Shown: positions 1 through 64,000 of the stretch, in pieces
How positions within the stretch are numbered: position 1 is the first letter of the stretch
How the letters are laid out: each line of letters begins with the position of its first letter
Source of the DNA: Nitrobacteraceae bacterium AZCC 2146
GTDB lineage: Bacteria; Pseudomonadota; Alphaproteobacteria; Rhizobiales; Xanthobacteraceae
NCBI GenBank assembly: GCA_036924855.1
Contig: JBAGRP010000001.1
Span: 1,922,001-1,986,000, forward strand
Direction of reading: 5' to 3'
Length of the DNA stretch: 64,000 nucleotides
Position numbers and translations under genes: made by a program
The notes under the pieces: generated by a model
What the model saw: the letters and a program-made list of their open reading frames with translations, nothing else
Told to the model about the DNA's origin: nothing
Database searches by the model: none

Positions 1-370
1 GAGTCTGGATCGCGTGAAAGCCCTTGAAGTACAGCAGCGGGTCGATGAAGCGCGTGGTGGCGGGATCGCGGTCGAACACCGCGACCAGATCGGCGCGGAA
101 CGCGTTGCCGAGATCGGGCTCGTCGCGCAGCGCTTCGTCAAAGGTCTGGCGGATCAGGTCGCCCGAAAGCGCCGAATGATCGAGCCGTTCGGCCACGCGA
201 TGCACCACCGATTCTTCCAGCCGGTTGTGATGCAGCACGGTCGAGTAGATGAACGATGCCAACTCCGGCTCGCGGTGGACGATGTCCTCCGCCTCGGTGC
301 GAATGCGATCCCAGATCGGATCGAGCGTTGCCAGTTTCGCGTTCTGCGGAATGAGGTTCTGTACGGCCAT
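1..370 (-). CDS. cysE: Serine O-acetyltransferase, partial (3-prime end beyond window)
   Basis: Translating the complement from the ATG at 370 gives 123 residues opening MAVQNLIPQNAKLATLDPIW and continuing to YFKGFHAIQT at the window edge. This is the N-terminal helical domain of CysE, which acetylates L-serine with acetyl-CoA as the first step of cysteine synthesis in the cytoplasm. The FKGFHAIQ segment is the conserved junction leading into the left-handed beta-helix catalytic domain, which lies outside the window. No stop codon interrupts the frame. Family CysE is about 270 residues, so roughly half is present. The identification comes from recall of the family sequence. Confidence 0.9.
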   Translation of the reverse strand, partial: MAVQNLIPQNAKLATLDPIWDRIRTEAEDIVHREPELASFIYSTVLHHNRLEESVVHRVAERLDHSALSGDLIRQTFDEALRDEPDLGNAFRADLVAVFDRDPATTRFIDPLLYFKGFHAIQT

Positions 371-608
371 GCTGGACTCGCAAATTCTCGATGTTCGGTC
401 GTGCACTATAGCACGACGCGGGGTTCTGTCGCGACACGCCTTGCTCCGTCATGAACACCCGCTTACCCGAGAATCCCGCTAAGACATTGAATAAGCAGTA
501 ATTCTCGGACGATCCGCGAGTTGCCCCGGCGCGAGGCGTGCATCAGAAATGGGCGGCCGTTTGGTCAAAACAAGGTGTAGGCCGGCACCATCATGCCAGT
601 GACTGACA

Positions 609-1361
609 TCACGCCCGGCGCGACAGGAAATCCAGCACACCTTCCTTGTAGACACGGTCGCCGACCGCGCGCATGTGGTCGCGGTTTGGAATGTCCAGCA
701 CCTCGGAGCCGGCGATCACCTGCTGCAATGCCTGTGCGGAGCCGGCGATCTCATCGGTGGTGCCGACCGCGATCAGCGTGGGCACCTTGATGCTGGCGGC
801 TTCATCCTGGGTCATCAGGCGCCGCGAGCCGCGCAAGCACGCCGCGAGCGCGCGGCGATCGGAACGGGTCTGGTCGGCGAAGGCGCGAAAGGTGCGGCCG
901 ACCGGATCGGTGACATCCTCCAGCGACGGCGCTTCCAGAGCGGTGGCGACGTTCTCGCCGGGTCCGCCGCCCTTGATCAGCCCCATGCCGAGGCCGCCGA
1001 AAATCGCGCTGCGGATCAGCGCCGCATGACTCTGCGCGAGATAGGCGGTAATGCGCGCGCCCATTGAATAGCCCATCATGTCCGTGCGCGTGATGCCGAG
1101 ATGCGCCATCAGCGCGCGGACATCGCCGGCCATGGTGCCAATGTGATACTCCTCGGAATCATACAGCTTGCTGGACTCGCCGTGGCCGCGATTATCGAGC
1201 GCGATGACGCGGCGGTTGTACTTCTTCAGCTCCGACACCCAGGTCGGATACACCCAGTTGACGTTCTTGCTGGAGGCGAAGCCGTGCACGAGCACGATCG
1301 GATCGCCCTCGCCTTCATCGAGATAGGCAATTTCAACAGCGCCGTTGTGGAAGCTCGGCAT
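609..1361 (-). CDS. Alpha/beta-fold hydrolase
   Basis: A 250-residue protein with a complete alpha/beta-hydrolase layout. The oxyanion loop is VLVHGFAS at residues 24-31. The nucleophile elbow is GYSMGA with Ser99. The acid is probably Asp203 in GTTDE and the base His229 in NRDH. DNRGHGES at 56-63 is typical of the esterase/epoxide-hydrolase/lactonase branch. ATG at 1361 is preferred over an in-frame TTG one codon upstream. It has no signal peptide and is probably cytoplasmic. It stands alone between cysE and an unrelated membrane protein on the same strand, so the substrate cannot be inferred. Confidence 0.85.
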   Translation of the reverse strand: MPSFHNGAVEIAYLDEGEGDPIVLVHGFASSKNVNWVYPTWVSELKKYNRRVIALDNRGHGESSKLYDSEEYHIGTMAGDVRALMAHLGITRTDMMGYSMGARITAYLAQSHAALIRSAIFGGLGMGLIKGGGPGENVATALEAPSLEDVTDPVGRTFRAFADQTRSDRRALAACLRGSRRLMTQDEAASIKVPTLIAVGTTDEIAGSAQALQQVIAGSEVLDIPNRDHMRAVGDRVYKEGVLDFLSRRA

Positions 1362-1412
1362 CAAGAATTCCGTTTGTAATAGGGAATGGGTAATCGGCGG
1401 GAAGGTGGCAGT

Positions 1413-2561
1413 TTAGCCGTGCACGGCGACTGCCGCCAGTGTGGGACGTAAGGCCATTTCGTGGCGGAGCCGCAGCTCATGGCGCAGCCGCCGCGCCTTG
1501 GAGCGCTGCAGCCACGACCAGGTGAGGCGTTCGGTAGTGGCCTTGATGGACGAGAGGAAGCCGAACAGCGCCAGCAGCGCCCAGAACACCCACATGCTCA
1601 GGTTGAACGCGCCGGCCGCCAGCAACAGCGCGCCGCGGCCGAACATTTTTATAATGGCGCGGGTCTGGCCGCCCCTGGATTCCGCGAGCTTCGCCGCGCG
1701 GGCAACATCCCTCGGTCCCTCGGCGATGCGCAGCGTATCCAGCGCACCGCGGGCGCCGGCCTTCTCGCCGACGCGACCGACATCCTTGGCGAGGCGAACG
1801 AGCCCGCCGGCCTTTTCGGCGCGGAACGCGGCCTTCACCGCGTCGATGGTTTTGCCCGGCCGCAGGATCGAGGCATCGGCCATCGCCGTCTGCAGCAGGG
1901 GCGTATCGACCACACTGCGCGCCGACCGCCCGGCCCAGGCGGTAAGCCCCTCGCCAAGCCGGCCGACCTTGCGGGCGTCCTTCACCAGCGTCAGCCCGGC
2001 CCGCACCGGCGTGACGCCACCGACGGTGACATAGGTCGCTGCTGTCACTGCGAGGCCAGCGGCGGCGAGCCCCAAAATCAGATGATCGGTATCCTCGCCC
2101 ATGGCGAGATGCTTGCCTTCGCGGACCACGTCGCGGATGTCGCCGAACACGAACAGATCGCCGGCCACCGTACCCGACATGCTGCCGACATCGTCGGCAT
2201 TGCCGGTGACGAAGCCGGACGCGAATTTACCGGCGAAATGCGAGGCGGAATTCTCTTCGGCCACGGCCTCGCTGACTCGGTTCGTCAGCTCGTCCGGCAG
2301 CACAACATTCTTCGCCACGGCGACATCGACAAAGCTTTTGGCGAGATCGGCGTCCTTGGCCGCCAGCGCATCCTCGATGTTGCGCCTCAGCACCGCCGGA
2401 TCATTCTTCAGTGCGGAATTGACCTGAGCGTCGGCCAGGGCGACCGGATCGTCCTGCGCCGCCAGCACCGCGCCGGCGTCATGGGCATGCGGCCACAACA
2501 GCAGGCCAGCGGTCGCGCAGACCGCTATCCCCGTCAGTGCTGTGTCGATCCGGAACCACAT
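1413..2561 (-). CDS. Conserved hypothetical membrane-associated protein
   Basis: A 382-residue protein starting at the ATG at 2561 (MWFRIDTALTG). The frame stays open further upstream, but the residues there do not look coding. It has an N-terminal hydrophobic segment at about 7-25 that could be a signal anchor, a central hydrophobic stretch (LGLAAAGLAVTAATYV) and a C-terminal pair of membrane segments (GALLLAAGAFNLSMWVFWALLALFG region). A basic tail rich in Arg and His follows. Between them lies an amphipathic Ala/Lys/Arg-rich region (DARKVGRLGEGL and similar). No enzyme motif was recognised. It is probably an inner-membrane protein of unknown function. Confidence 0.65.
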   Translation of the reverse strand: MWFRIDTALTGIAVCATAGLLLWPHAHDAGAVLAAQDDPVALADAQVNSALKNDPAVLRRNIEDALAAKDADLAKSFVDVAVAKNVVLPDELTNRVSEAVAEENSASHFAGKFASGFVTGNADDVGSMSGTVAGDLFVFGDIRDVVREGKHLAMGEDTDHLILGLAAAGLAVTAATYVTVGGVTPVRAGLTLVKDARKVGRLGEGLTAWAGRSARSVVDTPLLQTAMADASILRPGKTIDAVKAAFRAEKAGGLVRLAKDVGRVGEKAGARGALDTLRIAEGPRDVARAAKLAESRGGQTRAIIKMFGRGALLLAAGAFNLSMWVFWALLALFGFLSSIKATTERLTWSWLQRSKARRLRHELRLRHEMALRPTLAAVAVHG

Positions 2562-2794
2562 CGCGAGCAAAACCCCTATCTCTGCACCTCTTGGACAGGT
2601 GGTGTGCCGTTTTTGCGACACAACTGCCCCGACGAAAGAAGGGCTTCTCGAACACACCAGGATTGTGTCGAATTTGCTCCAATCGATGAACCATTCGTGG
2701 CCTAGGAATCACCACCAGCGGCCAGTATGGTGCGCCGCACTGAATGGCGCGAGACCCGTTAAGTCCGCAGCCGTTGCGAGCAAAGGTAGAGAAG

Positions 2795-3040
2795 ATGTCC
2801 GACCACGTCGTTCCGCACTTTCACAATGATGCCGGCGTTCCGATCATCGAGATCGGCTCGAAGGAGTTCATGTGTGTGGGCGCCAATCCGCCGTTCGATC
2901 ATCCGCACGTCTTCCTCGACCTCGGCAACGACAACGAGATCATCTGCCCGTATTGCTCGACGCTGTATCGCTTCGCCGCCGATCTTGCCCCCGGTGCGGC
3001 CCGCCCGCCGGAATGCGTGGTGCACGACAAGGTCGCCTGA
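2795..3040 (+). CDS. CHCC-type zinc-finger protein (NDUFS6-like)
   Basis: An 81-residue protein from the ATG at 2795, preceded by AAAGGTAGAGAAG. The in-frame ATG at 2744 lacks comparable support. The ligand pattern is Cys in FMCVG, His in FDHPH, then the CPYC pair, matching the zf-CHCC family that includes the mitochondrial complex I accessory subunit NDUFS6 and its alphaproteobacterial relatives. Such proteins bind one zinc. The gene ends 9 bp before the FAD monooxygenase and is probably cotranscribed with it. Confidence 0.85.
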   Translation: MSDHVVPHFHNDAGVPIIEIGSKEFMCVGANPPFDHPHVFLDLGNDNEIICPYCSTLYRFAADLAPGAARPPECVVHDKVA

Positions 3041-3049
3041 TTCCACACG

Positions 3050-4249
3050 ATGGCTCTGTCCCGTACCATCGTCATCGCTGGTGCGGGCATCGGCGGATTG
3101 ACGGCAGCGCTGGCGCTCGCCGCCAAGGGATTTCGCATCCTCATCCTTGAGAAGGCCGAACGGCTGGAGGAAGCCGGCGCTGGATTGCAGCTGTCGCCCA
3201 ATGCCAGCCGGGTGCTGATCGATCTCGGCCTGCAGCCTCGCCTCGTCCCGCATCTCATGACGCCCGATGCCGTCAGCATCATGAGCGCGCGCAGCGGCGG
3301 TGAAGTGATCCGCCTGCCGCTCGGCGACGCCGGCGAATTTGGCGCCGATGCGCCGTACTGGCTGATCCACCGCGCCGATCTGCAGTCTGCCTTGCTGGCT
3401 GAAGTGAACGACCATCCCGGCATCGAATTGCGGCTCGGCTGCCCGTTCGAGGATTTTGGCGTGCATTCCACCGGCGTCGTGATCGGCCAGCGCAAGGGCA
3501 TGGCGTGCGAGCACGAACCGGTACTGGCGCTGATCGGGGCCGACGGCGTCTGGTCGGCGGTACGGAACCAGCTGTTTCCCGACGCCCAGCCGCAATTCAC
3601 CGGGCTGATCGCCTGGCGCGGCACCATCGATGCCCGACAATTGCCAAAAGAACTGACGCCGCACCGTGTGCAGCTGTGGATGGGTCCGAAGGCGCATCTG
3701 GTGGCTTATCCGATGTCATCGGGCAAACAGATCAACGTGGTGGCGATCATGCCCGGCGCCTGGAACAGGCCGGGCTGGAGCGCGCCGGGCGACGCCGCCG
3801 AGATCAGGAACCATTTTGCGGTGTCGCGCTGGCCGGGCAACGCCCGGATGATGATCGGTGCCGTTGACGATTGGCGGCGCTGGGCGCTGTACACCATGCG
3901 AGACGGCGGCGTCTGGCACAAAGGCCCGGTGGCGCTGCTCGGCGACGCCGCGCACGCCATGCTGCCCTTCGCAGCCCAAGGCGCCGGCATGGCGATCGAA
4001 GACGCCGCGGTGCTGGCAAAATGCTGCGGCGAATTCATCGACGATCCCGCCAACATGGCGGTGGCGCTGCAACGCTATGCAGCGATGCGCCGCTCTCGTG
4101 TCGGAAGGGTTCAGCGCACGGCTCGGCAATCCGGAAAAATCTATCACCTGCGCGGCCCGATGGCGCTGGCGCGCGACCTGACCATGCAGGTATTGGGCGC
4201 GCAGCGACTGCAGGCGCGGCAGGACTGGATCTACGACTGGAAGCTGTGA
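3050..4249 (+). CDS. FAD-dependent monooxygenase (UbiH/salicylate-hydroxylase-like)
   Basis: A 399-residue class A flavoprotein hydroxylase. The N-terminal Rossmann motif is VIAGAGIGGLTAALALA (residues about 7-23). An internal IGADGVWSAVR corresponds to the DG fingerprint for FAD/NAD(P)H. GDAAHAMLPFAAQGAGMAIED near residue 300 is the GD motif that binds the FAD ribose, here interrupted by no gaps. These enzymes hydroxylate aromatic rings using NAD(P)H and oxygen. The short spacing to the upstream zinc-finger gene suggests one transcript. The substrate is unknown; salicylate-type and ubiquinone-type hydroxylases share these motifs. Confidence 0.88.
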   Translation: MALSRTIVIAGAGIGGLTAALALAAKGFRILILEKAERLEEAGAGLQLSPNASRVLIDLGLQPRLVPHLMTPDAVSIMSARSGGEVIRLPLGDAGEFGADAPYWLIHRADLQSALLAEVNDHPGIELRLGCPFEDFGVHSTGVVIGQRKGMACEHEPVLALIGADGVWSAVRNQLFPDAQPQFTGLIAWRGTIDARQLPKELTPHRVQLWMGPKAHLVAYPMSSGKQINVVAIMPGAWNRPGWSAPGDAAEIRNHFAVSRWPGNARMMIGAVDDWRRWALYTMRDGGVWHKGPVALLGDAAHAMLPFAAQGAGMAIEDAAVLAKCCGEFIDDPANMAVALQRYAAMRRSRVGRVQRTARQSGKIYHLRGPMALARDLTMQVLGAQRLQARQDWIYDWKL

Positions 4250-4280
4250 GGATAGCGCACGACGATTGGCACTGCGCCGT

Positions 4281-4691
4281 CTAGCGCTTGCGGGCAACCT
4301 TGGGCGGAGGCGTCGGCGCGGCGGGTACCGCCGCCGGTGCGCTCGCCACGCATTTGCTGCGCTGCCAGTTCTCTTCCGCGAGCTTCGCCGAGGCCCGCGC
4401 CGAGATGTAATCGTTGCGATAGGCGAGTTCGCCGACCACCGAGCCGGCGGCGCCGGTCTCGGCCTTGTCGATCAGCCCCTGCAATTCCGCGGTGCGCGAC
4501 TTCAGCGCGTTGCGCTCGGCCTCCAGCTGCTTGCAGTCATACAGGTCGTATTTCGCGGGATCGACAAAGGCGCCGGAAGCAAAACTGTCGCCGAGACCGG
4601 CGCAGCCGCCGAGATTGACGGCGAGCGTCAGCAGCGACGCCACAACGGCGGCGCGGGCCAACGATGGAATATGGTAACGGCGATCGATCAT
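4281..4691 (-). CDS. Small putative lipoprotein with coiled-coil region
   Basis: A 136-residue protein from the ATG at 4691. A positively charged start and hydrophobic core (AAVVASLLTLAVNL) end in the lipobox LGGC, so the mature protein probably begins at that Cys and is membrane-anchored. The body contains DCKQLEAERNALKSRTAELQ, a likely short coiled coil, and a Pro/Ala-rich basic tail (PTPPPKVARKR). It is transcribed convergently with the FAD monooxygenase, 31 bp away. It resembles the small periplasmic lipoproteins common in Bradyrhizobium. No function can be assigned. Confidence 0.75.
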   Translation of the reverse strand: MIDRRYHIPSLARAAVVASLLTLAVNLGGCAGLGDSFASGAFVDPAKYDLYDCKQLEAERNALKSRTAELQGLIDKAETGAAGSVVGELAYRNDYISARASAKLAEENWQRSKCVASAPAAVPAAPTPPPKVARKR

Positions 4692-4914
4692 ATGGTTTGG
4701 TAACCCGACAACATTGAAGTTGCGTAAAGCAGCGGGAGGTGACCGGATTGAGGCCGGCCGGACCTTAAATCCGGATCCGGCGATAGGCGTCGTCATACCC
4801 GCCGATCCCGACGCCCAAGGCCGGTCGGGTCGCCTCCGACGAGAGGCCGCGGCCAGTCCATCTGCGGGCTTTGGCGATCAACGGCCCGCGACCTTCGCGC
4901 CAGGAAGTCCCGGC

Positions 4915-5450
4915 TCAAACGCCCTCATAGACCAGCCGGGTAAAGAAGCCCGGATCGATCACGAACTGCCCCACTTGGCATCGAATGCGGCAGTCGGCCT
5001 GGCCGCGACCGTCGCCGACGTGAACGACGTTCGCTTCGGCAAACGTCACCGAGATGTCGCTGTCGGTATGCGCAGACCCGTAGTGCTTCAGGTGGATCGA
5101 GACGCCGTTGAGCTTGAGGCTGTGCTCCGTCGCAAAGACCTCGCTGGGGATTGCAACTGGCGCGGAGGGAAGAAAGTTATAATCCCAGTCTTCAACGCGT
5201 TGGATGCCGGACAAATGCTTGCGGGTGTTGTTCTGGGCAATAATCTTCGCGCCGGCCGCATGCAGCCAAGCATTGCCGTCGGCATGGTCGAAGTGCCAGT
5301 GGGTATTGACAAGGCGCGTCACCGGATCGGCGCCGAGATCGGCGAGAGCCTTGGTGAGCTGCGGGCGCGATACGCCGATGCCGGCATCGACAAGCAGTTT
5401 GCCGTCGTGCGACACCCGAAGTATGAGCTCAACAAAATTCCGGCGGGCCC
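4915..5450 (-). pseudogene. Decayed metallo-beta-lactamase-fold hydrolase
   Basis: The 166 readable codons contain the zinc motif THWHFDHADGN and a well-conserved middle section, but the gene is broken at both ends. The N-terminus lacks the usual leader; reading continues upstream into unrelated codons without a start. After NVVHVGD the sequence jumps straight to the extreme C-terminus. One frame over it reads VAARPTAAFDAKWG, and the original frame then resumes as QFVIDPGFFTRLVYEGV. This fits an internal deletion of roughly 80 codons near 5008-5013 plus a one-base deletion near 4968-4972. The family is about 300 residues. Part of the active-site region is lost, so it is presumably inactive. 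Confidence 0.75.
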
Positions 5451-5660
5451 GTGATTTCCATCGGGTTTGGTACGCCGGCGCCGGTCGAGCTTTGGCTCAG
5501 AGTTTAGCCTAATGTGTGGAAGCGGCAGTGGATGTCTTCACCGTCCGATCACAGCCGAGCCGTTGGATTTCGAGATTTTGCCTGCGCCTGTCGATTTTTA
5601 AGCCAGGTTTCCTCACGTACAATCGCGCACTCATTGCTTGCTAACCTGACGGAGGTGGGA

Positions 5661-6017
5661 ATGAATAACTACAGGTCCAGATGGCATGGATTCTATGCCG
5701 AATATGTCGAACAGTCCGTGCAAGCCGTCTTTGGCCACGTCGAGAGAATCATCGTCGGCACTTTGATTGTATCGGCCGGCACGCACGTCTCGACGAATGA
5801 GCCGGCCATCATGCTGTTCGGCTATTTGCGCCATGGTCTGGTGGGCCGAGGCGTCGAATTGTTCGGCGTCATTCTCCTGTTGCTCAATTTTCTCGACGGT
5901 CTGTACCGGCTCTCCAAGTCGGAGTGGCATACGGCGCTCCAGATCATCATGTCGGTCTGCTATATCGCGTTGTCCGTACGCCTCGTGCAGCTCATCCTCG
6001 CATTCCGCGGCGAATAG
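5661..6017 (+). CDS. Small membrane protein of unknown function
   Basis: A 118-residue protein whose start at 5661 is chosen for the strong upstream GGAGGTGGGA. An open frame extends further upstream but is unsupported. The sequence has a soluble start with aromatic residues (RSRWHGFYAEYVEQ) and three hydrophobic segments at about residues 33-47, 64-82 and 94-113. It is an inner-membrane protein by prediction. No family was recognised. Confidence 0.7.
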   Translation: MNNYRSRWHGFYAEYVEQSVQAVFGHVERIIVGTLIVSAGTHVSTNEPAIMLFGYLRHGLVGRGVELFGVILLLLNFLDGLYRLSKSEWHTALQIIMSVCYIALSVRLVQLILAFRGE

Positions 6018-6023
6018 CCGCCG

Positions 6024-6055
6024 CGCAGAACTGCTGCACACGCAACAGTTCTGCG
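6024..6055. terminator. Perfect 10-bp stem between convergent genes
   Basis: CGCAGAACTG at 6024-6033 and CAGTTCTGCG at 6046-6055 form a perfect 10-bp stem with a 12-nt loop. It begins seven bases after the stop of the membrane protein gene and lies 46 bp before the stop of the gene converging from the other strand. There is no T-run on either side, so it is at best a non-canonical or bidirectional terminator. Confidence 0.45.
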
Positions 6056-6100
6056 AACTGCGATCAAACCGCCTGAGGTGAGCGGACTATCGGGCTGGTT

Positions 6101-6340
6101 CTACCAGCACCTGCGGACATACACGCAGCCATTCGGACCGCATGTGCGCACGCGCCGGCAACCGCCATAGCGATTACCGCGATAGACGCTGCGACGATAA
6201 ACATATGCCTGCTCGATAAGCGAGTTGGCCGATGCGGCGTTTGCGATCGCGGCACCGTTCACTGGGGCCGCGACGGATCCTGTCGCGCCGACACAAGCAA
6301 GACAAGCGAAGGCCAGGAGTCCAAGCGCAATTCGCTTCAC
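6101..6340 (-). CDS. Small secreted cysteine-containing protein
   Basis: A 79-residue protein with a GTG start at 6340, supported by GGGGGAG seven bases upstream. The N-terminus is a clear signal peptide (KRIALGLLAFACLACVG, cleavage probably after SVAA). The mature part of about 55 residues ends in a Tyr/Arg/Cys-rich tail (YVYRRSVYRGNRYGGCRRVR followed by TCGPNGCVYVRRCW). Four Cys in the tail could form two disulfides in the periplasm. Similar short Arg/Cys-rich exported peptides are frequent in Bradyrhizobium; their role is unknown. Confidence 0.75.
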   Translation of the reverse strand: MKRIALGLLAFACLACVGATGSVAAPVNGAAIANAASANSLIEQAYVYRRSVYRGNRYGGCRRVRTCGPNGCVYVRRCW

Positions 6341-6443
6341 AGGCGTTCTCCCCCTCTTTGTATCGCTTCCTAGCGACGGGTCTTGTTATGAAGACGGCTC
6401 TTGTTATGAAATTGCGAACGTCAGTCCAAATAACTAAACAATC

Positions 6444-7232
6444 TCAGCGCAATCCGAGCATTGCACTTTGGCAAGTCGGGGAAAGCGACGCTGCGTTTGC
6501 CCGCAAGCATTCAACAGCCCGTCCGCCGCCTAGCTGGACGTTGCTGCAATAGGCTCGGAAATCCCCACCACAAGCCGACCGGACAAGCATGATTTCCCGG
6601 CGCGGAGAAATGGCTCGCATCGGAACGACCGGCGCTGCACCGACAGTCGTTGTCGCGGGGGTGGCCGTGCTTGCGGCAGATCCCGCCGCCGCCGGAGCAC
6701 CGCCCACAGCACTGACGGCCTGCTGACAAGGCTGCGAAAGTTTTGCTGAGTTGGTTTGCAGGCAGCTCAACGCTGCGGCTCCCCCTGGCGGAATACTCGC
6801 GCAACTCGCTTCATAGTCCGAGCGGCAGGCCTGACGTATCGCGTCGGTCTGCGCCTGGCTGGGCTGTTGCTTGGGCGCAGCAGCAGCCGCAGCCTTTGGC
6901 GCCGCGGCTGCGGGAGCTGCCGCGGCCTTGGGCGTGGAAGCCGGCGGTGCAGCAGCAGGCGTTGCGGCCGATGACTTGTCGATCGCGCTGACGGCCGTCT
7001 GACACGGGGCCGACAGACTCGCCTTGTTCTTCTGCAAGCACATCAGTGCCGGTTTGCCTCCCGTCGGGACACTCGCACAATGCGCCTCGTAATCAGAGCG
7101 GCATGCCTCGCGGATCGCATCGCGTTGCGCTGATGTCGGCTGCTGCGATGCAGCAGGGGTCGCTAGGACAACTAAACTTGTCGAGATAACAGCAAACAGC
7201 ACCGCCAGGTGGCGTTCAATATCTTTGGTCAT
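6444..7232 (-). CDS. Secreted protein with three cysteine-rich repeats
   Basis: A 262-residue protein with an N-terminal signal peptide (hydrophobic core AVLFAVISTSLVVLATPAAS). Three copies of a module of about 45 residues follow: ACRSDYEAHCASVP-type start, GG, CLQKN, LSAPCQTAV. They lie at about 40-85, 130-180 and 215-262, each with four Cys (two pairs). The pattern matches the cysteine-rich (GLG1-like) repeat family. Linkers are long Ala/Pro/Lys tracts. The third copy is the most divergent. It is probably periplasmic with intra-repeat disulfides; the ligand is unknown. Confidence 0.8.
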   Translation of the reverse strand: MTKDIERHLAVLFAVISTSLVVLATPAASQQPTSAQRDAIREACRSDYEAHCASVPTGGKPALMCLQKNKASLSAPCQTAVSAIDKSSAATPAAAPPASTPKAAAAPAAAAPKAAAAAAPKQQPSQAQTDAIRQACRSDYEASCASIPPGGAAALSCLQTNSAKLSQPCQQAVSAVGGAPAAAGSAASTATPATTTVGAAPVVPMRAISPRREIMLVRSACGGDFRAYCSNVQLGGGRAVECLRANAASLSPTCQSAMLGLR

Positions 7233-7413
7233 TTAGATCTCCAATGCTTTGCCTGGTTCAGGACGTGTCAGCAGCGAATTAAATCAAGCGGCGACGAGCA
7301 GAGACCACAATCGCCAAAGACTGCCCGCTTTTGGATTTTCCGGCAAGGAGAATGTGCTATTGATGGAGTGAGCGGGCCTGCTTGCCGAGACATGTCGACA
7401 GGGAGGAAGGGGA

Positions 7414-8616
7414 ATGGGGTCCTGTCATTTGCTGCCCGACGTTGAGCCTCGGAGTTCTGCGAGGTCTTCAAGATATTTCGGACCACGCATCGTTCTCGCT
7501 CTGGCTGCGCTCGGCCTACTCACGGCATGCGAACAAAACAGTTTCGTTCCGCCGCCTCCGCCAACCGTCGAGGTTGCCCAGCCCATTCAGAAAGCAATCA
7601 CGCGCTATCTCGAAGCAACCGGTAACACCGCGCCCATCAAGATGGCCGATCTCGTGGCACGCGTGCAAGGCGTCTTACAGTCCATCAACTACAAGGACGG
7701 AACGCTCGTAAAGGAAGGCACAACGCTCTTCACGATTGAACCCGAGACCTACAAACTGAAGCTGGATCAGGCCCAGGCATCCGAAGCAGGCCTTCAGGCC
7801 TTGCTGAAACAAACCGAAGCCGAATTCAAGCGCCAGTCGGATCTCGTCGCCAAGCAATTTGCGTCGCAGGCCACATTCGAGCAGGCAACTGCCGCACGCG
7901 ACAGCGCTCAGGCAAATCTGCAGCAGGCTCAGGTCAGCACCAAGATCGCAGCCGTCAATTACGGCTACACCAATGTAACGGCGCCGTTCGACGGCATCGT
8001 GACCGCGCATCTGGTTTCGGTTGGCGAACTCGTGGGCGTCGCGTCGCCGACCCAACTCGCGACAATTGTGCAGCTCGATCCGATTTATGTGAACTTCAAT
8101 GTCAGCGAGCAGGACGTTCTGCGCATCCGTGCGGAAGCCGCGAGAAAAGGGCTAAAGCCGACCGATCTTCTGAACACTCCCATCGAGGTTGGCCTGCAAA
8201 CGGAAACGGGCTACCCGCACGTCGGCAAGCTCGACTACGCCGCTCCGACACTTAATCAATCGACCGGAACGCTCGCGGTTCGCGGCGTCCTGCCGAATGA
8301 GAATCGCGTTTTGCTGCCGGGCTATTTCGTCCGCGTCCGTGTTCCCATCGATGAGTCGGCGAAAGCATTGCTGATCCCCGACGTTGCATTGGGCAGCGAC
8401 CAGGGCGGCCGATACGTTCTGGTCGTCAACAGCGACGGTGTCGTCGAACAGCGCAAGGTGGAGGTTGGTCCGCTCGATGGCAATCTGCGCGTCATCGATA
8501 AGGGACTGGCTCCTGAAGACCGCGTGGTGATTGCCGGCATTCTGCGAGCCATTCCCGGCCAGAAGGTGAATCCAAAGGTCCAGACGATCGAGCATCCCCG
8601 CGCGTCAGCCAACTAG
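7414..8616 (+). CDS. RND efflux periplasmic adaptor (membrane fusion lipoprotein)
   Basis: A 400-residue HlyD/AcrA-type adaptor. The ATG at 7414 has GGGAGGAAGGGGA directly upstream. The N-terminus carries a lipobox, LLTAC, giving a lipidated Cys in the inner-membrane outer leaflet. Domain order follows AcrA: lipoyl half (ARVQGVLQSINYKDGTLVKEG), a coiled-coil hairpin rich in Gln/Ala (ASEAGLQALLKQTEAEFKRQ), second lipoyl half (VTAPFDGIVTAHLVSVGELV), beta-barrel and membrane-proximal domain. It bridges the pump to an outer-membrane channel. The pump gene follows after 8 bp. No outer-membrane factor or regulator gene lies next to it. Confidence 0.93.
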   Translation: MGSCHLLPDVEPRSSARSSRYFGPRIVLALAALGLLTACEQNSFVPPPPPTVEVAQPIQKAITRYLEATGNTAPIKMADLVARVQGVLQSINYKDGTLVKEGTTLFTIEPETYKLKLDQAQASEAGLQALLKQTEAEFKRQSDLVAKQFASQATFEQATAARDSAQANLQQAQVSTKIAAVNYGYTNVTAPFDGIVTAHLVSVGELVGVASPTQLATIVQLDPIYVNFNVSEQDVLRIRAEAARKGLKPTDLLNTPIEVGLQTETGYPHVGKLDYAAPTLNQSTGTLAVRGVLPNENRVLLPGYFVRVRVPIDESAKALLIPDVALGSDQGGRYVLVVNSDGVVEQRKVEVGPLDGNLRVIDKGLAPEDRVVIAGILRAIPGQKVNPKVQTIEHPRASAN

Positions 8617-8624
8617 GATCGCGC

Positions 8625-11600
8625 ATGATTTCGAAATACTTTATTGAACGCCCGGTCCTCGCCAACGTCATCGCGATCCTGATGGTTCTCATCGGCGCGG
8701 TGGCGCTGTTCAATCTGCCCGTTGCGCAATATCCCGACGTTGTTCCGCCGACCGTTCAGGTGACAACGCGCTATCCCGGCGCAAGCGCGCAGATCGTCGT
8801 CGATACCGTTGCGCTCCCGATCGAGCAGCAGGTCAACGGCGTCGAGGACATGCTCTACATGCAGTCCTACAGCGGCGCGGACGGCAGCTATACGCTCACC
8901 GTGACGTTCAAGATCGGGACCGACCTCAACTTCGCGCAGGTGCTGGTCCAGAACCGGGTGTCAAGCGCCTTGTCGGCGTTGCCACAAGCGGTGCAGACAC
9001 AAGGCGTGAACGTCCAGAAACGTTCGACAGCCATCCTGCTGTTCGTCACCCTCACGTCGTCCGATTCCGTCCACGACAGTCTTTACCTAAGCAACTATGC
9101 CACCATCAACCTCAAGGATGAACTGGCGCGCCTGCCCGGCGTCGGCAACGTGACCGTGTTCGGCGCCGGCCAGTATTCCATGCGGCTATGGCTCGATCCG
9201 AGCAAGCTTCAGTCGCGGGGATTGATGCCGCAGGACGTCATTCAGTCGGTGCAGCAACAGAGCCAGCAGGTGACCGCCGGTCAGGTCGGCATGCCGCCGA
9301 CGCCGGCCGGACAGGCCTTTCAATACACGCTGAACGTCAATGGCCGGTTCGACGACGTCGATCAGTTTGCCAACGTCATCGTCAAGACCGGCAGCGCTGG
9401 TGATGTCACCCGTCTGCGCGACGTCGGCAGAGTCGAGTTGGGCGCCCAGACATACAGCCAGGTGTTTTCGCTCGACAAGCGTCCCGCCACGGGCATCGGC
9501 GTGTTTCAGTCGCCCGGCGCCAATGCGCTCGACGTCGCCGGCGAGGTCAAGAAAAAGATGACCGAGCTTGCCAAAGGATTCCCGCAAGGAATCACATTCG
9601 ACATCCCGTTCGACACCACCAAGTTCGTCCAGGCATCCATCGACGAGGTCTACAAGACACTGATCGAAGCAGCCGTGCTGGTGCTGATTGTGATCCTCGT
9701 GTTCCTGCAGGACTGGCGCGCCATGCTGGTGCCGGCAACCACGGTGCCCGTGACGATCATCGGCGCTTTTGCCGCGATGGCGGCCTTGGGATTCACGGTG
9801 AACCTCTCGACCCTGTTCGCCATCATCCTCGCCATCGGCATCGTGGTCGACGATGCCATCGTCGTCGTGGAAGGCGCCGCGCATAATATCGAGCAGGGAA
9901 TGTCGGGACCGCAGGCGGCGATCAAGGCGATGGACCAGTTGTTCGGCCCGATCATCGGCATCACGCTGGTGCTGATATCGGTATTCCTGCCGGCCGCATT
10001 TCTGCCAGGCCTGACCGGGCGCATCTATGCGCAGTTCGCACTGGTGATCGCCGCCACGGCCCTCATCAGCGCGATCAACGCGGCGACGTTGAAGCCAACG
10101 CAATGCGCCCTGTGGCTGCGCCCTGCGGTGCCGCCTGATCAGCGCAACTGGTTCTACCGCGGGTTCAACGCGGTCTATGGGCGGGTGGAGCGCTGGTACG
10201 GAAACCTGATTGGTCGTCTCGTCGCACACAGCGGTGTATCGGTGATAGTGGCGCTGATCCTGATCGGCATCGGCGGCTATGGCCTGTCGCGCGTGCCGAC
10301 CGGCTTTCTCCCGATCGAGGATCAGGGCTACCTGCTTGCGGCCGTTCAATTGCCAGACGGAGCGTCGCTCGATCGTACCCAGCAGGTGATGGATCGAGTC
10401 AGCGAGATATCGGGCAAGACGCCTGGCGTGGCGCACGTCCTCGGCATTTCCGGCATTTCCGCGCTCGACAACAGCGCGAGCCTTGCCAATGCCGGTGTCG
10501 CCTATCTCGTTCTCAAGGACTGGAGCGAACGCAGAGCCGGCGAGGATTTGCGATCGCTGGTGGTCGGACTCAATCAATCGCTCGCGGCCATTGCCGAAGC
10601 GCGGATCATCGTGCTGCCGCCGCCGCCGATCCAGGGCATCGGCAACGCTGCCGGCTTCGCCATGCAGGTTGAACTGCGCGACGGCAGCTCCGATTACAAC
10701 AAACTGCAAGCCATCACCAATGCGGTTGTTGCCAACGCCCAGACGCAAAGTTCGTTGCAGCGGGTCAACTCTCCGTTCCGCTCGATGGTGCCGCAGTTCA
10801 ACGTCGAAGTGGACAGGATCAAGATCCAGACACTGCATGTGTCCACCGATCAGGTATTCTCGGCGCTGGCCTCATATCTCGGATCGAGCTACGTCAGCCA
10901 GTTCAACAAGTTCGGCCGGACCTTTCAGATCTACGCCCAGGCGGATGCTCCGTACCGGCTGAGCACGCGGGACATCGAGAACATGATGGTGCGCAACCAG
11001 CAGGGCGACATGATCCCGCTCGGCACGGTTGCGAAGATCACGCCGGCGATCGGCCCCTCGCTTATCAGCCTGTATAATCTTTATCCATCCTCGACGATCA
11101 TCGGCTTGCCTGCGCAGGGCTTCAGTTCCGGCCAATCCATCGCGCTGATGGAGCAGATCGCGGCCAGGACGCTGCCGCCCGGCACCGGGTACGAATGGAC
11201 CGCGATGTCCTATCAGGAGAAAATCGTCGGCAACCAGATCTACTACACGTTCGGTCTGGCGATGCTGCTGGTCTATCTGGTATTGGCCGGACAATATGAA
11301 AGCTGGTACGCGCCGATCTCCGTCATTCTCGCCGTGCCGCTTTCCCTGCTCGGGCCAATGTCGGTGCTGACCGGGCTGCGGATCGAAAACAACCTTTACG
11401 TCCAGATCGGACTGATCCTGCTGATCGCCCTTTCCGCCAAGAATGCCATCCTGATTGTCGAGGTGGCGCGCGAACTGCGCGTGCGCGATGGCAAGCCGTT
11501 GCTTGAATCCGCTGTCGAAGCCGCGCGCGCCCGATTCCGGCCGATCATCATGACCTCATTTGCCTTCATTCTCGGTGTCGCGCCGCTGGTACTGGCAACC

Positions 11601-11768
11601 GGTGCGGGAGCCAGTGCCCGCAAATCGATTGGCATCACGGTCTTCAGCGGCATGATCGCTTCGACCTGCCTGGCTGTGCTGTTCGTGCCGGCATTCTTCG
11701 TCATCGTTCAACGGTTCGAGGAGTGGCGCGCGAGCCGAAAGAAGCAGGTGAAGCCTGTCACCGTGTGA
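8625..11768 (+). CDS. RND (HAE1/AcrB family) multidrug efflux pump
   Basis: A 1047-residue inner-membrane pump, full length for AcrB/MexB. It opens MISKYFIERPVLANVIAILM, the conserved first helix. Helix 4 carries the proton-relay pair in GIVVDDAIVVVE. Two large periplasmic loops alternate with membrane clusters (LIEAAVLVLIVILVFLQDW, FGLAMLLVYLVLAGQYESW). The trimeric pump exports hydrophobic compounds using the proton gradient. Long open frames on the opposite strand reflect high GC and are not genes. Its partner adaptor lies immediately upstream. Confidence 0.95.
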   Translation: MISKYFIERPVLANVIAILMVLIGAVALFNLPVAQYPDVVPPTVQVTTRYPGASAQIVVDTVALPIEQQVNGVEDMLYMQSYSGADGSYTLTVTFKIGTDLNFAQVLVQNRVSSALSALPQAVQTQGVNVQKRSTAILLFVTLTSSDSVHDSLYLSNYATINLKDELARLPGVGNVTVFGAGQYSMRLWLDPSKLQSRGLMPQDVIQSVQQQSQQVTAGQVGMPPTPAGQAFQYTLNVNGRFDDVDQFANVIVKTGSAGDVTRLRDVGRVELGAQTYSQVFSLDKRPATGIGVFQSPGANALDVAGEVKKKMTELAKGFPQGITFDIPFDTTKFVQASIDEVYKTLIEAAVLVLIVILVFLQDWRAMLVPATTVPVTIIGAFAAMAALGFTVNLSTLFAIILAIGIVVDDAIVVVEGAAHNIEQGMSGPQAAIKAMDQLFGPIIGITLVLISVFLPAAFLPGLTGRIYAQFALVIAATALISAINAATLKPTQCALWLRPAVPPDQRNWFYRGFNAVYGRVERWYGNLIGRLVAHSGVSVIVALILIGIGGYGLSRVPTGFLPIEDQGYLLAAVQLPDGASLDRTQQVMDRVSEISGKTPGVAHVLGISGISALDNSASLANAGVAYLVLKDWSERRAGEDLRSLVVGLNQSLAAIAEARIIVLPPPPIQGIGNAAGFAMQVELRDGSSDYNKLQAITNAVVANAQTQSSLQRVNSPFRSMVPQFNVEVDRIKIQTLHVSTDQVFSALASYLGSSYVSQFNKFGRTFQIYAQADAPYRLSTRDIENMMVRNQQGDMIPLGTVAKITPAIGPSLISLYNLYPSSTIIGLPAQGFSSGQSIALMEQIAARTLPPGTGYEWTAMSYQEKIVGNQIYYTFGLAMLLVYLVLAGQYESWYAPISVILAVPLSLLGPMSVLTGLRIENNLYVQIGLILLIALSAKNAILIVEVARELRVRDGKPLLESAVEAARARFRPIIMTSFAFILGVAPLVLATGAGASARKSIGITVFSGMIASTCLAVLFVPAFFVIVQRFEEWRASRKKQVKPVTV

Positions 11769-11776
11769 CACCGATC

Positions 11777-11792
11777 CAGGGCTGGAGCCCTG
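11777..11792 (+). terminator. Short hairpin after the RND operon
   Basis: CAGGGCT and AGCCCTG separated by GG form a 7-bp stem starting 9 bp after the pump stop codon. It lacks a U-tract, so assignment as the operon terminator rests on position only. Confidence 0.35.
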
Positions 11793-11896
11793 CTCAGGTT
11801 CATTCAAGTTCGGTTTTATGTTGGTGCGGGCGGAGCGCACGCAACCACCCGGCATCAGACAATCGAAACCGGCTTGTTGCGTGAATCGACATCAAG

Positions 11897-12013
11897 CTAA
11901 TCGAGTTCTTCGCTGGGTGTTTCTCGAATGTCCCGCACGATGCAGGCGAGCAACAGAAGTGAAGGCGACCACGCGAGCATCGCTCCGAGTAGCATCGCTT
12001 GTAGTGTCGTCAT
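11897..12013 (-). CDS. Tiny single-pass membrane protein (38 residues)
   Basis: From the ATG at 12013 the complement reads MTTLQAMLLGAMLAWSPSLL, then LLACIVRDIRETPSEELD and TAG. An excellent ribosome site, GAGGAGCGATC, precedes the start. One hydrophobic helix (residues 6-26) is followed by a charged tail. Proteins of this size with a Trp/Pro in the helix recur in Bradyrhizobium, as far as I recall. Function unknown. Confidence 0.6.
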   Translation of the reverse strand: MTTLQAMLLGAMLAWSPSLLLLACIVRDIRETPSEELD

Positions 12014-12153
12014 GATCGCTCCTCGAGTATCTCATACACGCTACTACTATCGACATTCGTTAATGCAACCAGCTCGATTTCCTGAAACGCCGGATTCGCT
12101 GCAAGGTGCACCGCGATTTTGACGCGCCAAGGGCATTTCCTGTTTTGGCACTG

Positions 12154-12180
12154 TTAAAAAAAGCGCCCCCGCAGGGGCAA
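12154..12180 (-). terminator. Rho-independent terminator (minus strand)
   Basis: On the minus strand GCCCC-TGC-GGGGC forms a GC-rich hairpin followed by GCTTTTTTT. It lies about 35 bp beyond the stop of the zinc-binding gene at 12213 and should end that two-gene transcript. Confidence 0.8.
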
Positions 12181-12212
12181 GGTATCCAGTGTGGGGGAGC
12201 AGCAACACTGGA

Positions 12213-12398
12213 TTATTTCTGGTCTGCGACAGACGGGTCAGGACATTTGTAGAGCCATCTCCAATAAGTCTTGTTGCGTTCCCACAAGAGTTTGTAACTC
12301 TCGCGGCACCTGGTCGAGCAAAACTGCTCGAAGTGCCAGCCGCATCGGACCAACCCAAAGGGACGGTTGCAGTCCGGATTGCCGCAACGATTTGTCAT
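12213..12398 (-). CDS. Small zinc-knuckle-like protein (second of a coupled pair)
   Basis: A 61-residue protein with Cys pairs in CGNPDC and FCSTRC and further Cys at VRCGW and YKCPD, suggesting one zinc site. Aromatic residues are abundant in the C-terminal half (YKLLWERNKTYWRWLY). Its start overlaps the stop of the upstream gene by ATGA (12395-12398), so the two are translationally coupled. A strong terminator follows. No family name was recognised; a role in nucleic-acid or protein binding is only a guess. Confidence 0.65.
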   Translation of the reverse strand: MTNRCGNPDCNRPFGLVRCGWHFEQFCSTRCRESYKLLWERNKTYWRWLYKCPDPSVADQK

Positions 12399-12559
12399 GA
12401 CGCAGCCTCCGCTTCCGCTCGCCGTATCCAGCGAATGAAGTTCTCCTGACCTTCGTCAAGGCAAGACCGTCCGCAGTAATGTTCACGCGCAGGATTTCGC
12501 AGAGAGATTATTTTAGGGTCTTCACTGTCGCACTCAGAACAACGTGGGCCTCTACGCAT
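12395..12559 (-). CDS. Small zinc-binding-like protein (first of a coupled pair)
   Basis: A 54-residue protein starting MRRGPRCSECDSEDPKIISL. The ATG at 12559 is preferred over the in-frame ATG at 12586 because AGGAGGAGATCGCC lies directly before it. Four Cys in two pairs (CSEC and CGRSC) fit a single zinc ribbon. A charged tail (FIRWIRRAEAEAAS) follows. It overlaps the next gene by four bases. Function unknown. Confidence 0.65.
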   Translation of the reverse strand: MRRGPRCSECDSEDPKIISLRNPAREHYCGRSCLDEGQENFIRWIRRAEAEAAS

Positions 12560-12831
12560 GGCGATCTCCTCCTGGGGAATTGCCATTTTCCGATCATCAT
12601 GTGCTGCTTTATCTCGCCTTCGTTCTCTCGAAGGGCGGCGATGTTTCCAGTCTCATTCCCTCCCGCACCATTATCAACTCGTCTCTATGTTTGGTGCGCT
12701 CATCCTTACGTATAACCCGCTCGCAGCACGTTCATGCGCTCGTAGAGCACCTCTATACCGTGGCGTTTATCCGCTGCCGCAGGACCGATCGACACTCGCG
12801 ACGTACGGGAGGCCACGCCAGCCTGATTGCG

Positions 12832-13221
12832 TCATTTGCGCTCTCTCTCGCCGTGCCCTTCCAGGGCTGCGTCAAGGCACTTGATCAAAGATTCTCCACC
12901 GAAAGGCTTGGTCAGGAAACACGTCGCTCCTGCCTTCAGCGCTCGCGCGCGCGCGCTTTCAACGGGGAAAGCCGTGATGAAAATGAACGGCACGCGATTT
13001 CCCTGAGCCAGCAAACTGGCTTGCAGTTCGACACCGCTCATTGTCGGCATTTGAACGTCCGCTATCACACACGACGTGTCATTCAGCTGGGGTGACCGCA
13101 AGAACTCATCGGCCGACGCAAATGTATGGACGATGTACCCAACCGACCTCACGAGATTGTGGATCGCGGCGCGAACGGATCCATCATCGTCAATGATTGA
13201 AATGACTGCTGGTTTGGGCAA
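12832..13221 (-). CDS. Single-domain response regulator (receiver only)
   Basis: A 129-residue CheY-like receiver. The TTG at 13221 is chosen because AGGAAAG precedes it and the protein then starts at PKPAVISIIDDD. No ATG exists upstream in frame. The acidic pocket is DDD at 11-13, the phospho-acceptor Asp55 in VIADVQMP, the Thr in FITAF and Lys105 in LTKPFGG. There is no output domain, so it would act through protein contact or as a phosphate sink. It lies next to a FixJ-type regulator and a kinase on the same strand. Confidence 0.82.
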   Translation of the reverse strand: MPKPAVISIIDDDGSVRAAIHNLVRSVGYIVHTFASADEFLRSPQLNDTSCVIADVQMPTMSGVELQASLLAQGNRVPFIFITAFPVESARARALKAGATCFLTKPFGGESLIKCLDAALEGHGERERK

Positions 13222-13361
13222 AGCGGTCTTTCCTGGAGGCGCCAACAGAGTGCTTCTTGCTGCACAGCCGCTTGACGGCAGAGTGCATCGCAAACCAGGA
13301 TCGGAAAATCATACTTAGGTTTGTAGTGCGCCAACAAATTTCGACCTAAAGCAATTCCATT

Positions 13362-14021
13362 CTACGACGCTGCGCGCCGTATCCCGAGCGCCTCCGCCAT
13401 CCTCACCAAATCGGCCAACGACTTCGCAGCCATTTTCCTCATAATATGCCCGCGGTGTATCTTCACGGTGATCTCGGCAAGTCCGATTTTGGCCGCGATC
13501 TGTTTGTTCATCATTCCAGCGGCAACCAGAGCCATCACTTCCCGCTCCCGAGGGGTCAGCGTCGCGAAAAGAGCATGCAAGTCCGAGTGGATCTTTGCAT
13601 CAGCGCGACTCTTTCGGTCGCGCTCGATTGCCGTTGTCACGGCATCCAGCATGTCCTGATCGCGGAATGGCTTGGTCAGAAAATCGATGGCTCCGGCTTT
13701 CATCGCCCTGACCGACATCGGGATATCGCCGTGCCCCGTCATGAAGATGATCGGAATGTGAACGCCGGCATTGGCGAGATCGGCCTGAAAGTCGAGGCCG
13801 CTCAGTCGAGGCAACCTGATGTCGAGAATCAGGCAACTGGCAACATCCGGAAGCTTGCTCTGCAGAAACTCGGAAGCCGAACCGAACACCTCGACCCGCA
13901 AGCCCACCGACCGGAACAGACTCCTGAGCGCTTCGCGCATTGAGACGTCGTCGTCGATGACGACGACGATCGGTTCCTCGGTGCTTGTGGGGTTGCGAGG
14001 CGATATTGGGCGCCCGGTCAC
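13362..14021 (-). CDS. FixJ/NodW-type response regulator with LuxR DNA-binding domain
   Basis: A 219-residue protein with an N-terminal receiver (DDD at 23-25, phospho-acceptor Asp67 in LILDIRLP, Lys in FLTKPF) and a C-terminal LuxR-type helix-turn-helix ([15 protein letters not shown], then [19 protein letters not shown]). The start is a GTG whose GTGA overlaps the stop of the kinase gene, giving tight coupling. Phosphorylated FixJ-like proteins dimerise and activate sigma-70 promoters. It is the obvious cognate output of the adjacent kinase. Confidence 0.9.
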
Positions 14022-15775
14022 GGCGTATTTTCCTCTTGATGCAACGGCAAGGTAAATTGAAACGTCGCGCCCGGCCCGACATTGCTGGAGGCTGACAATC
14101 GCCCTCCGTGAGCGTCGACGATCGAGCGGCAGATCGACAGGCCCATGCCCATACCGTTGGATTTGGTGGTGAAGAAGGCGTTGAACAGCCGATCTGCATT
14201 CTCGGCGTCTATTCCAACACCGCCGTCCTTCACCGTGACCAGAATTTTGAGGGCTTCGTCCTGGTGCGTTCGGATCATCAGTTCGCGCGGCCGGTCCGTG
14301 ACCGATTGCATCGCTTCAACGCCGTTGATCACCAGATTGAGGATCACTTGCTGCAGCTGGATCCGATCGGCGATGACCACGGGCAGTGCTGGCGCGAGCT
14401 CCATCCGCAGCGACACCCGGTGGCTGAGCAGCTCATGCTGCACCAGGATGATAACCTCGTTAACGACTTCATTGATGTGGAGCGGCACTTTCTGATCTGA
14501 GGTCTTGTTCACCAGCGCACGGACGCGCTGGATCACTTCGCCCGCCCGATTGCCGTCATTGATGATCGACTTCACCGTGCTGCGCGCTTCATCCAGGTTT
14601 GGCGTTTCGTGGTCGAGCCAACGCAGGCAGGCTGCGGCGTTGGTGACGACGGCGGCGAGCGGCTGGTTCACTTCATGGGCAATCGACGCGGTCAGTTCCC
14701 CGAGCGCCGTCACGCGGGTGACGTGCGCGAGGTCCGCCTGCGCTTCATGCAGTTCCTCCTCGGCTCGCTTGCGTGCAGTGACATCCGTCACCGCCCCAAC
14801 AAACGCGATGCTGCCCGATGCATCCTTTACAGCACGCGCCACGGCATGGACGTATTTCACTGAACTGTCGGGCATCAGCAATCGATATCCGTGATCGAAA
14901 TCCTTCCCGTCGCTGGACGCACGGTCGATCGTCTGTTGCGCCAGAGCACGATCGTCCGGATGAATGCGTTGAATGACCATGTCGATGTTGACGGAAGGGG
15001 CCTTGTCGTATCCAAAAATTCTAAAAGTTTCCTCCGACCAAATGATCTCGCCGGTGGCGGTACGCCAGCCGAAGCTACCAGTGTGGCTCAACCGCTGTGC
15101 TTCGGCCAAATAGGTTTCGCTCTGCCGCAGGGCATTCTCAGTCTCCCTGCGCTCGGTAATGTCCTCGCACGCGATCAGGACGATCAACCGGTTATCCGAC
15201 CGCCGCACGGCTTTGGCGTTTTCGCGAACCCAAAGCGCTGAACCGTCCTTGCGGACCTTTCGGATTTCCCAACTGTGCGTTTGGCCGATATTTTCCAGGC
15301 AGACGGCAACATGTTTCTGAACCAAGTCTCGGTCTTCCTCAAAGAAGACTTTCAGCACGGATTGCCCAAGCAATTCGCTGACTGAATGGCCGAGTTGCGC
15401 AGCACCAAGAGTGTTGACCGACAGGACGGTGCCGGCCGCGTCGACCATGAAGTACATGACCGGGTTGTGCTCGAAGACTTCCCTCCATTGCGCCTCGCTA
15501 TCGCGCATCGCTTCTAGGGCGCACTGCTCGGCCTTCGCTCGGTCCTGAAGCGCGGATTCCATTTTCCTGCGGGCACTCTCCACCAGGTGCATCATGATCA
15601 ACGAGGCCAGAAGCAAGGCGATGAGCAGCACGATGGCAATCAAATCGGCAAGGGCCATTGGTGCGGGACCAAGCACGAGCCAAATGCCAGCCATGGTGAC
15701 CAACGCCAGCACCATGCTGCCGAGCAACCATCGCTCAGCCGAGCGCCAGAGTTTCACTGTCTGGTTGCGCGTCAT
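14018..15775 (-). CDS. PAS-containing membrane histidine kinase
   Basis: A 585-residue sensor kinase from the ATG at 15775 (an in-frame GTG lies three codons upstream). Two membrane helices at about 17-36 and 41-63 form a short hairpin with little periplasmic exposure. Two PAS domains follow at about 92-210 and 220-338 ([17 protein letters not shown] and IHPDDRA). The H-box is [13 protein letters not shown] with His367. The ATPase core has an N-box ([14 protein letters not shown]), GGVGID and [12 protein letters not shown]. No haem-pocket His signature like FixL was confirmed, so the signal is unknown. The FixJ-type partner overlaps its stop. Confidence 0.92.
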
Positions 15776-15909
15776 CGGCAACACTACGCATTCAGCTAGC
15801 TTGGGTCCGCGCTAGCGTCGCTAGGTGATCGTTATCATCAGCGGCGACAACCCCGCCGGTCTCCAAGACAACCTCGCCGTCTCCAAACAGACTACATATT
15901 AGCATCTTT

Positions 15910-16077
15910 TCAACGTCCGGGGACATAATGCAGCATGCCGTTGCGCCGCCGTGCCGCAATTGTCCGGCCATCGGAATGATGGAAGCTGCCGCCGGTCCGC
16001 ACCGGCTTCCCGTCATGCCTGAAATCATACTCGGTCCGCGCTCCGAACCCGAGCAGCAGATCGCCGACCGCCGACAT
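15910..16077 (-). CDS. Possible 55-residue protein
   Basis: From the ATG at 16077 the complement reads MSAVGDLLLGFGARTEYDFR, then HDGKPVRTGGSFHHSDGRTI and a short Arg-rich end before TGA. The composition is protein-like, but the ribosome site is weak (CTCCTT) and no family is recognised. A different frame of the same strand is also open here. This is a tentative call in a stretch between the kinase and the hydrolase gene. Confidence 0.3.
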   Translation of the reverse strand: MSAVGDLLLGFGARTEYDFRHDGKPVRTGGSFHHSDGRTIAARRRNGMLHYVPGR

Positions 16078-16183
16078 TTAAGGAGCGAGTTCGCCTGGAG
16101 ACCGATCTATCAGCATTCATTAACCGCCCGCTGATAATTTCAGCCTGCATGCGTTCAACGCACCGCAGGGCATCGGAGAAGCC

Positions 16184-16423
16184 GTGCAGATCGTCGAGAC
16201 GACGGATGAAGTAGAGGCCCGACGTGCGCGGCGCGCGCAGTTCAGCGGTCAAATATCGACGCTTCAACTCGGCGGTCAAACTGTCAGCGGATTGGTCCAA
16301 TCCGTAATGCGAGACGCGGCGCGTAGTTCCCCTAGCTGGATCGTGAAAGTCATTCTGAAGACCGAGCGACAATGTTCACCTGCCCTTCGCTATAACCCGC
16401 ACACGCAGGCGTATACCGGTTAG
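16184..16423 (+). CDS. Possible small protein (GTG start)
   Basis: A 79-residue frame starting GTG CAG ATC with GGAG five bases upstream. The central part (ISTLQLGGQTVSGLVQSVMR, then SSPSWIVKVI) resembles a short beta-rich protein type I recall from Bradyrhizobium, in which GLVQSV and W-V/I-V are conserved. The end (RYNPHTQAYTG) looks less natural, and a long open frame runs on the opposite strand. Function unknown. Confidence 0.4.
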   Translation: MQIVETTDEVEARRARRAQFSGQISTLQLGGQTVSGLVQSVMRDAARSSPSWIVKVILKTERQCSPALRYNPHTQAYTG

Positions 16424-16480
16424 ATCCGGCAGCGACGTCTTACGTTGCTTTCAGAATGCCGCGGACAAGCTCCGAAGGAC

Positions 16481-17200
16481 ATGTCGGCACACGCTCAAGC
16501 CACCAACAAGGCGTCAAGCATGCAAAGGCTGACCATCGACGGCGAGAGTTCGATCCCGGTTTCAGCCATCCTGATGAAACCGGAGCAAGCACACGCGTGC
16601 TTCGTCTTCGCCCATGGCGCCGGCGCCGGTATGTCCCACATCTTTATGGAGCAAGTCACGGCCGGTCTCTACGACCGTGGCATCGCGACTCTGCGCTACC
16701 AGTTTCCATACATGGAGAGAGGCAGCAAGCGGCCAGACGCGCCGGCAATCGCGCACGCCACGGTTCGCGCTGCCGTCGCAGAGGCGGGTAAGCGCTGCCC
16801 GGGGCTTCCGCTCATAGCAGGCGGCAAATCCTTCGGAGGGCGCATGACCTCGCAGGCACAGGCTGCGGCACCTCTGAAAGGGGTCCATGGGCTCGCCTTC
16901 CTCGGATTTCCGTTGCACCCGGCAGGCAAACCTTCAACCATGAGGGCCGAGCATCTGGCGCAGATATTAATCCCTACGTTCTTCATCCAAGGGACGCGAG
17001 ACAGGCTTGCGGAGCTTTCGCTTCTCAAACCCGTCGTCGAAAGCCTCAGCCCGAAAGCCTCGCTTCATTTCGTCCAAGATGCCGATCACTCGTTCCACGT
17101 TCTGGCACGCACTGGTCGAAATGACCGCGACGTCATGGCCGAATTTCTCGATGCCTTTGTGACGTGGGTTTCCGCCATCGCTCCGCGAAAACAGCTGTGA
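16481..17200 (+). CDS. Alpha/beta hydrolase of the KANL3/Tex30 (dienelactone-hydrolase-like) type
   Basis: A 239-residue protein from the ATG at 16481; MQRLTIDGE at 16520 is an alternative start. Motifs are VFAHGAGAGMSHIFM (oxyanion loop), GGKSFGGRM (nucleophile Ser), IQGTRDRLAE (acid Asp) and DADHSFHV (base His). GGKSFGGR is characteristic of the KANL3/Tex30-like hydrolases. These are cytoplasmic proteins of unknown substrate. It stands alone, with no operon partner within 170 bp. Confidence 0.85.
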   Translation: MSAHAQATNKASSMQRLTIDGESSIPVSAILMKPEQAHACFVFAHGAGAGMSHIFMEQVTAGLYDRGIATLRYQFPYMERGSKRPDAPAIAHATVRAAVAEAGKRCPGLPLIAGGKSFGGRMTSQAQAAAPLKGVHGLAFLGFPLHPAGKPSTMRAEHLAQILIPTFFIQGTRDRLAELSLLKPVVESLSPKASLHFVQDADHSFHVLARTGRNDRDVMAEFLDAFVTWVSAIAPRKQL

Positions 17201-17381
17201 GGATGGGACGGCGATCATTGCGGCAAGACTGCCAAACGTTCCTGATCGTATGCCAGCACGAAAATTGCTCTGCTGACTCTTGTCGATCTCGGCGACGAGA
17301 TCCGACAGAACGAGGCAGTCCGCTCGACGTCAGTCGTCGCAGGCTGTATCGTTCTGATCCGCACCAGTGGCAGTGTTGTCG

Positions 17382-17729
17382 ATGAAGAATGGGCTTTATT
17401 CTGTTCACATCCATATGCTCGACGGCGTAAAGGGCCGCGATAGCGGCGTACTCATCCTCCGAAATGGCTTCATTCTCGGTGGGGGTCCCTACTTCTGGTC
17501 GCGCGGGTCCTATAGCGCCGGCGAAGGCACATGGAACGGCGATCTAGTGACCAATCAGCATACTACCTTTCGTGACCCGTTCATTCGCCCGCTATTTGCC
17601 GGGCAGGAGGTCACCAGCGGATTTTCAGGGACTTTTGCCGACAACCGGGCCGAGGTGTTCGGCACCACTCTGGTCGGAAACCGCAGCCTGATGTTTCGTG
17701 CGACATTGAAGAAGCTTGCGGATTGTTGA
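17382..17729 (+). CDS. GrlR-like regulatory-domain protein
   Basis: A 115-residue protein from the ATG at 17382 (MKNGLYSVHIHMLDGVKGRD). It has the all-beta lipocalin-like pattern of the GrlR family: SGVLILRNG, GGGPYFWSRGSYS, GTWNGDLVTNQHT, GFSGTFADN and LVGNRSLMFRATL. GrlR of enteropathogenic E. coli represses the type III secretion activator GrlA. Rhizobial homologues are common without a GrlA partner, and no secretion gene lies nearby. A role as a ligand- or protein-binding regulator is inferred from the family only. Confidence 0.7.
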   Translation: MKNGLYSVHIHMLDGVKGRDSGVLILRNGFILGGGPYFWSRGSYSAGEGTWNGDLVTNQHTTFRDPFIRPLFAGQEVTSGFSGTFADNRAEVFGTTLVGNRSLMFRATLKKLADC

Positions 17730-18186
17730 TGCGTGCACCTGCAAATTTGTCTTCCCGATAGAGCCAGAAGAGCTTCTGATGGTGGTCGATGGCACGCTGG
17801 ACGATTGCATCCGGCAATTCATGGCCAAGCCCGAGAGCGCCCGCCAAAAGTCGCCTGTCGGATAGAGCCGCATAGGCTTCGTCTATGGTTGAGGATTGGA
17901 TTTCAGCTTCGTGGAAGCTGGTTTCCTCTTTGGTCTTCGTCTCGCTGCAAACCATCCCGGCAGTAAATGGATGCCAGCGCCAGCCACAGTCCGGATCGCC
18001 CGTCGATCCTTATGATACCGCCTGTGATCCAGCAAAAACCTCCCTTTAGTTGGTTTCGGCCCAATCTGTGAAAGTGACAAATGTTCCTGCCCGCATAGAG
18101 GCTTGTGCCCTTGTGGAACGAACCGCCCTCCGGCCATTTGAATCTTGGTTCTGTTGCGTGTGGCAGCGATGAACTAGGAGGCAAGA
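17730..18186. other. Intergenic stretch, no supported gene
   Basis: No frame in this 457-bp stretch has a credible start and composition. On the minus strand around 17745-17810 a frame reads HHQKLFWLYREDKF, reminiscent of the HKKLFRLYREEKL segment of IS3-family transposases. The flanking residues do not extend the match, so an IS3 remnant is only a possibility. Confidence 0.4.
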
Positions 18187-18417
18187 ATGTTCCAGATCGG
18201 AGTTGGCGCGCTGCTCGTTCTTGGCGGATTCCTGTACATGGCACGCAATGCTATCTGGCGGGGATCGCTTAGCGGCCCGGAATCTTCCGGGCTCGTTCGC
18301 AACACTCTGGAGCCGCCACGACGCGGCTTGGGATTCCTGGGGCTCGGAACGAACTGGCCGGGCATCCTTCTTATGACAATCGGCGCAGTTCTGTTGGTTT
18401 CGGGAGCCGGTTTCTAG
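18187..18417 (+). CDS. Small two-helix membrane protein
   Basis: A 76-residue protein with AGGAGGCAAGA directly before the ATG. Hydrophobic segments lie at about residues 2-18 (FQIGVGALLVLGGFLYM) and 57-75 (WPGILLMTIGAVLLVSGAG), joined by a loop containing GLGFLGLGTNWPG. It is likely an inner-membrane hairpin. No function is known. Confidence 0.7.
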   Translation: MFQIGVGALLVLGGFLYMARNAIWRGSLSGPESSGLVRNTLEPPRRGLGFLGLGTNWPGILLMTIGAVLLVSGAGF

Positions 18418-18872
18418 GTCGGCCGCCACGCGCATCTAAGCAATGATTTTCAGCAAGGATGCGCATCCGAAACCAGCTCAGTCACCCTCGCTGAAGACAC
18501 TGGTGAGTGAAGCGACAGACGTCGGGTGCGCTTCGGTCCAGTTTTCGCTTTCTGCAAGGTGGGCATAGAGATCCGCCATCCGCCTGCTGTCTAAGTGCAC
18601 CCGCCTGGCGGACGAGATCGGAACGGTCGGCCATATCGAACCTCGCGAGTTCACGCCAAGACGGTAAAAATCCGGAAGTCCGGTTTCGTTCCCGCGAGGT
18701 CACCGAAGAACGCGTGCTCGCGCGCGCTGGTCGTAGCCGATCCAGGTCGCGTGCATTGCGAAGTCGCGTGCATTGCGAATCTTCCGTAGTCTGTCTGGGC
18801 AACGCGCGAGCGTCCGACGAAGCGTCACTTTCACCCATGCTCCGCTATTAACGGCGTCAATCGTATGCACGC
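18418..18872. other. Intergenic stretch upstream of the IS3 element
   Basis: No supported gene. A minus-strand reading from 18579 to 18478 (MADLYAHLAESENWTEAHPT, then SVASLTSVFSEGD and TGA) has protein-like composition but only 33 codons. It could be the tail of a decayed gene. A 17-bp tandem duplication lies at 18746-18779. Confidence 0.4.
18746..18779. repeat. 17-bp perfect tandem duplication
   Basis: GTCGCGTGCATTGCGAA occurs at 18746-18762 and again at 18763-18779 without mismatch, in non-coding sequence about 95 bp before the left end of the IS3 element. Confidence 0.9.
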
Positions 18873-18945
18873 GATCCCCCGTGACGTTGCCCCTCCGGCT
18901 TAATCCAGGTTGAAGTTCGTTCTGGCCCATGACGAGGACCAGAGC

Positions 18946-19212
18946 ATGAAGCGCAGTCGCTTTTCGGAAGAGCAGATCATCGGGATTTTGAAGGAGCATG
19001 AGGCCGGCGTTTCGGTCGCCGATCTTTGCCGCAAACACGGCGTCAGCGACGCCAGCATCTACAAGTGGAAGGCGAAGTTCGGCGGGATGGATGTCTCGGA
19101 GGCCAAGCGGCTGAAGACGCTTGAGGACGAGAACACCCGGCTGAAGCGGTTGCTGGCCGACGCCATGCTGGACAATGCGGCGTTGAAGGATCTCTTGGGA
19201 AAGAAATGGTGA
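18946..19212 (+). CDS. IS3-family OrfA (transposase helix-turn-helix subunit)
   Basis: An 88-residue protein opening MKRSRFSEEQIIGILKEHEA. It carries the helix-turn-helix (VADLCRKHGVSDASIYKWKAK) and a leucine-zipper-like stretch (LKTLEDENTRLKRLLADAML) that dimerises the transposase. It overlaps OrfB by seven bases in the -1 frame, allowing the usual -1 frameshift to make OrfAB. Confidence 0.92.
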   Translation: MKRSRFSEEQIIGILKEHEAGVSVADLCRKHGVSDASIYKWKAKFGGMDVSEAKRLKTLEDENTRLKRLLADAMLDNAALKDLLGKKW

Positions 19213-20132
19213 CGCCCGCGGGGAAGCGGAAAGCTGTCGCGCATCTGCGAACTGCATTCGAGATGAGCGAACGGCGGGCGTGTAAAGCCATCGGCAGCTG
19301 CCGCATGACCATGAGGTACAAGACCACCCGGGCCGACGATGCCGGCCTTCGCCAGCGTATGAAGGCGATCGCCCATGAGCGCCGCCGCTTCGGCTATCGG
19401 CGCCTGCACGTGCTGCTCAAGCGGGAGGGCTATGTGATCAACCACAAGAAGCTGTTCCGGCTGTATCGGGAGGAGAAGCTTGCGGTGCGCCGCCGCGGTG
19501 GTCGCAAGCGGGCGATCGGGACCAGGGCGCCGATGCTGGTTCCGGCAGCATCCAACGACCGCTGGTCGCTCGACTTCGTGTCGGATCAGCTGACCGACGG
19601 TCGTCGCTTCCGCATCCTGACTGTCGTCGATGACTGTACCCGCGAGTGCCTGACGCTGGTGGCCGATACCTCGCTTTCCGGCGTCCGGGTGGCGCGGGAA
19701 CTGGACCGGCTGACGATCGAGCGCGGCAAGCCGACGATGGTGGTCAGCGACAACGGCAGCGAACTAACCAGCAACGCCATCCTGACATGGGCCGATCACG
19801 CCGGCATCGACTGGCACTACATCGCTCCGGGCAAGCCGACGCAGAACGCCTTCATCGAGAGCTTCAATGGCCGGCTGCGCGATGAATTGTTGAACGAGAC
19901 GTTGTTCACGTCACTGGCCCAGGCTCGCGTTGCCCTCCGATGGTGGCGCGCCGACTACAACGACGCCCGACCACACTCCCGACTCGGGTGGCGGACGCCG
20001 TCCGAATTTGCCTTCACCCATCCGCGGCGGGAGCTGGCGCTGCGCTATGCCGACGGCTCCGCCCCAGCTCCCGTCGCTCCACCCGCCCACCAGGGCAATC
20101 CAACCGCCAGGAACGAACTCACCGTTGGATAA
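19206..20132 (+). CDS. IS3-family OrfB (DDE transposase catalytic part)
   Basis: A 308-residue rve-type integrase core. An HTH_21-like region (RQRMKAIAHERRRFGYRRLH) is followed by the DDE triad: Asp in RWSLDFVSD, Asp in VVSDNGSE and Glu in AFIESFNG. It ends with the family WRADYNDARPHSRLGWRTPS signature. It is expressed as OrfAB by frameshifting. Both frames are intact, so the element could still be active if its ends are recognised. Confidence 0.93.
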   Translation: MVTPAGKRKAVAHLRTAFEMSERRACKAIGSCRMTMRYKTTRADDAGLRQRMKAIAHERRRFGYRRLHVLLKREGYVINHKKLFRLYREEKLAVRRRGGRKRAIGTRAPMLVPAASNDRWSLDFVSDQLTDGRRFRILTVVDDCTRECLTLVADTSLSGVRVARELDRLTIERGKPTMVVSDNGSELTSNAILTWADHAGIDWHYIAPGKPTQNAFIESFNGRLRDELLNETLFTSLAQARVALRWWRADYNDARPHSRLGWRTPSEFAFTHPRRELALRYADGSAPAPVAPPAHQGNPTARNELTVG

Positions 20133-20304
20133 AACTTGGGGGCAACGTCACCCGGGACAGTAAAGCCTACATCGCCACGCATCCCTTCGACACGTGTGGT
20201 CGACGCACGCGGGCAATGATTGCGATCAGCCAGGAGCGCGCGAGTACGGTTGGCGCTCCGGCCGGTACAGCGCCTAAGACTGGTAGTAGATCCGCCGCTT
20301 CTAA

Positions 20305-20514
20305 CTAGGGCTCGTCCTGAGTGACCGTCGGAGCCTCAGCCTCGGGGTCGTCCGGCGTGACTGTGGGTGTTTCGAGTCGCCTTGCACGTTCTCGCAACAT
20401 CGGAACGAGCGAGATTGCGGCCGGCGGGGCGTCGGTACGGTCGACGTAAGCCCGCTCAATCTCGTCAGCTGCCTGATACAGAAGCTCGGCTATGCTGGGT
20501 ATCGGTCCTGTCAT
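20305..20514 (-). CDS. Small hypothetical protein with Thr/Asp/Glu-rich tail
   Basis: A 69-residue acidic protein (MTGPIPSIAELLYQAADEIE start) with GAAGGAGAGCC before the ATG. The first 45 residues look helical; the tail repeats PTVTPDD and PTVTQDE. It has no Cys and no membrane segment. A strong hairpin with a T-run lies only 27 bp upstream of its start on the same strand, so its transcript must pass through that structure. Function unknown. Confidence 0.6.
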   Translation of the reverse strand: MTGPIPSIAELLYQAADEIERAYVDRTDAPPAAISLVPMLRERARRLETPTVTPDDPEAEAPTVTQDEP

Positions 20515-20540
20515 AAGGCTCTCCTTCGCGGACCATCTTA

Positions 20541-20567
20541 AACGAAAAGCCCGGCCGGAACCGGGCT
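20541..20567 (-). terminator. Rho-independent-type hairpin just upstream of a start codon
   Basis: Read on the minus strand, AGCCCGG and CCGGGCT (20567-20548) form a 7-bp stem with a six-base loop, followed by TTTTCGTTT. It would end transcripts coming from the gene at 21404. Because the next ribosome site starts about 15 bp later, it could also work as an attenuator for the small gene at 20514. Confidence 0.6.
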
Positions 20568-21113
20568 CGTCTTAGCTATTTCTGGCCCCTTTTTCGGCCT
20601 GGTTCACTGGCCCTTGCGGGATCATCCGCGAGGACCGCGCGCCTGCGCTTGGTGGTTGAATTTGCGGCGATCAAATCGGTGTCAATTTCCTGCTGCAAAC
20701 AGGAAAGAAAAAAGCGCGGTCTATTGAAACAGGGGCCGAAGGATGAACCGCTCCTAGGAAATTCGCAAATGCCGTGAAGCCTTCGCGAGGCTGGGGATCG
20801 ATTTGACGGATCAAATCGATCCCCAGCCTACGAGGTAGCCCAGGTTATGGACGGTGGCGACTGAGCTTTTCTACTTGCTCCGAAATCCTGAGACCCACCG
20901 AAAAGCAACATGGCGACAGCAGACTGGACGTGCCCTGCGACCACACACTTTCGACCTCGTGCGCGCTGCCAGTCTACGATGGCGTCTCTACGTATGCATG
21001 CACATGCGCGCTGGCTGCTTTACGAAGCGACGTGGCAAACGGTAGCGAACAGCCGCCGTCTCGCGAGGCCGGTCCGCCTCACAACGCACGAAAGCCATCT
21101 GCTCTGAAGCCGA
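20568..21113. other. Non-coding stretch with a strong hairpin
   Basis: No frame here has both a ribosome site and plausible composition. It contains the perfect inverted repeat at 20789-20828 and a weaker pair TTTCCTG/CAGGAAA near 20686-20706 that has no U-tract. Confidence 0.5.
20789..20828. repeat. Perfect 18-bp inverted repeat with 4-nt loop
   Basis: GGCTGGGGATCGATTTGA (20789-20806) and its exact reverse complement (20811-20828) flank CGGA. No mismatch occurs. A second, shorter hairpin (GCCT at 20779-20782 with AGGC at 20788-20791) shares its first bases and would compete with it. No T-run follows on either strand, so a simple terminator is not indicated. Confidence 0.9.
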
Positions 21114-21404
21114 TCAATGATGAGATTCAAGCACGATGACGACGCCCGTCGGTTCGGGTTCGTGTGGCTTTAGACTCGTGAGAGTCGCATCACTCCAGTT
21201 GGCAAGACTTACAACTTCGCCGGTTTGTGCCTTCGATTCCCGCGTTTCGGCGGGCTCCAGGACCTTAAGGCCGCCGCCATCGAGAAAGAATGTATGGTCC
21301 CCAAACAAGTCATTCAGCTGGGGAACCGCCGGATGGTTATCAGGAAGAACCGCGGCATCGTATTGACTCAAAGTTTGGCTTACCTGCGCCGAATTTAGCT
21401 TCAT
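21114..21404 (-). CDS. Small hypothetical protein with predicted stress promoter
   Basis: A 96-residue protein starting MKLNSAQVSQTLSQYDAAVL at 21404, chosen for AAGGAGCAGGCC before it; the open frame extends 12 codons further upstream. It is soluble, with no Cys and no signal peptide. It ends TGVVIVLESHH. A GGAAC-N16-CATT box lies about 65 bp upstream. No family was recognised. Confidence 0.65.
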   Translation of the reverse strand: MKLNSAQVSQTLSQYDAAVLPDNHPAVPQLNDLFGDHTFFLDGGGLKVLEPAETRESKAQTGEVVSLANWSDATLTSLKPHEPEPTGVVIVLESHH

Positions 21405-21470
21405 GGCCTGCTCCTTCTTCACACGTCGCGCGAGCCTCACTCGTCAGCTTTGCGACGGCCATACGCTCCG

Positions 21471-21495
21471 AATGATTCCGCCGGCGTAAGGTTCC
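21471..21495 (-). promoter_or_regulatory. EcfG-like promoter (GGAAC-N16-CATT)
   Basis: On the minus strand GGAAC (21495-21491) is followed after 16 bases by CATT (21474-21471), one base from the EcfG consensus GGAAC-N16/17-CGTT. It points at the gene starting at 21404. Confidence 0.5.
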
Positions 21496-21513
21496 TTACA
21501 TTCTCGAAAATCG

Positions 21514-21645
21514 CTAGAATGCCTTTTTTTCAAGGCCAATGCCTCTTCGTAAAAGAACTGCGAGAATGGAGCTGATCGCGAAGCTATGGCCGTTGAGCGG
21601 CATTTGCGTGTCTGGGATAACGCAGCTTGATTCCGTGTCGGCCAT
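21514..21645 (-). CDS. Possible 43-residue protein
   Basis: From the ATG at 21645 the complement reads MADTESSCVIPDTQMPLNGH and ends RRGIGLEKKAF. GGGGCAGGAGCC precedes the start, a good ribosome site. The hydrophobic middle (SFAISSILAVLL) could cross a membrane. No homologue is recalled, and it lies across from the promoter of the 21727 gene. Confidence 0.35.
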   Translation of the reverse strand: MADTESSCVIPDTQMPLNGHSFAISSILAVLLRRGIGLEKKAF

Positions 21646-21667
21646 GGCTCCTGCCCCTAAGAAGGGT

Positions 21668-21692
21668 GGAACGCCCCACGGGATGCAGCGTT
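21668..21692 (+). promoter_or_regulatory. Consensus EcfG general-stress promoter
   Basis: GGAAC at 21668-21672, a 16-base spacer, and CGTT at 21689-21692 match the alphaproteobacterial EcfG (PhyR-NepR-EcfG) promoter exactly. The gene start at 21727 is 35 bp downstream. Confidence 0.75.
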
Positions 21693-21726
21693 GCCTTAGC
21701 ATGAGGCGCTTATTCGAGGCGCGGCC

Positions 21727-22077
21727 ATGAAACCGAATCCAACTCAACGGCCAAACATCTATGTCGTCGAGAGTGATACTCGCGCAATTGTGGCATACGA
21801 GGCGGGATCATCTTCCGAAGCGCGAGAACTCACACGGGAATTGTGGTTTCTGCTCGAACTCGCCAACCGCAAGAGCAAAGGTCTTCCACTATGGGACGGG
21901 AATTCCAGGCTACGGGTTCGACTGGCCACAGGGGCGGAGGCCGACGTTTTGAGCAAGGCACTAGGCGACAGGCCAGCACTGCCGGACGACGTCGTGCTGG
22001 TTTATCTCGTTGACGTAGACGACAGGCGGTCGGACAGCAAACTGGTCGCGCGGGGCGACTTCCCTCTCAGCCGTTGA
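21727..22077 (+). CDS. Hypothetical protein, likely EcfG-regulated
   Basis: A 116-residue soluble protein (MKPNPTQRPNIYVVESDTRA start). The sequence alternates short beta-like runs (IVAYEAGSS, RLRVRLATG, DDVVLVYLVDVDD) with a helix (ARELTRELWFLLELANR). No catalytic motif is seen. A perfect EcfG promoter 35 bp upstream suggests induction under general stress. The family is not recognised. Confidence 0.7.
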   Translation: MKPNPTQRPNIYVVESDTRAIVAYEAGSSSEARELTRELWFLLELANRKSKGLPLWDGNSRLRVRLATGAEADVLSKALGDRPALPDDVVLVYLVDVDDRRSDSKLVARGDFPLSR

Positions 22078-22335
22078 TATCATTGCTGGATTTAAAGCCG
22101 GAACAAATGCCCCCTTTTTCACACGAACCCTTGATCTGCCGCGGTTGTCTCGCGGCGATTGCGAGTCTGTCCTAGCCCGAATTCGGCGGCCGTCGCAGCG
22201 GGAACTTTCCTGTAATCCTGGGCATCGTGGCATGGGCTAAGGCTCAGGTTTGATCACTACCGTTACTAAATCAAATCCTGACCTAAATACCACTTGGGCA
22301 AGCCGGCGAAGATCACACGCCAAATGACGTTCAAG

Positions 22336-22360
22336 GGAACAGAACGCCTGAGAATACGTT
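22336..22360 (+). promoter_or_regulatory. Consensus EcfG general-stress promoter
   Basis: GGAAC at 22336-22340, 16 bases, then CGTT at 22357-22360. The SPW-repeat gene begins 55 bp downstream at 22416. Confidence 0.75.
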
Positions 22361-22415
22361 TTTAAATTGCAGAAATGTTGCGATGCGCATGTCTGCTCCG
22401 AAGACGGAGGATGTC

Positions 22416-22775
22416 ATGAACGAATGGTCGAATGCGAAATTCTGCGACGTAGCAAATCTTATCCTTGGTGCAGCCCTGTTTTTCTCTCCATGGATTTTTG
22501 GGTTCGCGGCTGGACCGCAATCTCAGAACGCCTGGATTAGCGGTATCGTAATCGCAGCCCTCTCCATCGCCGCGCTTGCTGCATTCGCGGTATGGGAGGA
22601 GTGGTTAAACCTTATCGCAGGGCTTTGGGCCATCGTGTCGCCCTGGATGCTCGAATTCCAAGGGACAACCGCGATGACTGTCCACGTGATAATCGGCATC
22701 ATCGTTGCGGCACTGGCAGCCATCGAACTGTGGCTTCTGTACCAGAATCCGCCACGGCTGACAGCTGGGCACTGA
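22416..22775 (+). CDS. SPW-repeat membrane protein
   Basis: A 119-residue protein beginning MNEWSNAKFCDVANLILGAA, with CGGAGGATGTC before the ATG. Four hydrophobic helices are arranged as two halves, each with the SPW signature: FFSPWIFGF at about 24-32 and IVSPWMLEF at about 74-82. The SPW family consists of small four-helix membrane proteins of unknown function. The consensus EcfG box upstream suggests a stress role. Confidence 0.88.
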   Translation: MNEWSNAKFCDVANLILGAALFFSPWIFGFAAGPQSQNAWISGIVIAALSIAALAAFAVWEEWLNLIAGLWAIVSPWMLEFQGTTAMTVHVIIGIIVAALAAIELWLLYQNPPRLTAGH

Positions 22776-22811
22776 ACCCAACGATCGACGCCGTCGCGTA
22801 CACATTGAGTT

Positions 22812-22840
22812 CCCATGACGATCATGCATGATCCCATGGG
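22812..22840. promoter_or_regulatory. Nested palindrome, possible operator
   Basis: The perfect 14-bp palindrome GATCATGCATGATC (22820-22833) sits inside CCCATG (22812-22817) and CATGGG (22835-22840), separated by two and one bases. It lies 37 bp after the SPW gene and 57 bp before the next start. Confidence 0.4.
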
Positions 22841-22896
22841 GATGAACGCAGAAAACATACCGATCGCAAGGGAGGCGATAACGGTGGGGTTATGCA

Positions 22897-23148
22897 ATGA
22901 AGCCCTTGAATCGCGATGACATCACAGCCGAACTCGGAGAGGTCGATGACCTCACCGTCATTGAGATCTTGCGCACCGGCGCCACCATGGAGGAATTCAC
23001 CGAGGCTCTGGCGTGGTTCACAAACAACGAGCCACTCATGAACATCGGCAAGCCGCTGGCAACCGGCCGCGTTGGCCGTCTGGTCGATATCCTCGAGAGT
23101 GTAGATGGTGAGCAACCCGGACCTTTGGGATACCCGCTCGAAGGTTGA
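22897..23148 (+). CDS. Small conserved hypothetical protein
   Basis: An 83-residue acidic protein, MKPLNRDDITAELGEVDDLT at the start. It has a helical middle (MEEFTEALAWFTNNEPLM) and an ending VGRLVDILESVDGEQPG. It is preceded by GGTGGGG at a slightly long distance. Proteins of this type (DDLT..EILRTGAT) recur in Bradyrhizobium stress regions as I recall. No function known. Confidence 0.7.
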   Translation: MKPLNRDDITAELGEVDDLTVIEILRTGATMEEFTEALAWFTNNEPLMNIGKPLATGRVGRLVDILESVDGEQPGPLGYPLEG

Positions 23149-23223
23149 TTTCATGGGGGCCGTCAAAGGCTGGAAACTGAGTCTTTCTGCTTGATCGCGC
23201 ACCTTGCTGTGGGACAACGGCCA

Positions 23224-23676
23224 CTAAGCAGCGACAAGCTTCACAATCTCAGAGACCGGATGCGACGTCATCTCCTTAGGAATCTCGGCGGCGATGCGCT
23301 CGACGACCTCCGCGTGAAGGACCTTGCGAAGATTTCCCAATACCTTGGGAGGAGCAATGATGATGAGCTTCTCGAAGAGATTGGCGTGAGCATGGCGATA
23401 GAGTGCTTCCGCAAGCTCGTTGGCAAACCGTTCCTTGGCAATGTAATGCCAATCGACCTCTTCCATGGCGCTTCGCGCAGCGCCAGGGCTTGCAGTGGAT
23501 CGCCCGGGGCGATCCGTGCCCTGCTCGCGCGTTGCCGGGTTATCCTGTTCGAAAATCCGCTCGACGATGAGTTCGACGTGTTGTGCGTTGCCCCTATTGC
23601 GTAAGAAAAGAGCCTTTTGACCGTCGCCGACGAGAATGAGAGTGTTGTGGGAAACAGGTCTGAGTTCCGTGGTCAT
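23224..23676 (-). CDS. Host-attachment family protein
   Basis: A 150-residue protein with a core typical of the Host_attach family: LILVGDGQKALFLRNRG at the start, YIAKERFANELAEALYRHAH and LIIIAPPKVLGNLRKVLHAEV, then IAAEIPKEMTSHPVSEI. The family was named from an Agrobacterium attachment locus, but most members have no tested function, and the fold resembles eRF1/baeRF domains. AGGAGCATCCTCAAA precedes the ATG. A weak EcfG-like box (GCAAC-N16-CGTT, minus strand 23797-23773) lies about 100 bp upstream. Confidence 0.85.
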   Translation of the reverse strand: MTTELRPVSHNTLILVGDGQKALFLRNRGNAQHVELIVERIFEQDNPATREQGTDRPGRSTASPGAARSAMEEVDWHYIAKERFANELAEALYRHAHANLFEKLIIIAPPKVLGNLRKVLHAEVVERIAAEIPKEMTSHPVSEIVKLVAA

Positions 23677-24319
23677 TTTGAGGATGCTCCTACGTCCACT
23701 GTTTCGACGCCCCGTATGTCTCCATTACCGCGTGAGGGAACTCCGCTGCCAGAGGAGTTCATGTCAAAACATAACGCGAAAGCCGTCGCGTGGTTGCCTC
23801 CATCCTGAGACGATTGCGGCCGTTAGATCAGATTGGGCTTGTTCAGCGGAACCGCCGATGAATCGGCCCGCTCTTCAACGAGTTTCAGCGCATCGCGGGC
23901 GGATCCAATGTGAGATTTTTTTCATAAGCGGCTTCATCCGGAACTCATCTCCTGGCCTTCAGGTCATCTCTATCGGAGCCGCTGCCGGATCCAATATCGT
24001 CCGCCTTCGCCATCTCCCTGATTTATGCAGCCGCCTTTCACGAACGAGCGCGCCGCATCTGAAGTCGCCATAGCGTGCCTTGTTGCTTGCCGGCGAGTTG
24101 AGGTCTTTGCCTCGCGCAGCCTGTGATCCACGTGGCGCGCGCTTGTCTGCGTTTGAAGGCACGCAACCAAACATCAAGGAGCAGGACTGGACGGAATCAC
24201 AGTGGAAGTTCGCGCGAATTAAATTGTTACTTGACCCTCCTCGATTTTAGTTAATATTTATTATTTAATGTTGTTTAATTTTTCTGCGTCCTGCCACGTA
24301 TCTTTCCTGGGAGGGATAA
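23677..24319. other. Intergenic stretch, AT-rich at its right end
   Basis: No supported gene over 300 bp. A 15-codon frame at 23761-23808 has a good ribosome site (GAGGAGTTC) but is too short to call. From about 24215 to 24290 the sequence turns strongly AT-rich, unlike the surroundings, and holds the likely promoter of the next gene. Confidence 0.5.
24231..24260 (+). promoter_or_regulatory. Possible housekeeping-type promoter
   Basis: TTGACC at 24231-24236 and TATTTA at 24255-24260 are separated by 18 bases in an AT-rich patch. The start codon at 24320 lies 59 bp downstream. Confidence 0.4.
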
Positions 24320-24544
24320 ATGTCGGATCCAATCGGACAAAAATCAGCTCTAGTTGAGGATAGGCGGAAATTTTTGGCTGCTTGCGGAAAATTCGCTGTA
24401 GTCACACCCCCCGCAATTACGCTGTTGTTGTCGACCTCACTTAATTCCACCGCGATTGCGCACTCGGGGGGAAAGGGCAACAACGGCTGGGGAAACGGCG
24501 GTAGCGATGGAAGCCCCAATGGCAAGGACGACAACGGTCGCTAG
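24320..24544 (+). CDS. Small exported peptide with RR signal and Gly/Asn/Asp tail
   Basis: A 74-residue protein. After a polar start comes DRRKFLAACGKFAVVTPPAI, a conserved signal-like segment with a twin arginine and a hydrophobic stretch through LLLSTSLNSTAIA. The tail, SGGKGNNGWGNGGSDGSPNG followed by KDDNGR, is Gly/Asn/Asp-rich. I recall short proteins with the same RRKFL-C-KFAVVTPPA-LLLSTS head and GNNGWGNGG-D-SPNG tail in many proteobacteria, without known function. It could be Tat-exported or membrane-anchored. Its promoter region is AT-rich. Confidence 0.65.
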   Translation: MSDPIGQKSALVEDRRKFLAACGKFAVVTPPAITLLLSTSLNSTAIAHSGGKGNNGWGNGGSDGSPNGKDDNGR

Positions 24545-25004
24545 AAGCTGTCAAACCCGTGCCGCGGTGTTGATGCCGATGATGCTTTCGATATCCGGTT
24601 CAGGCACGTACGGCCATGTTCAGCTTATGCCGCGATCAGTTTTCTCCAGGGCGAACCAAGCTAGGAGCGCCCATAGAAAAGTCGGTCGGCCCGATCCTCA
24701 ACTTACTCCCTGAGTTCAGCCCGAGACGCGCTCGATCTTTCCAAAGCGGCATTCACACGCACCCCAGCAACCGGACGCGGGTTACCGCATCCCAGTATTC
24801 TATGCATCTACCCGCGGTGACTCGCATGAACTCGCATGAAAACGTGAAAACGGCGGCGCGAACTCTAGCAGTACGGCCTGTGGCGAGGGCGTCTGCCATC
24901 GTTCGAAAGAACTCAAGTTCTGACTCATAATCATGATGACCCAGTATCATGATGACCCAGTCGCGATGTTGGGCGTGTATCTGATCAGTGTAGAGGAGAT
25001 GGCA
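24545..25004. other. Intergenic stretch with tandem repeats
   Basis: No supported gene. It contains a 10-bp tandem repeat (CTCGCATGAA twice, 24821-24840) and a 16-bp tandem repeat at 24930-24961. Confidence 0.5.
24930..24961. repeat. 16-bp perfect tandem duplication
   Basis: ATCATGATGACCCAGT occurs at 24930-24945 and 24946-24961 without mismatch, 44 bp upstream of the start codon at 25005, so it may affect the promoter or leader of that gene. Confidence 0.9.
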
Positions 25005-25214
25005 ATGAAGGAGTTGTTAGTCTGTCGCGCGATGGAGAGCAGGTGCCGACAGCGCGCGGCGCTGTATCCTAGCGAGAGCGGAAGGTGGCTCGCCGAGGCT
25101 GAGATGTGGCAACGCAAGGCGATGGACTCGATCTCCGACCACTTCGACGATTGCAACACAAATCCCGCAACCATTCCCTCGAAAGGAGTGAATTATAAAT
25201 ACCCGGGACTCTAA
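25005..25214 (+). CDS. Small helical hypothetical protein
   Basis: A 69-residue protein (MKELLVCRAMESRCRQRAAL start). The ATG at 25005 follows AGAGGAG by six bases. The segment SGRWLAEAEMWQRKAMDSIS is helical and reminiscent of many short Bradyrhizobium proteins with a WLAEAE-W-KA pattern. The protein encoded at 31478 has a similar C/R-A-ES/LAEQ layout. No function known. Confidence 0.55.
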   Translation: MKELLVCRAMESRCRQRAALYPSESGRWLAEAEMWQRKAMDSISDHFDDCNTNPATIPSKGVNYKYPGL

Positions 25215-25288
25215 TTTCGTACCAACTTTGCAGCTTTCACATGTGCGGACGGATGTGAATAGCTGGCGGTATCTGTCACGCTGGAAAA

Positions 25289-25313
25289 GGAACGGAAGAA
25301 AATGCCACCCATT
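25289..25313 (+). promoter_or_regulatory. EcfG-like promoter (GGAAC-N16-CATT)
   Basis: GGAAC at 25289-25293 and CATT at 25310-25313, spacing 16, one mismatch to the EcfG consensus. The gene start at 25392 is about 80 bp downstream. Confidence 0.45.
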
Positions 25314-25391
25314 ACCTAAGGACTGTCTGATCAATTACAGACAGTGATGAATTTCTTCGCCTCACCGTTTTTGGCTGGCCGGAGGTTCGTT

Positions 25392-25772
25392 ATGGCAATT
25401 CAGTCCGTACTCCTTTCAAAAGAAACCGCTTCCCTAGGGGAGCTACTCGACGTGTGCAATGTCGCACTTGCTCTCATTCACGAGAGAGGTCAGCTTTTTA
25501 AGTTGCTGAAGGAAACTCCCGTCGGAGAGGAACGGAACGACACTGTCAATACGGCCCTCAAAAGATTGCAGCACTTGGAGCGGGTTTCGAACCAGATAGA
25601 GTTCGTCCTTTGTGATGTGATGAGCATTAAGGATGGCGCGGGCAGAATTGGAACCACGGCGAAGAGCCGCGCGGGTCTCTCTTTCTCCACAGGCACCTTT
25701 TCTGCGCGCCTCGATCGTGGATGCAGATGGCAAGCGACCGCGCCTGGTGTCACGAAGTGCTACAGGCACTGA
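25392..25772 (+). CDS. Hypothetical helical protein
   Basis: A 126-residue protein from the ATG at 25392, which is preceded by CGGAGGTTCGTT; this is preferred over an upstream in-frame start at 25344. The first 90 residues are helical (LGELLDVCNVALALIHERGQ, then LKRLQHLERVSNQIEFVLCD). The last 35 residues are Ser/Arg/Cys-rich and look less constrained, so the natural end may have been altered by a frameshift. No family was recognised. Confidence 0.5.
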   Translation: MAIQSVLLSKETASLGELLDVCNVALALIHERGQLFKLLKETPVGEERNDTVNTALKRLQHLERVSNQIEFVLCDVMSIKDGAGRIGTTAKSRAGLSFSTGTFSARLDRGCRWQATAPGVTKCYRH

Positions 25773-26370
25773 TGGCTGTCCAACGGCGGCCTCGCAGTTT
25801 TACAAAGAAAAAACGACATGCCGTCGACGACTATTGCAGCGCGCCGGGATAGCAGATGATTGCCGCGCGGTCCTTGACGTCGGCTAAATCCGCGAAATCC
25901 CGAAATCCATGGAGGTCCCCGGGTAAACCATAGCGAGGTGGCTTTGGGAACTTATCCAGCCGCTCTGGCGCCTCCCCTCCGATGCAGTATCGAAGATCGC
26001 CTGGCGCCCCTTTGCCGATAATCCTGAGCCCGGATTGCCAAGTACGCCCGAACTAACGACTAAGATCAACAGTCGGCGTTGGCATAAGCATGCGCCAGCT
26101 CGCGTGTTTGCGACAAGAACATAAAGAGAACAATCCGAACCGAACGGCGCGCGCGTCTGATCCTTGCTGCACGCGGCAGTGCGGGCGCCATCGCCTGCCC
26201 CGGAGATGGGATGGGTGGCATCGACCGTGAGCGACGTATTAGAACGGCCGATTTCCGTACCCACAGATTGCGTTTTTTAACTTGGAGGCCTGCCAACTTA
26301 CAACCACACAGGACGATGCCGCTGTCTGCACGCCACCAAAATAAATGAAATTTTTCCCACCGCGCAGCAT
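25773..26370. other. Intergenic stretch, no supported gene
   Basis: About 600 bp upstream of the prkA promoter. A 126-codon minus-strand frame is open, but its Cys/Ser/Gly-rich composition and lack of a ribosome site argue against coding. No repeat was seen. Confidence 0.45.
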
Positions 26371-26395
26371 GGAACTCAAGGAGCTTTCTTTAGTT
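26371..26395 (+). promoter_or_regulatory. EcfG-like promoter of the prkA operon (GGAAC-N16-AGTT)
   Basis: GGAAC at 26371-26375 and AGTT at 26392-26395 with 16-base spacing, one mismatch to the consensus. The prkA start codon at 26426 is 31 bp downstream, a natural leader length. Confidence 0.5.
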
Positions 26396-26425
26396 CCCTT
26401 ATTAGTGAACCGGAGAGGCGCTGCC

Positions 26426-28369
26426 ATGTACAACGATCCTCTGTTCAACTCTTTCGTTCGGTCTTACGGGGCTCGAAGCGAAACGGATATGTCAGTGGCG
26501 GAATATCTCGAATCGTGCCGAAGCGATCCGATGCTATACGCCAATGCTGCGGAACGGCTGTTGGCTGCGATCGGTGAGCCTCAGATGATTGACACGGCCA
26601 AGGATCCCCGCCTTAGCCGTATTTTCCTAAACCGCACAATGCGTGTCTATCCGGCCTTCGCCGGATTCCATGGCATGGAAGAAACAATTGAGCGTATTGT
26701 CGGATTCTTTCGGCACGCGGCTCAAGGTCTGGAGGAGCGCAAGCAAATCCTCTATTTGCTCGGTCCCGTGGGCGGCGGAAAATCGTCACTTGCAGAGCGG
26801 CTGAAGTTGTTGATGGAAGTCCATCCAATCTACGTGTTGAAGGCCGGCGAAGAACTCAGTCCCGTCTACGAGAATCCGCTCAATCTGTTCGATCCGGAAT
26901 TGCTCGGGCCGATGATTGAGGAAAAGTACGGAATTCCGCCTCGTCGCCTTAGTGGACTGATGAGCCCTTGGTGCTACAAACGGCTCGACGCCTTCGGTGG
27001 CGATATTTCCCGATTCCGCGTTGCCAAGATTCAGCCCTCGCGCTTGCGACAGATCGCGATTGCGAAAACGGAGCCTGGCGATGAGAACAATCAAGATATC
27101 TCCTCGCTTGTCGGTAAGGTCGATATACGCAAGCTGGAAACCTTTGCCCAAAATGACCCCGATGCCTATAGCTATTCCGGCGGCTTGAATCGGTCGAACC
27201 AAGGCATTCTCGAATTCGTCGAGATGTTCAAGGCGCCGATCAAGATGCTGCACCCTCTGCTGACCGCGACGCAGGAAGGGAACTACATCGGCACCGAAAA
27301 TATCGGTGCTATCCCCTTTAATGGTATCGTTCTGGCGCATTCGAACGAATCCGAATGGCGAAACTTCAAAGCCAATAAAAACAACGAAGCCTTCATCGAT
27401 AGGATCTGTGTCATCAAGGTGCCCTACTGTCTCCGGGTGACCGAGGAGCAAAAGATCTATGAGAAACTAATCCAGGGATCCGAACTCGCTTCCGCGCCGT
27501 GTGCACCGGCAACCCTGGAGACGCTCGCGCGCTTCTCGGTGATGTCACGCCTGCGCAAGCACGACAATTCCACCCTGTTCGCAAAAATGCGGGTCTATGA
27601 CGGGGAGAGCCTCAAGGAAACGGACCCCAAGGCCCGAAGCGTTCAGGAATACAAGGATGCCGCCGGCGTCGACGAAGGCATGGACGGTGCCTCCACGCGC
27701 TTTGCATTCAAGATTCTAGCCGCAACGTACAATCACGACCCCGCGGAGCTTGGCGCAGATCCTGTCCATCTGATGTATGCGCTTGAGCAGTCGATTCGCC
27801 GCGAGCAGCTTCCCGAGGAACTCGAAAAGCGTTACCTCGAATTTATCATGGCCGAGCTCGTTCCAAGATATGCAGAATTCATTGGCCACGAGATCCAAAA
27901 AGCCTATCTCGAGTCCTATTCGGATTATGGTCAAAACCTGTTCGATCGGTACGTGGACTACGCCGACGCCTGGATCGAGGATCAGGACTTCAAGGATCCC
28001 GACACCGGCCAGTTGCTCGATCGCGAACTTCTCAACTTGGAGCTAACCAAGATCGAGAAGCCCGCGGGTATCGCCAATCCAAAGGACTTCCGCAACGAAG
28101 TCGTAAAGTTCTCGCTCCGGTCGCGAGCCCGGCACGGAGGGAAAAACCCGAGCTGGACGAGCTACGAGAAAATTCGGGAGGTCATTGAGAAACGAATCTT
28201 TTCGCAGGTGGAAGACCTTCTTCCAGTTATTTCATTTGGTTCAAAGAAGGACGGCGATACCGAAAAGAAACACGGCGAATTTGTCGCGCGGATGGTGGAG
28301 CGCGGCTATACCGAGCGTCAGGTTCGCCGTCTCGTCGAATGGTATATGCGAGTGAAGCAAGCTGGCTGA
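26426..28369 (+). CDS. prkA: PrkA AAA+ serine protein kinase / ATPase
   Basis: A 647-residue protein, the usual PrkA/YeaG length. The ATG at 26426 follows CGGAGAGGCGCTGCC. The N-terminal AAA+ domain has Walker A GPVGGGKSS at 113-121; the C-terminal part is the PrkA domain (RSRARHGGKNPSWTSYEKIR). PrkA proteins are linked to stress and nitrogen-starvation responses in E. coli (YeaG) and to sporulation in Bacillus, with kinase and possibly protease activity. It is first of the three-gene prkA-yeaH-spoVR operon, with yeaH 19 bp downstream. The near-consensus EcfG box suggests general-stress control. Confidence 0.95.
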   Translation: MYNDPLFNSFVRSYGARSETDMSVAEYLESCRSDPMLYANAAERLLAAIGEPQMIDTAKDPRLSRIFLNRTMRVYPAFAGFHGMEETIERIVGFFRHAAQGLEERKQILYLLGPVGGGKSSLAERLKLLMEVHPIYVLKAGEELSPVYENPLNLFDPELLGPMIEEKYGIPPRRLSGLMSPWCYKRLDAFGGDISRFRVAKIQPSRLRQIAIAKTEPGDENNQDISSLVGKVDIRKLETFAQNDPDAYSYSGGLNRSNQGILEFVEMFKAPIKMLHPLLTATQEGNYIGTENIGAIPFNGIVLAHSNESEWRNFKANKNNEAFIDRICVIKVPYCLRVTEEQKIYEKLIQGSELASAPCAPATLETLARFSVMSRLRKHDNSTLFAKMRVYDGESLKETDPKARSVQEYKDAAGVDEGMDGASTRFAFKILAATYNHDPAELGADPVHLMYALEQSIRREQLPEELEKRYLEFIMAELVPRYAEFIGHEIQKAYLESYSDYGQNLFDRYVDYADAWIEDQDFKDPDTGQLLDRELLNLELTKIEKPAGIANPKDFRNEVVKFSLRSRARHGGKNPSWTSYEKIREVIEKRIFSQVEDLLPVISFGSKKDGDTEKKHGEFVARMVERGYTERQVRRLVEWYMRVKQAG

Positions 28370-28388
28370 AGCGGATGCAACAGTGGCC

Positions 28389-29657
28389 ATGTATATCATT
28401 GATAGACGTCTGAATCCGGGAAGTAAAAGCCTTGAGAATCGTCAGCGTTTTTTGCGCCGGGCCAAGACGCTGGTTCAAGCCGCCGTCAAGAAATCCTCAC
28501 AGGACCGGGACATCAGGGATATCCTGGAAGGCGGCGAAGTTAGCCTCCCGCTGGACGGAATGAATGAGCCGCACCTTCGCCGCGAAGGCGGCACGCGCGA
28601 CGTGGCGGTTCCCGGAAACAAAAAGTTCGTCGAAGGCGACATGCTTCCGCGCTCGAATGAAGACCGCCGCGGAAAGGCGTCCGAGCCGGGTGAAGGCGAC
28701 GACGAAGATGCCTTCCGGTTCGTTCTGAGCCGTGACGAATTTGTCGACCTGTTTCTCGACGATCTCGAATTGCCGGACCTCGCCAAACGGAAACTTGCTG
28801 AAGTGGAAAACGAGGGGTTTCAGCGGGCCGGCTATACGACCGTCGGCTCACCCACGAGTATTTCGGTGCCTCGCACGGTGCGGCTCGCAATGGCACGGCG
28901 GATCGCCTTGCGACGACCGCGGCCCGAAACGATCGCACAACTTGAGGCCGAGTTCGCGATCTGCGACAAAGCGCGTCGTATCGAACTGAAGGCCGAGATC
29001 GAAACGTTAAAGGCAAAGGTTCGTCGGATACCGTTCATCGATCCGATCGACATTCGATACCGCCGCTTCGAAACCATGCCGAAGCCGGTCGCGCAAGCTG
29101 TTATGTTTTGCCTAATGGATGTGTCTGGCTCGATGTCGGAACATATGAAGGATCTCGCGAAGCGCTTTTACATGTTGCTCTATTTGTTTCTGAAGCGCCG
29201 CTATCGGCATGTCGAGATCGTGTTTATCCGTCATACCGACCGCGCTGAGGAGGTTGACGAAGATACTTTCTTTCACGGATTGGCATCAGGCGGCACGCTG
29301 GTGTCGAGTGCGCTAATGGCAATGCACGAGATCGTCACATCGCGGTTTCGCCCGGCGGACTGGAACATTTACGCAGCCCAGGCTTCCGACGGCGATAACT
29401 CCCATTTGGACGGAGAGGTCGCGAGCCGATTACTTACGCAGATGATCCTGCCGGTCAGCCAGTTCTTTGCGTATCTGGAGGTCAGCGAGATCGGCGGCCG
29501 GTCAGATAGGTCCGAATCATCGCTGTGGTCGCTCTATGAACGCTTGCGCGCCGATGGAGCGCGACTGTCGATGCGCAAGGTCAGTGAGCGCCGGGAGATC
29601 TTTCCGGTGTTTCACGATCTCTTTCAACGCCGACAACGGGATAAGTCTGCCCCATGA
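28389..29657 (+). CDS. yeaH: YeaH/YhbH family protein with VWA-like domain
   Basis: A 422-residue protein from the ATG at 28389 (MYIIDRRLNPGSKSLENRQR). The N-terminal half is basic and disordered-like, with RREGGTRDVAVPGNKKFVEG. The C-terminal half holds a VWA/MIDAS-type motif (LMDVSGSMSEHMKDLAKRF). DUF444/YeaH proteins are co-conserved with PrkA and SpoVR and probably act with the kinase. It overlaps spoVR by ATGA at 29654-29657. Confidence 0.93.
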   Translation: MYIIDRRLNPGSKSLENRQRFLRRAKTLVQAAVKKSSQDRDIRDILEGGEVSLPLDGMNEPHLRREGGTRDVAVPGNKKFVEGDMLPRSNEDRRGKASEPGEGDDEDAFRFVLSRDEFVDLFLDDLELPDLAKRKLAEVENEGFQRAGYTTVGSPTSISVPRTVRLAMARRIALRRPRPETIAQLEAEFAICDKARRIELKAEIETLKAKVRRIPFIDPIDIRYRRFETMPKPVAQAVMFCLMDVSGSMSEHMKDLAKRFYMLLYLFLKRRYRHVEIVFIRHTDRAEEVDEDTFFHGLASGGTLVSSALMAMHEIVTSRFRPADWNIYAAQASDGDNSHLDGEVASRLLTQMILPVSQFFAYLEVSEIGGRSDRSESSLWSLYERLRADGARLSMRKVSERREIFPVFHDLFQRRQRDKSAP

Positions 29658-31195
29658 CCGCGACGACCAAACGCCTATTTGAAGGAGCGGACTGGAATTT
29701 CCAGACGCTGCAGCGCATCTATGACGCTTGCGAAGAGACTGCTCTATCTGAACTGGGGCTAGACATCTACCCTAACCAGATCGAGGTCATTACCGCCGAG
29801 CAGATGCTGGATGCATATTCCGCGGTCGGCATGCCGCTGTTCTACAAGCATTGGTCGTTCGGCAAGCATTTCGCCCATCAGGAGGCATTTTACCGCAAGG
29901 GGCTTGTCGGCCTTTCATATGAGATCGTGATCAACAGCTCACCATGCATTTCATATTTGATGGAGGAAAATACCGCGACCATGCAGACGCTGGTCATCGC
30001 CCACGCAGCGTTCGGTCACAACCATTTCTTCAAAAATAACTATCTCTTCAAACAATGGACGGACGCCGAGGGAATTCTCGATTATCTCGATTTCGCGAAG
30101 GGCTACGTGGCGCAATGCGAGGAGCGTCATGGCCACCTCGCGGTCGAGCGCACGCTCGATGCCGCTCACGCCCTGATGTCGCATGGAATCGATCGCTATT
30201 CCGGCAAGAAGAAGCTCGATCTTCGCACGGAGGAAAAGCGCGCGAGAGAGCGCCGCTTGCACGCCGAGAGCGCATTCAATGACCTTTGGCGAACCGTTCC
30301 TACCGGACAGCTCAAGAGCGCGGAATCGCTCAACATCGAGCGGCGCCGCCAGTTGCTAGGGCTGCCGCAGGAAAATCTGTTGTATTTTCTTGAAAAGGCC
30401 GCGCCCCGACTGCAGCCTTGGCAACGCGAGCTTCTGCGGATCGTGCGGCACATCGCGCAGTATTTTTATCCCCAGCGTCAGACCAAGGTCATGAACGAGG
30501 GCACCGCTACCTACGTGCATTACCGCGTTATGACCCGGTTGCACGAACAGGGCCGGATTTCCGACGGCAACTTTCTTGAATTCCTGCAGTCGCACACCAA
30601 TGTGGTGTTTCAGCCTGACTTCGACGACCCCCGATTTTCGGGCTTTAATCCCTATGCACTCGGCTTCGCGATCATGCAGGACATCGAACGTATCGTCTCC
30701 AATCCTACCGACGAGGATCGTGACTGGTTTTCGGACATCGCTGGGACCGGCGACGCGATGGCTGTATTGCGCGACGTCTGGGCCAATTACCGCGATGAAA
30801 GTTTCATCAGTCAGTTCCTCAGCCCGCGGCTCATGCGGCGATTGCGAATGTTTCATCTGCATGACGATCCGAAGGAAAGCGCGATTAGAGTGGCTGCTAT
30901 CCATGATGAACGCGGCTATCATCGTGTGCGTCGTGAATTGGCGCGGCAATATGATGTTGGGTTCATCGATGCCAACATCGAAGTGGTCGACGTCGATCTG
31001 GCAGGAGATCGCCGGCTTCTCCTCCGCCACACCGTGGCGAATGGTGCAATGCTGGAAGAGGCCGATGCGAGGCGGGTGCTCCAGCATCTTGCCGATCTGT
31101 GGAGCTATGACGTGCTACTGCATGAGGTCAATTCGTCCGGGAAGACCCTGACGGAACACTTAACGAGCCCCAGCGCTTCGAGAGTGGCCGCTTGA
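29654..31195 (+). CDS. spoVR: SpoVR family protein
   Basis: A 513-residue protein with the family hallmarks HWSFGKHFAHQEAFYRKGLV, EIVINSSPCISYLMEENTA and ALVIAHAAFGHNHFFKNNY-like His-rich segments, then NEGTATYVHYRVM. Conserved His/Glu residues suggest a metal site. SpoVR (YcgB in E. coli) is needed for spore cortex in Bacillus; in proteobacteria it accompanies PrkA and YeaH and is stress-associated. It is translationally coupled to yeaH and is last in the operon. Confidence 0.94.
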   Translation: MTATTKRLFEGADWNFQTLQRIYDACEETALSELGLDIYPNQIEVITAEQMLDAYSAVGMPLFYKHWSFGKHFAHQEAFYRKGLVGLSYEIVINSSPCISYLMEENTATMQTLVIAHAAFGHNHFFKNNYLFKQWTDAEGILDYLDFAKGYVAQCEERHGHLAVERTLDAAHALMSHGIDRYSGKKKLDLRTEEKRARERRLHAESAFNDLWRTVPTGQLKSAESLNIERRRQLLGLPQENLLYFLEKAAPRLQPWQRELLRIVRHIAQYFYPQRQTKVMNEGTATYVHYRVMTRLHEQGRISDGNFLEFLQSHTNVVFQPDFDDPRFSGFNPYALGFAIMQDIERIVSNPTDEDRDWFSDIAGTGDAMAVLRDVWANYRDESFISQFLSPRLMRRLRMFHLHDDPKESAIRVAAIHDERGYHRVRRELARQYDVGFIDANIEVVDVDLAGDRRLLLRHTVANGAMLEEADARRVLQHLADLWSYDVLLHEVNSSGKTLTEHLTSPSASRVAA

Positions 31196-31477
31196 CGGAT
31201 TTTTCCTTTACCACGGTACACCTCTCAAGGAGGCTGCGGAGCCCCAGCATTCGCCCATCTGGCTAATGTGAGGGGCGGTATTCATGCCCACACTCCATAG
31301 TTCGATGATGGGGAGTATAGGCATTCCCTGGAACGAACTACGAACGAAGAAGATCCGCAGATGACGCGGTCCCTGTGGCGACCAACTACGCCGCTGCAAC
31401 GACCGACACGGGTGGCTCAAGGTCTCGGCGAAAGCCTGAGCGCAGCGTACGGCTGCTCCGCCGCACACGCGGTTATC

Positions 31478-31654
31478 CTATATCGGCGCGTGCAGGGACG
31501 AACACCGCCAATCACTGGCGCGAGTTTCTTCCTCATACTCACTAGCCATGGTTTCGAGAGATTTCCTTTCCGGCCCAAGTGGCAACTTCTGTGCCTGCTG
31601 TAGGATCTGCTCAGCAAGCCTTCGGCATTCCGAAGCGTCGGGCATGGATTTCAT
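31478..31654 (-). CDS. Small helical protein (58 residues)
   Basis: From the ATG at 31654 the complement reads MKSMPDASECRRLAEQILQQ, AQKLPLGPERKSLETMASEY and a short tail before TAG. AGGAGGTCCGTC just upstream is a near-perfect ribosome site. Two helices are likely. It resembles the many rhizobial small proteins with a C-R-LAEQ-A/R-P-ER-LE-MA-EYE pattern. Function unknown. It is transcribed convergently with spoVR. Confidence 0.7.
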   Translation of the reverse strand: MKSMPDASECRRLAEQILQQAQKLPLGPERKSLETMASEYEEETRASDWRCSSLHAPI

Positions 31655-31860
31655 GACGGACCTCCTGAATCATTTGCTATAAATAATTCCTTCAAAGAAC
31701 TTCGGTTCCTTCACTCCCGCAGTGGTTACTTGTGTCACACACCGGACAAACCGTGCGGAATAGCGGACATCTATCTCTGCCAATCTCGCGAAGAGAGAGT
31801 ATCAAGCAAAGCATCCCCAGCTTTCCGGCTCGATTCGGCTTGCCACGCACCTTTCGCTTC

Positions 31861-32784
31861 CTAGACTTCCAGTTTATCTCCCCCCTTCAGGTCGAGAATT
31901 TCGCGGGCTTCGTCGGGCGTCGCAATTTCGAGGCCGAGGCCTTCGACAATCTTCCGGGCGAGAGTCACCTGCTCGGCGTTAGACGCCGCCATCCGACCGG
32001 GCGCCGCCCACAGCGAATCCTCGAGACCAACGCGGATGTTGCCACCCATCGCCGCGGCCATCGCCGCGATCGGCAACTGGTTGCGGCCGGCACCCAGTAC
32101 CGACCAGACGAATTTGTCGCCGAACAGCCGGTCGGCCGTGCGCTTCATGTGCAGTACGTCTTCGGGGTGTGCGCCGGTGCCCCCCTGCAGGCCGAACACC
32201 GTCTGTACGAACAACGGCGGCTTCACGAGGCCCTGCTCGAGGAAGTAATTCAGATTGTAGAGATGCGCAGTGTCGTAACACTCGAACTCAAAACGCGTGC
32301 CTGTCTCTGACAACGTCTTCAGCACATACTCGATGTCCTGGAAGGTGTTGCGGAACACGATGTCCTTGTTCTGCAGATGCTTGAGCTCCCAGTCGTGTTC
32401 GAATTTCTTGAAGCGGTTGAGCATCCCGAAAAAGGCGAAGTTCATGGAGCCCATGTTGAGCGAGGCGACCTCGGGCTTGTAGACCGCGGCCGGACGTACG
32501 CGCTCGTCCACCGTCATGGTCGGCGCGCCGCCGGTGGTCAAGTTGATCACGGCGTTCGAGCGCTGCTTGATGATTTTCAGGAACGGCGCGAACGCCTCGG
32601 GACTCTGGTCGGGCTGGCCGGTTTTCGGATTGCGCGCATGCAGATGCACGATAGCGGCGCCGGCCTCGGCGGCATCGACGGCCGCATCGGCGATTTCCTG
32701 CGGCGTGACCGGCAGCGCCTTCGACATGGAGGGTGTGTGGATGGCACCGGTAACGGCGCAGGTGATGATGACTTTGCGGCTCAT
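31861..32784 (-). CDS. Beta-keto acid cleavage enzyme (BKACE, DUF849 family)
   Basis: A 307-residue protein with the BKACE signatures ITCAVTGAIHTPSMS at the start, AAIVHLHARNPKTGQPDQSP with the metal-binding HLH, and INLTTGG. The family binds zinc and condenses a beta-keto acid with acetyl-CoA, releasing acetoacetate and a new acyl-CoA (first shown for Kce in lysine fermentation). It lies 36 bp downstream of a 3-hydroxyacyl-CoA-dehydrogenase-like gene in an operon with an ABC importer. That context suggests cleavage of a keto acid made by the dehydrogenase. The dehydrocarnitine pathway uses the same pair, but the substrate here is not shown by sequence. Confidence 0.9.
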   Translation of the reverse strand: MSRKVIITCAVTGAIHTPSMSKALPVTPQEIADAAVDAAEAGAAIVHLHARNPKTGQPDQSPEAFAPFLKIIKQRSNAVINLTTGGAPTMTVDERVRPAAVYKPEVASLNMGSMNFAFFGMLNRFKKFEHDWELKHLQNKDIVFRNTFQDIEYVLKTLSETGTRFEFECYDTAHLYNLNYFLEQGLVKPPLFVQTVFGLQGGTGAHPEDVLHMKRTADRLFGDKFVWSVLGAGRNQLPIAAMAAAMGGNIRVGLEDSLWAAPGRMAASNAEQVTLARKIVEGLGLEIATPDEAREILDLKGGDKLEV

Positions 32785-32820
32785 GCTGTGCTCTCTTTCT
32801 TGCTTGCGGTTCGATATTCG

Positions 32821-33768
32821 TCAGGATTTCACGACTTGCTTGGCCTTGTGCGCGGCGAGCGCAGCCAGCCGTTCGTTGCGCTGGATCGTCAGCTTTGCGA
32901 TGCGCTCGGGCGTCGGCTGGTGCGGCCATGCCGCGATCACGCGGTCCACATTTGGGCTTTGATAGACTTCGGGGCCGGCGGCCGCAGCCGCCAGTTCCTT
33001 GTAGAATCCCGTGTAGCGCGCGCAGTAATCCGGAATGCCGCCGGGGGCATTGAGCTCGATGGTCTCGAACGGGCCGAGGAACGACCAGCGCAGGCCAAGC
33101 CCGTCCTTGACGGTGTGATCGAGATCCTTCGCCGATACAAAACCCTCGCCGACCAACCGGAATGCTTCGGCCAGCAGCGCGCCTTGCAGGCGATTGAGAA
33201 TGAATCCGTTGATCTCTTTGTTCACGGTCACCGGCACCTGCCCGATTTCGCGATAGATGTTGCGCGCACGGTCAATGGCTTGAGCCGAAGTCCACGGCGC
33301 GCCGCACAGCTCGACCAAAGGCACCAGATGCGGCGGGTTCACCGGATGTCCGATAAGACAGCGCACCCGACCTGGCAGATTTTCAGTGAAGCGCGACGCG
33401 ACGATCGCGGAGGTCGAGGACACCAATAGCGCGTCGGGCGGAGCCAACCTGTCGAGTTCGGCAAAGATCGCGATCTTCTGCTCGACATTCTCCGGGCCAT
33501 TTTCCTGAACGAAGATGACGTTCTTCACCGCATCGGCGAGATCAGTAGCAATCGAGACCCGCGCCGCCGCGCCATCCGGATCAGCGGCGAGGCCATGCCG
33601 GGCCAGCGCGCGCAATTCGTCGCGGATCAAGCCGGGCGCAGCAGCCAGCGTTGGACCGTGCGGATCGGTGAGCCGCACATTCCAGCCGGCGCGGGCGAAG
33701 ATCGCGGCCCAGGCCCGGCCAATCAGACCTGCGCCGACGATGGCGACGTTGCGTTCGGTGCTTGCCAT
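32821..33768 (-). CDS. 3-hydroxyacyl-CoA dehydrogenase-like (lambda-crystallin type)
   Basis: A 315-residue NAD-dependent dehydrogenase. The Rossmann motif VAIVGAGLIGRAWAAIFARA is at about residues 8-27. ENGPENVEQK, SSTSAIVASRF and GHPVNPPHLVPLVE, the last with the catalytic His, are typical of the lambda-crystallin/L-carnitine-dehydrogenase branch. It oxidises a 3-hydroxy acid or ester to the 3-keto form. It lies between the fused ABC gene (20 bp upstream) and the BKACE gene, which supports a two-step oxidation-cleavage pathway. Confidence 0.88.
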   Translation of the reverse strand: MASTERNVAIVGAGLIGRAWAAIFARAGWNVRLTDPHGPTLAAAPGLIRDELRALARHGLAADPDGAAARVSIATDLADAVKNVIFVQENGPENVEQKIAIFAELDRLAPPDALLVSSTSAIVASRFTENLPGRVRCLIGHPVNPPHLVPLVELCGAPWTSAQAIDRARNIYREIGQVPVTVNKEINGFILNRLQGALLAEAFRLVGEGFVSAKDLDHTVKDGLGLRWSFLGPFETIELNAPGGIPDYCARYTGFYKELAAAAAGPEVYQSPNVDRVIAAWPHQPTPERIAKLTIQRNERLAALAAHKAKQVVKS

Positions 33769-33788
33769 TTTATTTTCTCAAGCCTTTT

Positions 33789-36311
33789 TCATAACCAAAG
33801 CACCTTGCGGCGCAGATCGAGATCGTGCCGCAACGCGCTGGACGGTCCCTGGTGAATCACCCGGCCCCGTTCCAATGCCACGGTGGTGTCGGACAAGGCC
33901 AGCGCCAGATCGAGATTGTGATCGACGATAACGATGGCGACTTCTTTGCGCAGGCGATCGAAGGTTTCGAACAATTGTTCCACCACGGTCGGCGCCAGTC
34001 CTTCGAACGGTTCATCCAGCAACAGCACCCGCACGTCGCCGGACAGCGCCCGTGCCACCGCGACCATCTGCTGCTCGCCTCCCGAGAGATAGTCCGCCGG
34101 ACTGTCGAGCCGTTCGCGAATCCGCGGGAAATATTCGTAGATGCGCTCCCGCGTCCAGTGCACACCATTGCCGGTCTGGCGCTTCAACCCTCCGAGTTCG
34201 AGATTCTGCTCGACGGTCATTCCCGCAAACAATCCGCGGCCCTGCGGCACGTAGCCGATGCCGAGCCGCGCGCTTTCCGCCGAGGACAGGCCGATCAACT
34301 CGTGACCAGCGAGCTTGATCGAGCCGTTCGAGGCCGGTGCAATCCCGATCAGGGTTTTCAGCAGCGTCGACTTGCCGGCGCCATTGCGGCCGAGCAGCGC
34401 AATGATCTCGTTGTCATGCAGCGTGAGGTTGACTTCGTTGAGGATGTGGCTCTTGCCATAGAAGGTATCGATGTGAGCAACGGTCAACAGCGGCGTCGGA
34501 GTGGCTGCGGTCTCGCGCGGCCGGGCCGCAATCTCGGTGTTGCCGGAGCCGATATAGACTTCCTGGACCCTCGGGCTTGCACGGGCGTCCTCGACCGAGC
34601 CGTCGAGCAAGACGCGGCCTTCATTCATGACCGTGACATGATCGGCAAGCTGGAATACACGGTCGATATCGTGCTCGACCAGCAGCACCGGCAGATCTGT
34701 TGATATTCGCTTGATGATGGCGCCGATGCGCTCGCGCTCGGCAGCGGCAAGGCCCGCGAGCGGCTCGTCGAGCAGCAGCACGCGCGGCGCTGTGGCAAGC
34801 GCCACCCCCATGTCGAGCAACCGCTGCCCGCCATAGGATAGCAGACCGGCCTCTGCCTTCTCGATGCCGGCGAGGCCGAGATAGCGGATCACAGCATCGG
34901 TCTCGGTATTGATGGCCTCGATCGACAGCGCGTTGGTCAGTGGATCGAAGCGATGCGGATGCCGCGCCTGCACCGCGAGGCGAATGTTCTCGCCGACGCT
35001 CAGTGCCGGAAACAGATTGGTGATCTGGAACGAGCGGCCGATGCCGGCGCGCGCGATCTGCTCCGGTGTCTCACCGGCGATCGGCTGCCCCAGCAGCGTG
35101 ACCGTGCCCTGATCCGGCGTATACATGCCGGACAGTAGGTTGAATGCGGTGGTCTTGCCGGCCCCATTGGGGCCGATCAACGCATGCAGCGTGCGGTCGG
35201 CAATGCTGATATCGACGCCCTGCACCGCCTTGATGCCACCGAAGCTCTTGACGATGTGTTGGGCGGCGAGCACCGCCCCATCAATGGTCGTTTTCGGTCG
35301 CAAAAATTCCGGCAGCGGCAGCACCTCGATTCGGCGCGCCGACATCGCGGCGTCTTCGACCACCTTTTTGCGGAACGGCGCGATCAACCGCTCGCCAATC
35401 CCGACCAGGCCCGTCGGCGAAAAGATGATGAAAGCGACGAAGACAAGGCCGAACCAGAACAACCAGTTCTCGGTATAGATGCCGAGGAATTCGCGAAACA
35501 GGATGAAAAACAACGCGCCAATCGCAGGACCGAGAAAGCTGCGCATGCCGCCGATCACCACCATCGCCAAGAGATCGCCGGAGAACGCCACCGAAATCGG
35601 ATCCGCCGAGGTCATGCGGTTCTTGTAGAGCAGCAATATACCGGCGAGGCCGGTGATGGTGGCAGAAAGGACAAATGCCAGCAGCTTGTAGCGGTTGGTC
35701 GGATAGCCGAGGAAGCGCCCGCGCTGCTCGTTCTCGCGGATCGCCACCAGCACACTGCCGACCGACGAGCGATGGAATTTCCACAACAGCACCAGCACGG
35801 CCAAGGCGATGAGCGCCACGAACCAGTAATAGGTGGTTGCGGATTCCAGGTCGAAGCCCAACAACGCAGGCCGGGTGATGCCGCCGAGCCCGTTCTCGCC
35901 GCCGGTGACATCGGTCCAGCGAAACGACACGCTGTAAAGCATTGCCGCGAGCGCCAGCGTCAGCAGCGAGAAATAGACCCCGCGTCGACGCAGGATCAGA
36001 TAGCCGAAGACCGCGGCGACAAGAGCCACGATGACGAGGCCGAGCAGCGTGGGGCCGAAGAACGACCCCGGCATCAGATCGCGCTGCAGTAAGGCCGCCG
36101 CATAGGCGGCCAACCCAAACCACGCGCCATGGCCGAACGAGACCAGTCCGGTATGCCCGACCAGAATATTCAGCGCCATACAGGCCAGCGCGTAAACAAC
36201 GACTTCGGTCGCCGAGGTCATGGTGAGGCCGAGCGCGAGCAGCACCGGCGGCAACACCAGCAGCCCAAGTGCCGCCAGCAACAGCGGAATTGGCAAACGC
36301 TTCCACATCAT
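33789..36311 (-). CDS. LivM-LivG-LivF triple fusion: ABC importer permease plus two ATPases
   Basis: One 840-residue chain carrying three normally separate subunits. Residues 1-315 are a LivM-type permease (GLVSFGHGAWFGLAAYAA). Residues 345-590 are a LivG-type ATPase (Walker A GPNGAGKTT at 380-388, signature LSYGGQ, Walker B VLLLDEP). Residues 607-840 are a LivF-type ATPase (Walker A GRNGAGKST at 641-649, signature LSGGEQ, Walker B VLLLDEP). Linkers at 316-345 and 590-607 are short. No frameshift separates the parts, and codons are continuous. It pairs with the separate LivH permease 7 bp upstream and a binding protein. Confidence 0.93.
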   Translation of the reverse strand: MMWKRLPIPLLLAALGLLVLPPVLLALGLTMTSATEVVVYALACMALNILVGHTGLVSFGHGAWFGLAAYAAALLQRDLMPGSFFGPTLLGLVIVALVAAVFGYLILRRRGVYFSLLTLALAAMLYSVSFRWTDVTGGENGLGGITRPALLGFDLESATTYYWFVALIALAVLVLLWKFHRSSVGSVLVAIRENEQRGRFLGYPTNRYKLLAFVLSATITGLAGILLLYKNRMTSADPISVAFSGDLLAMVVIGGMRSFLGPAIGALFFILFREFLGIYTENWLFWFGLVFVAFIIFSPTGLVGIGERLIAPFRKKVVEDAAMSARRIEVLPLPEFLRPKTTIDGAVLAAQHIVKSFGGIKAVQGVDISIADRTLHALIGPNGAGKTTAFNLLSGMYTPDQGTVTLLGQPIAGETPEQIARAGIGRSFQITNLFPALSVGENIRLAVQARHPHRFDPLTNALSIEAINTETDAVIRYLGLAGIEKAEAGLLSYGGQRLLDMGVALATAPRVLLLDEPLAGLAAAERERIGAIIKRISTDLPVLLVEHDIDRVFQLADHVTVMNEGRVLLDGSVEDARASPRVQEVYIGSGNTEIAARPRETAATPTPLLTVAHIDTFYGKSHILNEVNLTLHDNEIIALLGRNGAGKSTLLKTLIGIAPASNGSIKLAGHELIGLSSAESARLGIGYVPQGRGLFAGMTVEQNLELGGLKRQTGNGVHWTRERIYEYFPRIRERLDSPADYLSGGEQQMVAVARALSGDVRVLLLDEPFEGLAPTVVEQLFETFDRLRKEVAIVIVDHNLDLALALSDTTVALERGRVIHQGPSSALRHDLDLRRKVLWL

Positions 36312-36318
36312 CGGCGCC

Positions 36319-37197
36319 TCACTCGAACCGCATGATGCGCTCGCCGAACAGGCCGCGCGGCCGGAACAGCAGCACCAGAAGCATCAGCAGATAGATCGCA
36401 GCGGTCGAGGCCGCGGAATAGCCGACACCAACCATCACGCCTTTGACCAGACCGACCAGCAGCGCGGCAATCACCACCCCCCAGAACGATCCGAGCCCAC
36501 CGATCACCACCACGACAAACGCGGGGGTGATGATCTCCTGCCCCATCGCTGGATGGATCGAATAGATCGGCGCCAGCAGTACGCCGGCCAACCCGGCGAG
36601 CCCGATACCCAGCGCCGCGACAGCCGACATGTAAGGCTGCAGTGAAATCCCGAGTGCGCCGACCATGTCAGGGTTCTGCACACCGGCGCGCACCACGCGG
36701 CCAAATGAGGTCTTTTGCAGCAGTAGCCACAGCCCTGCGATGCACGCCGCGGCGACGCCGAGCAGCACCACACGATAGAACGAATAGATGAAGCCGCCGA
36801 CGGCAACCTGGCCGCGTAATGCCGGCGGAATCGAATAGGACAGCGGCGGCGCGCCAAAAATCATTCGCAGCACCTGCTCCGCCACCATGGCGAGACCGAA
36901 GGTCAGCAGCAGCGACAGGATCGGGTCGGCGCGATAGAAGCGGCGGAACAGCACGCGCTCGATCACGACGCCGAGCAGCGCCACCACAACAGGTGCTGCG
37001 ACAAACGCGCCGCCGAAACCGAGATAGGGCGAGATCACCAGCGTGAGATAGGCGCCGATCGCATAGAACGCGCCGTGCGCCAGATTGACGATGCCGCCAA
37101 GCGAGAAGATCAGCGACAGGCCAAGCGCGATCAGCAGGTAATAGACGCCGTCAAGCAGTCCGTTGAGGATTTGCTGCGCTAACAGGATGGAAGACAT
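36319..37197 (-). CDS. LivH-type branched-chain amino-acid-like ABC permease
   Basis: A 292-residue permease with about eight hydrophobic segments. It starts MSSILLAQQILNGLLDGVYY, and LSLIFSLGGIVNLAHGAFYA is the family EAA-like region. It forms the second membrane half with the LivM part of the downstream fusion, which starts 7 bp beyond its stop. The transporter probably imports the carboxylic substrate handled by the dehydrogenase and BKACE. Branched-chain-type importers also carry amides, aromatic acids and other small organics. Confidence 0.92.
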   Translation of the reverse strand: MSSILLAQQILNGLLDGVYYLLIALGLSLIFSLGGIVNLAHGAFYAIGAYLTLVISPYLGFGGAFVAAPVVVALLGVVIERVLFRRFYRADPILSLLLTFGLAMVAEQVLRMIFGAPPLSYSIPPALRGQVAVGGFIYSFYRVVLLGVAAACIAGLWLLLQKTSFGRVVRAGVQNPDMVGALGISLQPYMSAVAALGIGLAGLAGVLLAPIYSIHPAMGQEIITPAFVVVVIGGLGSFWGVVIAALLVGLVKGVMVGVGYSAASTAAIYLLMLLVLLFRPRGLFGERIMRFE

Positions 37198-37305
37198 GGC
37201 TTTAACCCTCCGCCAGGACGATGCTCGTCACGGCCGAATGGAAAAATGAAAGCACCGAGCGTCGGCATTCCTCCGCACAAGCAGAGGAACGTCGACGTCA
37301 CACGG

Positions 37306-38562
37306 TTACGACGGGAAGGTGCAGCTGTTCTCTTCCTTGGTTGCGGCGATCACTTCCAGCGGCTCATCGGGGCCCGGCACTGCCGGGCTCGATGAGAAGA
37401 TGTCCCACTGGTTCTTGATCTTGTCCGCTGGCAGCGCGGTCACCGCATACATTTCATGCATCAGCTGATGATCCGTCGCGCGGAAATAGCCGGGCCGCGT
37501 TTTCAGGAGATCGAACTTGGCGCCCTTCTCGAAATGCTCGATGATCTTCGGCGATTCCGTGGATTTCAACTCGTTGATGGTCTGCGCCACGATCTTGGTA
37601 GCGATGTAATCGCCCCAGGCCTGGTTCTCCGGCGGCTTGGAATATTTTTTGGTGAAGGCTGCAACGAACGCCTTGCTGCCGGGCGTGTCCAGCAAGTGAT
37701 GCCACACCACCGGCCAGGTGCCGACGAAATTGCCCTTGCCCGCCGCCCAGGCCAGCGCGGTATCGAAACCGAAACCGCCGACCGGGAAGGTCAGGCCGAA
37801 TTCGGCATATTGCTTGAGGAAGTTGGTGATCTGGTTGCCGGCGAGATTGATCACCACGAGATCGGGCTTGGCCTCGCGGATTTTCAAGAGGTAAGCCGAG
37901 AAGTCGGTGGCATCGGTCGGCACCAGATCGTCACCGGCGAACTGCCCACCATTGGCTTCCATGAAGCGCTTGGAGACCTTCAGCAGATCGTGACCGAAGG
38001 CGTAGTCCGCCGTCAGCGAGTACCACTTCTTACCCTTGACCAGACCGTCGCGCTGGAATGAGCGACCGACCGTTTTCACATACATCGAGTTCTGCGACTC
38101 GACGTGGAACATGTAGCGTTGACAGTCCTTGCCGCGCAGCGCATCGGAATTTCCACCGGTATTGATGAACAGCGTCTTGTTGCGCGAAGCGACCTGCGCG
38201 ATCGTCAGACATGACGCCGACGAAATCTCGCCGATGATGCAGGCGACCTTGTCGCGCTCTATCATGCGCTCAGCCTTGGTCGAGGCGGTCTGCGGGTTGA
38301 CCGAGTCCTCCTTCAGCAGTTCGACCTTGCGTCCCATCAGGCCACCGGCGGCGTTGATCTCCTCCACCGCAAGATCGATCGCCATCACACCATACTCGCC
38401 GAGTGGGCCGAGAAAGCCGGTACGAGGCGTCAGATGGCCGATGCGGATCACATCTGAGCTCTGCGCGCGCAAGATCGATGGCGCGGAAATCCCCGACGCC
38501 AGCGCGATACCGCCCGCGGTCTTCAATAAACTGCGGCGCGTGAATTGATGATTGTTCGACAT
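37306..38562 (-). CDS. ABC substrate-binding protein (branched-chain type, Tat signal)
   Basis: A 418-residue type I periplasmic binding protein. The start at 38562 (MSNNHQFTRRSLLKTAGGIA) has GGGAGACGAAGCTG upstream. RRSLLKTAG followed by a hydrophobic run is a twin-arginine signal. The Peripla_BP_6 fold is indicated by IRIGHLTPRTGFLGPLGEYG, VELLKEDSVNPQTASTKAER and IIGEISSASCLTIAQVA. It delivers the ligand to the LivH/LivMGF importer encoded downstream. It lies first in the operon, divergent from a GntR regulator. Confidence 0.92.
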   Translation of the reverse strand: MSNNHQFTRRSLLKTAGGIALASGISAPSILRAQSSDVIRIGHLTPRTGFLGPLGEYGVMAIDLAVEEINAAGGLMGRKVELLKEDSVNPQTASTKAERMIERDKVACIIGEISSASCLTIAQVASRNKTLFINTGGNSDALRGKDCQRYMFHVESQNSMYVKTVGRSFQRDGLVKGKKWYSLTADYAFGHDLLKVSKRFMEANGGQFAGDDLVPTDATDFSAYLLKIREAKPDLVVINLAGNQITNFLKQYAEFGLTFPVGGFGFDTALAWAAGKGNFVGTWPVVWHHLLDTPGSKAFVAAFTKKYSKPPENQAWGDYIATKIVAQTINELKSTESPKIIEHFEKGAKFDLLKTRPGYFRATDHQLMHEMYAVTALPADKIKNQWDIFSSSPAVPGPDEPLEVIAATKEENSCTFPS

Positions 38563-38659
38563 CAGCTTCGTCTCCCTGATACGGCCGCGCGGTGCGGCTG
38601 TTTCCCTCCGGCAGGCGCTGCGCTCTTCTTGTGAGAGCGCTTTGATCGCTTGCCGTGAT

Positions 38660-38671
38660 CTGTGATCACAG
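38660..38671. promoter_or_regulatory. Candidate GntR/FCD operator
   Basis: The perfect 12-bp palindrome CTGTGATCACAG lies in the divergent region between the binding-protein gene and the GntR gene. It fits the T-GT-n-AC-A type of site bound by FCD-subfamily GntR proteins. Confidence 0.5.
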
Positions 38672-38744
38672 TTAGACTTGCAAAAGACGGGGGTCTTGTC
38701 GAGTCCCCTGTCCGCAATTTTGATCTTCATCCAGGAGACCTGCT

Positions 38745-39443
38745 TTGAATTTGCCTGCTGCGCTCACCCTTGTAGAGCCGCTCGACCGCCAGACGTTGGG
38801 CGAGCGTGCTTATGCGCAGCTGGCTGATCTGTTGATTTCCGGGCGGCTCGCCCCAGGCGAGAAACTGTCATTGCGGGCAGCAGCTGATGTGCTCGGCGTA
38901 TCCATCATGCCGGTGCGCGAGGCCGTGTCGCGCCTCGTGGCCGACAAAGCCCTGGAAGTCGCCGCCAACCGCGCAGTGCGCGTGCCCGTGATGTCGTCGG
39001 TCCAATTTCGCGACCTGACCAAGGTTCGTATCGCGATCGAGGGGCATGCTGCGGCAGAAGCCGCCCTCCTCCGCAAGGACAGCAACCTGGCATCGATTGC
39101 GGCGGCCGAGGTGGCCATGCGCGCGGAAAGCGAAACGGCCACGCCAGATCTCGCGCGTGCCGTCGAACTCAACAAGACGTTTCATTTCGCAGTCTACGAG
39201 GCCGCGCAGTCGCCGATCCTGGTCGAGATCATCCGCACGCTCTGGCTAAAGGCCGGTCCCGTGATCAATCTCGATCTGCGCGGCAACCCAGACCGCCTGG
39301 CCAAGGGCGAAGCGATCCGGTTCCATGCCGACGTGCGCAAGGCGATTGCCGCAGGCGACGCTGTATCAGCAAAGGCGGGTATCGCCGCTGACATCACCGG
39401 TGCCGCGGACTTCATCCTGTCTCGCGGAGGCCTCTCCGCCTGA
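38745..39443 (+). CDS. GntR-family regulator (FCD subfamily)
   Basis: A 232-residue regulator. A TTG start at 38745 follows AGGAGACCTGCT. The winged helix (LGERAYAQLADLLISGRLAP then LRAAADVLGVSIMPVREAVS) is at about 16-75. The FCD effector domain follows (RIAIEGHAAAEAALL, NKTFHFAVYEAA, RFHADVRKAIAAGD), with the Asp/His residues that bind a metal and carboxylate ligand. It is divergent from the ABC/BKACE operon and probably controls it, typically as a repressor relieved by a pathway acid. Confidence 0.9.
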   Translation: MNLPAALTLVEPLDRQTLGERAYAQLADLLISGRLAPGEKLSLRAAADVLGVSIMPVREAVSRLVADKALEVAANRAVRVPVMSSVQFRDLTKVRIAIEGHAAAEAALLRKDSNLASIAAAEVAMRAESETATPDLARAVELNKTFHFAVYEAAQSPILVEIIRTLWLKAGPVINLDLRGNPDRLAKGEAIRFHADVRKAIAAGDAVSAKAGIAADITGAADFILSRGGLSA

Positions 39444-39468
39444 TCTTCATAGAACTCCCGGAGTCATC

Positions 39469-40245
39469 ATGGATCTCAATATCAAAGGTCTGCGCGTCAT
39501 CGTCACCGCAGGTGCGAACGGAATCGGACTCGCCATCGCGCGTGCCTTCGCTGGCGAAGGTGCCAGGGTTCATGTCTGCGATGTGGACCCGGCGGCGCTT
39601 TCGGCACTCGCATCCAGTCATCCGACGGTCACTTCGACCCAGTGTGACGTGGCGGACCGCTCAGCTGTCCAGAACCTGTTTGCGGAAGCGACAGCACAAC
39701 TCGGCGGGCTCGACGTGCTCGTCAACAATGCCGGAATTGCCGGCCCCACCGCGAAAGTCGAAGACATTCATCCTGAAGATTGGGATCGCTGTCTGGACAT
39801 CTGCCTTACCGGCCAGTTCAACTGCACACGCTTGGCGGTGCCGCTCTTGCGAATGAGTCCCAATGCCTCGATCGTCAATCTCTCGTCGGCCGCGGGGCGT
39901 GTGGGCTTTGCCATGCGCACCCCGTATGCCGCGGCGAAATGGGGCGTCATCGGCTTCACAAAATCTCTTTCGATCGAGCTTGGGCCGGACAACATCCGCG
40001 TCAATGCCATTCTTCCAGGTCTCGTTGCCGGTGACCGCCAGCGTCGGGTTCTGGAAGCCAAGGCGCAACAGCGAGGCATCTCCTTCACCGAGATGGAGAA
40101 GACAGCCTTCTCCTACACATCGATCAAAGACTACGTCACGCCGGAACAGATCGCCGACCAGATCCTATTCCTGTCTAGTCCGCGCGGACGCACGATTTCG
40201 GGACAGGCAATATCCATCTGTGGGGATACGCAAATGTTAGGATAG
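39469..40245 (+). CDS. Short-chain dehydrogenase/reductase
   Basis: A 258-residue classical SDR from the ATG at 39469, 26 bp after the GntR gene. The cofactor motif is TAGANGIG (residues about 12-19). NNAGIAG follows. Catalytic Ser is in VNLSSAAG and the YxxxK motif is PYAAAKWG. The C-terminal GQAISICGD replaces the common G-DGG. It probably oxidises a hydroxy compound in the same pathway as the divergent operon, because it is co-oriented with the regulator. The substrate is unknown. Confidence 0.9.
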   Translation: MDLNIKGLRVIVTAGANGIGLAIARAFAGEGARVHVCDVDPAALSALASSHPTVTSTQCDVADRSAVQNLFAEATAQLGGLDVLVNNAGIAGPTAKVEDIHPEDWDRCLDICLTGQFNCTRLAVPLLRMSPNASIVNLSSAAGRVGFAMRTPYAAAKWGVIGFTKSLSIELGPDNIRVNAILPGLVAGDRQRRVLEAKAQQRGISFTEMEKTAFSYTSIKDYVTPEQIADQILFLSSPRGRTISGQAISICGDTQMLG

Positions 40246-40620
40246 CACCTCCCCCGTATACAGACATCCGTGGAGCGTTCGCTGTGCGCAAGCGTGGACG
40301 GAATCCACGTGTTGCCGTCGTTGGTTGAGAGGCGTCCCGATAGCCATCGCTCCGATGCCAGAAATGATGCTGTCGCGCGAACTTGAAGGCAAAATATTGG
40401 ACGAGACCGAGACGCATGCGGCGGCAATCGGTCGGAAGCAGCGCGTCGCCTCAACATCAACCGCCAGCTTCTTTACACCAAGATGCAGCGGCGCCGAACT
40501 TCAATCCAGGACGGTATAAACCAACGCTAGAGCATGATCGCGTTGACCTGAATCGGTTTGGGATTCCCAAATCTGGTGGAGTGTGATTCAGAGGTGCTGT
40601 CTGAACGGGAGGCAGCATCG

Positions 40621-41070
40621 ATGGCCCGCGCTTATTCTCTGGATCTTCGTGAACGCGTTGTGGCGGCGGTTGCGGCGGGCGAGAGCTGCCGGAAGGTAGC
40701 CGCGCTCTTCAAGGTGAGCGTGGCGAGTGCGGTGAAATGGTCGCAACGCGCACGCGCCACCGGAAGCCCCGCGGCCCGCCCTATGGGTGGCAATCGACCC
40801 TATGCGCTGGCCGACCAGCGGGACTGGCTGCTGAAACGCCTTGCCGATCAGCCTGATGTGACGTTGCGGGCGCTGGTGGCGGAGCTTGCCGGGCGCGGCA
40901 TCAAGGTCAGCTATTATGCGGTGTGGCACTTCTTCGAGCATGAAGGCATCAGCTTCAAAAAAAAGCCTTCACGCCAGCGAGCAGGATCGCCCGGACGTGG
41001 CAAGGCGGCGGGCGCGATGGAAGCGCCTGCAAAACAAGCTCGATCCAGGCCGCCTCGTCTTTATCGATGA
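40621..41070 (+). CDS. IS630 transposase, first frame (DNA-binding part)
   Basis: Starts MARAYSLDLRERVVAAVAAG with the helix-turn-helix ESCRKVAALFKVSVASAVKW and a second winged part (VTLRALVAELAGRGIKVSYY). Useful coding ends at the run of eight A at 40957-40964 (SFKKK). Beyond it the catalytic part is in the next frame, so the remaining residues to 41070 are out-of-frame tail. Confidence 0.85.
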   Translation: MARAYSLDLRERVVAAVAAGESCRKVAALFKVSVASAVKWSQRARATGSPAARPMGGNRPYALADQRDWLLKRLADQPDVTLRALVAELAGRGIKVSYYAVWHFFEHEGISFKKKPSRQRAGSPGRGKAAGAMEAPAKQARSRPPRLYR

Positions 41071-41563
41071 GACCTGGGCCAAGACCAACATGACGCGCAC
41101 CCATGGCCGGGCGCCACGTGGCGAACGGCTGGTCGCGAAGGTGCCGCACGGTCATTGGCAAACCCTGACCTTCCTGGCAGCGCTGCGCTCGGATCGCATC
41201 GACGCTCCCTGCGTGATCGACGGGCCGATCAACGGCGACAGCTTCCTTGCTTATGTCGAGCAGGTGCTGGTCCCAGCCCTGAAGCCGGGTGACATCGTCG
41301 TCATCGACAATCTCGGCAGCCACAAGGGAAAGGCCGTTCGCCGCGCGATCCGCGCGGCCGGCGCGAAGCTGTTCTTCCTTCCGCCTTACAGTCCAGATCT
41401 CAACCCGATCGAGCAGATGTTTGCCAAGCTCAAAACCCTGCTGCGCAAGGCCGCAGAACGAACCGTCGAAGCCACGTGGCGCAGGATCGGAGCGCTCCTC
41501 AGCGCCTTCAGCCCTCAAGAATGCGCGAACTATTTGACAAACTCCGGATACGCTTCAACGTGA
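40886..41563 (+). CDS. IS630 transposase, second frame (DDE catalytic part)
   Basis: The catalytic domain effectively begins near 40960 (LHASEQDRPDVARRRARWKR). Triad residues are Asp in VFIDETWAKTNM, Asp in VVIDNLGSHKG and Glu in DLNPIEQMFAKLK. It is reached from the first frame by a one-base shift at the eight-A run, probably translational or transcriptional slippage. The 5-prime part of this frame (40886-40958) is non-native. Confidence 0.88.
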   Translation: MPGAASRSAIMRCGTSSSMKASASKKSLHASEQDRPDVARRRARWKRLQNKLDPGRLVFIDETWAKTNMTRTHGRAPRGERLVAKVPHGHWQTLTFLAALRSDRIDAPCVIDGPINGDSFLAYVEQVLVPALKPGDIVVIDNLGSHKGKAVRRAIRAAGAKLFFLPPYSPDLNPIEQMFAKLKTLLRKAAERTVEATWRRIGALLSAFSPQECANYLTNSGYAST

Positions 41564-41575
41564 GGCAATCACGCT

Positions 41576-42871
41576 CTAGGCTGCGTTTATCGCCGAACGA
41601 TGGTCGATCGATTTCTCGCTTTTTATGGTGGACAGATTTCCAGCGATCCGGACAGAAACAAACTCCGCATCGCGCCCCACACCGACGAAACGTCCCGAAC
41701 CCCACGTGTAAAGCCACGGCAGGCCCAACACATAAATCCCATCCATTGATGTTACGCCGCGCCGATGTGTCGGATAACCGGCACCATCGAAGATCGGGAG
41801 GTCGATCCATGACCAGTCCGATCGAAACCCGGTCGTCCAGATAATCGTGCTGATGCCGGCCTGCACCGGATCAAGCTCGCCAGCCGGCCTATCCGGTCGC
41901 CACACCGGTTCGTAATGCGGCGATGTCGGCGCATCGATCGAATTGCGCACAATATGATTGTCGATCAGGTCGCAGATGCCATTATAGACGCGGTCGGCAT
42001 TGTCGAGATTCTTCGCAAGATCGTTGGCGAACTTGAGGCGGCCATCCTGGACGTCGTTAAGCCGGCCGTACAGCGACATCCCCTCCAGCGCAAATTTGCG
42101 CAGATCGATGTCGCGCCCACCTTCCCGCCCGGTCAGGTAATGATTGGCGTTCTTGCGGACATTCTCCTTCAGACCGTGCTGATCCACCGGCAGGTCGTAC
42201 TGACCCAGATCGTCAAGCCATTCGACGGCATCGCGGCCGCGATAGACGCGGGGACATCGCGGCGCGCTGCCAACCGCGAGGTGAACCTTTCGTCCGGCGA
42301 GGTGAAGGTCTTCGGCTATCTGGCAGCCGGACTGACCGCTGCCGATCACCAGTATTTCGCCAGACGGCAACTGATCCGGATTGCGGTATGCGGACGAGTG
42401 CAGCTGTATGACAGAACCATCCAGCCGCTCAGCCATGCGCGGAATGTTCGGCACGTGATAGCCGCTCACCGCGAGCACGACCGCATCCGCCGTTATCTCC
42501 CCGGCGGACGTCTCGAGTAAAAACCGTGACCCCGCTCCCCGCTTTAGCCGGTTGACTGTAACGCCCTCCTTCACCGGTGCCTTGATCAGCGCCGCATAGT
42601 CTTCAATATAGGCAACGATTTCGTCGCGCAGCATGAAGCCCTTCGGATCGCTGCCAGCATAGGAAAATCCCGGAAGCTGACATTGCCAGTTCGGCGTCAC
42701 CAGACAAAAAGCGTCCCAGCGCTGGGTCTTCCAGGAATGCGCGATCTGGTTCTTCTCCAGAACGACGTGGTCAATGCCTTGCTGCTGAAGCTGGTGGCTC
42801 ATCGCCAGTCCGGCTTGGCCGCCGCCGATAACAGCGACGCTGACGTGAGAAGGAATCGAAAAATTTGTCAT
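41576..42871 (-). CDS. nitH: Flavin-dependent oxidoreductase of the Nit1C cluster (MSMEG_0569 type)
   Basis: A 431-residue FAD/NADPH oxidoreductase with two nucleotide motifs: VIGGGQAGLAMSHQL at about 14-28 and VIGSGQSGCQIAEDL at about 170. QRWDAFCLVTPNWQCQLPGF is typical of this MSMEG_0569-like group, related to flavin monooxygenases. CGGGAGAGACAC precedes the ATG. It is last in the Nit1C operon. Its TAG stop straddles the junction with the IS630 element, and the pre-insertion sequence would also have read TAG. The symbol follows recall of the Pseudomonas pseudoalcaligenes naming. Confidence 0.88.
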   Translation of the reverse strand: MTNFSIPSHVSVAVIGGGQAGLAMSHQLQQQGIDHVVLEKNQIAHSWKTQRWDAFCLVTPNWQCQLPGFSYAGSDPKGFMLRDEIVAYIEDYAALIKAPVKEGVTVNRLKRGAGSRFLLETSAGEITADAVVLAVSGYHVPNIPRMAERLDGSVIQLHSSAYRNPDQLPSGEILVIGSGQSGCQIAEDLHLAGRKVHLAVGSAPRCPRVYRGRDAVEWLDDLGQYDLPVDQHGLKENVRKNANHYLTGREGGRDIDLRKFALEGMSLYGRLNDVQDGRLKFANDLAKNLDNADRVYNGICDLIDNHIVRNSIDAPTSPHYEPVWRPDRPAGELDPVQAGISTIIWTTGFRSDWSWIDLPIFDGAGYPTHRRGVTSMDGIYVLGLPWLYTWGSGRFVGVGRDAEFVSVRIAGNLSTIKSEKSIDHRSAINAA

Positions 42872-42885
42872 GTGTCTCTCCCGGT

Positions 42886-43173
42886 TTATTCCTGAAATGA
42901 CATAACGGTGACGCCACCATCAGCGGCCGCCTTGAAACGCACCGAAGCGGCTTCGAGCTTTGCGAGTTGCCCCATCGCACGTGAACAGGCGAAGCCGTAT
43001 TTTTCCTGGACGCGGTCGCTGGCGATCGTCAGCGCGATTCGGCAGCGCTGCAGAAATTCCGAAACCGAATAGGTTTCTCCGACCGCGAGATGATCCTTGA
43101 TGACAAGCGAAGGCGAATAGCACTGCTCCGCCGTGCCATCGGGCCAGCGGACATGAAATAGCATCTCAGGCAT
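42886..43173 (-). CDS. MSMEG_0570-type nitrogen-starvation protein
   Basis: A 95-residue protein from the ATG at 43173 (MPEMLFHVRWPDGTAEQCYS). VRWPDG, YSPSL and GETYSVSEFLQRCRIALTIA are hallmarks of the small family annotated as MSMEG_0570 nitrogen-starvation-response proteins. It overlaps the glycosyltransferase stop by eight bases and lies 14 bp upstream of the flavoprotein gene. Its biochemical role is not known. Confidence 0.85.
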   Translation of the reverse strand: MPEMLFHVRWPDGTAEQCYSPSLVIKDHLAVGETYSVSEFLQRCRIALTIASDRVQEKYGFACSRAMGQLAKLEAASVRFKAAADGGVTVMSFQE

Positions 43174-44332
43174 GCTGCAGCTCCGCGAGTTTGTGATAAA
43201 TCGGCAGATGCGCCTGCGCCGTAACGGTCCAGTCATACTGTCTCGCGAGAAGAACGCCGCGATGGGCCAATCGCGAGCGCAGCGGTTCGGTCAGTACCGT
43301 CGCCATCGCATTCGCGATCGACGCAACATTCAGCGGATCGCACCAGACCACGTCGCTCTCGTGCAGATATTCGGTGAAAGGCGCGATCCGCGATGTCACC
43401 ACCGGCGTTCCGCTTGCCATCGCTTCGAGAACGACGAGACCGAACCCCTCCTTCACGGACGGAAACACCAGCGCATCCGCGAGCCGGTACAGCGACGGCA
43501 TGTGCACGTCAGGAACGGGGCCAAGGCGTGTCACCGCGCGATCGAGCACGCCGTTCGCTGCGATCAGGCTTTCGAACTCCCGCCGATAGGGACCGTGATC
43601 AAGCAACGAAGCCCCACCGACGAAAACAAGTTGCGCATCGGGATGGATAGTCAGCAGTTGCTGAAACGCTTCAAGGATCCGAACGCTGTTCTTTCGTTGC
43701 TCGATGCCGCCAACGGAAAGCAGAATAGGTCCGCCGCCAAGCTGGTATCGAGACCGCAACTCGGCGTCCAACGTGCACCCGCCGTTGGTGAAGCGCGTGG
43801 TATCGACACCATTTCCGACGTTCGTTGATCGGCGACCGAACTCGGCATGGACTCGCTGTTGCCAAAATTCGCTGACCACGAACAGTTCATCCGCCGCCAG
43901 TATGGAGTGCTTCTGCCAGTGGCTGAGGCGTGGATCTTCGAAGCTGTCGGTATGATGCACCGTGCGGGCGAACCGGCGGATCAAACCGCGCTCCTTCAGC
44001 GTTGCCAGCGCATTGCCGGAAATTGCATCCTGCGCATGAAACACATCGAAGCGGCGACGGGCCGGCAACTCGAAATGGCGGACGTAGTCGGCGATCCGGG
44101 CTTCCACCATGGCGGCAACGTCGGGACCGACATGCGACGCTGTCACCGTTACTGCCGGTGACAGCGTCGCACGGAAGAAACCTTTTCCAGAGGGATCAGG
44201 CGCGTGTGCCACCGCCTCATGGCCGAGTCGGGTCAGGCCGTCGGCCAGTTCGAGCGCATGCACTACTCCGCCACGGGGATTGGTGGAGTGGGCGAGGACA
44301 GCAATGCGCAGAGGTCTGTTGGGTTCGATCAT
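43166..44332 (-). CDS. GT4 glycosyltransferase of the Nit1C cluster (MSMEG_0565 type)
   Basis: A 388-residue GT-B enzyme starting MIEPNRPLRIAVLAHSTNPR at 44332, where ATGA overlaps the previous stop. Donor-site motifs are LSVGGIEQRKNSVRILEAF and KEGFGLVVLEAMASGTPVVT, the EX7E element. The acceptor side shows GGVVHALELADGL. The family accompanies nitrilase clusters of nitrogen-starved bacteria. Which metabolite or polymer it glycosylates is unknown. Confidence 0.9.
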   Translation of the reverse strand: MIEPNRPLRIAVLAHSTNPRGGVVHALELADGLTRLGHEAVAHAPDPSGKGFFRATLSPAVTVTASHVGPDVAAMVEARIADYVRHFELPARRRFDVFHAQDAISGNALATLKERGLIRRFARTVHHTDSFEDPRLSHWQKHSILAADELFVVSEFWQQRVHAEFGRRSTNVGNGVDTTRFTNGGCTLDAELRSRYQLGGGPILLSVGGIEQRKNSVRILEAFQQLLTIHPDAQLVFVGGASLLDHGPYRREFESLIAANGVLDRAVTRLGPVPDVHMPSLYRLADALVFPSVKEGFGLVVLEAMASGTPVVTSRIAPFTEYLHESDVVWCDPLNVASIANAMATVLTEPLRSRLAHRGVLLARQYDWTVTAQAHLPIYHKLAELQHA

Positions 44333-45327
44333 GCCACCGCCTCCGTTGGCTGGCACGCGCGAGGCCCCGCACCTATCAACGGCTTTTGCGCAAAATCCCA
44401 AATTGTTTCCGACGCGACGCCATCGTTGATGGCGAGACGACTGCCACGCAAGACCGAGCCAATTGTCGCCGCCGCAATGCCCCGCTCTGCAAAACGCGCG
44501 GTGACCTCGACGACGTTCCCTGGCGCGACCGACAACAGATAGCCGAAACTCGGGAACGTCAGCAGCCACCGCTCGAGCGAGACGCCGTCAGGCCGCGGGA
44601 TGACGTTGAGATCGAGATCGATGGCAACGCTGGAACATTCCGCAAGCATGGCCGCCGTGCCGACGATACCACCCTGGCTGATGTCCTTTGCGGCATATGA
44701 AAGGCCAGCCTCCGCGATCGCTGGCAACAACTCGATGTCACCGCGCAGCCTCGCAGGAGGTGCGTCGGTGGCAGCCTCCCAGTTCGAGAACGGCTCGCGG
44801 TATCGCCCGCGCAGGTCGATCGCCGCGATCAGGCTGTCGCCAGGCCGCGCATCAAAGCTGGTGAGCAGCTTCCTGGCGCGACCGAGAATCGCCACCGACA
44901 GCTGCCCGCGATCGGTGCGGATGTTGGTGTGCCCCCCCACGACTGGAACGCCATAGGCTCTCGCTCCGTCGCGCAAACCCGCGAGCACTGGAGCTGCTTT
45001 GGTTTCGCCATCGGCCCAGATCGCGTTGACGATCGCCATCGGCCGCCCGCCCATCGCCGCGATGTCGGAAATGTTGACCATGGCGCCGCACCAGCCTGCG
45101 AACCACGGATCGCCCGCGACGAATTCGTTCATGAAGCCCTCGATGGCAAACAGCAGATAGCCATCACCATCCGGAATCGCCGCGCAGTCATCGCCAACGG
45201 GAATCACGTCATCGCCGGACAGGCCGAGCGACCGCGCGACCGCGGCGATATCGCTCTTGGCCGCGATGCCGCTGCTGCATCGAAGCCGTTCCGCCAACGC
45301 GGATATGGCCAGCGAGCCAATCATCAC
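44329..45327 (-). CDS. nitF: AIR-synthase-like protein of the Nit1C cluster
   Basis: A 332-residue PurM/SelD/ThiL-type ATP-binding fold. VIPVGDDCAAI resembles the Asp-rich metal/ATP site; NISDIAAMGGRPMAIVNAIW and VVGGHTNIRTDRGQLSVAIL are characteristic. The C-terminal AIRS_C half includes AKDISQGGIVGTAAMLAE. It is presumably an ATP-dependent activating enzyme, as in purine or hydrogenase-maturation relatives. It is coupled to both neighbours by ATGA overlaps. Confidence 0.88.
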   Translation of the reverse strand: MMIGSLAISALAERLRCSSGIAAKSDIAAVARSLGLSGDDVIPVGDDCAAIPDGDGYLLFAIEGFMNEFVAGDPWFAGWCGAMVNISDIAAMGGRPMAIVNAIWADGETKAAPVLAGLRDGARAYGVPVVGGHTNIRTDRGQLSVAILGRARKLLTSFDARPGDSLIAAIDLRGRYREPFSNWEAATDAPPARLRGDIELLPAIAEAGLSYAAKDISQGGIVGTAAMLAECSSVAIDLDLNVIPRPDGVSLERWLLTFPSFGYLLSVAPGNVVEVTARFAERGIAAATIGSVLRGSRLAINDGVASETIWDFAQKPLIGAGPRACQPTEAVA

Positions 45328-45872
45328 GCCGCTAACTTCGGCAGGGAAAGAAAGCCGATCTCGGGCTCGAGAAATGGCGGATAGAATTCAAGATCCGCCT
45401 GCATCATGCGATGCGGCCTACCGTGCAATTGGACCTCCTCCAGCGTGCGCCAGTGCATGTGACGGAATAGCTCCGCATTCTGGCTTTGAATGTTACCGAG
45501 GAAGGTATGGCAGCCGCGCGCATGGGCTGAAGAAACCGCGAGCCGGATCAGCCCGGCGCCGACGGCACCAAGGCGACGGTAAGGCCTGCTTACCGCGAGC
45601 CGCGAGCCCCACCAGACGCTGGGGTCCTCGGGATGTTGGTGAATGCGAACGGTACCGACCACCGCATCGGCAGCGACGCCGAACAGCGAAATCGCGACAA
45701 TCGGAATAGCAACATCATCGACGTCGTCACGATCGTCGCCCTGGAATAAGCCCTGCTCGCCGCAAAACACCTGGCGCCGCAGTGCTGCGGCGCCGCGCTC
45801 CTCCCACGTCTCGGTGGCGAACTTGATCTGATAGGCGCTGGCGAGGAACGGCTTGAAGGGTTCGAACATCAT
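45324..45872 (-). CDS. nitE: GNAT-type N-acyltransferase of the Nit1C cluster
   Basis: A 182-residue protein starting [20 protein letters not shown] at 45872, chosen for the ATGA overlap with the radical SAM gene. YRRLGAVGAGLIRLAVSSAH is the acetyl-CoA pyrophosphate loop region of GNAT enzymes. LRRQVFCGEQGLF resembles acyl-homoserine-lactone-synthase-like GNATs. The family (MSMEG_0567 N-terminal type) always travels with the nitrilase. The substrate is unknown. Confidence 0.88.
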   Translation of the reverse strand: MMFEPFKPFLASAYQIKFATETWEERGAAALRRQVFCGEQGLFQGDDRDDVDDVAIPIVAISLFGVAADAVVGTVRIHQHPEDPSVWWGSRLAVSRPYRRLGAVGAGLIRLAVSSAHARGCHTFLGNIQSQNAELFRHMHWRTLEEVQLHGRPHRMMQADLEFYPPFLEPEIGFLSLPKLAA

Positions 45873-47005
45873 GTCTGCGCCCTCTTCTCGTAGGTCGAAA
45901 GCGCCGAGCACGCACCGCACTTGCCGCAACCGGCCTTGATATCGCTGGATTTGATACCGCCCGCGCGCAGCATTTTGGCGAGCGGCCCAAGGATCTCATG
46001 CATGAAGGCTGGCGGCGGCGTGGGATGACTTTCCAGCGGCGTGCCCGCGATCGGTACGAACGGCACCACGAACGGATAGACGCCGAGGCGGACAAGCCGA
46101 TCGCAGACGGCGAGAATCTCGTCCCTGGTGTCGCCGAGACCAGCAAGGATGTAGGTCGAGACCTGGCCAAGTCCGAACACCGGCACCGCTGCTTCAAACG
46201 CATTGAAGTAGCGCTCCACAGACACCAGCGCCTTGCCTGGCATGATGCGTTTGCGCACCCGCTCAGTGACAGCTTCGAGATGCATGCCCAGAGAATCGAT
46301 GCCGGCGTCCTTCATGCGCCGGAACCAGATGTCGTCATCCGGCGGCTCGCATTGTCCCTGGATCGGCAGATCGACCGCGGCCTTGACTCCAAGCGCACTC
46401 TCGCAAAGGATTTTCGCGCCGCGGTCGCTGCCCGGCGGTGTGCCCGTCGTCATCACCATGTGTGTGACGCCGTCGAGTTCGACGGCCGCCCGGGCCACTT
46501 CGCCGAGCTGCTCCGGCGTCTTACGCTCGATCGTGCGGCCGGCGGCAAGCGATTGGCCGATGGCACAGAACTGACAGGTCTTGGTCCGGCTCTGGTAGCG
46601 GATGCAGGTCTGCAGGATGGTCGTCGCCAGCACATCGCGGCCATGCAACGTCGCAATTTTTGAGTAGGGAATGCCATCCGCGGTTGAACGTTCATAGAAC
46701 CGCGGCCGCAACTGAAATTTCACTTCGCCGATCATGGCACCGTCGCGGCTGACGCGGCTGCGACCCCACGCATCCGGCTTGTCGACGATGTAGGGACTCT
46801 CGAAAGCCGGCGCGTTGTGCACCGGGATCATCACGGTCGCGCCGTCGATGGTCATCGGCATATGGTCGGAGGGGCCCGCACCACCGCGGCGACTATCACC
46901 GCCGGCCTTGGGATCAACGAGACGAACTCCGAAGGACTGCAACTCGTTGATCAGCTGCTCGGTCGGCATCGCCGTCGGCTGTTCGTGGGCCAGAATCGGT
47001 TTCAT
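45869..47005 (-). CDS. nitD: Radical SAM protein of the Nit1C cluster (MSMEG_0568 type)
   Basis: A 378-residue radical SAM enzyme from the ATG at 47005 (GGAGGACAATCCG upstream). The cluster-binding cysteines appear as [14 protein letters not shown]: Cys134-x9-Cys144-x2-Cys147, not the canonical Cx3Cx2C. A C-terminal CGKCGAC (Cys360, 363, 366) could bind an auxiliary Fe-S cluster. [13 protein letters not shown] is the GGE-like region. The first 92 bases overlap the nitrilase gene in another frame. The reaction in the cluster is unknown. Confidence 0.9.
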
Positions 47006-47972
47006 CGGATTGTCCTCCGGAGGTGGAGAGAGGTGTGGAGCTTGATTTGTGCAGCGGCGTCGTAACGCGGTCGTCCCAAAGCAACGACAGCAGCTCTGGA
47101 CGGGCGTAGTGACCGACCGAATCCATCATCCTCTTGCGTTTGACGATCAGCGCCATGTCGAGATCGGCGACGAGAATGCCTTCGCCTGTCGTCAGTGGAG
47201 GAACGATATGATTGCCCTCGGGCGAGACGATCGCGGTCATGCAGCCCCCGCGCAGGCCTTTGCGCGGACCTTCGTCGGGTGAAATCTTGGCAATCTGCTC
47301 TTCGGTGAGCCATCCGGTGGCGTTAACGACAAAGCAGCCGCTTTCCAATGCGTGGTGGCGGATCGTGACTTCGATCTGGTCGGCAAAGATCTGCCCGACC
47401 AACGAGCCCGGAAACTGCGCGACGTGAATTTCCTCGTGCTGCGCCATCAAGGCGTAGCGGGCCAGCGGATTGTAGTGCTCCCAGCACGCCAGCGCACCGA
47501 TGCGCCCGACGGCGGTATCGACCACCTTGAGGCCGGCGCCATCACCCTGCCCCCAGATCATGCGCTCATGGAAGGTGGGTGTGAGCTTGCGGCGTTTCAG
47601 CAGCAGCGCGCCATCGGCATTGAAGATCAGTTGCGCGTTGTAGAGCGTACCGTGGTCGCGTTCGTTAATGCCGAGCGCGACCACGAGGTTGTGCTTGCGG
47701 GCCGCCGCCGTCACCGCTTCTGTTACAGGACCAGGAACAACGACGGCATTGTCGTAGAGGTGAATGTGCTCAGCGCCGCTGAGCATGGGCGGACGGATGA
47801 ACGAGAAGTATGGATACCATGGGACAAATGTCTCGGGGAACACGACGAGATGTGCGCCCTTTCCGGCAGCCTCCGCGATCGCCGCGAGAACACGATCCAG
47901 CGTTCCCATCGGCCTGTCGAGGTCGGGCGCGATCTGCACCGCGGCGGCCCTGACAATACGTTTCTCGGTCAT
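46914..47972 (-). CDS. nitC: Nitrilase of the Nit1C cluster
   Basis: A 352-residue carbon-nitrogen hydrolase with the full Glu-Lys-Cys triad: Glu47 in [12 protein letters not shown], Lys129 in [11 protein letters not shown] and Cys163 in [14 protein letters not shown]. The MIWGQGDG motif is typical of aliphatic nitrilases. GGAGAGAAGCCG precedes the start. Related NitC hydrolyses cyanohydrins and small nitriles to acids and ammonia during cyanide assimilation. The last 31 codons (after about TPLHKSS) overlap the 5-prime end of the radical SAM gene and are Ser/Arg/Asp-rich, so the true functional end may lie earlier. Confidence 0.93.
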
Positions 47973-48007
47973 CGGCTTCTCTCCATCCGCACGGCTGAAC
48001 TATTTCG

Positions 48008-48490
48008 CTAGAGTGTCCAGGTATGGAGCATGAAGGCATTGTCGTTGCGGTGAAGCAGCGTCAGATCCAGCACGTCGAGCGGGCTGATCGGGATGATGCC
48101 GGGAATCAGCGACGGCTCGCCATGGCCGTAGAGTGCCTGCAGTGCGAACCGGCATGCATAGACCTTGCCGCCTTCTTCCATGAACTTCACCAGCGTGTTG
48201 TTGAAATTCTGGTGGCCCGGAAATGCTTCATCGCCGATTTTCGGAAAGCCACGCTGCACGCCAAGCGTCACGCCGGGACCATAAAGCAGGATCGAGGTCT
48301 CGAAACCTTTGCGCATCAGCCGCGTCGCTTGCAGCATGTTGACGAAGCCGATCGAACCTTCGAATGCGACCGTGTGGAAGGTCACCAGCGCCTTTTCGCC
48401 GGGCTTTGCTTTGACGTCCTCAAATACCTTCTGCTCGTAGTCGACCAGGATGTCGCCCTTTTGGCGAGCGGGAAATGTTACGGCTGGCAT
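48008..48490 (-). CDS. nitB: MSMEG_0572/Sll0783 family protein (Nit1C first gene)
   Basis: A 160-residue protein beginning [20 protein letters not shown] at 48490, chosen for AAGGAGTGCAAC; the open frame continues upstream without support. It has a DsrE-like fold pattern: [38 protein letters not shown] and [20 protein letters not shown]. In Synechocystis the homologue sll0783 is strongly induced by nitrogen starvation and needed for PHB accumulation. It leads the eight-gene operon on the minus strand. Confidence 0.9.
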
Positions 48491-48832
48491 GTTGCACTCC
48501 TTGCGATTGTCCCGGGCGTCGGCCGGGCTTGCAAAAGGATATTGCAACGGATGTGCCAATTGAGGTTTTGCACAACGACGCATCAAAACATTCAATTTGC
48601 CATCAATTATGCATTCAATATTGAATGGATTTCTGACGGGATGGAAACTGTCGCCACTAAAAAATGCGTATAAACCATGTGCGACATGCGTTTTCATTGA
48701 GCAATCGCCGTTCGCAGGAACTTATTTTCTTGCAGACGCAGCGCCTTATCGGCTTGGCATGGCACGCTTGACCGAAGGTTTTATATGCAACAATATGCAG
48801 TCAATTGTAGGCAACATTGACGCGAGACATTG
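48491..48832. promoter_or_regulatory. Divergent control region of Nit1C and the MocR gene
   Basis: A 342-bp AT-rich stretch with a perfect 16-bp palindrome CATTCAATATTGAATG (48612-48627) and another CATTCAAT half at 48589-48596, 23 bp away centre to centre of the shared half. Nearer the MocR start, GCAACAAT and GCAACATT form a direct repeat about 30 bp apart. MocR regulators usually bind direct or inverted repeats in such a divergent region. Confidence 0.55.
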
Positions 48833-50215
48833 ATGGCCGAGTGGACACCCGATCTGTCGAGAAGCGACAAGCCGCGTTATCTGGCTATCGCGGAAGCGAT
48901 CGCCGCTGATATCAGTGCGGGACGACTTGCAGTCGGAGATCGTTTGCCGCCGCAACGCAAGTTGGCCAAGTATCTCGACGTGGATTTCACGACCGTGGCG
49001 CGCGGCTATGTCGAAGCGCAGAAGCGCGGCCTGATTGAATCCAAGGTCGGACAGGGCACTTTCGTTCGCGACAAGCCGCGCCCGCGGCGCGGCCAGCAAG
49101 CGCTGCCCCCACGTCCGGTCGATCTCTCCATGAATCTGCCGCCGGAGCCCGACGATCCCGACTTAATCGAGCGCATGCAGGCCGGCGTCGAGTATGTGTC
49201 GCGGGATATCGTTTCGCTTTTGCGCTACCAGGGCTTTGGCGGAACGCAGGCCGACAAGGATGCGGCCTCGAGCTGGCTTGGCCGGCGCGCATTGGTGCCC
49301 GCGCAGGAACGCATTTTCGTGTCGCCGGGTGCGCATCCGGCGCTGCTCGGAATTCTGGCGATCCTCGCTAAATCAGGCGACACTGTCCTCTGCGAAGCCT
49401 TGACCTATCCTGGCATTCGATCGATCGCGGCGCAGCTCGGTGTCAAGCTTGTCGGTTTGCCGATGGATGCGGAAGGCATCGAGGTCGATGCCCTGACCGA
49501 CGCCTGCAAGAAGACCAAGCCCAAAGCCCTCTATCTCAATCCGACTTTGCAAAATCCGACGACCATCACGATCAGCGATCAGCGGCGGCGCGACATCGCA
49601 GCCGTGGCGCGGCGCTTCAAGCTTCCTATCGTCGAGGACGATGCCTATGGCTTCATTCCAGCCCATGGGCACGCGCCTTTCGCAGCGATCGCACCCGATC
49701 TGACCTGGCATGTCGCCGGTCTGGCCAAGTGCATCGGTGCCGGGCTCCGCGCGGCCTATGTTGTTGTTCCCGACACCCGATCAACATGGCCGTTCGCCGC
49801 TGCGCTGCGATCGGCAACGGTGATGGCGTCACCATTCACAGTCGCACTGGTGACGCGATGGATCGAGGACGGGACCGCCGACACGCTTCTGCGGTTCATC
49901 CGCAGCGAGGCAGCGGCCCGCCAGAAGCTGGTCTTCGAGACCTTGCCAAAGGGTAGCTACCAAAGCGATCCGCTCAGCTTCAACATATGGGTCGAACTGC
50001 CCCGCCCGTGGAATCGTGCGGCCTTCGTGGAACACATGCGCTCAACCGGAATCGGCGTGGTCGCCAGCGACGCCTTTACTACGAACGGCAATCCGCCCGA
50101 AGCCGTGCGCGTGTGCCTGGGTGGCCCGATCACCCGCCCCCGACTGTTGGCGGGCCTTGAATATATGGCTCACGCTCTAACGGAAGCACCTGCGCTCGCG
50201 TCGACTTTCCTTTGA
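48833..50215 (+). CDS. MocR-type (GntR-aminotransferase) transcription regulator
   Basis: A 460-residue protein from the ATG at 48833, which a TTG precedes by one codon. The N-terminal GntR winged helix (LAIAEAIAADISAGRLAVGD, PPQRKLAKYLDVDFTTVARG) spans residues 15-80. A fold-type-I aminotransferase domain follows, with the PLP-binding Lys299 in GLAKCIGAGLRAAY, YLNPTLQNPTT and VEDDAYGF. Such regulators use PLP and a small amino-type ligand. It is divergent from nitB and the natural candidate regulator of the Nit1C operon. In cyanotrophic Pseudomonas the Nit1C regulator NitA is sigma-54-linked instead. Confidence 0.9.
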   Translation: MAEWTPDLSRSDKPRYLAIAEAIAADISAGRLAVGDRLPPQRKLAKYLDVDFTTVARGYVEAQKRGLIESKVGQGTFVRDKPRPRRGQQALPPRPVDLSMNLPPEPDDPDLIERMQAGVEYVSRDIVSLLRYQGFGGTQADKDAASSWLGRRALVPAQERIFVSPGAHPALLGILAILAKSGDTVLCEALTYPGIRSIAAQLGVKLVGLPMDAEGIEVDALTDACKKTKPKALYLNPTLQNPTTITISDQRRRDIAAVARRFKLPIVEDDAYGFIPAHGHAPFAAIAPDLTWHVAGLAKCIGAGLRAAYVVVPDTRSTWPFAAALRSATVMASPFTVALVTRWIEDGTADTLLRFIRSEAAARQKLVFETLPKGSYQSDPLSFNIWVELPRPWNRAAFVEHMRSTGIGVVASDAFTTNGNPPEAVRVCLGGPITRPRLLAGLEYMAHALTEAPALASTFL

Positions 50216-50393
50216 CATAGGAATGGTGAGAAGGCACGCGCCGGGCTTCAATCGCCGCACCGCATATGCGCATGTATACCGGCCCTGACCATTCCGTTAT
50301 TGCAGGGATCTAATCCACGCAATTTGCTCCAAAGGAATGTTTCTATTTCTGGTGTTTTTTCAGGCACTTAACTACGGTCTGCCCGGTGAGAGG

Positions 50394-50688
50394 TGGTGCG
50401 GGCGGGGGGACTCGAACCCCCACAGGCCTTGCGGCCCTACGGATTTTCATACCACTTCGGCTTTCGCCGCCGCCATCTGGCGTTCGTGGTCTGGACTATC
50501 CCTTCACCCTGGCAATGTGCTGTAGGTGCTGCCCGTCTAGTCTCTACACCTTCCCCTCGGGAGAGGGGCTTGGCTCGGGATTGCCAGTTAAGGTTTCCCC
50601 GAATTTGAGCAGTTCTGCACCCCGGGTTTCCCCGGGGGCACTCAACGTCGTTCAAGTCCGGTGCGTCTACCAGTTTCGCCACGCCCGC
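50394..50688 (-). tRNA. tRNA-Leu(UAA) interrupted by a group I intron
   Basis: Exon 1 is 50688-50654 (acceptor GCGGGCG, D arm, and anticodon arm up to CTT). Exon 2 is 50447-50394 (AAAATCCG, long variable arm GGGCC-GCAA-GGCCT, T arm GGGGG-TTCGAGT-CCCCC, CGCCCGC, A and encoded CCA). Joining the exons gives an anticodon loop CUUAAAA closed by CGGA/UCCG, so the anticodon is UAA. The interruption lies between U34 and A35, the classic site of the cyanobacterial and plastid tRNA-Leu intron. The long variable arm is class II, as expected for leucine. Confidence 0.93.
50448..50653 (-). ncRNA. Group I intron (206 nt) in tRNA-Leu
   Basis: The intron begins GAACGACG and ends in G (omega-G) before exon 2. 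P1 pairs exon ACUU with GAGU, leaving a U-G wobble at the splice site. P2 is CCCCGGG-GAAA-CCCGGGG (17-34). P3 is CUGCUC (42-47) with GGGCAG (120-125). P4 is UCGGG (52-56) with CCCGA (75-79). P6 is CCCCUC-UCCC-GAGGGG (86-101). P7 is GACUA (112-116) with UAGUC (156-160), P8 is CACC/GGUG, and P9 is ACCAC/GUGGU. No homing endonuclease is encoded. It is the size of the Azoarcus tRNA-Ile intron and resembles the IC3 type. Confidence 0.92.
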
Positions 50689-50878
50689 GCAGCCCATCTA
50701 TACGATGCAAACACTTGGCCGCAAAGGGATCAGCCCGAATTTCGCACACGGATTAATCAGCTGAGGCCTGCGAATGTCAGGCAAGCTCCCCGCACCGGGA
50801 AAAGTCCGCGCCAGACACAACCGCGCCGGCCTGATCACTCAGGCCGGCGTGGAAGCTCGCGAATCTGAGCGGCGCCGG

Positions 50879-52507
50879 TTATTCCTTCTTGTCGATGTTC
50901 CAGAACACCGGGGTGGCGGCGCCGCCAATGACACCAGTCAGTGACTTCCGCCATATGCTGGGCAGCTGGTATTCGCCGAGCGGAATGTAGGTGACCTGTT
51001 CAAAGACCCGCTCCTGAACTTCAGCGGCAAGCTTCTTCTGCTCGTCCGGCGAGGTCGCGCGCGAGAACTTGTCGCGCAACTCTTCCAGCTTGGCGTCTTC
51101 AGTCCAGCCGAACCAGCCACCAGTGGTCTTGCCTTTGCCCGACGTCGAGACGTTGGAGATCGGGTTCAGAATGTCCGCACCAACCCAATTGGTGAAGAAC
51201 ATGTTCCAGCCGCCCTCCTTCGGCGACTTCTGGCTGGCGCGGCGGGTCACCACGGTCTGCCAATCGGTGGCCTGCACTTCAACCTTGAAACCGGCGTCAC
51301 GCAGTTGCTGCGCCACCACGATCGGTTGCGCCTTCAGCGTCGATACGTCGGTCGGTGCCATGATCACAACGGGCGTACCATCATAGCCGGATTCCGCGAG
51401 CGCCTTCTTGGCCTCCGCCAAGCCGTTGCCCTTGACCAGCGTTTCCGATCCAACCGCCGTCTCAAGCGGCGTGCCGCAGCCGAACACTGCGCCACAAACC
51501 TTGTAATAGTCGGCATTGCCGATCAGCGCGTCCAGAACCGGCTTCTGGCTCATCGCTAGGAACGCAGCGCGGCGAACCTTGATGTTATCGAACGGAGGAT
51601 AGAGGAAATTCATGCGGCCCAGCGTCTGGTAGCCGAGCTTGTTGAGGACCTCCATCTTGAGATCCTTGTCCTTGGCGAGCACCGGGATCATGTCGTACGG
51701 CGTGTTCTCCATGAAATCGATGTCGCCTGACTGCAGCGCATTCACCGCGGTCTGCGCGTCGGGCATCGTGATCCACTCAACACGATCGACCTTCACCACC
51801 TTGCCGCCGGCCGTCCAGCTCGCGGGCTCGGAGCGCGGCACATAGTCCGTATTCTTCTCGTAGACAGCCTTCACGCCCGGCTGGAATTCAGCCTGGACGA
51901 ACTTGAACGGGCCCGAACCGATCTGCTCAGAGATCGCCTTGTCCGCCGGCGTGTCGGCGAGGCGCTTCGGCATCATGAACGGCACCACCGACGACGGCTT
52001 GCCGATCGATTCCAGCACGAGGCCGTAGGGTTCCTTCAGCGTCAGCGTGACGGTCTTCGCGTCGGTTGCTTCCAGGCTCTTGGTGAAATCCATGAGCTTC
52101 TGGCCCATGCCGTCGCGCTTGCCCCAGCGTTGCAGCGAGGCGACGCAATCCTCGGCAGTCACCGGCTTGCCGTCGTGCCACTTCAGGCCATCGCGCAGCG
52201 TGAAAGTGTAGACCAGCTTGTCGTCGGAAACCTTGTAGCTCGCCATCTGCGGCTGAACCTTGAAGTTTTCATCCATCGCCAGCAACGTGTCGTAAACCAT
52301 GTAGCCGTGGTCGCGCACGATGTAGGCGGTGGTGATGATCGGATCGAGCACGCGCAGGTCGGAATGCATCACCGCCGAGATGGTCTTGCCGGCTGCCAGA
52401 GCCGGAAGTGAAAACGCCGGAAGCGCCAGTGCCGCCGCGACGATCACGCCGGACAGCGTCGATTTAGAAAACGCCGCGGAATGCCGCCAACGTGAGATGT
52501 AAGACAT
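50879..52507 (-). CDS. Dipeptide/oligopeptide-type ABC substrate-binding protein
   Basis: A 542-residue SBP_bac_5 protein with a signal peptide (GVIVAAALALPAFSLPALA). It has SDLRVLDPIITTAYIVRDHG at the start of the mature part, GLKWHDGKPVTAEDCVASLQ and NFLYPPFDNIKVRRAAFLAM. It captures peptides or similar compounds in the periplasm for the DppBC-DppDF-like importer encoded on the opposite strand from 54140. It is divergent from an M20 carboxypeptidase gene. GGAGAGACCG precedes the ATG. Confidence 0.92.
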   Translation of the reverse strand: MSYISRWRHSAAFSKSTLSGVIVAAALALPAFSLPALAAGKTISAVMHSDLRVLDPIITTAYIVRDHGYMVYDTLLAMDENFKVQPQMASYKVSDDKLVYTFTLRDGLKWHDGKPVTAEDCVASLQRWGKRDGMGQKLMDFTKSLEATDAKTVTLTLKEPYGLVLESIGKPSSVVPFMMPKRLADTPADKAISEQIGSGPFKFVQAEFQPGVKAVYEKNTDYVPRSEPASWTAGGKVVKVDRVEWITMPDAQTAVNALQSGDIDFMENTPYDMIPVLAKDKDLKMEVLNKLGYQTLGRMNFLYPPFDNIKVRRAAFLAMSQKPVLDALIGNADYYKVCGAVFGCGTPLETAVGSETLVKGNGLAEAKKALAESGYDGTPVVIMAPTDVSTLKAQPIVVAQQLRDAGFKVEVQATDWQTVVTRRASQKSPKEGGWNMFFTNWVGADILNPISNVSTSGKGKTTGGWFGWTEDAKLEELRDKFSRATSPDEQKKLAAEVQERVFEQVTYIPLGEYQLPSIWRKSLTGVIGGAATPVFWNIDKKE

Positions 52508-52805
52508 CGGTCTCTCCTGACTTGAATCTGATCATCGGTCGATGATTCATTATGCAGCGCGATAGAATTTTAGGCGCTACCACGCGCTGTCACTTTATCT
52601 TTTAGACATCAAAGACTTGCACCAAGCGTGCGGCGCGTCAATCGGGTTTTCGTTTCGTCGTTTCCGCGTTGTGCGTGACACGCTGCGCAGATTTGCAAAC
52701 ACAAATCCACTGCTGATAAGTGTCGCCACGCGTCGTGCGATGTACGCACCGCGTGACGCCTCTGCAGACCCACGACCAAAATTCTCATCTACAAGGAATC
52801 TCTCG
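52508..52805. other. Divergent promoter region
   Basis: A 298-bp region between the binding protein and the M20 peptidase genes. No operator-like palindrome was picked out. Confidence 0.4.
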
Positions 52806-53939
52806 ATGAATCCCGCCAACCTTCCGTTCGATACCGAAGAGATGCTGCAGGGCCTGCGCACATGGGTCGAGTGCGAAAGCCCGACCTGGGATGCGAACGC
52901 CGTCAACAGCATGCTCGATCTCGCCGCGCGCGAGATGGCGATCATGGGTGCGACCATCGAACGCATCGCCGGACGAATGGGCTTTGGCGGCTGCATCCGC
53001 GCCCGCTTCCCGCATCCGAAATTCGGTGAGCCCGGCATCCTAATCGCGGGCCATATGGATACCGTGCATCCGGTCGGCACCATCGAGAAGCTGAAGTGGC
53101 GCCGTGAAGGAACCAAGTGCTACGGCCCCGCGATCTGCGACATGAAGGGCGGCAACTACCTGTCGCTGGAAGCGATCCGCCAGTTGGCGCGCGCCTCGTT
53201 CACCACGCCGCTGCCGATCACCGTGCTGTTCACGCCCGACGAGGAAGTCGGCACGCCGTCCACGCGCGACATCATCGAAGCGGAAGCCGCGCGCAACAAA
53301 TACGTGCTGGTGCCCGAGCCCGCCGGCCGCGGCGGCCAGGGCGTCGTCACCGGCCGCTATGCGATCGCTCGTTTCAATCTCGAGGCGATCGGCAAGCCCA
53401 GCCATTCCGGCGCGACGTTGTCCAACGGACGCTCCGCGATTCGCGAGATGGCGCGTCAGATCATCGCCATCGACGGGATGACCGGTCCGGATTGTACCTT
53501 CAGCGTCGGCATCGTGCATGGCGGCCAGTGGGTCAACTGCGTGGCCTCGTCCTGCACCGGCGAAGCGCTCAGCATGGCGAAGCGGCAGGCCGATCTCGAT
53601 GCCGGCGTCGAGCGCATGCTGGCGCTGAACGGCACCGCCAACGACGTCACCTTCAAGGTGACGCGCGGCGTCACGCGGCCGGTCTGGGAGCCGGATGCCG
53701 GCACCATGGCGCTGTATGAAAAAGCCAGGGTCATCGCCAAAGGCCTCGGCGTCGATCTGCAGCACGAGAGCTCCGGCGGCGGCTCCGACGGCAACTTTAC
53801 CGGCGCGATGGGCATTCCGACCCTCGATGGTCTCGGCGTCCGCGGCGCCGACATGCATACGCTGGGCGAGTTCATCGAAGTCGACAGCCTGGTCGAGCGC
53901 GGCCGCCTGATGGCCGGATTGCTGGCGACGCTGGATTAA
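52806..53939 (+). CDS. M20 family metallopeptidase (glutamate carboxypeptidase-like)
   Basis: A 377-residue protein from the ATG at 52806 (AAGGAATCTCG upstream). Metal ligands are seen in AGHMDTVHP (His83, Asp85), ICDMKGG (Asp) and TPDEEVG (catalytic Glu and ligand Glu). ESSGGGSDGNFTGAMGIPTL precedes the C-terminal MHTLGEF His. It matches the CPG2/carboxypeptidase G2 branch that cleaves C-terminal glutamate or related amide bonds. It probably acts on the imported substrate inside the cell. Confidence 0.88.
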   Translation: MNPANLPFDTEEMLQGLRTWVECESPTWDANAVNSMLDLAAREMAIMGATIERIAGRMGFGGCIRARFPHPKFGEPGILIAGHMDTVHPVGTIEKLKWRREGTKCYGPAICDMKGGNYLSLEAIRQLARASFTTPLPITVLFTPDEEVGTPSTRDIIEAEAARNKYVLVPEPAGRGGQGVVTGRYAIARFNLEAIGKPSHSGATLSNGRSAIREMARQIIAIDGMTGPDCTFSVGIVHGGQWVNCVASSCTGEALSMAKRQADLDAGVERMLALNGTANDVTFKVTRGVTRPVWEPDAGTMALYEKARVIAKGLGVDLQHESSGGGSDGNFTGAMGIPTLDGLGVRGADMHTLGEFIEVDSLVERGRLMAGLLATLD

Positions 53940-54139
53940 TGCACAACGGCACAACGTTGCCGCGCCGGGAACCCGGCGCGGCAACTGTGGCGGTGGCACA
54001 GGACTTGCTCATCACGGGCATTAGGCAAGTTGCGACAGTGAGGACTATGACAAACGTGTGCAGCGAGCCCGCGACGTTCCCGATCAACCCGCGCCAGACG
54101 TTCGTGACGTCCGGTGCTATTGGCCGATAGGAACGCTCC

Positions 54140-55081
54140 ATGCTCGGATATCTCATTCGCCGAATTCTCGCCGCTATCCCCGTCATGGGCGTGGTGGCAC
54201 TGTTCGTATTTCTTTTGCTGCGGCTGACGCCTGGCGATCCCGCCGCGATCATCGCGGGCGACTCGGCGACGCCGGAACAACTTGACCGCATCCGCGCCCA
54301 GCTCGGCCTCAACGAGCCGCTCTACACCCAGTTCTTCACCTGGGTCGGCCGCCTGCTGCATGGCGATCTCGGCGTCTCGCTGATTTCCAATGTGCCGGTG
54401 GCGCAAATGATCGGCCAGCGTGTCGAGCCCTCGCTCAGCGTCGCACTGAGCGTCATGCTCGTTTCCATTATCGTTGCGGTCCCGCTTGGCGTCATCGCGG
54501 CATGGAAGCACGGCACCTGGATCGACCGTTTTGTGATGGCACTGTCGGTCATTGGATTCTCGGTGCCGGTGTTCGTGATCGGTTACGTGCTGATCCAGGT
54601 CTTCGCCATCGAATTGCGGTGGGTGCCTGTGCAGGGCTTCCGCAGCATCTTCCGCGGCTTTGGTCCGTTCTTCGAACGCATCATCCTGCCGACCGTCGCG
54701 CTGTCCTTCATCTATGTCGCGCTGATTGCGCGCATGACACGCGCCGCGATGCTCGACGTGCTCGGCGAGGACTATGTCCGCACCGCGCGCGCCAAGGGCA
54801 TCAATGAGAGCGGCGTGCTGCTGCGTCACGCGCTGCGCAATGCCGCCGTGCCTGTCATCACAGTGATCGGCACCGGCTTCGCGCTGCTGATCTCCGGCGT
54901 CGTCGTCACCGAAAGCGTATTCAACCTGCCCGGCGTCGGGCGTTTGACGGTGGATGCAGTGCTGGCGCGCGATTTCCCCGTGATCCAGGCCATGATCCTG
55001 CTGACCTCAGGGGTTTATGTCGCGGTCAATCTGCTGATCGATCTCGCCTACTCGCTGCTCGATCCCAGAATTCGTTACTAG
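54140..55081 (+). CDS. DppB-type ABC permease
   Basis: A 313-residue permease with six predicted helices, beginning MLGYLIRRILAAIPVMGVVA. The EAA-like loop is AARAKGINESGVLLRHALRNAAVP-like (RTARAKGINESGVLLRHALR). LRLTPGDPAAIIAGDSATPEQ and GGVVTESVFNLPGVGRL-type motifs match DppB/GsiC. It starts 201 bp after the M20 gene and is followed 13 bp later by its partner permease. Confidence 0.93.
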   Translation: MLGYLIRRILAAIPVMGVVALFVFLLLRLTPGDPAAIIAGDSATPEQLDRIRAQLGLNEPLYTQFFTWVGRLLHGDLGVSLISNVPVAQMIGQRVEPSLSVALSVMLVSIIVAVPLGVIAAWKHGTWIDRFVMALSVIGFSVPVFVIGYVLIQVFAIELRWVPVQGFRSIFRGFGPFFERIILPTVALSFIYVALIARMTRAAMLDVLGEDYVRTARAKGINESGVLLRHALRNAAVPVITVIGTGFALLISGVVVTESVFNLPGVGRLTVDAVLARDFPVIQAMILLTSGVYVAVNLLIDLAYSLLDPRIRY

Positions 55082-55094
55082 GAATCCGTATCTG

Positions 55095-55979
55095 ATGGCG
55101 ATCGACTCCCTTCCCAACGCAGCCCTTCCCTCGCGCAGCGGCCCGTCGCTCGGCTTTCTCACGGCGACGCCGATCATCGCGGTGGCGACGGTCTGCCTGA
55201 CGCTGGTTATTTTGTCGGCGATCTTTGCACCGTGGCTGACGTCGCATGACCCGCAATTGCTGGCGCCGGCCCTGCGGCTGAAGCCGGCCAGTTCGGAATA
55301 TCTGCTCGGCACCGACGCCTATGGCCGCGATGTGCTGGCGCGCATTCTGTACGGCGGCCGCATCTCGCTGCTGATCGGCCTTGGTTCCGCCGCGGTCAGC
55401 ATCGCCGTCGGTCTGCTGATCGGTCTGGTGTCCGGCTTCTTCAAATGGGTTGATGCCATCTTGATGCGCGTCATGGACGGCCTGATGGCGATGCCGAGCG
55501 TTCTGCTGGCCATCGCCGTGGTGTCGCTATCCGGCGCCAGCCTGACCACCGTGCTGATCGCGATCACCATTCCGGAAATTCCGCGCGTCGCCCGGTTGGT
55601 GCGCTCTGTGGTGCTGTCCGCGCGCGAAGAACCCTATGTGGAAGCCGCGATTTCGCTGGGCACCAGCATGCCGAAGATCATGTGGCGCCATCTGATGCCG
55701 AACACCGTCGCGCCGCTGATCGTCCAGGGCACTTATGTGGCGGCGTCCGCGATCCTCACCGAGGCGATCCTGTCGTTCCTCGGCGCCGGCATCAGCCCGG
55801 AAACGCCGACCTGGGGCAACATCATGGCTGAAGGCCGTGCGTTCTTTCAGATCAAGCCGTCGCTGATCTTCTGGCCCGGCCTGCTGCTGTCGATCGCGAT
55901 TCTATCCGTCAATCTGATCGGCGACGCCGCGCGCGATGCGCTCGATCCCCGCATGAAGCAGCGGGAGAGCGGCAAATGA
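55095..55979 (+). CDS. DppC-type ABC permease
   Basis: A 294-residue permease. An N-terminal extension leads to a membrane helix (IIAVATVCLTLVILSAIFA). LLGTDAYGRDVLARILYGGR is the family signature, and EAAISLGTSMPKIMWRHLMP is the coupling loop. It forms the second half of the membrane channel. ATGA couples it to the fused ATPase gene. Confidence 0.93.
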   Translation: MAIDSLPNAALPSRSGPSLGFLTATPIIAVATVCLTLVILSAIFAPWLTSHDPQLLAPALRLKPASSEYLLGTDAYGRDVLARILYGGRISLLIGLGSAAVSIAVGLLIGLVSGFFKWVDAILMRVMDGLMAMPSVLLAIAVVSLSGASLTTVLIAITIPEIPRVARLVRSVVLSAREEPYVEAAISLGTSMPKIMWRHLMPNTVAPLIVQGTYVAASAILTEAILSFLGAGISPETPTWGNIMAEGRAFFQIKPSLIFWPGLLLSIAILSVNLIGDAARDALDPRMKQRESGK

Positions 55980-57664
55980 GTGAGCCAGTGAAAACGAACG
56001 TGAACACCAAGCCGCTGGTTCTGGAAATCGATAATCTTGTCGTCGGTGTCGGCAAGACCGGCGCCGGCAAGAAGATCATCGACGGCATCTCGCTGCAGGT
56101 GCGTCAGGGCGAAACCCTGTGCGTGGTCGGCGAAAGCGGATCCGGCAAATCGGTGACCTCGCTTGCCACCATGGGCCTGCTGCCGAAGGATTCGCTGAAA
56201 GCCACCGGCGGCAGCATCAAGCTGGTCGGCGAGAATGTGCTGGAAGCCAGCGACCGCCGTTTGCGACAGCTCCGCGCCACCACCATGGCGATGATCTTCC
56301 AGGAGCCGATGACGGCGCTCAATCCCGTCGTCCCGGTCGGCAAGCAGATCGACGAGGTGCTGCGCACCCACACCGATCTCGATTCCGCCGCGCGCCGCGC
56401 GCGGATTCTCGAAATGATGGACCAGGTGCGGCTGCCCGACGTGAAGCGCATCTTCGGATCGTTTCCGCATCGGCTGTCCGGCGGTCAGCGCCAGCGCATC
56501 ATGATCGCGATGGCCCTGGTGCTGGAGCCCAAGCTCCTGATCGCCGACGAGCCGACCACCGCGCTCGACGTCACCACCCAGAAGCAGATCCTCACCTTGA
56601 TCCGCGACCTGCAGAAGGATCACGGCACCGCGGTGCTGTTCATCACCCATGACATGGGCGTGGTCGCCGAGATCGCCGACCGCGTCGCGGTGATGCGTCA
56701 GGGCCGGCTGGTGGAAACCGGCACGCTCGACGGCATCCTGCGCGCGCCCACCATGGACTACACCCGCAACCTGCTGTCGGCGGTGCCGAGCCTGGTGCCG
56801 CGCGCACCGCGCGTTCAGGAAGGCTTCAATCCGGTGGTGCTGGAAGCCAACGAACTCGGCAAGGTCTATCGCGAGCGCTCGTTCTTCGGCAAAGCCCGCG
56901 AAGTCGCCGCCGCCCAGGACGTCACGCTGACGCTGCGCAAGGGCCGCACGCTGGGCATCGTCGGCGAAAGCGGCTCCGGCAAATCCACCGTGGCGCGCTG
57001 CATCGTGCGCCTGATCGATCCGACCTCGGGCGGCGTTCGCCTCGCCGGCCGCGAAATATCCGATCTCTCGCGCCGGACGCTGCAGCCGCATCGCCAGAAG
57101 ATCCAGATCATCTTCCAGGACCCGTATCGCTCGCTCAATCCGCGCATCACCATCGGCGAGTCCATTGCGGAGGGCCCGCTCAATTACGGCGTCAAGCACA
57201 AGGTCGCGATGGCAAAGGCCCGCGAATTGCTCGAGCTGGTCGACCTGCCCGCCGACGCGGTGTCGCGCTATCCGCATCAGTTCTCCGGCGGCCAGCGCCA
57301 GCGCATCGCGATTGCGCGCGCCTTGGCCCTGGAGCCGGACGTGCTGGTCGCCGACGAAGCCTGCTCCGCGCTCGATGTTTCCGTGCAGGCGCAGGTGCTG
57401 CGGCTGCTCGACGACATCCAGACCCGGCTTGGCATCGCCTTGCTGTTCATCACCCACGATCTCCGCGTCGCGGCGCAAATCTGCGACGACGTCGCTGTGA
57501 TGCAGCATGGCAAGGTCGTCGAACAGGGCCCCGCCGGCGAAGTCCTCACAAATCCGCAACAGGCCTATACCCGCCAGCTGCTTGACGCGGCGCCCGGACG
57601 GGGATGGGATTTCGCCAACTTCCGGCCGGTCGCGCCGGTCGTGATGGAGAGCGCGGCGATCTAA
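55976..57664 (+). CDS. Fused DppD-DppF ABC ATPase
   Basis: A 562-residue protein with two complete ABC domains. Walker A motifs are GESGSGKSV and GESGSGKST; signatures are [15 protein letters not shown] and [15 protein letters not shown]; Walker B is [11 protein letters not shown] and [11 protein letters not shown]. The second domain has EACSALD in place of EPTSALD; the catalytic Glu is kept. Tandem DppD-DppF fusions are common in this importer class (GsiA/YejF-like). It powers the peptide-type importer. Confidence 0.93.
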
Positions 57665-57672
57665 CTTCTTCC

Positions 57673-57797
57673 GTCATTCCGGGGCGCGAGCAGCGACAGC
57701 TGCGAGCGAGCCCGGAATCCATAACCACCGCCGGGATTATGGATTCCGGGCCTGCACCCCAGCCGGCTACGCCGACTGAAGTGCATCCCGGAATGAC
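57673..57797. repeat. Dispersed palindromic repeat, copy 1
   Basis: Outer arms GTCATTCCGGG (57673-57683) and CCCGGAATGAC (57787-57797) enclose an inner perfect 14-bp stem, CCCGGAATCCATAA with TTATGGATTCCGGG (57711-57724 and 57737-57750). The left side carries CGCGAGCAGCGACAGCTGCG and the following AGCGAGCCCGGAATCC. It lies between the ATPase gene and the M81 peptidase gene. A second copy lies at 61967-62120. Confidence 0.88.
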
Positions 57798-57837
57798 AAA
57801 TTCCTTGGCAATGAAGCTCTGACCCTGAGATGAATTC

Positions 57838-59373
57838 ATGACCCGTATCGCTGTCGGCGGCTTCCTGCACGAGACCAATACCTTTGCGCCGACTAAGGCG
57901 ACCTATGATGACTTCGTCCATGCCCGCGGCTGGCCGGCGATGTCGATCGGCGCCAAGCTGCTGGAGAACCTGCGCGACATCAATGTCGGCATGGCCGGCT
58001 TCGTCGATGTCGCCGAGAAAGAAGGCTGGGAGCTGGTGCCGACAATCTGGTGCGCGGCGAGCCCGTCGGCGCATGTCACCGAAGACGCCTATGAGCGCAT
58101 CGTCAAGGTCATGGTCGATGGCATCAAGGCCGCCGGCGACATCGACGGCGTCTATCTCGACCTGCACGGTGCCATGGTCACCGAACATCTCGACGATGGC
58201 GAAGGCGAGATCGCCCGCCGTGTCCGCGAAGCGATTGGCCCTGACCTGCCCTTCGTCATGAGCCTCGACCTGCACGCCAATGTCACACAGCAAATGGTGG
58301 ACAACACCGACGCGCTGGTGGCCTACCGCACCTATCCCCATGTCGACATGGCCGACACCGGTCGCGCTTCCGCGCGCCACATGGCATTGCTGCTAAGCTC
58401 AAAGCACAAATTCGCAAAGGCGTTCCGGCAGTTGCCGTTCCTGATTCCGATCAGCTGGCAGTGCACCAATGACGAGCCCTGCAAGAGCATCTATGAAAAG
58501 CTCGCCGCCCTGGAAGACGACGCGGTGCCGACGCTGTCCTTCGCGCCGGGTTTCCCGGCGGCGGATTTTTCCGACTGCGGGGCCAGCGTCTTCGCCTATG
58601 GCATCACCCAGGCCGATGCCGAAGCCGCCGCCAATACGATTACGGCCATCATCGCCGGCCATGAAGACGATTTCGACGGCCGCATCTTCACCCCCGACGA
58701 AGGCGTGCTGTTTGCAATGGATCTGGCGACGCGCTCGTCGAAGCCGGTGGTCATCGCCGATACCCAGGATAATCCCGGCGCCGGCGGCGATTCCGACACC
58801 ACCGGCATGCTGCGCGCGCTGGTGAAGAACAATGCCACCAACGCCGCGATCGGCCTGGTCGTCGATCCCGCCTCCGCCGAGGCCGCGCACGCGGCCGGTG
58901 AAGGCGCGACCATCACGATTGCGCTCGGCGGCAAGTCCGGCATCCCCGGCGACGCGCCTTACGAGAACACGTTCATCGTGGAGAAATTGTCCGACGGCCA
59001 GTTCGTCGCGCCGGGCCCGTATTTCGGCGGCACCAAGATGAACCTCGGCCCCTCGGCCTGCCTGCGGATCGGCGACATCCGCATCGTCGTCGGCTCGCGC
59101 AAGGTACAGCTCGCGGACCAGGCGATGTACAGTTTCGTCGGCATCGATCCCACCAAGCAGTCGATCCTCGTCAACAAGAGCTCGGTGCATTTCCGCGCCG
59201 ACTTCGAGCCGATCGCCGAGAAGATCATCATCTGCGCCGCGCCCGGCGCGATGCCCGCCGACACCTCGATGCTGCCGTGGACGAAGCTGCGCTCCGGCGT
59301 CCGCCTCAAGCCGAACGGCCAGCCCTTCGCACCCCAGACCTCCTCTCCCGCACTCGTGCCTGTGAACGGATAA
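57838..59373 (+). CDS. M81 family metallopeptidase (MlrC-like)
   Basis: A 511-residue protein with RIAVGGFLHETNTFAPTKAT at the start, VYLDLHGAMVTEHLDDGEGE and FVMSLDLHANVTQQMVD, and QDNPGAGGDSDTTGMLRALV. These are the His/Asp/Glu ligands of the MlrC/DUF1485 family, named after microcystinase C. It probably hydrolyses short peptides or peptide-like amides. It sits among import and hydrolysis genes; the next M20 gene starts 4 bp later. Confidence 0.92.
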   Translation: MTRIAVGGFLHETNTFAPTKATYDDFVHARGWPAMSIGAKLLENLRDINVGMAGFVDVAEKEGWELVPTIWCAASPSAHVTEDAYERIVKVMVDGIKAAGDIDGVYLDLHGAMVTEHLDDGEGEIARRVREAIGPDLPFVMSLDLHANVTQQMVDNTDALVAYRTYPHVDMADTGRASARHMALLLSSKHKFAKAFRQLPFLIPISWQCTNDEPCKSIYEKLAALEDDAVPTLSFAPGFPAADFSDCGASVFAYGITQADAEAAANTITAIIAGHEDDFDGRIFTPDEGVLFAMDLATRSSKPVVIADTQDNPGAGGDSDTTGMLRALVKNNATNAAIGLVVDPASAEAAHAAGEGATITIALGGKSGIPGDAPYENTFIVEKLSDGQFVAPGPYFGGTKMNLGPSACLRIGDIRIVVGSRKVQLADQAMYSFVGIDPTKQSILVNKSSVHFRADFEPIAEKIIICAAPGAMPADTSMLPWTKLRSGVRLKPNGQPFAPQTSSPALVPVNG

Positions 59374-59377
59374 ACAC

Positions 59378-60550
59378 ATGCCCACACTCGACCGCATCGA
59401 AGGTTTCGCCGACGAACTCACCGCGATCCGCCGCGACCTGCACGCCCATCCGGAAATCGGCTTCGAGGAAGTCCGCACCTCCGGCATCGTCGCCGACAAG
59501 CTGACGTCGTGGGGCGTCGAGGTGCATCGCGGCCTTGGCGGCACCGGCGTGGTCGGCGTGCTCAAGGGCAAGGGCACCGGCTCGAAGCGGATTGGTCTGC
59601 GCGCCGACATGGACGCGCTGCCGATGGAAGAGAACACCAACCTGAAATGGCGCTCGACGATTCCGGGCCGCTTCCATGGCTGCGGCCATGACGGCCACAC
59701 CACCATGCTGCTCGGCACCGCGCGCTATCTCGCCGAGACCCGCAATTTCGACGGCACCGTGCACTTCATCTTCCAGCCCGCCGAAGAAGGCCTCGGCGGC
59801 GCCCGCGCCATGATCAAGGACGGGCTGTTCAATCAATTCCCCTGCGACGAGATCTACGGCCTGCACAACGCGCCGGACATGAACCACGGCGAGATCGCGA
59901 TCTTCCCCGGCCCCGGCATGGCCGCTGCCGATTTCTTCGACATCACCATCAACGGCTATGGCGCCCACGGTGCGATGCCGGAGCGCTCCAAGGATCCCGT
60001 CGTGATCGCCATGGCGCTCGGCCAGGCGATGCAGACCATCGTCAGCCGCAACGTCAACCCGTTGCAGTCGGCGGTGCTGTCGATCACCCAGATCCACGCC
60101 GGCTCGGCCTACAACGTCATTCCCGGCGATGCCAAACTGTGCGGCACCGTGCGCACCTTCTCCGAAGAGGTTCGCCTGCAGATCCGCGAGCGCATGCGGG
60201 CGCTGGCCGCCGGTATGGCGATCGCGTTCGATGTCGAGATCAAGGTCGACATCCGCGACGGCTTCAGCGTGCTGGTCAATCAGGAAGAGCAGGCCAAGGT
60301 GGTCGAGGAAGTCGCCAGGACCGTGGTCGGCGACAAGAACGTCTTCACCAAGTCACGGCCGAAAATGGGCAGCGAGGATTTCGCCGACATGCTGCACGCC
60401 GTGCCCGGCGCCTATTTCTGGCTCGGCCAGGAAGGCTCGGTGCCGGTGCACAATCCCGGTTACTACCTGGACGACAAGATCCTGCCGATCGGCGCCAGCA
60501 TGTTTGCGCGGATCATCGAAACGCGACTGCCGGTCGCCGCCCATGGCTGA
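59378..60550 (+). CDS. M20D amidohydrolase (hippurate hydrolase-like)
   Basis: A 390-residue M20/amidohydrolase with RRDLHAHPEIGFEE, RADMDALPMEE, GCGHDGHTTMLLG, FQPAEEGLGGARAMIKDG and the C-terminal KMGSEDFADML. These are the metal and catalytic residues of hippurate/indole-acetyl-amino-acid hydrolases. It removes acyl groups from amino acids. It overlaps the amidase gene by eight bases. Confidence 0.93.
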   Translation: MPTLDRIEGFADELTAIRRDLHAHPEIGFEEVRTSGIVADKLTSWGVEVHRGLGGTGVVGVLKGKGTGSKRIGLRADMDALPMEENTNLKWRSTIPGRFHGCGHDGHTTMLLGTARYLAETRNFDGTVHFIFQPAEEGLGGARAMIKDGLFNQFPCDEIYGLHNAPDMNHGEIAIFPGPGMAAADFFDITINGYGAHGAMPERSKDPVVIAMALGQAMQTIVSRNVNPLQSAVLSITQIHAGSAYNVIPGDAKLCGTVRTFSEEVRLQIRERMRALAAGMAIAFDVEIKVDIRDGFSVLVNQEEQAKVVEEVARTVVGDKNVFTKSRPKMGSEDFADMLHAVPGAYFWLGQEGSVPVHNPGYYLDDKILPIGASMFARIIETRLPVAAHG

Positions 60551-61961
60551 CGGCGTGACAAGGCCCGCGACAGCGCTGCACGATCTCTCGGCGGTCGAGC
60601 TGATCGCCGGGTTTCGCGCGAAAACGTTCTCGCCGAGCGAAGTCCTCGAAGACGTGCTCGCCCATATCGCGGTGTGGGAGCCGCATGCCAAGGCGCTGTA
60701 TGCCTTCGATCCCGACGGCGCGCGTGCCGTTGCCAAGGAATCCACACAGCGCTGGCTGAAGGGCGCGCCGATCGGCGTGCTCGATGGCGTGCCGACCACG
60801 GTGAAGGAAAACATCGCCACCAAGGGCGTGCCGGTGCCACTCGGCACCGCCGCCACCACGCTGGTGCCCGCGGCGGTCGATGCGCCGCCCGCGGCGCGCT
60901 TGCGCGAAGCCGGCGCGGTGATCTTCTCCAAGACCACGATGCCCGATTACGGCATGCTGTCGTCGGGCGCGTCGAGCTTCCATCCCCTCACCCGCAATCC
61001 CTGGGATCTCACGCAAAATCCCGGCGGCTCCAGCGCCGGCGCCGGCGCTGCGGCGGCGGCCGGTTATGGTCCGCTGCATATCGGCACCGATATCGGCGGC
61101 TCCGTCCGCCTGCCGGCAGCGTGGTGCGGCATCGTCACGCTGAAGCCGAGCCTCGGCCGCGTGCCGATCGATCCGCCCTATGTCGGCCGCTGTGCCGGCC
61201 CGATGACCCGCACCGTCGACGACACCGCCTTGATGATGAGCGTGCTGTCGCTGCCCGACAGCCGCGACGGCATGAGCCTGCCGCCGGCAGCCATCGACTG
61301 GACCTCACTGACCGACTTCTCGCCGAAGGGCATCCGCATCGGCCTGATGCTGGACATCGGTTTTGGCCTGCCGCTCGAAAAAGAAGTGCGCGACGTTGCC
61401 ATCGCTGCCGCGCGTGCTTTCGAGGCCGCCGGCGCGATCGTCACGGAAGTGCCGTCAGTGATGACCGGCGAGAACCTGATCGGGCTCGACGCGTTCTGGC
61501 GCGCGCGATCCTGGGACGACATTTCGAAATTGCCGTCGGAGACCCAGAGCAAGATCCTGCCCTTCATTTTCCAATGGGCGGAAGGCGGCTCGAAATTGTC
61601 GGGCACCGATGTCGTACGCGGTTTCAACGCCACCATGGCGATCCGCGCCGAAGCCGCAAAGCTGTTCGCTGAGGTCGATTACGTGATCTCGCCGGTGGCG
61701 CCGATCGTCAGCTATCCCGCGGAGCTGGCGTCGCCCACCGACGACGCACAGCGGCCGCTCGAACACATCGGCTATACCGTGCCGTGGAATATGGCGGAGA
61801 ATCCCGCCGCCTCCGTCAATGGCGGCTTCAGCGCCAAGGGGTTTCCGATCGGCGTGCAGATCGTCGGCCGCCGTTTCGACGACCACGGCGTGCTGAAGAT
61901 GGCAAAAGCCTTCGAAGGCCTGCGCGGTCCGCAGTTGCCATGGCCTTCGCCGCCGAAATAA
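60543..61961 (+). CDS. Amidase-signature family hydrolase
   Basis: A 472-residue amidase from the ATG at 60543. The catalytic Lys is Lys88 in TTVKEN, the cis-Ser is Ser163 in NPGGSSAGAGAA and the nucleophile is Ser187 in GTDIGGSVRLPA, with the canonical 24-residue spacing. Frame and start are set by the 8-bp overlap with the M20D gene. It hydrolyses an amide to acid and ammonia, presumably downstream of the imported compound. Confidence 0.93.
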   Translation: MADGVTRPATALHDLSAVELIAGFRAKTFSPSEVLEDVLAHIAVWEPHAKALYAFDPDGARAVAKESTQRWLKGAPIGVLDGVPTTVKENIATKGVPVPLGTAATTLVPAAVDAPPAARLREAGAVIFSKTTMPDYGMLSSGASSFHPLTRNPWDLTQNPGGSSAGAGAAAAAGYGPLHIGTDIGGSVRLPAAWCGIVTLKPSLGRVPIDPPYVGRCAGPMTRTVDDTALMMSVLSLPDSRDGMSLPPAAIDWTSLTDFSPKGIRIGLMLDIGFGLPLEKEVRDVAIAAARAFEAAGAIVTEVPSVMTGENLIGLDAFWRARSWDDISKLPSETQSKILPFIFQWAEGGSKLSGTDVVRGFNATMAIRAEAAKLFAEVDYVISPVAPIVSYPAELASPTDDAQRPLEHIGYTVPWNMAENPAASVNGGFSAKGFPIGVQIVGRRFDDHGVLKMAKAFEGLRGPQLPWPSPPK

Positions 61962-61966
61962 ATATG

Positions 61967-62120
61967 GTCATTCCCCGACACGCCAATTAGCGTGTCTGAG
62001 GACGCGCTCTTGCGCGGACCCGGAATCCATACACCCTGTCGTGGTTATGGATTCCGGGCTCGCTCGCAGGTGTCGCTGCTCGCGTCCTCAGGCGCGCCAA
62101 TTGGCGCGCCGGGGAATGAC
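61967..62120. repeat. Dispersed palindromic repeat, copy 2 (inverted relative to copy 1)
   Basis: Outer arms GTCATTCCCCG (61967-61977) and CGGGGAATGAC (62110-62120) enclose CCCGGAATCCATA (62019-62031) and TATGGATTCCGGG (62046-62058). The flanking CTCGCTCGCAGGTGTCGCTG followed by CTCGCG is the complement of the left side of copy 1 with one change, so the two copies lie in opposite orientation about 4.3 kb apart. Confidence 0.88.
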
Positions 62121-62161
62121 AAATTCAAAAAAACAAAAACGAAAAACGGGAGCAAACCAAC

Positions 62162-63052
62162 ATGGCCTTCGAGACGATTCTCTATGACGTCGCCGACCAG
62201 ATCCTCACCATCACCCTGAACCGCCCCGAGAAGCTCAATGCCTACAACGCCACCATGCAGGCCGAGCTGATCGCGGCGTTCGATCAGGCCGATGCCGACG
62301 ACAATGTCCGCGCCATCATCGTCACCGGCGCCGGCCGCGGCTTTTGCGCCGGCGCCGATCTCTCGTCAGGTGCCGACACCTTCGATCGCGACGCCAGGCG
62401 CGGTCCCGTCAAACGCCTCGCCAATGGCGATGTCGATTACAGCGACCCGATGGTCCGTGACGGCGGCGGCCAGGTGACGCTGCGGATTTTCAAATGCCTG
62501 AAGCCGGTGATCGCCGCGGTCAACGGCCCCGCGGTCGGCATCGGCGCCACCATGCAGCTGGCGATGGACATCCGCATCGCCTCGGAGAATGCGCGGTTCG
62601 GTTTCGTGTTCTCGCAGCGGGGCATCGTGCCGGAAGCGGCTTCAAGCTGGTTCCTGCCGCGCCTAGTCGGCATCTCGCAGGCGCTGGAATGGTGCTATTC
62701 CGGCCGCGTCTTCCCGGCACAGGAGGCGCTCGCCGGCCGCCTCGTCAGCAAGGTGGTGCCGCCCGACGACCTGCTGCCGACCGCACGCGCGCTGGCGAAG
62801 ACCTTCATCGACAAGACCGCGCCGGTGTCCGTCGCTCTGATCCGCCAGATGATGTGGCGCATGCTTGGCGCCGACGATCCGATGGAAGCCCACAAGATCG
62901 ACAGCCGCGGCATCTACGCGCGAGGCCGCTCCGAAGACGTCAAGGAAGGCGTGGTGGCATTCCTCGAAAAGCGCCCGGCGGAGTTCAAGAACAAGGTCAG
63001 CAAGGACATGCCGAGCTATTTCCCGTGGTGGGATGAGCGGGAATACAGATAG
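62162..63052 (+). CDS. Enoyl-CoA hydratase/isomerase family protein
   Basis: A 296-residue crotonase-fold protein. FETILYDVADQILTITLNRP opens it, with GAGRGFCAGADLSSG as the oxyanion-hole loop. KPVIAAVNGPAVGIGATMQL and FVFSQRGIVPEAASSWFLPR give the second oxyanion NH and active-site Glu region. It hydrates or isomerises acyl-CoAs. GGGAGCAAACCAAC precedes the ATG. It lies downstream of the amidase after the repeat element, so joint regulation is possible but not certain. Confidence 0.9.
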   Translation: MAFETILYDVADQILTITLNRPEKLNAYNATMQAELIAAFDQADADDNVRAIIVTGAGRGFCAGADLSSGADTFDRDARRGPVKRLANGDVDYSDPMVRDGGGQVTLRIFKCLKPVIAAVNGPAVGIGATMQLAMDIRIASENARFGFVFSQRGIVPEAASSWFLPRLVGISQALEWCYSGRVFPAQEALAGRLVSKVVPPDDLLPTARALAKTFIDKTAPVSVALIRQMMWRMLGADDPMEAHKIDSRGIYARGRSEDVKEGVVAFLEKRPAEFKNKVSKDMPSYFPWWDEREYR

Positions 63053-63117
63053 CAGGCCGTCATTGCGAGGAGCACTTGCGACGCGCAATCCAGTCGTCGC
63101 TGATGGCTGCAGCAATT

Positions 63118-64000
63118 TCAAAAGGCCAATTTCAATCCGATGCTGAAGCCCTCGGCCAGCAGCGAGGACTCATTCCGCGGCGCTTGCGGACGCGGGGAGT
63201 CCGGCGGCGGCCCGCCCGACGGCGGCGGGGAAGCGCCGGCGGCGGCGTTCGCGACGTCGCCGGCCCGCTGCACGCCGGGCCAGTACATGACCTCACACCC
63301 CGCGACAATCCGCCATTGCGATGTGAGCTGATAGCCGAGCTTCATGCTGAATTCCGGCATCACCGCAAAGCGGGTTTGCGAGTTGTTGCCGATATTGTTC
63401 GAAGAGGCGAGCAGACCGGCTGGCATCACGGTGGTGACCCCGCCGGTAGTCGATGCCGTCGAGCCGTTGACTTGCGTGTCGTTGAGATTGGCGCCGAGGG
63501 CAACCTTGCCGCGCCATTCCAGCGACCAGGGACCTTTCTTGACGTCGCCGGAAAGGCCGAGATCGAGGCCATGAAAATTATTGGTGGTATTAAACACGTC
63601 GCTGACGCTGATGGAAACCGGACCGGACACGATCGTGGAGGCGATGTCCAGGCGATCGGAGACGTAACGATAGCGATAGCCCACCAGCACGCCGATGTGC
63701 CCGCTGCCCCACGCCCCGAATAAGGAATCGATGGCGACACCCGCCGAGCGATCATCCGCCCCGCCGCCCCAGGACAAGATGTTCTGACGATAAAGCGCGC
63801 TAGCTCCAAGCAGATGGGACAGGTCGCGAACCGTCATGGAGCCCGCGTTCGAGCCGGGAAACGCAACCAGCAACCCATCCTGCTGATTGCTTGAGGTGTT
63901 GAAGAACGGTCGTGCCAGAATCGGATTGCCGCTGGATGAGGCGCTGAATCCGGACGACAGATTCTCCAGACCAAACGCACTCGCTTCGACACCGCTGTTT
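63118..64000 (-). CDS. Outer-membrane beta-barrel protein, partial (BBP7-like)
   Basis: The C-terminal 294 residues of a protein whose 5-prime end lies beyond the window; reading is continuous to the edge (NSGVEASAFGLENLSSGFSA at the edge). Alternating polar/hydrophobic strands (KGPWSLEWRGKVALGANLND, RFAVMPEFSMKLGYQLTSQW) and a terminal LKLAF with aromatic last residue are typical of an outer-membrane barrel. LSSGFSASSSGNP and GSMTVRDLSHLLGAS resemble the BBP7 family. A Pro-rich loop (ASPPPSGGPPPDSPRPQAP) precedes the last strand. Confidence 0.8.
   Translation of the reverse strand, partial: NSGVEASAFGLENLSSGFSASSSGNPILARPFFNTSSNQQDGLLVAFPGSNAGSMTVRDLSHLLGASALYRQNILSWGGGADDRSAGVAIDSLFGAWGSGHIGVLVGYRYRYVSDRLDIASTIVSGPVSISVSDVFNTTNNFHGLDLGLSGDVKKGPWSLEWRGKVALGANLNDTQVNGSTASTTGGVTTVMPAGLLASSNNIGNNSQTRFAVMPEFSMKLGYQLTSQWRIVAGCEVMYWPGVQRAGDVANAAAGASPPPSGGPPPDSPRPQAPRNESSLLAEGFSIGLKLAF

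Follow-up and report, generated by a model that had tools for sequence, protein, structure and literature searches.

Small group I ribozymes that hold no reading frame interrupt tRNA-Leu(UAA) in cyanobacteria and plastids, at the same insertion site and in the same size class as the intron described here. A 2002 study by Rudi reportedly, to go by its title, argued already for recombination of the whole tRNA locus besides transfer of the intron. Group I introns occur in the same gene in Proteobacteria too, where they are not known to travel on a mobile element. Tycheposons are mobile elements that carry tRNA genes. The cyanobacterial and plastid introns share their host gene with ours (available parts of PMC3984707 and PMC5733544), and elements with related properties have been described elsewhere. 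Islander tRNA-targeted genomic islands have a tyrosine integrase, anticodon-centred sites and tRNA fragments at their ends, as do the elements reported below (PMC4383910, available portion). The tRNA-dependent lysogeny of actinobacteriophages follows the same logic without an intron (PMC10865867, available portion). In archaea, a tRNA intron at an attachment site has been proposed to protect against further integration (Sugahara 2012, PMC3293823, and Randau and Soll in PMC4390854, both in part). Here we analyze an intron-bearing tRNA-Leu(UAA) gene of an alphaproteobacterium and compare it with integrative elements of related bacteria.

RESULTS

A group I intron interrupts tRNA-Leu(UAA)

The window, the whole 64-kb stretch of DNA that was analyzed, contains a split tRNA-Leu(UAA) gene at 50394-50688 on the minus strand. 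Its parts, in window positions, are as follows:

50654..50688, minus strand: 5' exon of tRNA-Leu(UAA), ending ...GGACTT (U34), from the sequence
50448..50653, minus strand: group I intron of 206 nt, final base G, from the RF00028 match (50.9 bits) and covariation
50394..50447, minus strand: 3' exon of tRNA-Leu(UAA) including the CCA end, beginning AAAATCC (A35), from the sequence

The presence of a group I intron in this gene is near certain. A cmscan of the window at the gathering threshold gave RF00028 (Intron_gpI) as the sole Rfam match, at 50663-50471 on the minus strand, covering the full model with an E value of 5.6e-10 and scoring just above the gathering score of 50; no further RF00028 match occurred in the 7.64-Mb genome. 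Together the exons make up a class II tRNA whose anticodon loop reads CTTAAAA, the intron being inserted between U34 and A35. ARAGORN missed the split gene at default settings and, with introns allowed, misplaced the boundary and named the gene Ser GGA. The initial annotation, made from the sequence without database searches, had proposed a class II tRNA-Leu(UAA) interrupted at U34/A35 by a 206-nt group I intron with a terminal G. Gene, site, length and last base are as the sequence has them, and the search with the Rfam group I covariance model that the annotation suggested, together with the covariation described below, bears out the class of intron.

The ribozyme structure is conserved and covaries

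We aligned 21 introns at the tRNA-Leu(UAA) site, comprising the window intron and those of 13 other bacterial loci, 2 plasmid loci and 5 viral contigs. These rows were hand-picked from 25, with the near-duplicates L189, L118 and L181 and a 776-nt viral intron (L128) excluded. RNAalifold recovered most helices from the alignment; the structure that was tested was written by hand and consists of P1-P9, the P3/P7 pseudoknot and the exon stem, with P6 and P7 added to the RNAalifold helices. Its main strands in the window are as follows:

50640..50645, minus strand: internal guide sequence UUGAGU, which forms P1 by pairing with ACUU of the exon and GA of the intron; the splice site has a U-G pair
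50617..50639, minus strand: P2 hairpin with a GAAA loop, from the alignment and the sequence
50607..50612, minus strand: P3 5' strand CUGCUC; P3 is 100% paired, with both-side changes in 4/6 pairs
50529..50534, minus strand: P3 3' strand GGGCAG, from the covariation test
50538..50542, minus strand: P7 5' strand GACUA; P7 is 100% paired, with both-side changes in 1/5 pairs
50494..50498, minus strand: P7 3' strand UAGUC, from the covariation test

Across the 21 rows, 96.2% of the 1277 cells of the P1-P9 structure were paired, and 32 of its 61 pairs showed changes on both sides. Neither value was reached in any of 500 shuffles, and sliding the partners by 1-3 columns left only 29.5-44.3% of cells paired. 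P4 and P6 are invariant in the alignment and are therefore uninformative on covariation. Together with the RF00028 match, the covariation supports the conserved core P3-P9 with its P3/P7 pseudoknot. A U-G pair stands at alignment columns 8-26 in 21/21 rows, in agreement with the splice-site wobble drawn in the initial annotation, and the helices drawn with it (P1, P2, P3, P4, P6, P7, P8 and P9) hold in the alignment as well. Folding of the whole gene gave a z score of -3.4, with none of 200 shuffles equally good.

The 25 introns from which the rows were picked end in G, and the P2 loop is GAAA in the rows inspected. In Azoarcus, P8 holds an 11-nt receptor that matches this loop; a motif resembling it was clear in the P8 of some relatives, L043 (CCTACG...TATGG) and L047, and degenerate in the window intron. 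The window intron should be self-splicing, as predicted from its structure.

No other tRNA-Leu(UAA) was found in the genome

There were 46 tRNA-model matches in the genome, from which ARAGORN derived 44 tRNAs, leaving the isotype of one unclear. Leu CAA, CAG, GAG and UAG are represented by one gene each and there is no intact Leu(UAA) among the 44, a list that is incomplete since Ile(GAU) and Ala(UGC) are missing from it. The initial annotation had considered that a second, intact tRNA-Leu(UAA) might make the split gene a pseudogene; pattern and BLAST searches of the genome found no intron-less copy. Relaxing the pattern brought up a single match, probably Leu(CAA). As no other tRNA-Leu(UAA) was found, splicing of the window gene should be essential for reading UUA. 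A separate oddity of the tRNA set is L064 (G000:C1:3959205-3959276), which is near-identical to L023, named Met(CAU), has an altered anticodon loop and received no name from ARAGORN.

The gene borders a 46-kb insert at the native tRNA site

Comparison with sister genomes placed the gene at the edge of a large insert, which is delimited as follows:

3272..4757, no strand: conserved left flank, from the sister-genome comparison
4758..50690, no strand: insert of about 46 kb between flanks that are near each other in G017, G006 and G003
50808..54086, no strand: conserved right flank, including an SBP_bac_5 solute-binding protein gene at 50879-52507 (minus strand), from the sister-genome comparison
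4760..4771, plus strand: core-like site GGACCTTAAATC, with 2 mismatches to the attachment core GGACTTAAAATC of the elements described below (weak; sought once the border was known)

In G017, G006 and G003, an intact, intron-less tRNA-Leu(UAA) sits between the two flanks, and in the window the intron-bearing gene lies at the right edge of the insert, at the inner end of the right flank. The native tRNA has the window orientation in G017 and is reversed between the same flanks in G006 and G003, and the site has therefore undergone more than one rearrangement. The distance from the tRNA to the right flank is about 9-13 kb in G001, G005 and G016. Among the 17 other genomes of the genus, the tRNA-Leu(UAA) allele was read in 8; an intron-less allele is shared by 7/17 (matches of 98-100%) and G004 has a different one. 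The window exons and the genus's native allele have different acceptor, anticodon and variable arms. When the part of the insert at 48400-50817 was compared with the 17 sister genomes, only short tRNA pieces matched.

The insert holds genes for efflux, a sensor, prkA-spoVR, a transporter and others, and part of it is lower in GC. No tyrosine recombinase turned up among the island's reading frames that were scanned; a search of it for transposon ends and for a host tRNA half found none, the only transposases seen being one IS3-type and one DDE_3. The core-like site lies three bases inside the left border and is the only one in the window, on either strand, with at most 2 mismatches to the 12-nt core.

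Integrative elements of relatives carry an intron-bearing replacement tRNA

G510 and other related genomes contain elements with the following order: the 5' half of the host tRNA-Leu(UAA), cut after the anticodon loop, then an integrase gene, then a full intron-bearing tRNA-Leu(UAA). The integrase gene, which in the Afipia-type copy L337 lies at 8350-9555, has about 400 codons, matches Pfam integrases weakly and shows no variation at the YSLRHT and tyrosine positions; when solved structures were searched with its profile, nothing matched. In 8 of the 10 elements searched, the host 3' half was found 20-40 kb downstream, and in the other two (G036 and G385) the contig ends before it. The eight complete elements measure 39.5 kb (G510, which is Afipia sp. 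62-7 by the integrase record), 36.2 kb (G646), 34.6 kb (G626), 27.6 kb (G068), 20.4 kb (G144), 29.9 kb (G628), 29.4 kb (G493) and 38.2 kb (G492). When the halves were joined at CTTAAAA, ARAGORN recognized a tRNA-Leu(UAA) in 8/8 elements. The rejoined genes of G510, G646 and G626 are identical over 87 nt to L034, a native gene of the window's genus, and to none of 30 other family loci checked. The two ends of each of the eight elements have 7-13 bp in common, always including CTTAAAA, and the intron of the replacement gene falls inside this shared core. G626 has no integrase next to the tRNA.

The one element that we annotated, that of G510, carries a MobA/MobL relaxase, two TraG-like proteins and the Gabija pair GajA/GajB. 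At L344:1110 in the same element stand the 3' end of an intron and a tRNA-Leu 3' exon, where the core motif is absent by pattern. Just downstream, at L344:1191-3434, lies a candidate defence gene of the PDC-S06 (AAA_13) kind that matches PrrC weakly; the loci compared hold no further copy of this gene. By pattern, G646 has four intron cores in one genome, and an extra intron 3' end with exon occurs at about 5106 of its locus L341. At about 11530 of L341, an Afipia-type element copy stands in what by eye is a P-type ATPase-like reading frame, at AAGGGACTTAAAATC and not in a tRNA gene; this is possibly a secondary integration site.

The window gene resembles the gene carried by Afipia-type elements

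Upstream of the window gene lies a further feature:

50696..50778, minus strand: upstream stretch of 83 nt with a TATAGAT box, resembling the integrase-tRNA spacer of Afipia-type elements

Local alignment of this stretch to the spacers of L338, L341 and L337 gave scores of 38, 37.5 and 35; 400 shuffles scored no higher than 20, and 29 native upstream regions no higher than 13.5. The same three Afipia-type copies are the nearest rows to the window in the intron tree, and the highest whole-gene identity among the sequences compared, 93.8% of ungapped columns, is with L308 of G510. On the strength of spacer, tree and gene identity, the window gene, its upstream stretch and the island look like the remnant of an element. 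The window thus has foreign DNA at the native tRNA site, with a (weak) core remnant and an element-like spacer; an integrase and host halves are lacking, and hence we call it a relic and not an element. When the island was compared with three relatives' elements, two generic transporter proteins matched and nothing else.

In the intron tree, in which 27/57 inner branches are open, families are mixed, and two Acidobacteriota MAGs and a resistance-plasmid copy stand among the alphaproteobacterial rows. The exons of an uncultured Rhodospirillaceae contig (L048) are identical to those of L373, from a genome of the window's family; an exon tree, having few columns, settles little.

Introns and integrases are associated at tRNA-Leu(UAA)

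We then ran 61 intron-bearing loci through one script. Sixty were parsed, 58 being distinct (two are duplicated) and L384, considered below, being counted. An integrase of this family lies upstream on the same strand in 15/60 genes, 14 of these within about 310 bp (L190 has fragments only), a host 5' half occurs in 16/60, integrase or half in 20/60, and neither in 40/60. Among 38 intron-less control loci, 34 have an intact tRNA-Leu(UAA), and within 1.5 kb of these there was neither an integrase (0/34) nor a host half (0/34). Because the control flanks are 1.5 kb and most test flanks about 10 kb, the comparison was limited to 1.5 kb. An integrase was present in 14/58 intron-bearing against 0/34 intron-less loci (Fisher p 8e-4), and an integrase or half in 19/58 against 0/34 (p 4e-5), the loci of this comparison having been collected by their introns.

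Counted from the integrase side, relatives of the integrase, at the profile thresholds used, occur in 21/387 class genomes and 15/248 family genomes. An integrase together with a tRNA-Leu(UAA) half was found at 12 loci, with an intron-bearing gene downstream in 10 and an intron-less one in 2. Set against the 29/248 family genomes with the core motif, this gives a binomial p of 2.5e-8, for loci that are kin; the count is not independent, since 8 of the 10 intron-bearing loci are rows of the profile and G646 is almost identical to G510. Only G337, G622 and G610 are new to the profile. The intron-less replacements are those of G622 and G610 (2/13 elements). In G622, a base pair next to the loop is inverted and the core is thereby altered, and in G610 the core is unchanged. 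As intron-less replacements exist, the intron is common in these elements and not obligatory. Viral contig L431 has a half and an integrase, with no tRNA-Leu intron in the 2.1 kb downstream. A related element in G158 carries an intron-less tRNA-Leu(UAG), and other members of the integrase family adjoin tRNA-fMet, an Arg-like tRNA, Leu(UAG) or Leu(CAA). An integrase link was also considered for introns of other tRNA genes (tRNA-Arg, -Lys and -Thr-like) and rejected: 0/14 loci, with flanks of 0.1-1.5 kb, have an integrase of this family or a split gene.

The intron is scattered among relatives, plasmids and viruses

RF00028 matched in 3/61 near-relative genomes, the window's own included, and in 34/387 genomes sampled across the Alphaproteobacteria, a class-wide scan whose strict filters probably lost some loci. 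By manual reading, with G347 left out, the intron lies in tRNA-Leu(UAA) in 18 of the 34 positive class genomes; the remaining introns are in tRNA-Arg(CCU), -Lys or -Thr-like genes or elsewhere. Group I introns of Alphaproteobacteria were assigned by eye to tRNA-Lys (L207, L209, L328) and to tRNA-Thr-like genes (L218, L219, L220, L275). L384 (G124), from an alphaproteobacterial MAG, is a plastid-like tRNA-Leu(UAA) intron with a very long branch in the intron tree and is probably contaminating plastid DNA. How far the intron has spread in the family, which the initial annotation left open, can be answered in part. A pattern search found the core motif in 29/248 family genomes and 18/47 genera, by manual reading always in tRNA-Leu(UAA) except in G505 (tRNA-Arg) and G648 (tRNA-Lys). 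Within the window's genus it was found in 1/18 genomes; the idea that the intron is hidden in the other genomes was rejected, as both RF00028 and the core pattern were negative in 17/17. A pattern scan of named genomes gave 11 intron stretches, in Sphingobium, Oricola, Aestuariivita, Bradyrhizobium, Xanthobacteraceae, Rhodospirillaceae, Hyphomicrobiales, two unplaced Proteobacteria MAGs and two Acidobacteriota MAGs.

BLASTN against 72,556 plasmid records gave a match in 1272, in 1266 of them over at least 80% of the query; four of the 1272 are Bradyrhizobium plasmids. Five plasmid records were inspected closely, and in the four that are not from Bradyrhizobium, aac(3)-II resistance genes begin about 0.65 kb past the tRNA. 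The intron-bearing tRNA-Leu(UAA) thus adjoins aac(3)-II in L188 (pCTX-M3), L189, L191 and L192, and a tmrB-like ATPase gene lies between the two in L188 and L192. No gene is listed at the tRNA locus of these plasmids, in a gene table that omits RNA genes. The plasmid tRNA-Leu(UAA) shares 96% identity (ungapped columns) with the gene of G626, and its source may be alphaproteobacterial.

At least 120 stretches of viral contigs hold tRNA genes interrupted by introns of the same core. In L076, L111, L138, L160, L163 and others, such introns lie in other tRNA genes, by eye for example Arg-like or Lys-like. Two tRNA-Leu-type viral introns, L128:535-1310 (776 nt, HNH_3, E 1.8e-4) and L161 near 5403-6014 (HNH, E 7.5e-4), have an HNH reading frame in the 5' part of the intron that extends into the ribozyme core. 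According to a 2014 review, the phage introns then known were all in protein genes (PMC3984707, available portion).

DISCUSSION

Our comparisons suggest that the window gene likely arrived as the replacement tRNA of an integrative element that is now a relic. The initial annotation had asked whether the intron was transferred horizontally or inherited from of old; the data now point to transfer of the whole gene on elements, which had not been proposed there. In our model, tRNA-Leu(UAA) exons and intron would arrive together as the replacement tRNA of the element. A tyrosine recombinase of about 400 amino acids would join the element to the anticodon loop of the host tRNA-Leu(UAA), at a 7-13 bp core around CTTAAAA. 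The host gene would be split and not rebuilt, and the intron-bearing tRNA-Leu(UAA) of the element, just downstream of the integrase gene, would take over. Integrase and host halves would since have disappeared from the window genome, while the tRNA, expected to be indispensable, would have stayed at the edge of the 46-kb island in the native site. Against an element origin stand the lack of an integrase or half in the window and the restriction of its matches with three elements to generic transporters. The model is also weakened by the 40/60 intron-bearing genes with neither integrase nor half, by the intron-less replacements of G622, G610 and the tRNA-Leu(UAG) element, by viral contig L431, by the reversed native tRNA of G006 and G003, and by the 14 introns of other tRNAs, whose short flanks showed no integrase link.

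The intron splits the core into CTT and AAAA, leaving the replacement gene without an unbroken target for the same integrase. The group I intron may, with clearly less than an even chance, shield the tRNA copy of the element, the core being split in the DNA and spliced together in the RNA; the element would then carry a functional copy of the tRNA gene that its integrase attacks and keep that copy out of the enzyme's reach. As the last step of the model, we infer that the intron would be kept since it removes the replacement gene from the targets of the integrase; it may also make the host resistant to elements of that kind that arrive later. A reading with a little under an even chance of being right accepts transfer by an element and takes the intron for a passenger without a shielding role. 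The donor gene may simply have had an intron and the elements are kin, and replacements without one exist in G622 and G610, as does the tRNA-Leu(UAG) of G158; the unchanged core of the intron-less replacement in G610 speaks directly against shielding. A mere passenger fits less well with the frequency of the intron (10/12 loci, compared with about 1 in 9 family genomes), with its position inside the shared core in all eight elements with both ends known, and with the changed pair beside the loop in G622, which alters the core of a replacement that has no intron. The question of shielding is testable with short DNA substrates and one enzyme.

Homing of the intron into tRNA-Leu, for example from phages, would make the adjoining island a coincidence. 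The HNH reading frames of the viral tRNA-Leu-type introns L128 and L161 make homing at this site plausible, and the patchy distribution (1/18 genus genomes and 29/248 family genomes) agrees with it. We nevertheless regard it as unlikely: three arms of the exons themselves are unlike those of the genus's native allele, the upstream stretch is like that of an element and unlike native upstream regions, and a 206-nt intron is too short to hold an endonuclease gene. Old vertical inheritance within the Alphaproteobacteria, with many losses, is less probable still. It could account for RF00028 in 34/387 class genomes, with 18 of the 34 in tRNA-Leu(UAA) (one being probably plastid DNA), yet the intron tree, despite its open branches, mixes families, Acidobacteriota MAGs and the resistance plasmid, sister genomes carry other exons at the same place, and the exons of L048 (Rhodospirillaceae) and L373 (window's family) are identical. 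A pseudogene or an artefact of the assembly is scarcely credible, given intact class II exons with complementary stems, a complete RF00028 match, the same arrangement in other genomes and no other tRNA-Leu(UAA) found.

Replacement by an integrative element, the reading that we prefer, would, if true, link ribozyme introns with tRNA-dependent integration, both of them known phenomena. If shielding is true as well, it would give a reason for group I introns in the anticodon loop of bacterial tRNA genes, and the scattered tRNA-Leu(UAA) introns of Proteobacteria would be fossils of such elements. Among the best matches listed in our search of mainly open-access literature, no paper described a group I intron in the replacement tRNA gene of an integrative element.

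The type of intron described here differs from those of cyanobacteria and plastids in its host lineage and in its tie to integrative elements. Islander islands restore the gene that they split (PMC4383910, available portion), whereas the elements here bring another gene instead. Similarly, tRNA-dependent lysogeny concerns phages of Actinobacteria, whereas here elements of Alphaproteobacteria bring a replacement whose intron interrupts the core; in the available part of that report, the word "intron" appears once, in a reference title (PMC10865867). The archaeal case is the closest in idea. There, a mobile element may gain from delivering an intron-bearing tRNA (PMC3293823, PMC4390854 and the review PMC8371274, each in part), and as here the element brings that tRNA, but the introns are archaeal and in Sugahara's model attP itself is intron-bearing (PMC3293823, in part). 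Here a bacterial ribozyme intron lies in a separate, full replacement gene, which, if shielding holds, would be a bacterial case of the archaeal idea that tRNA introns guard against integration.
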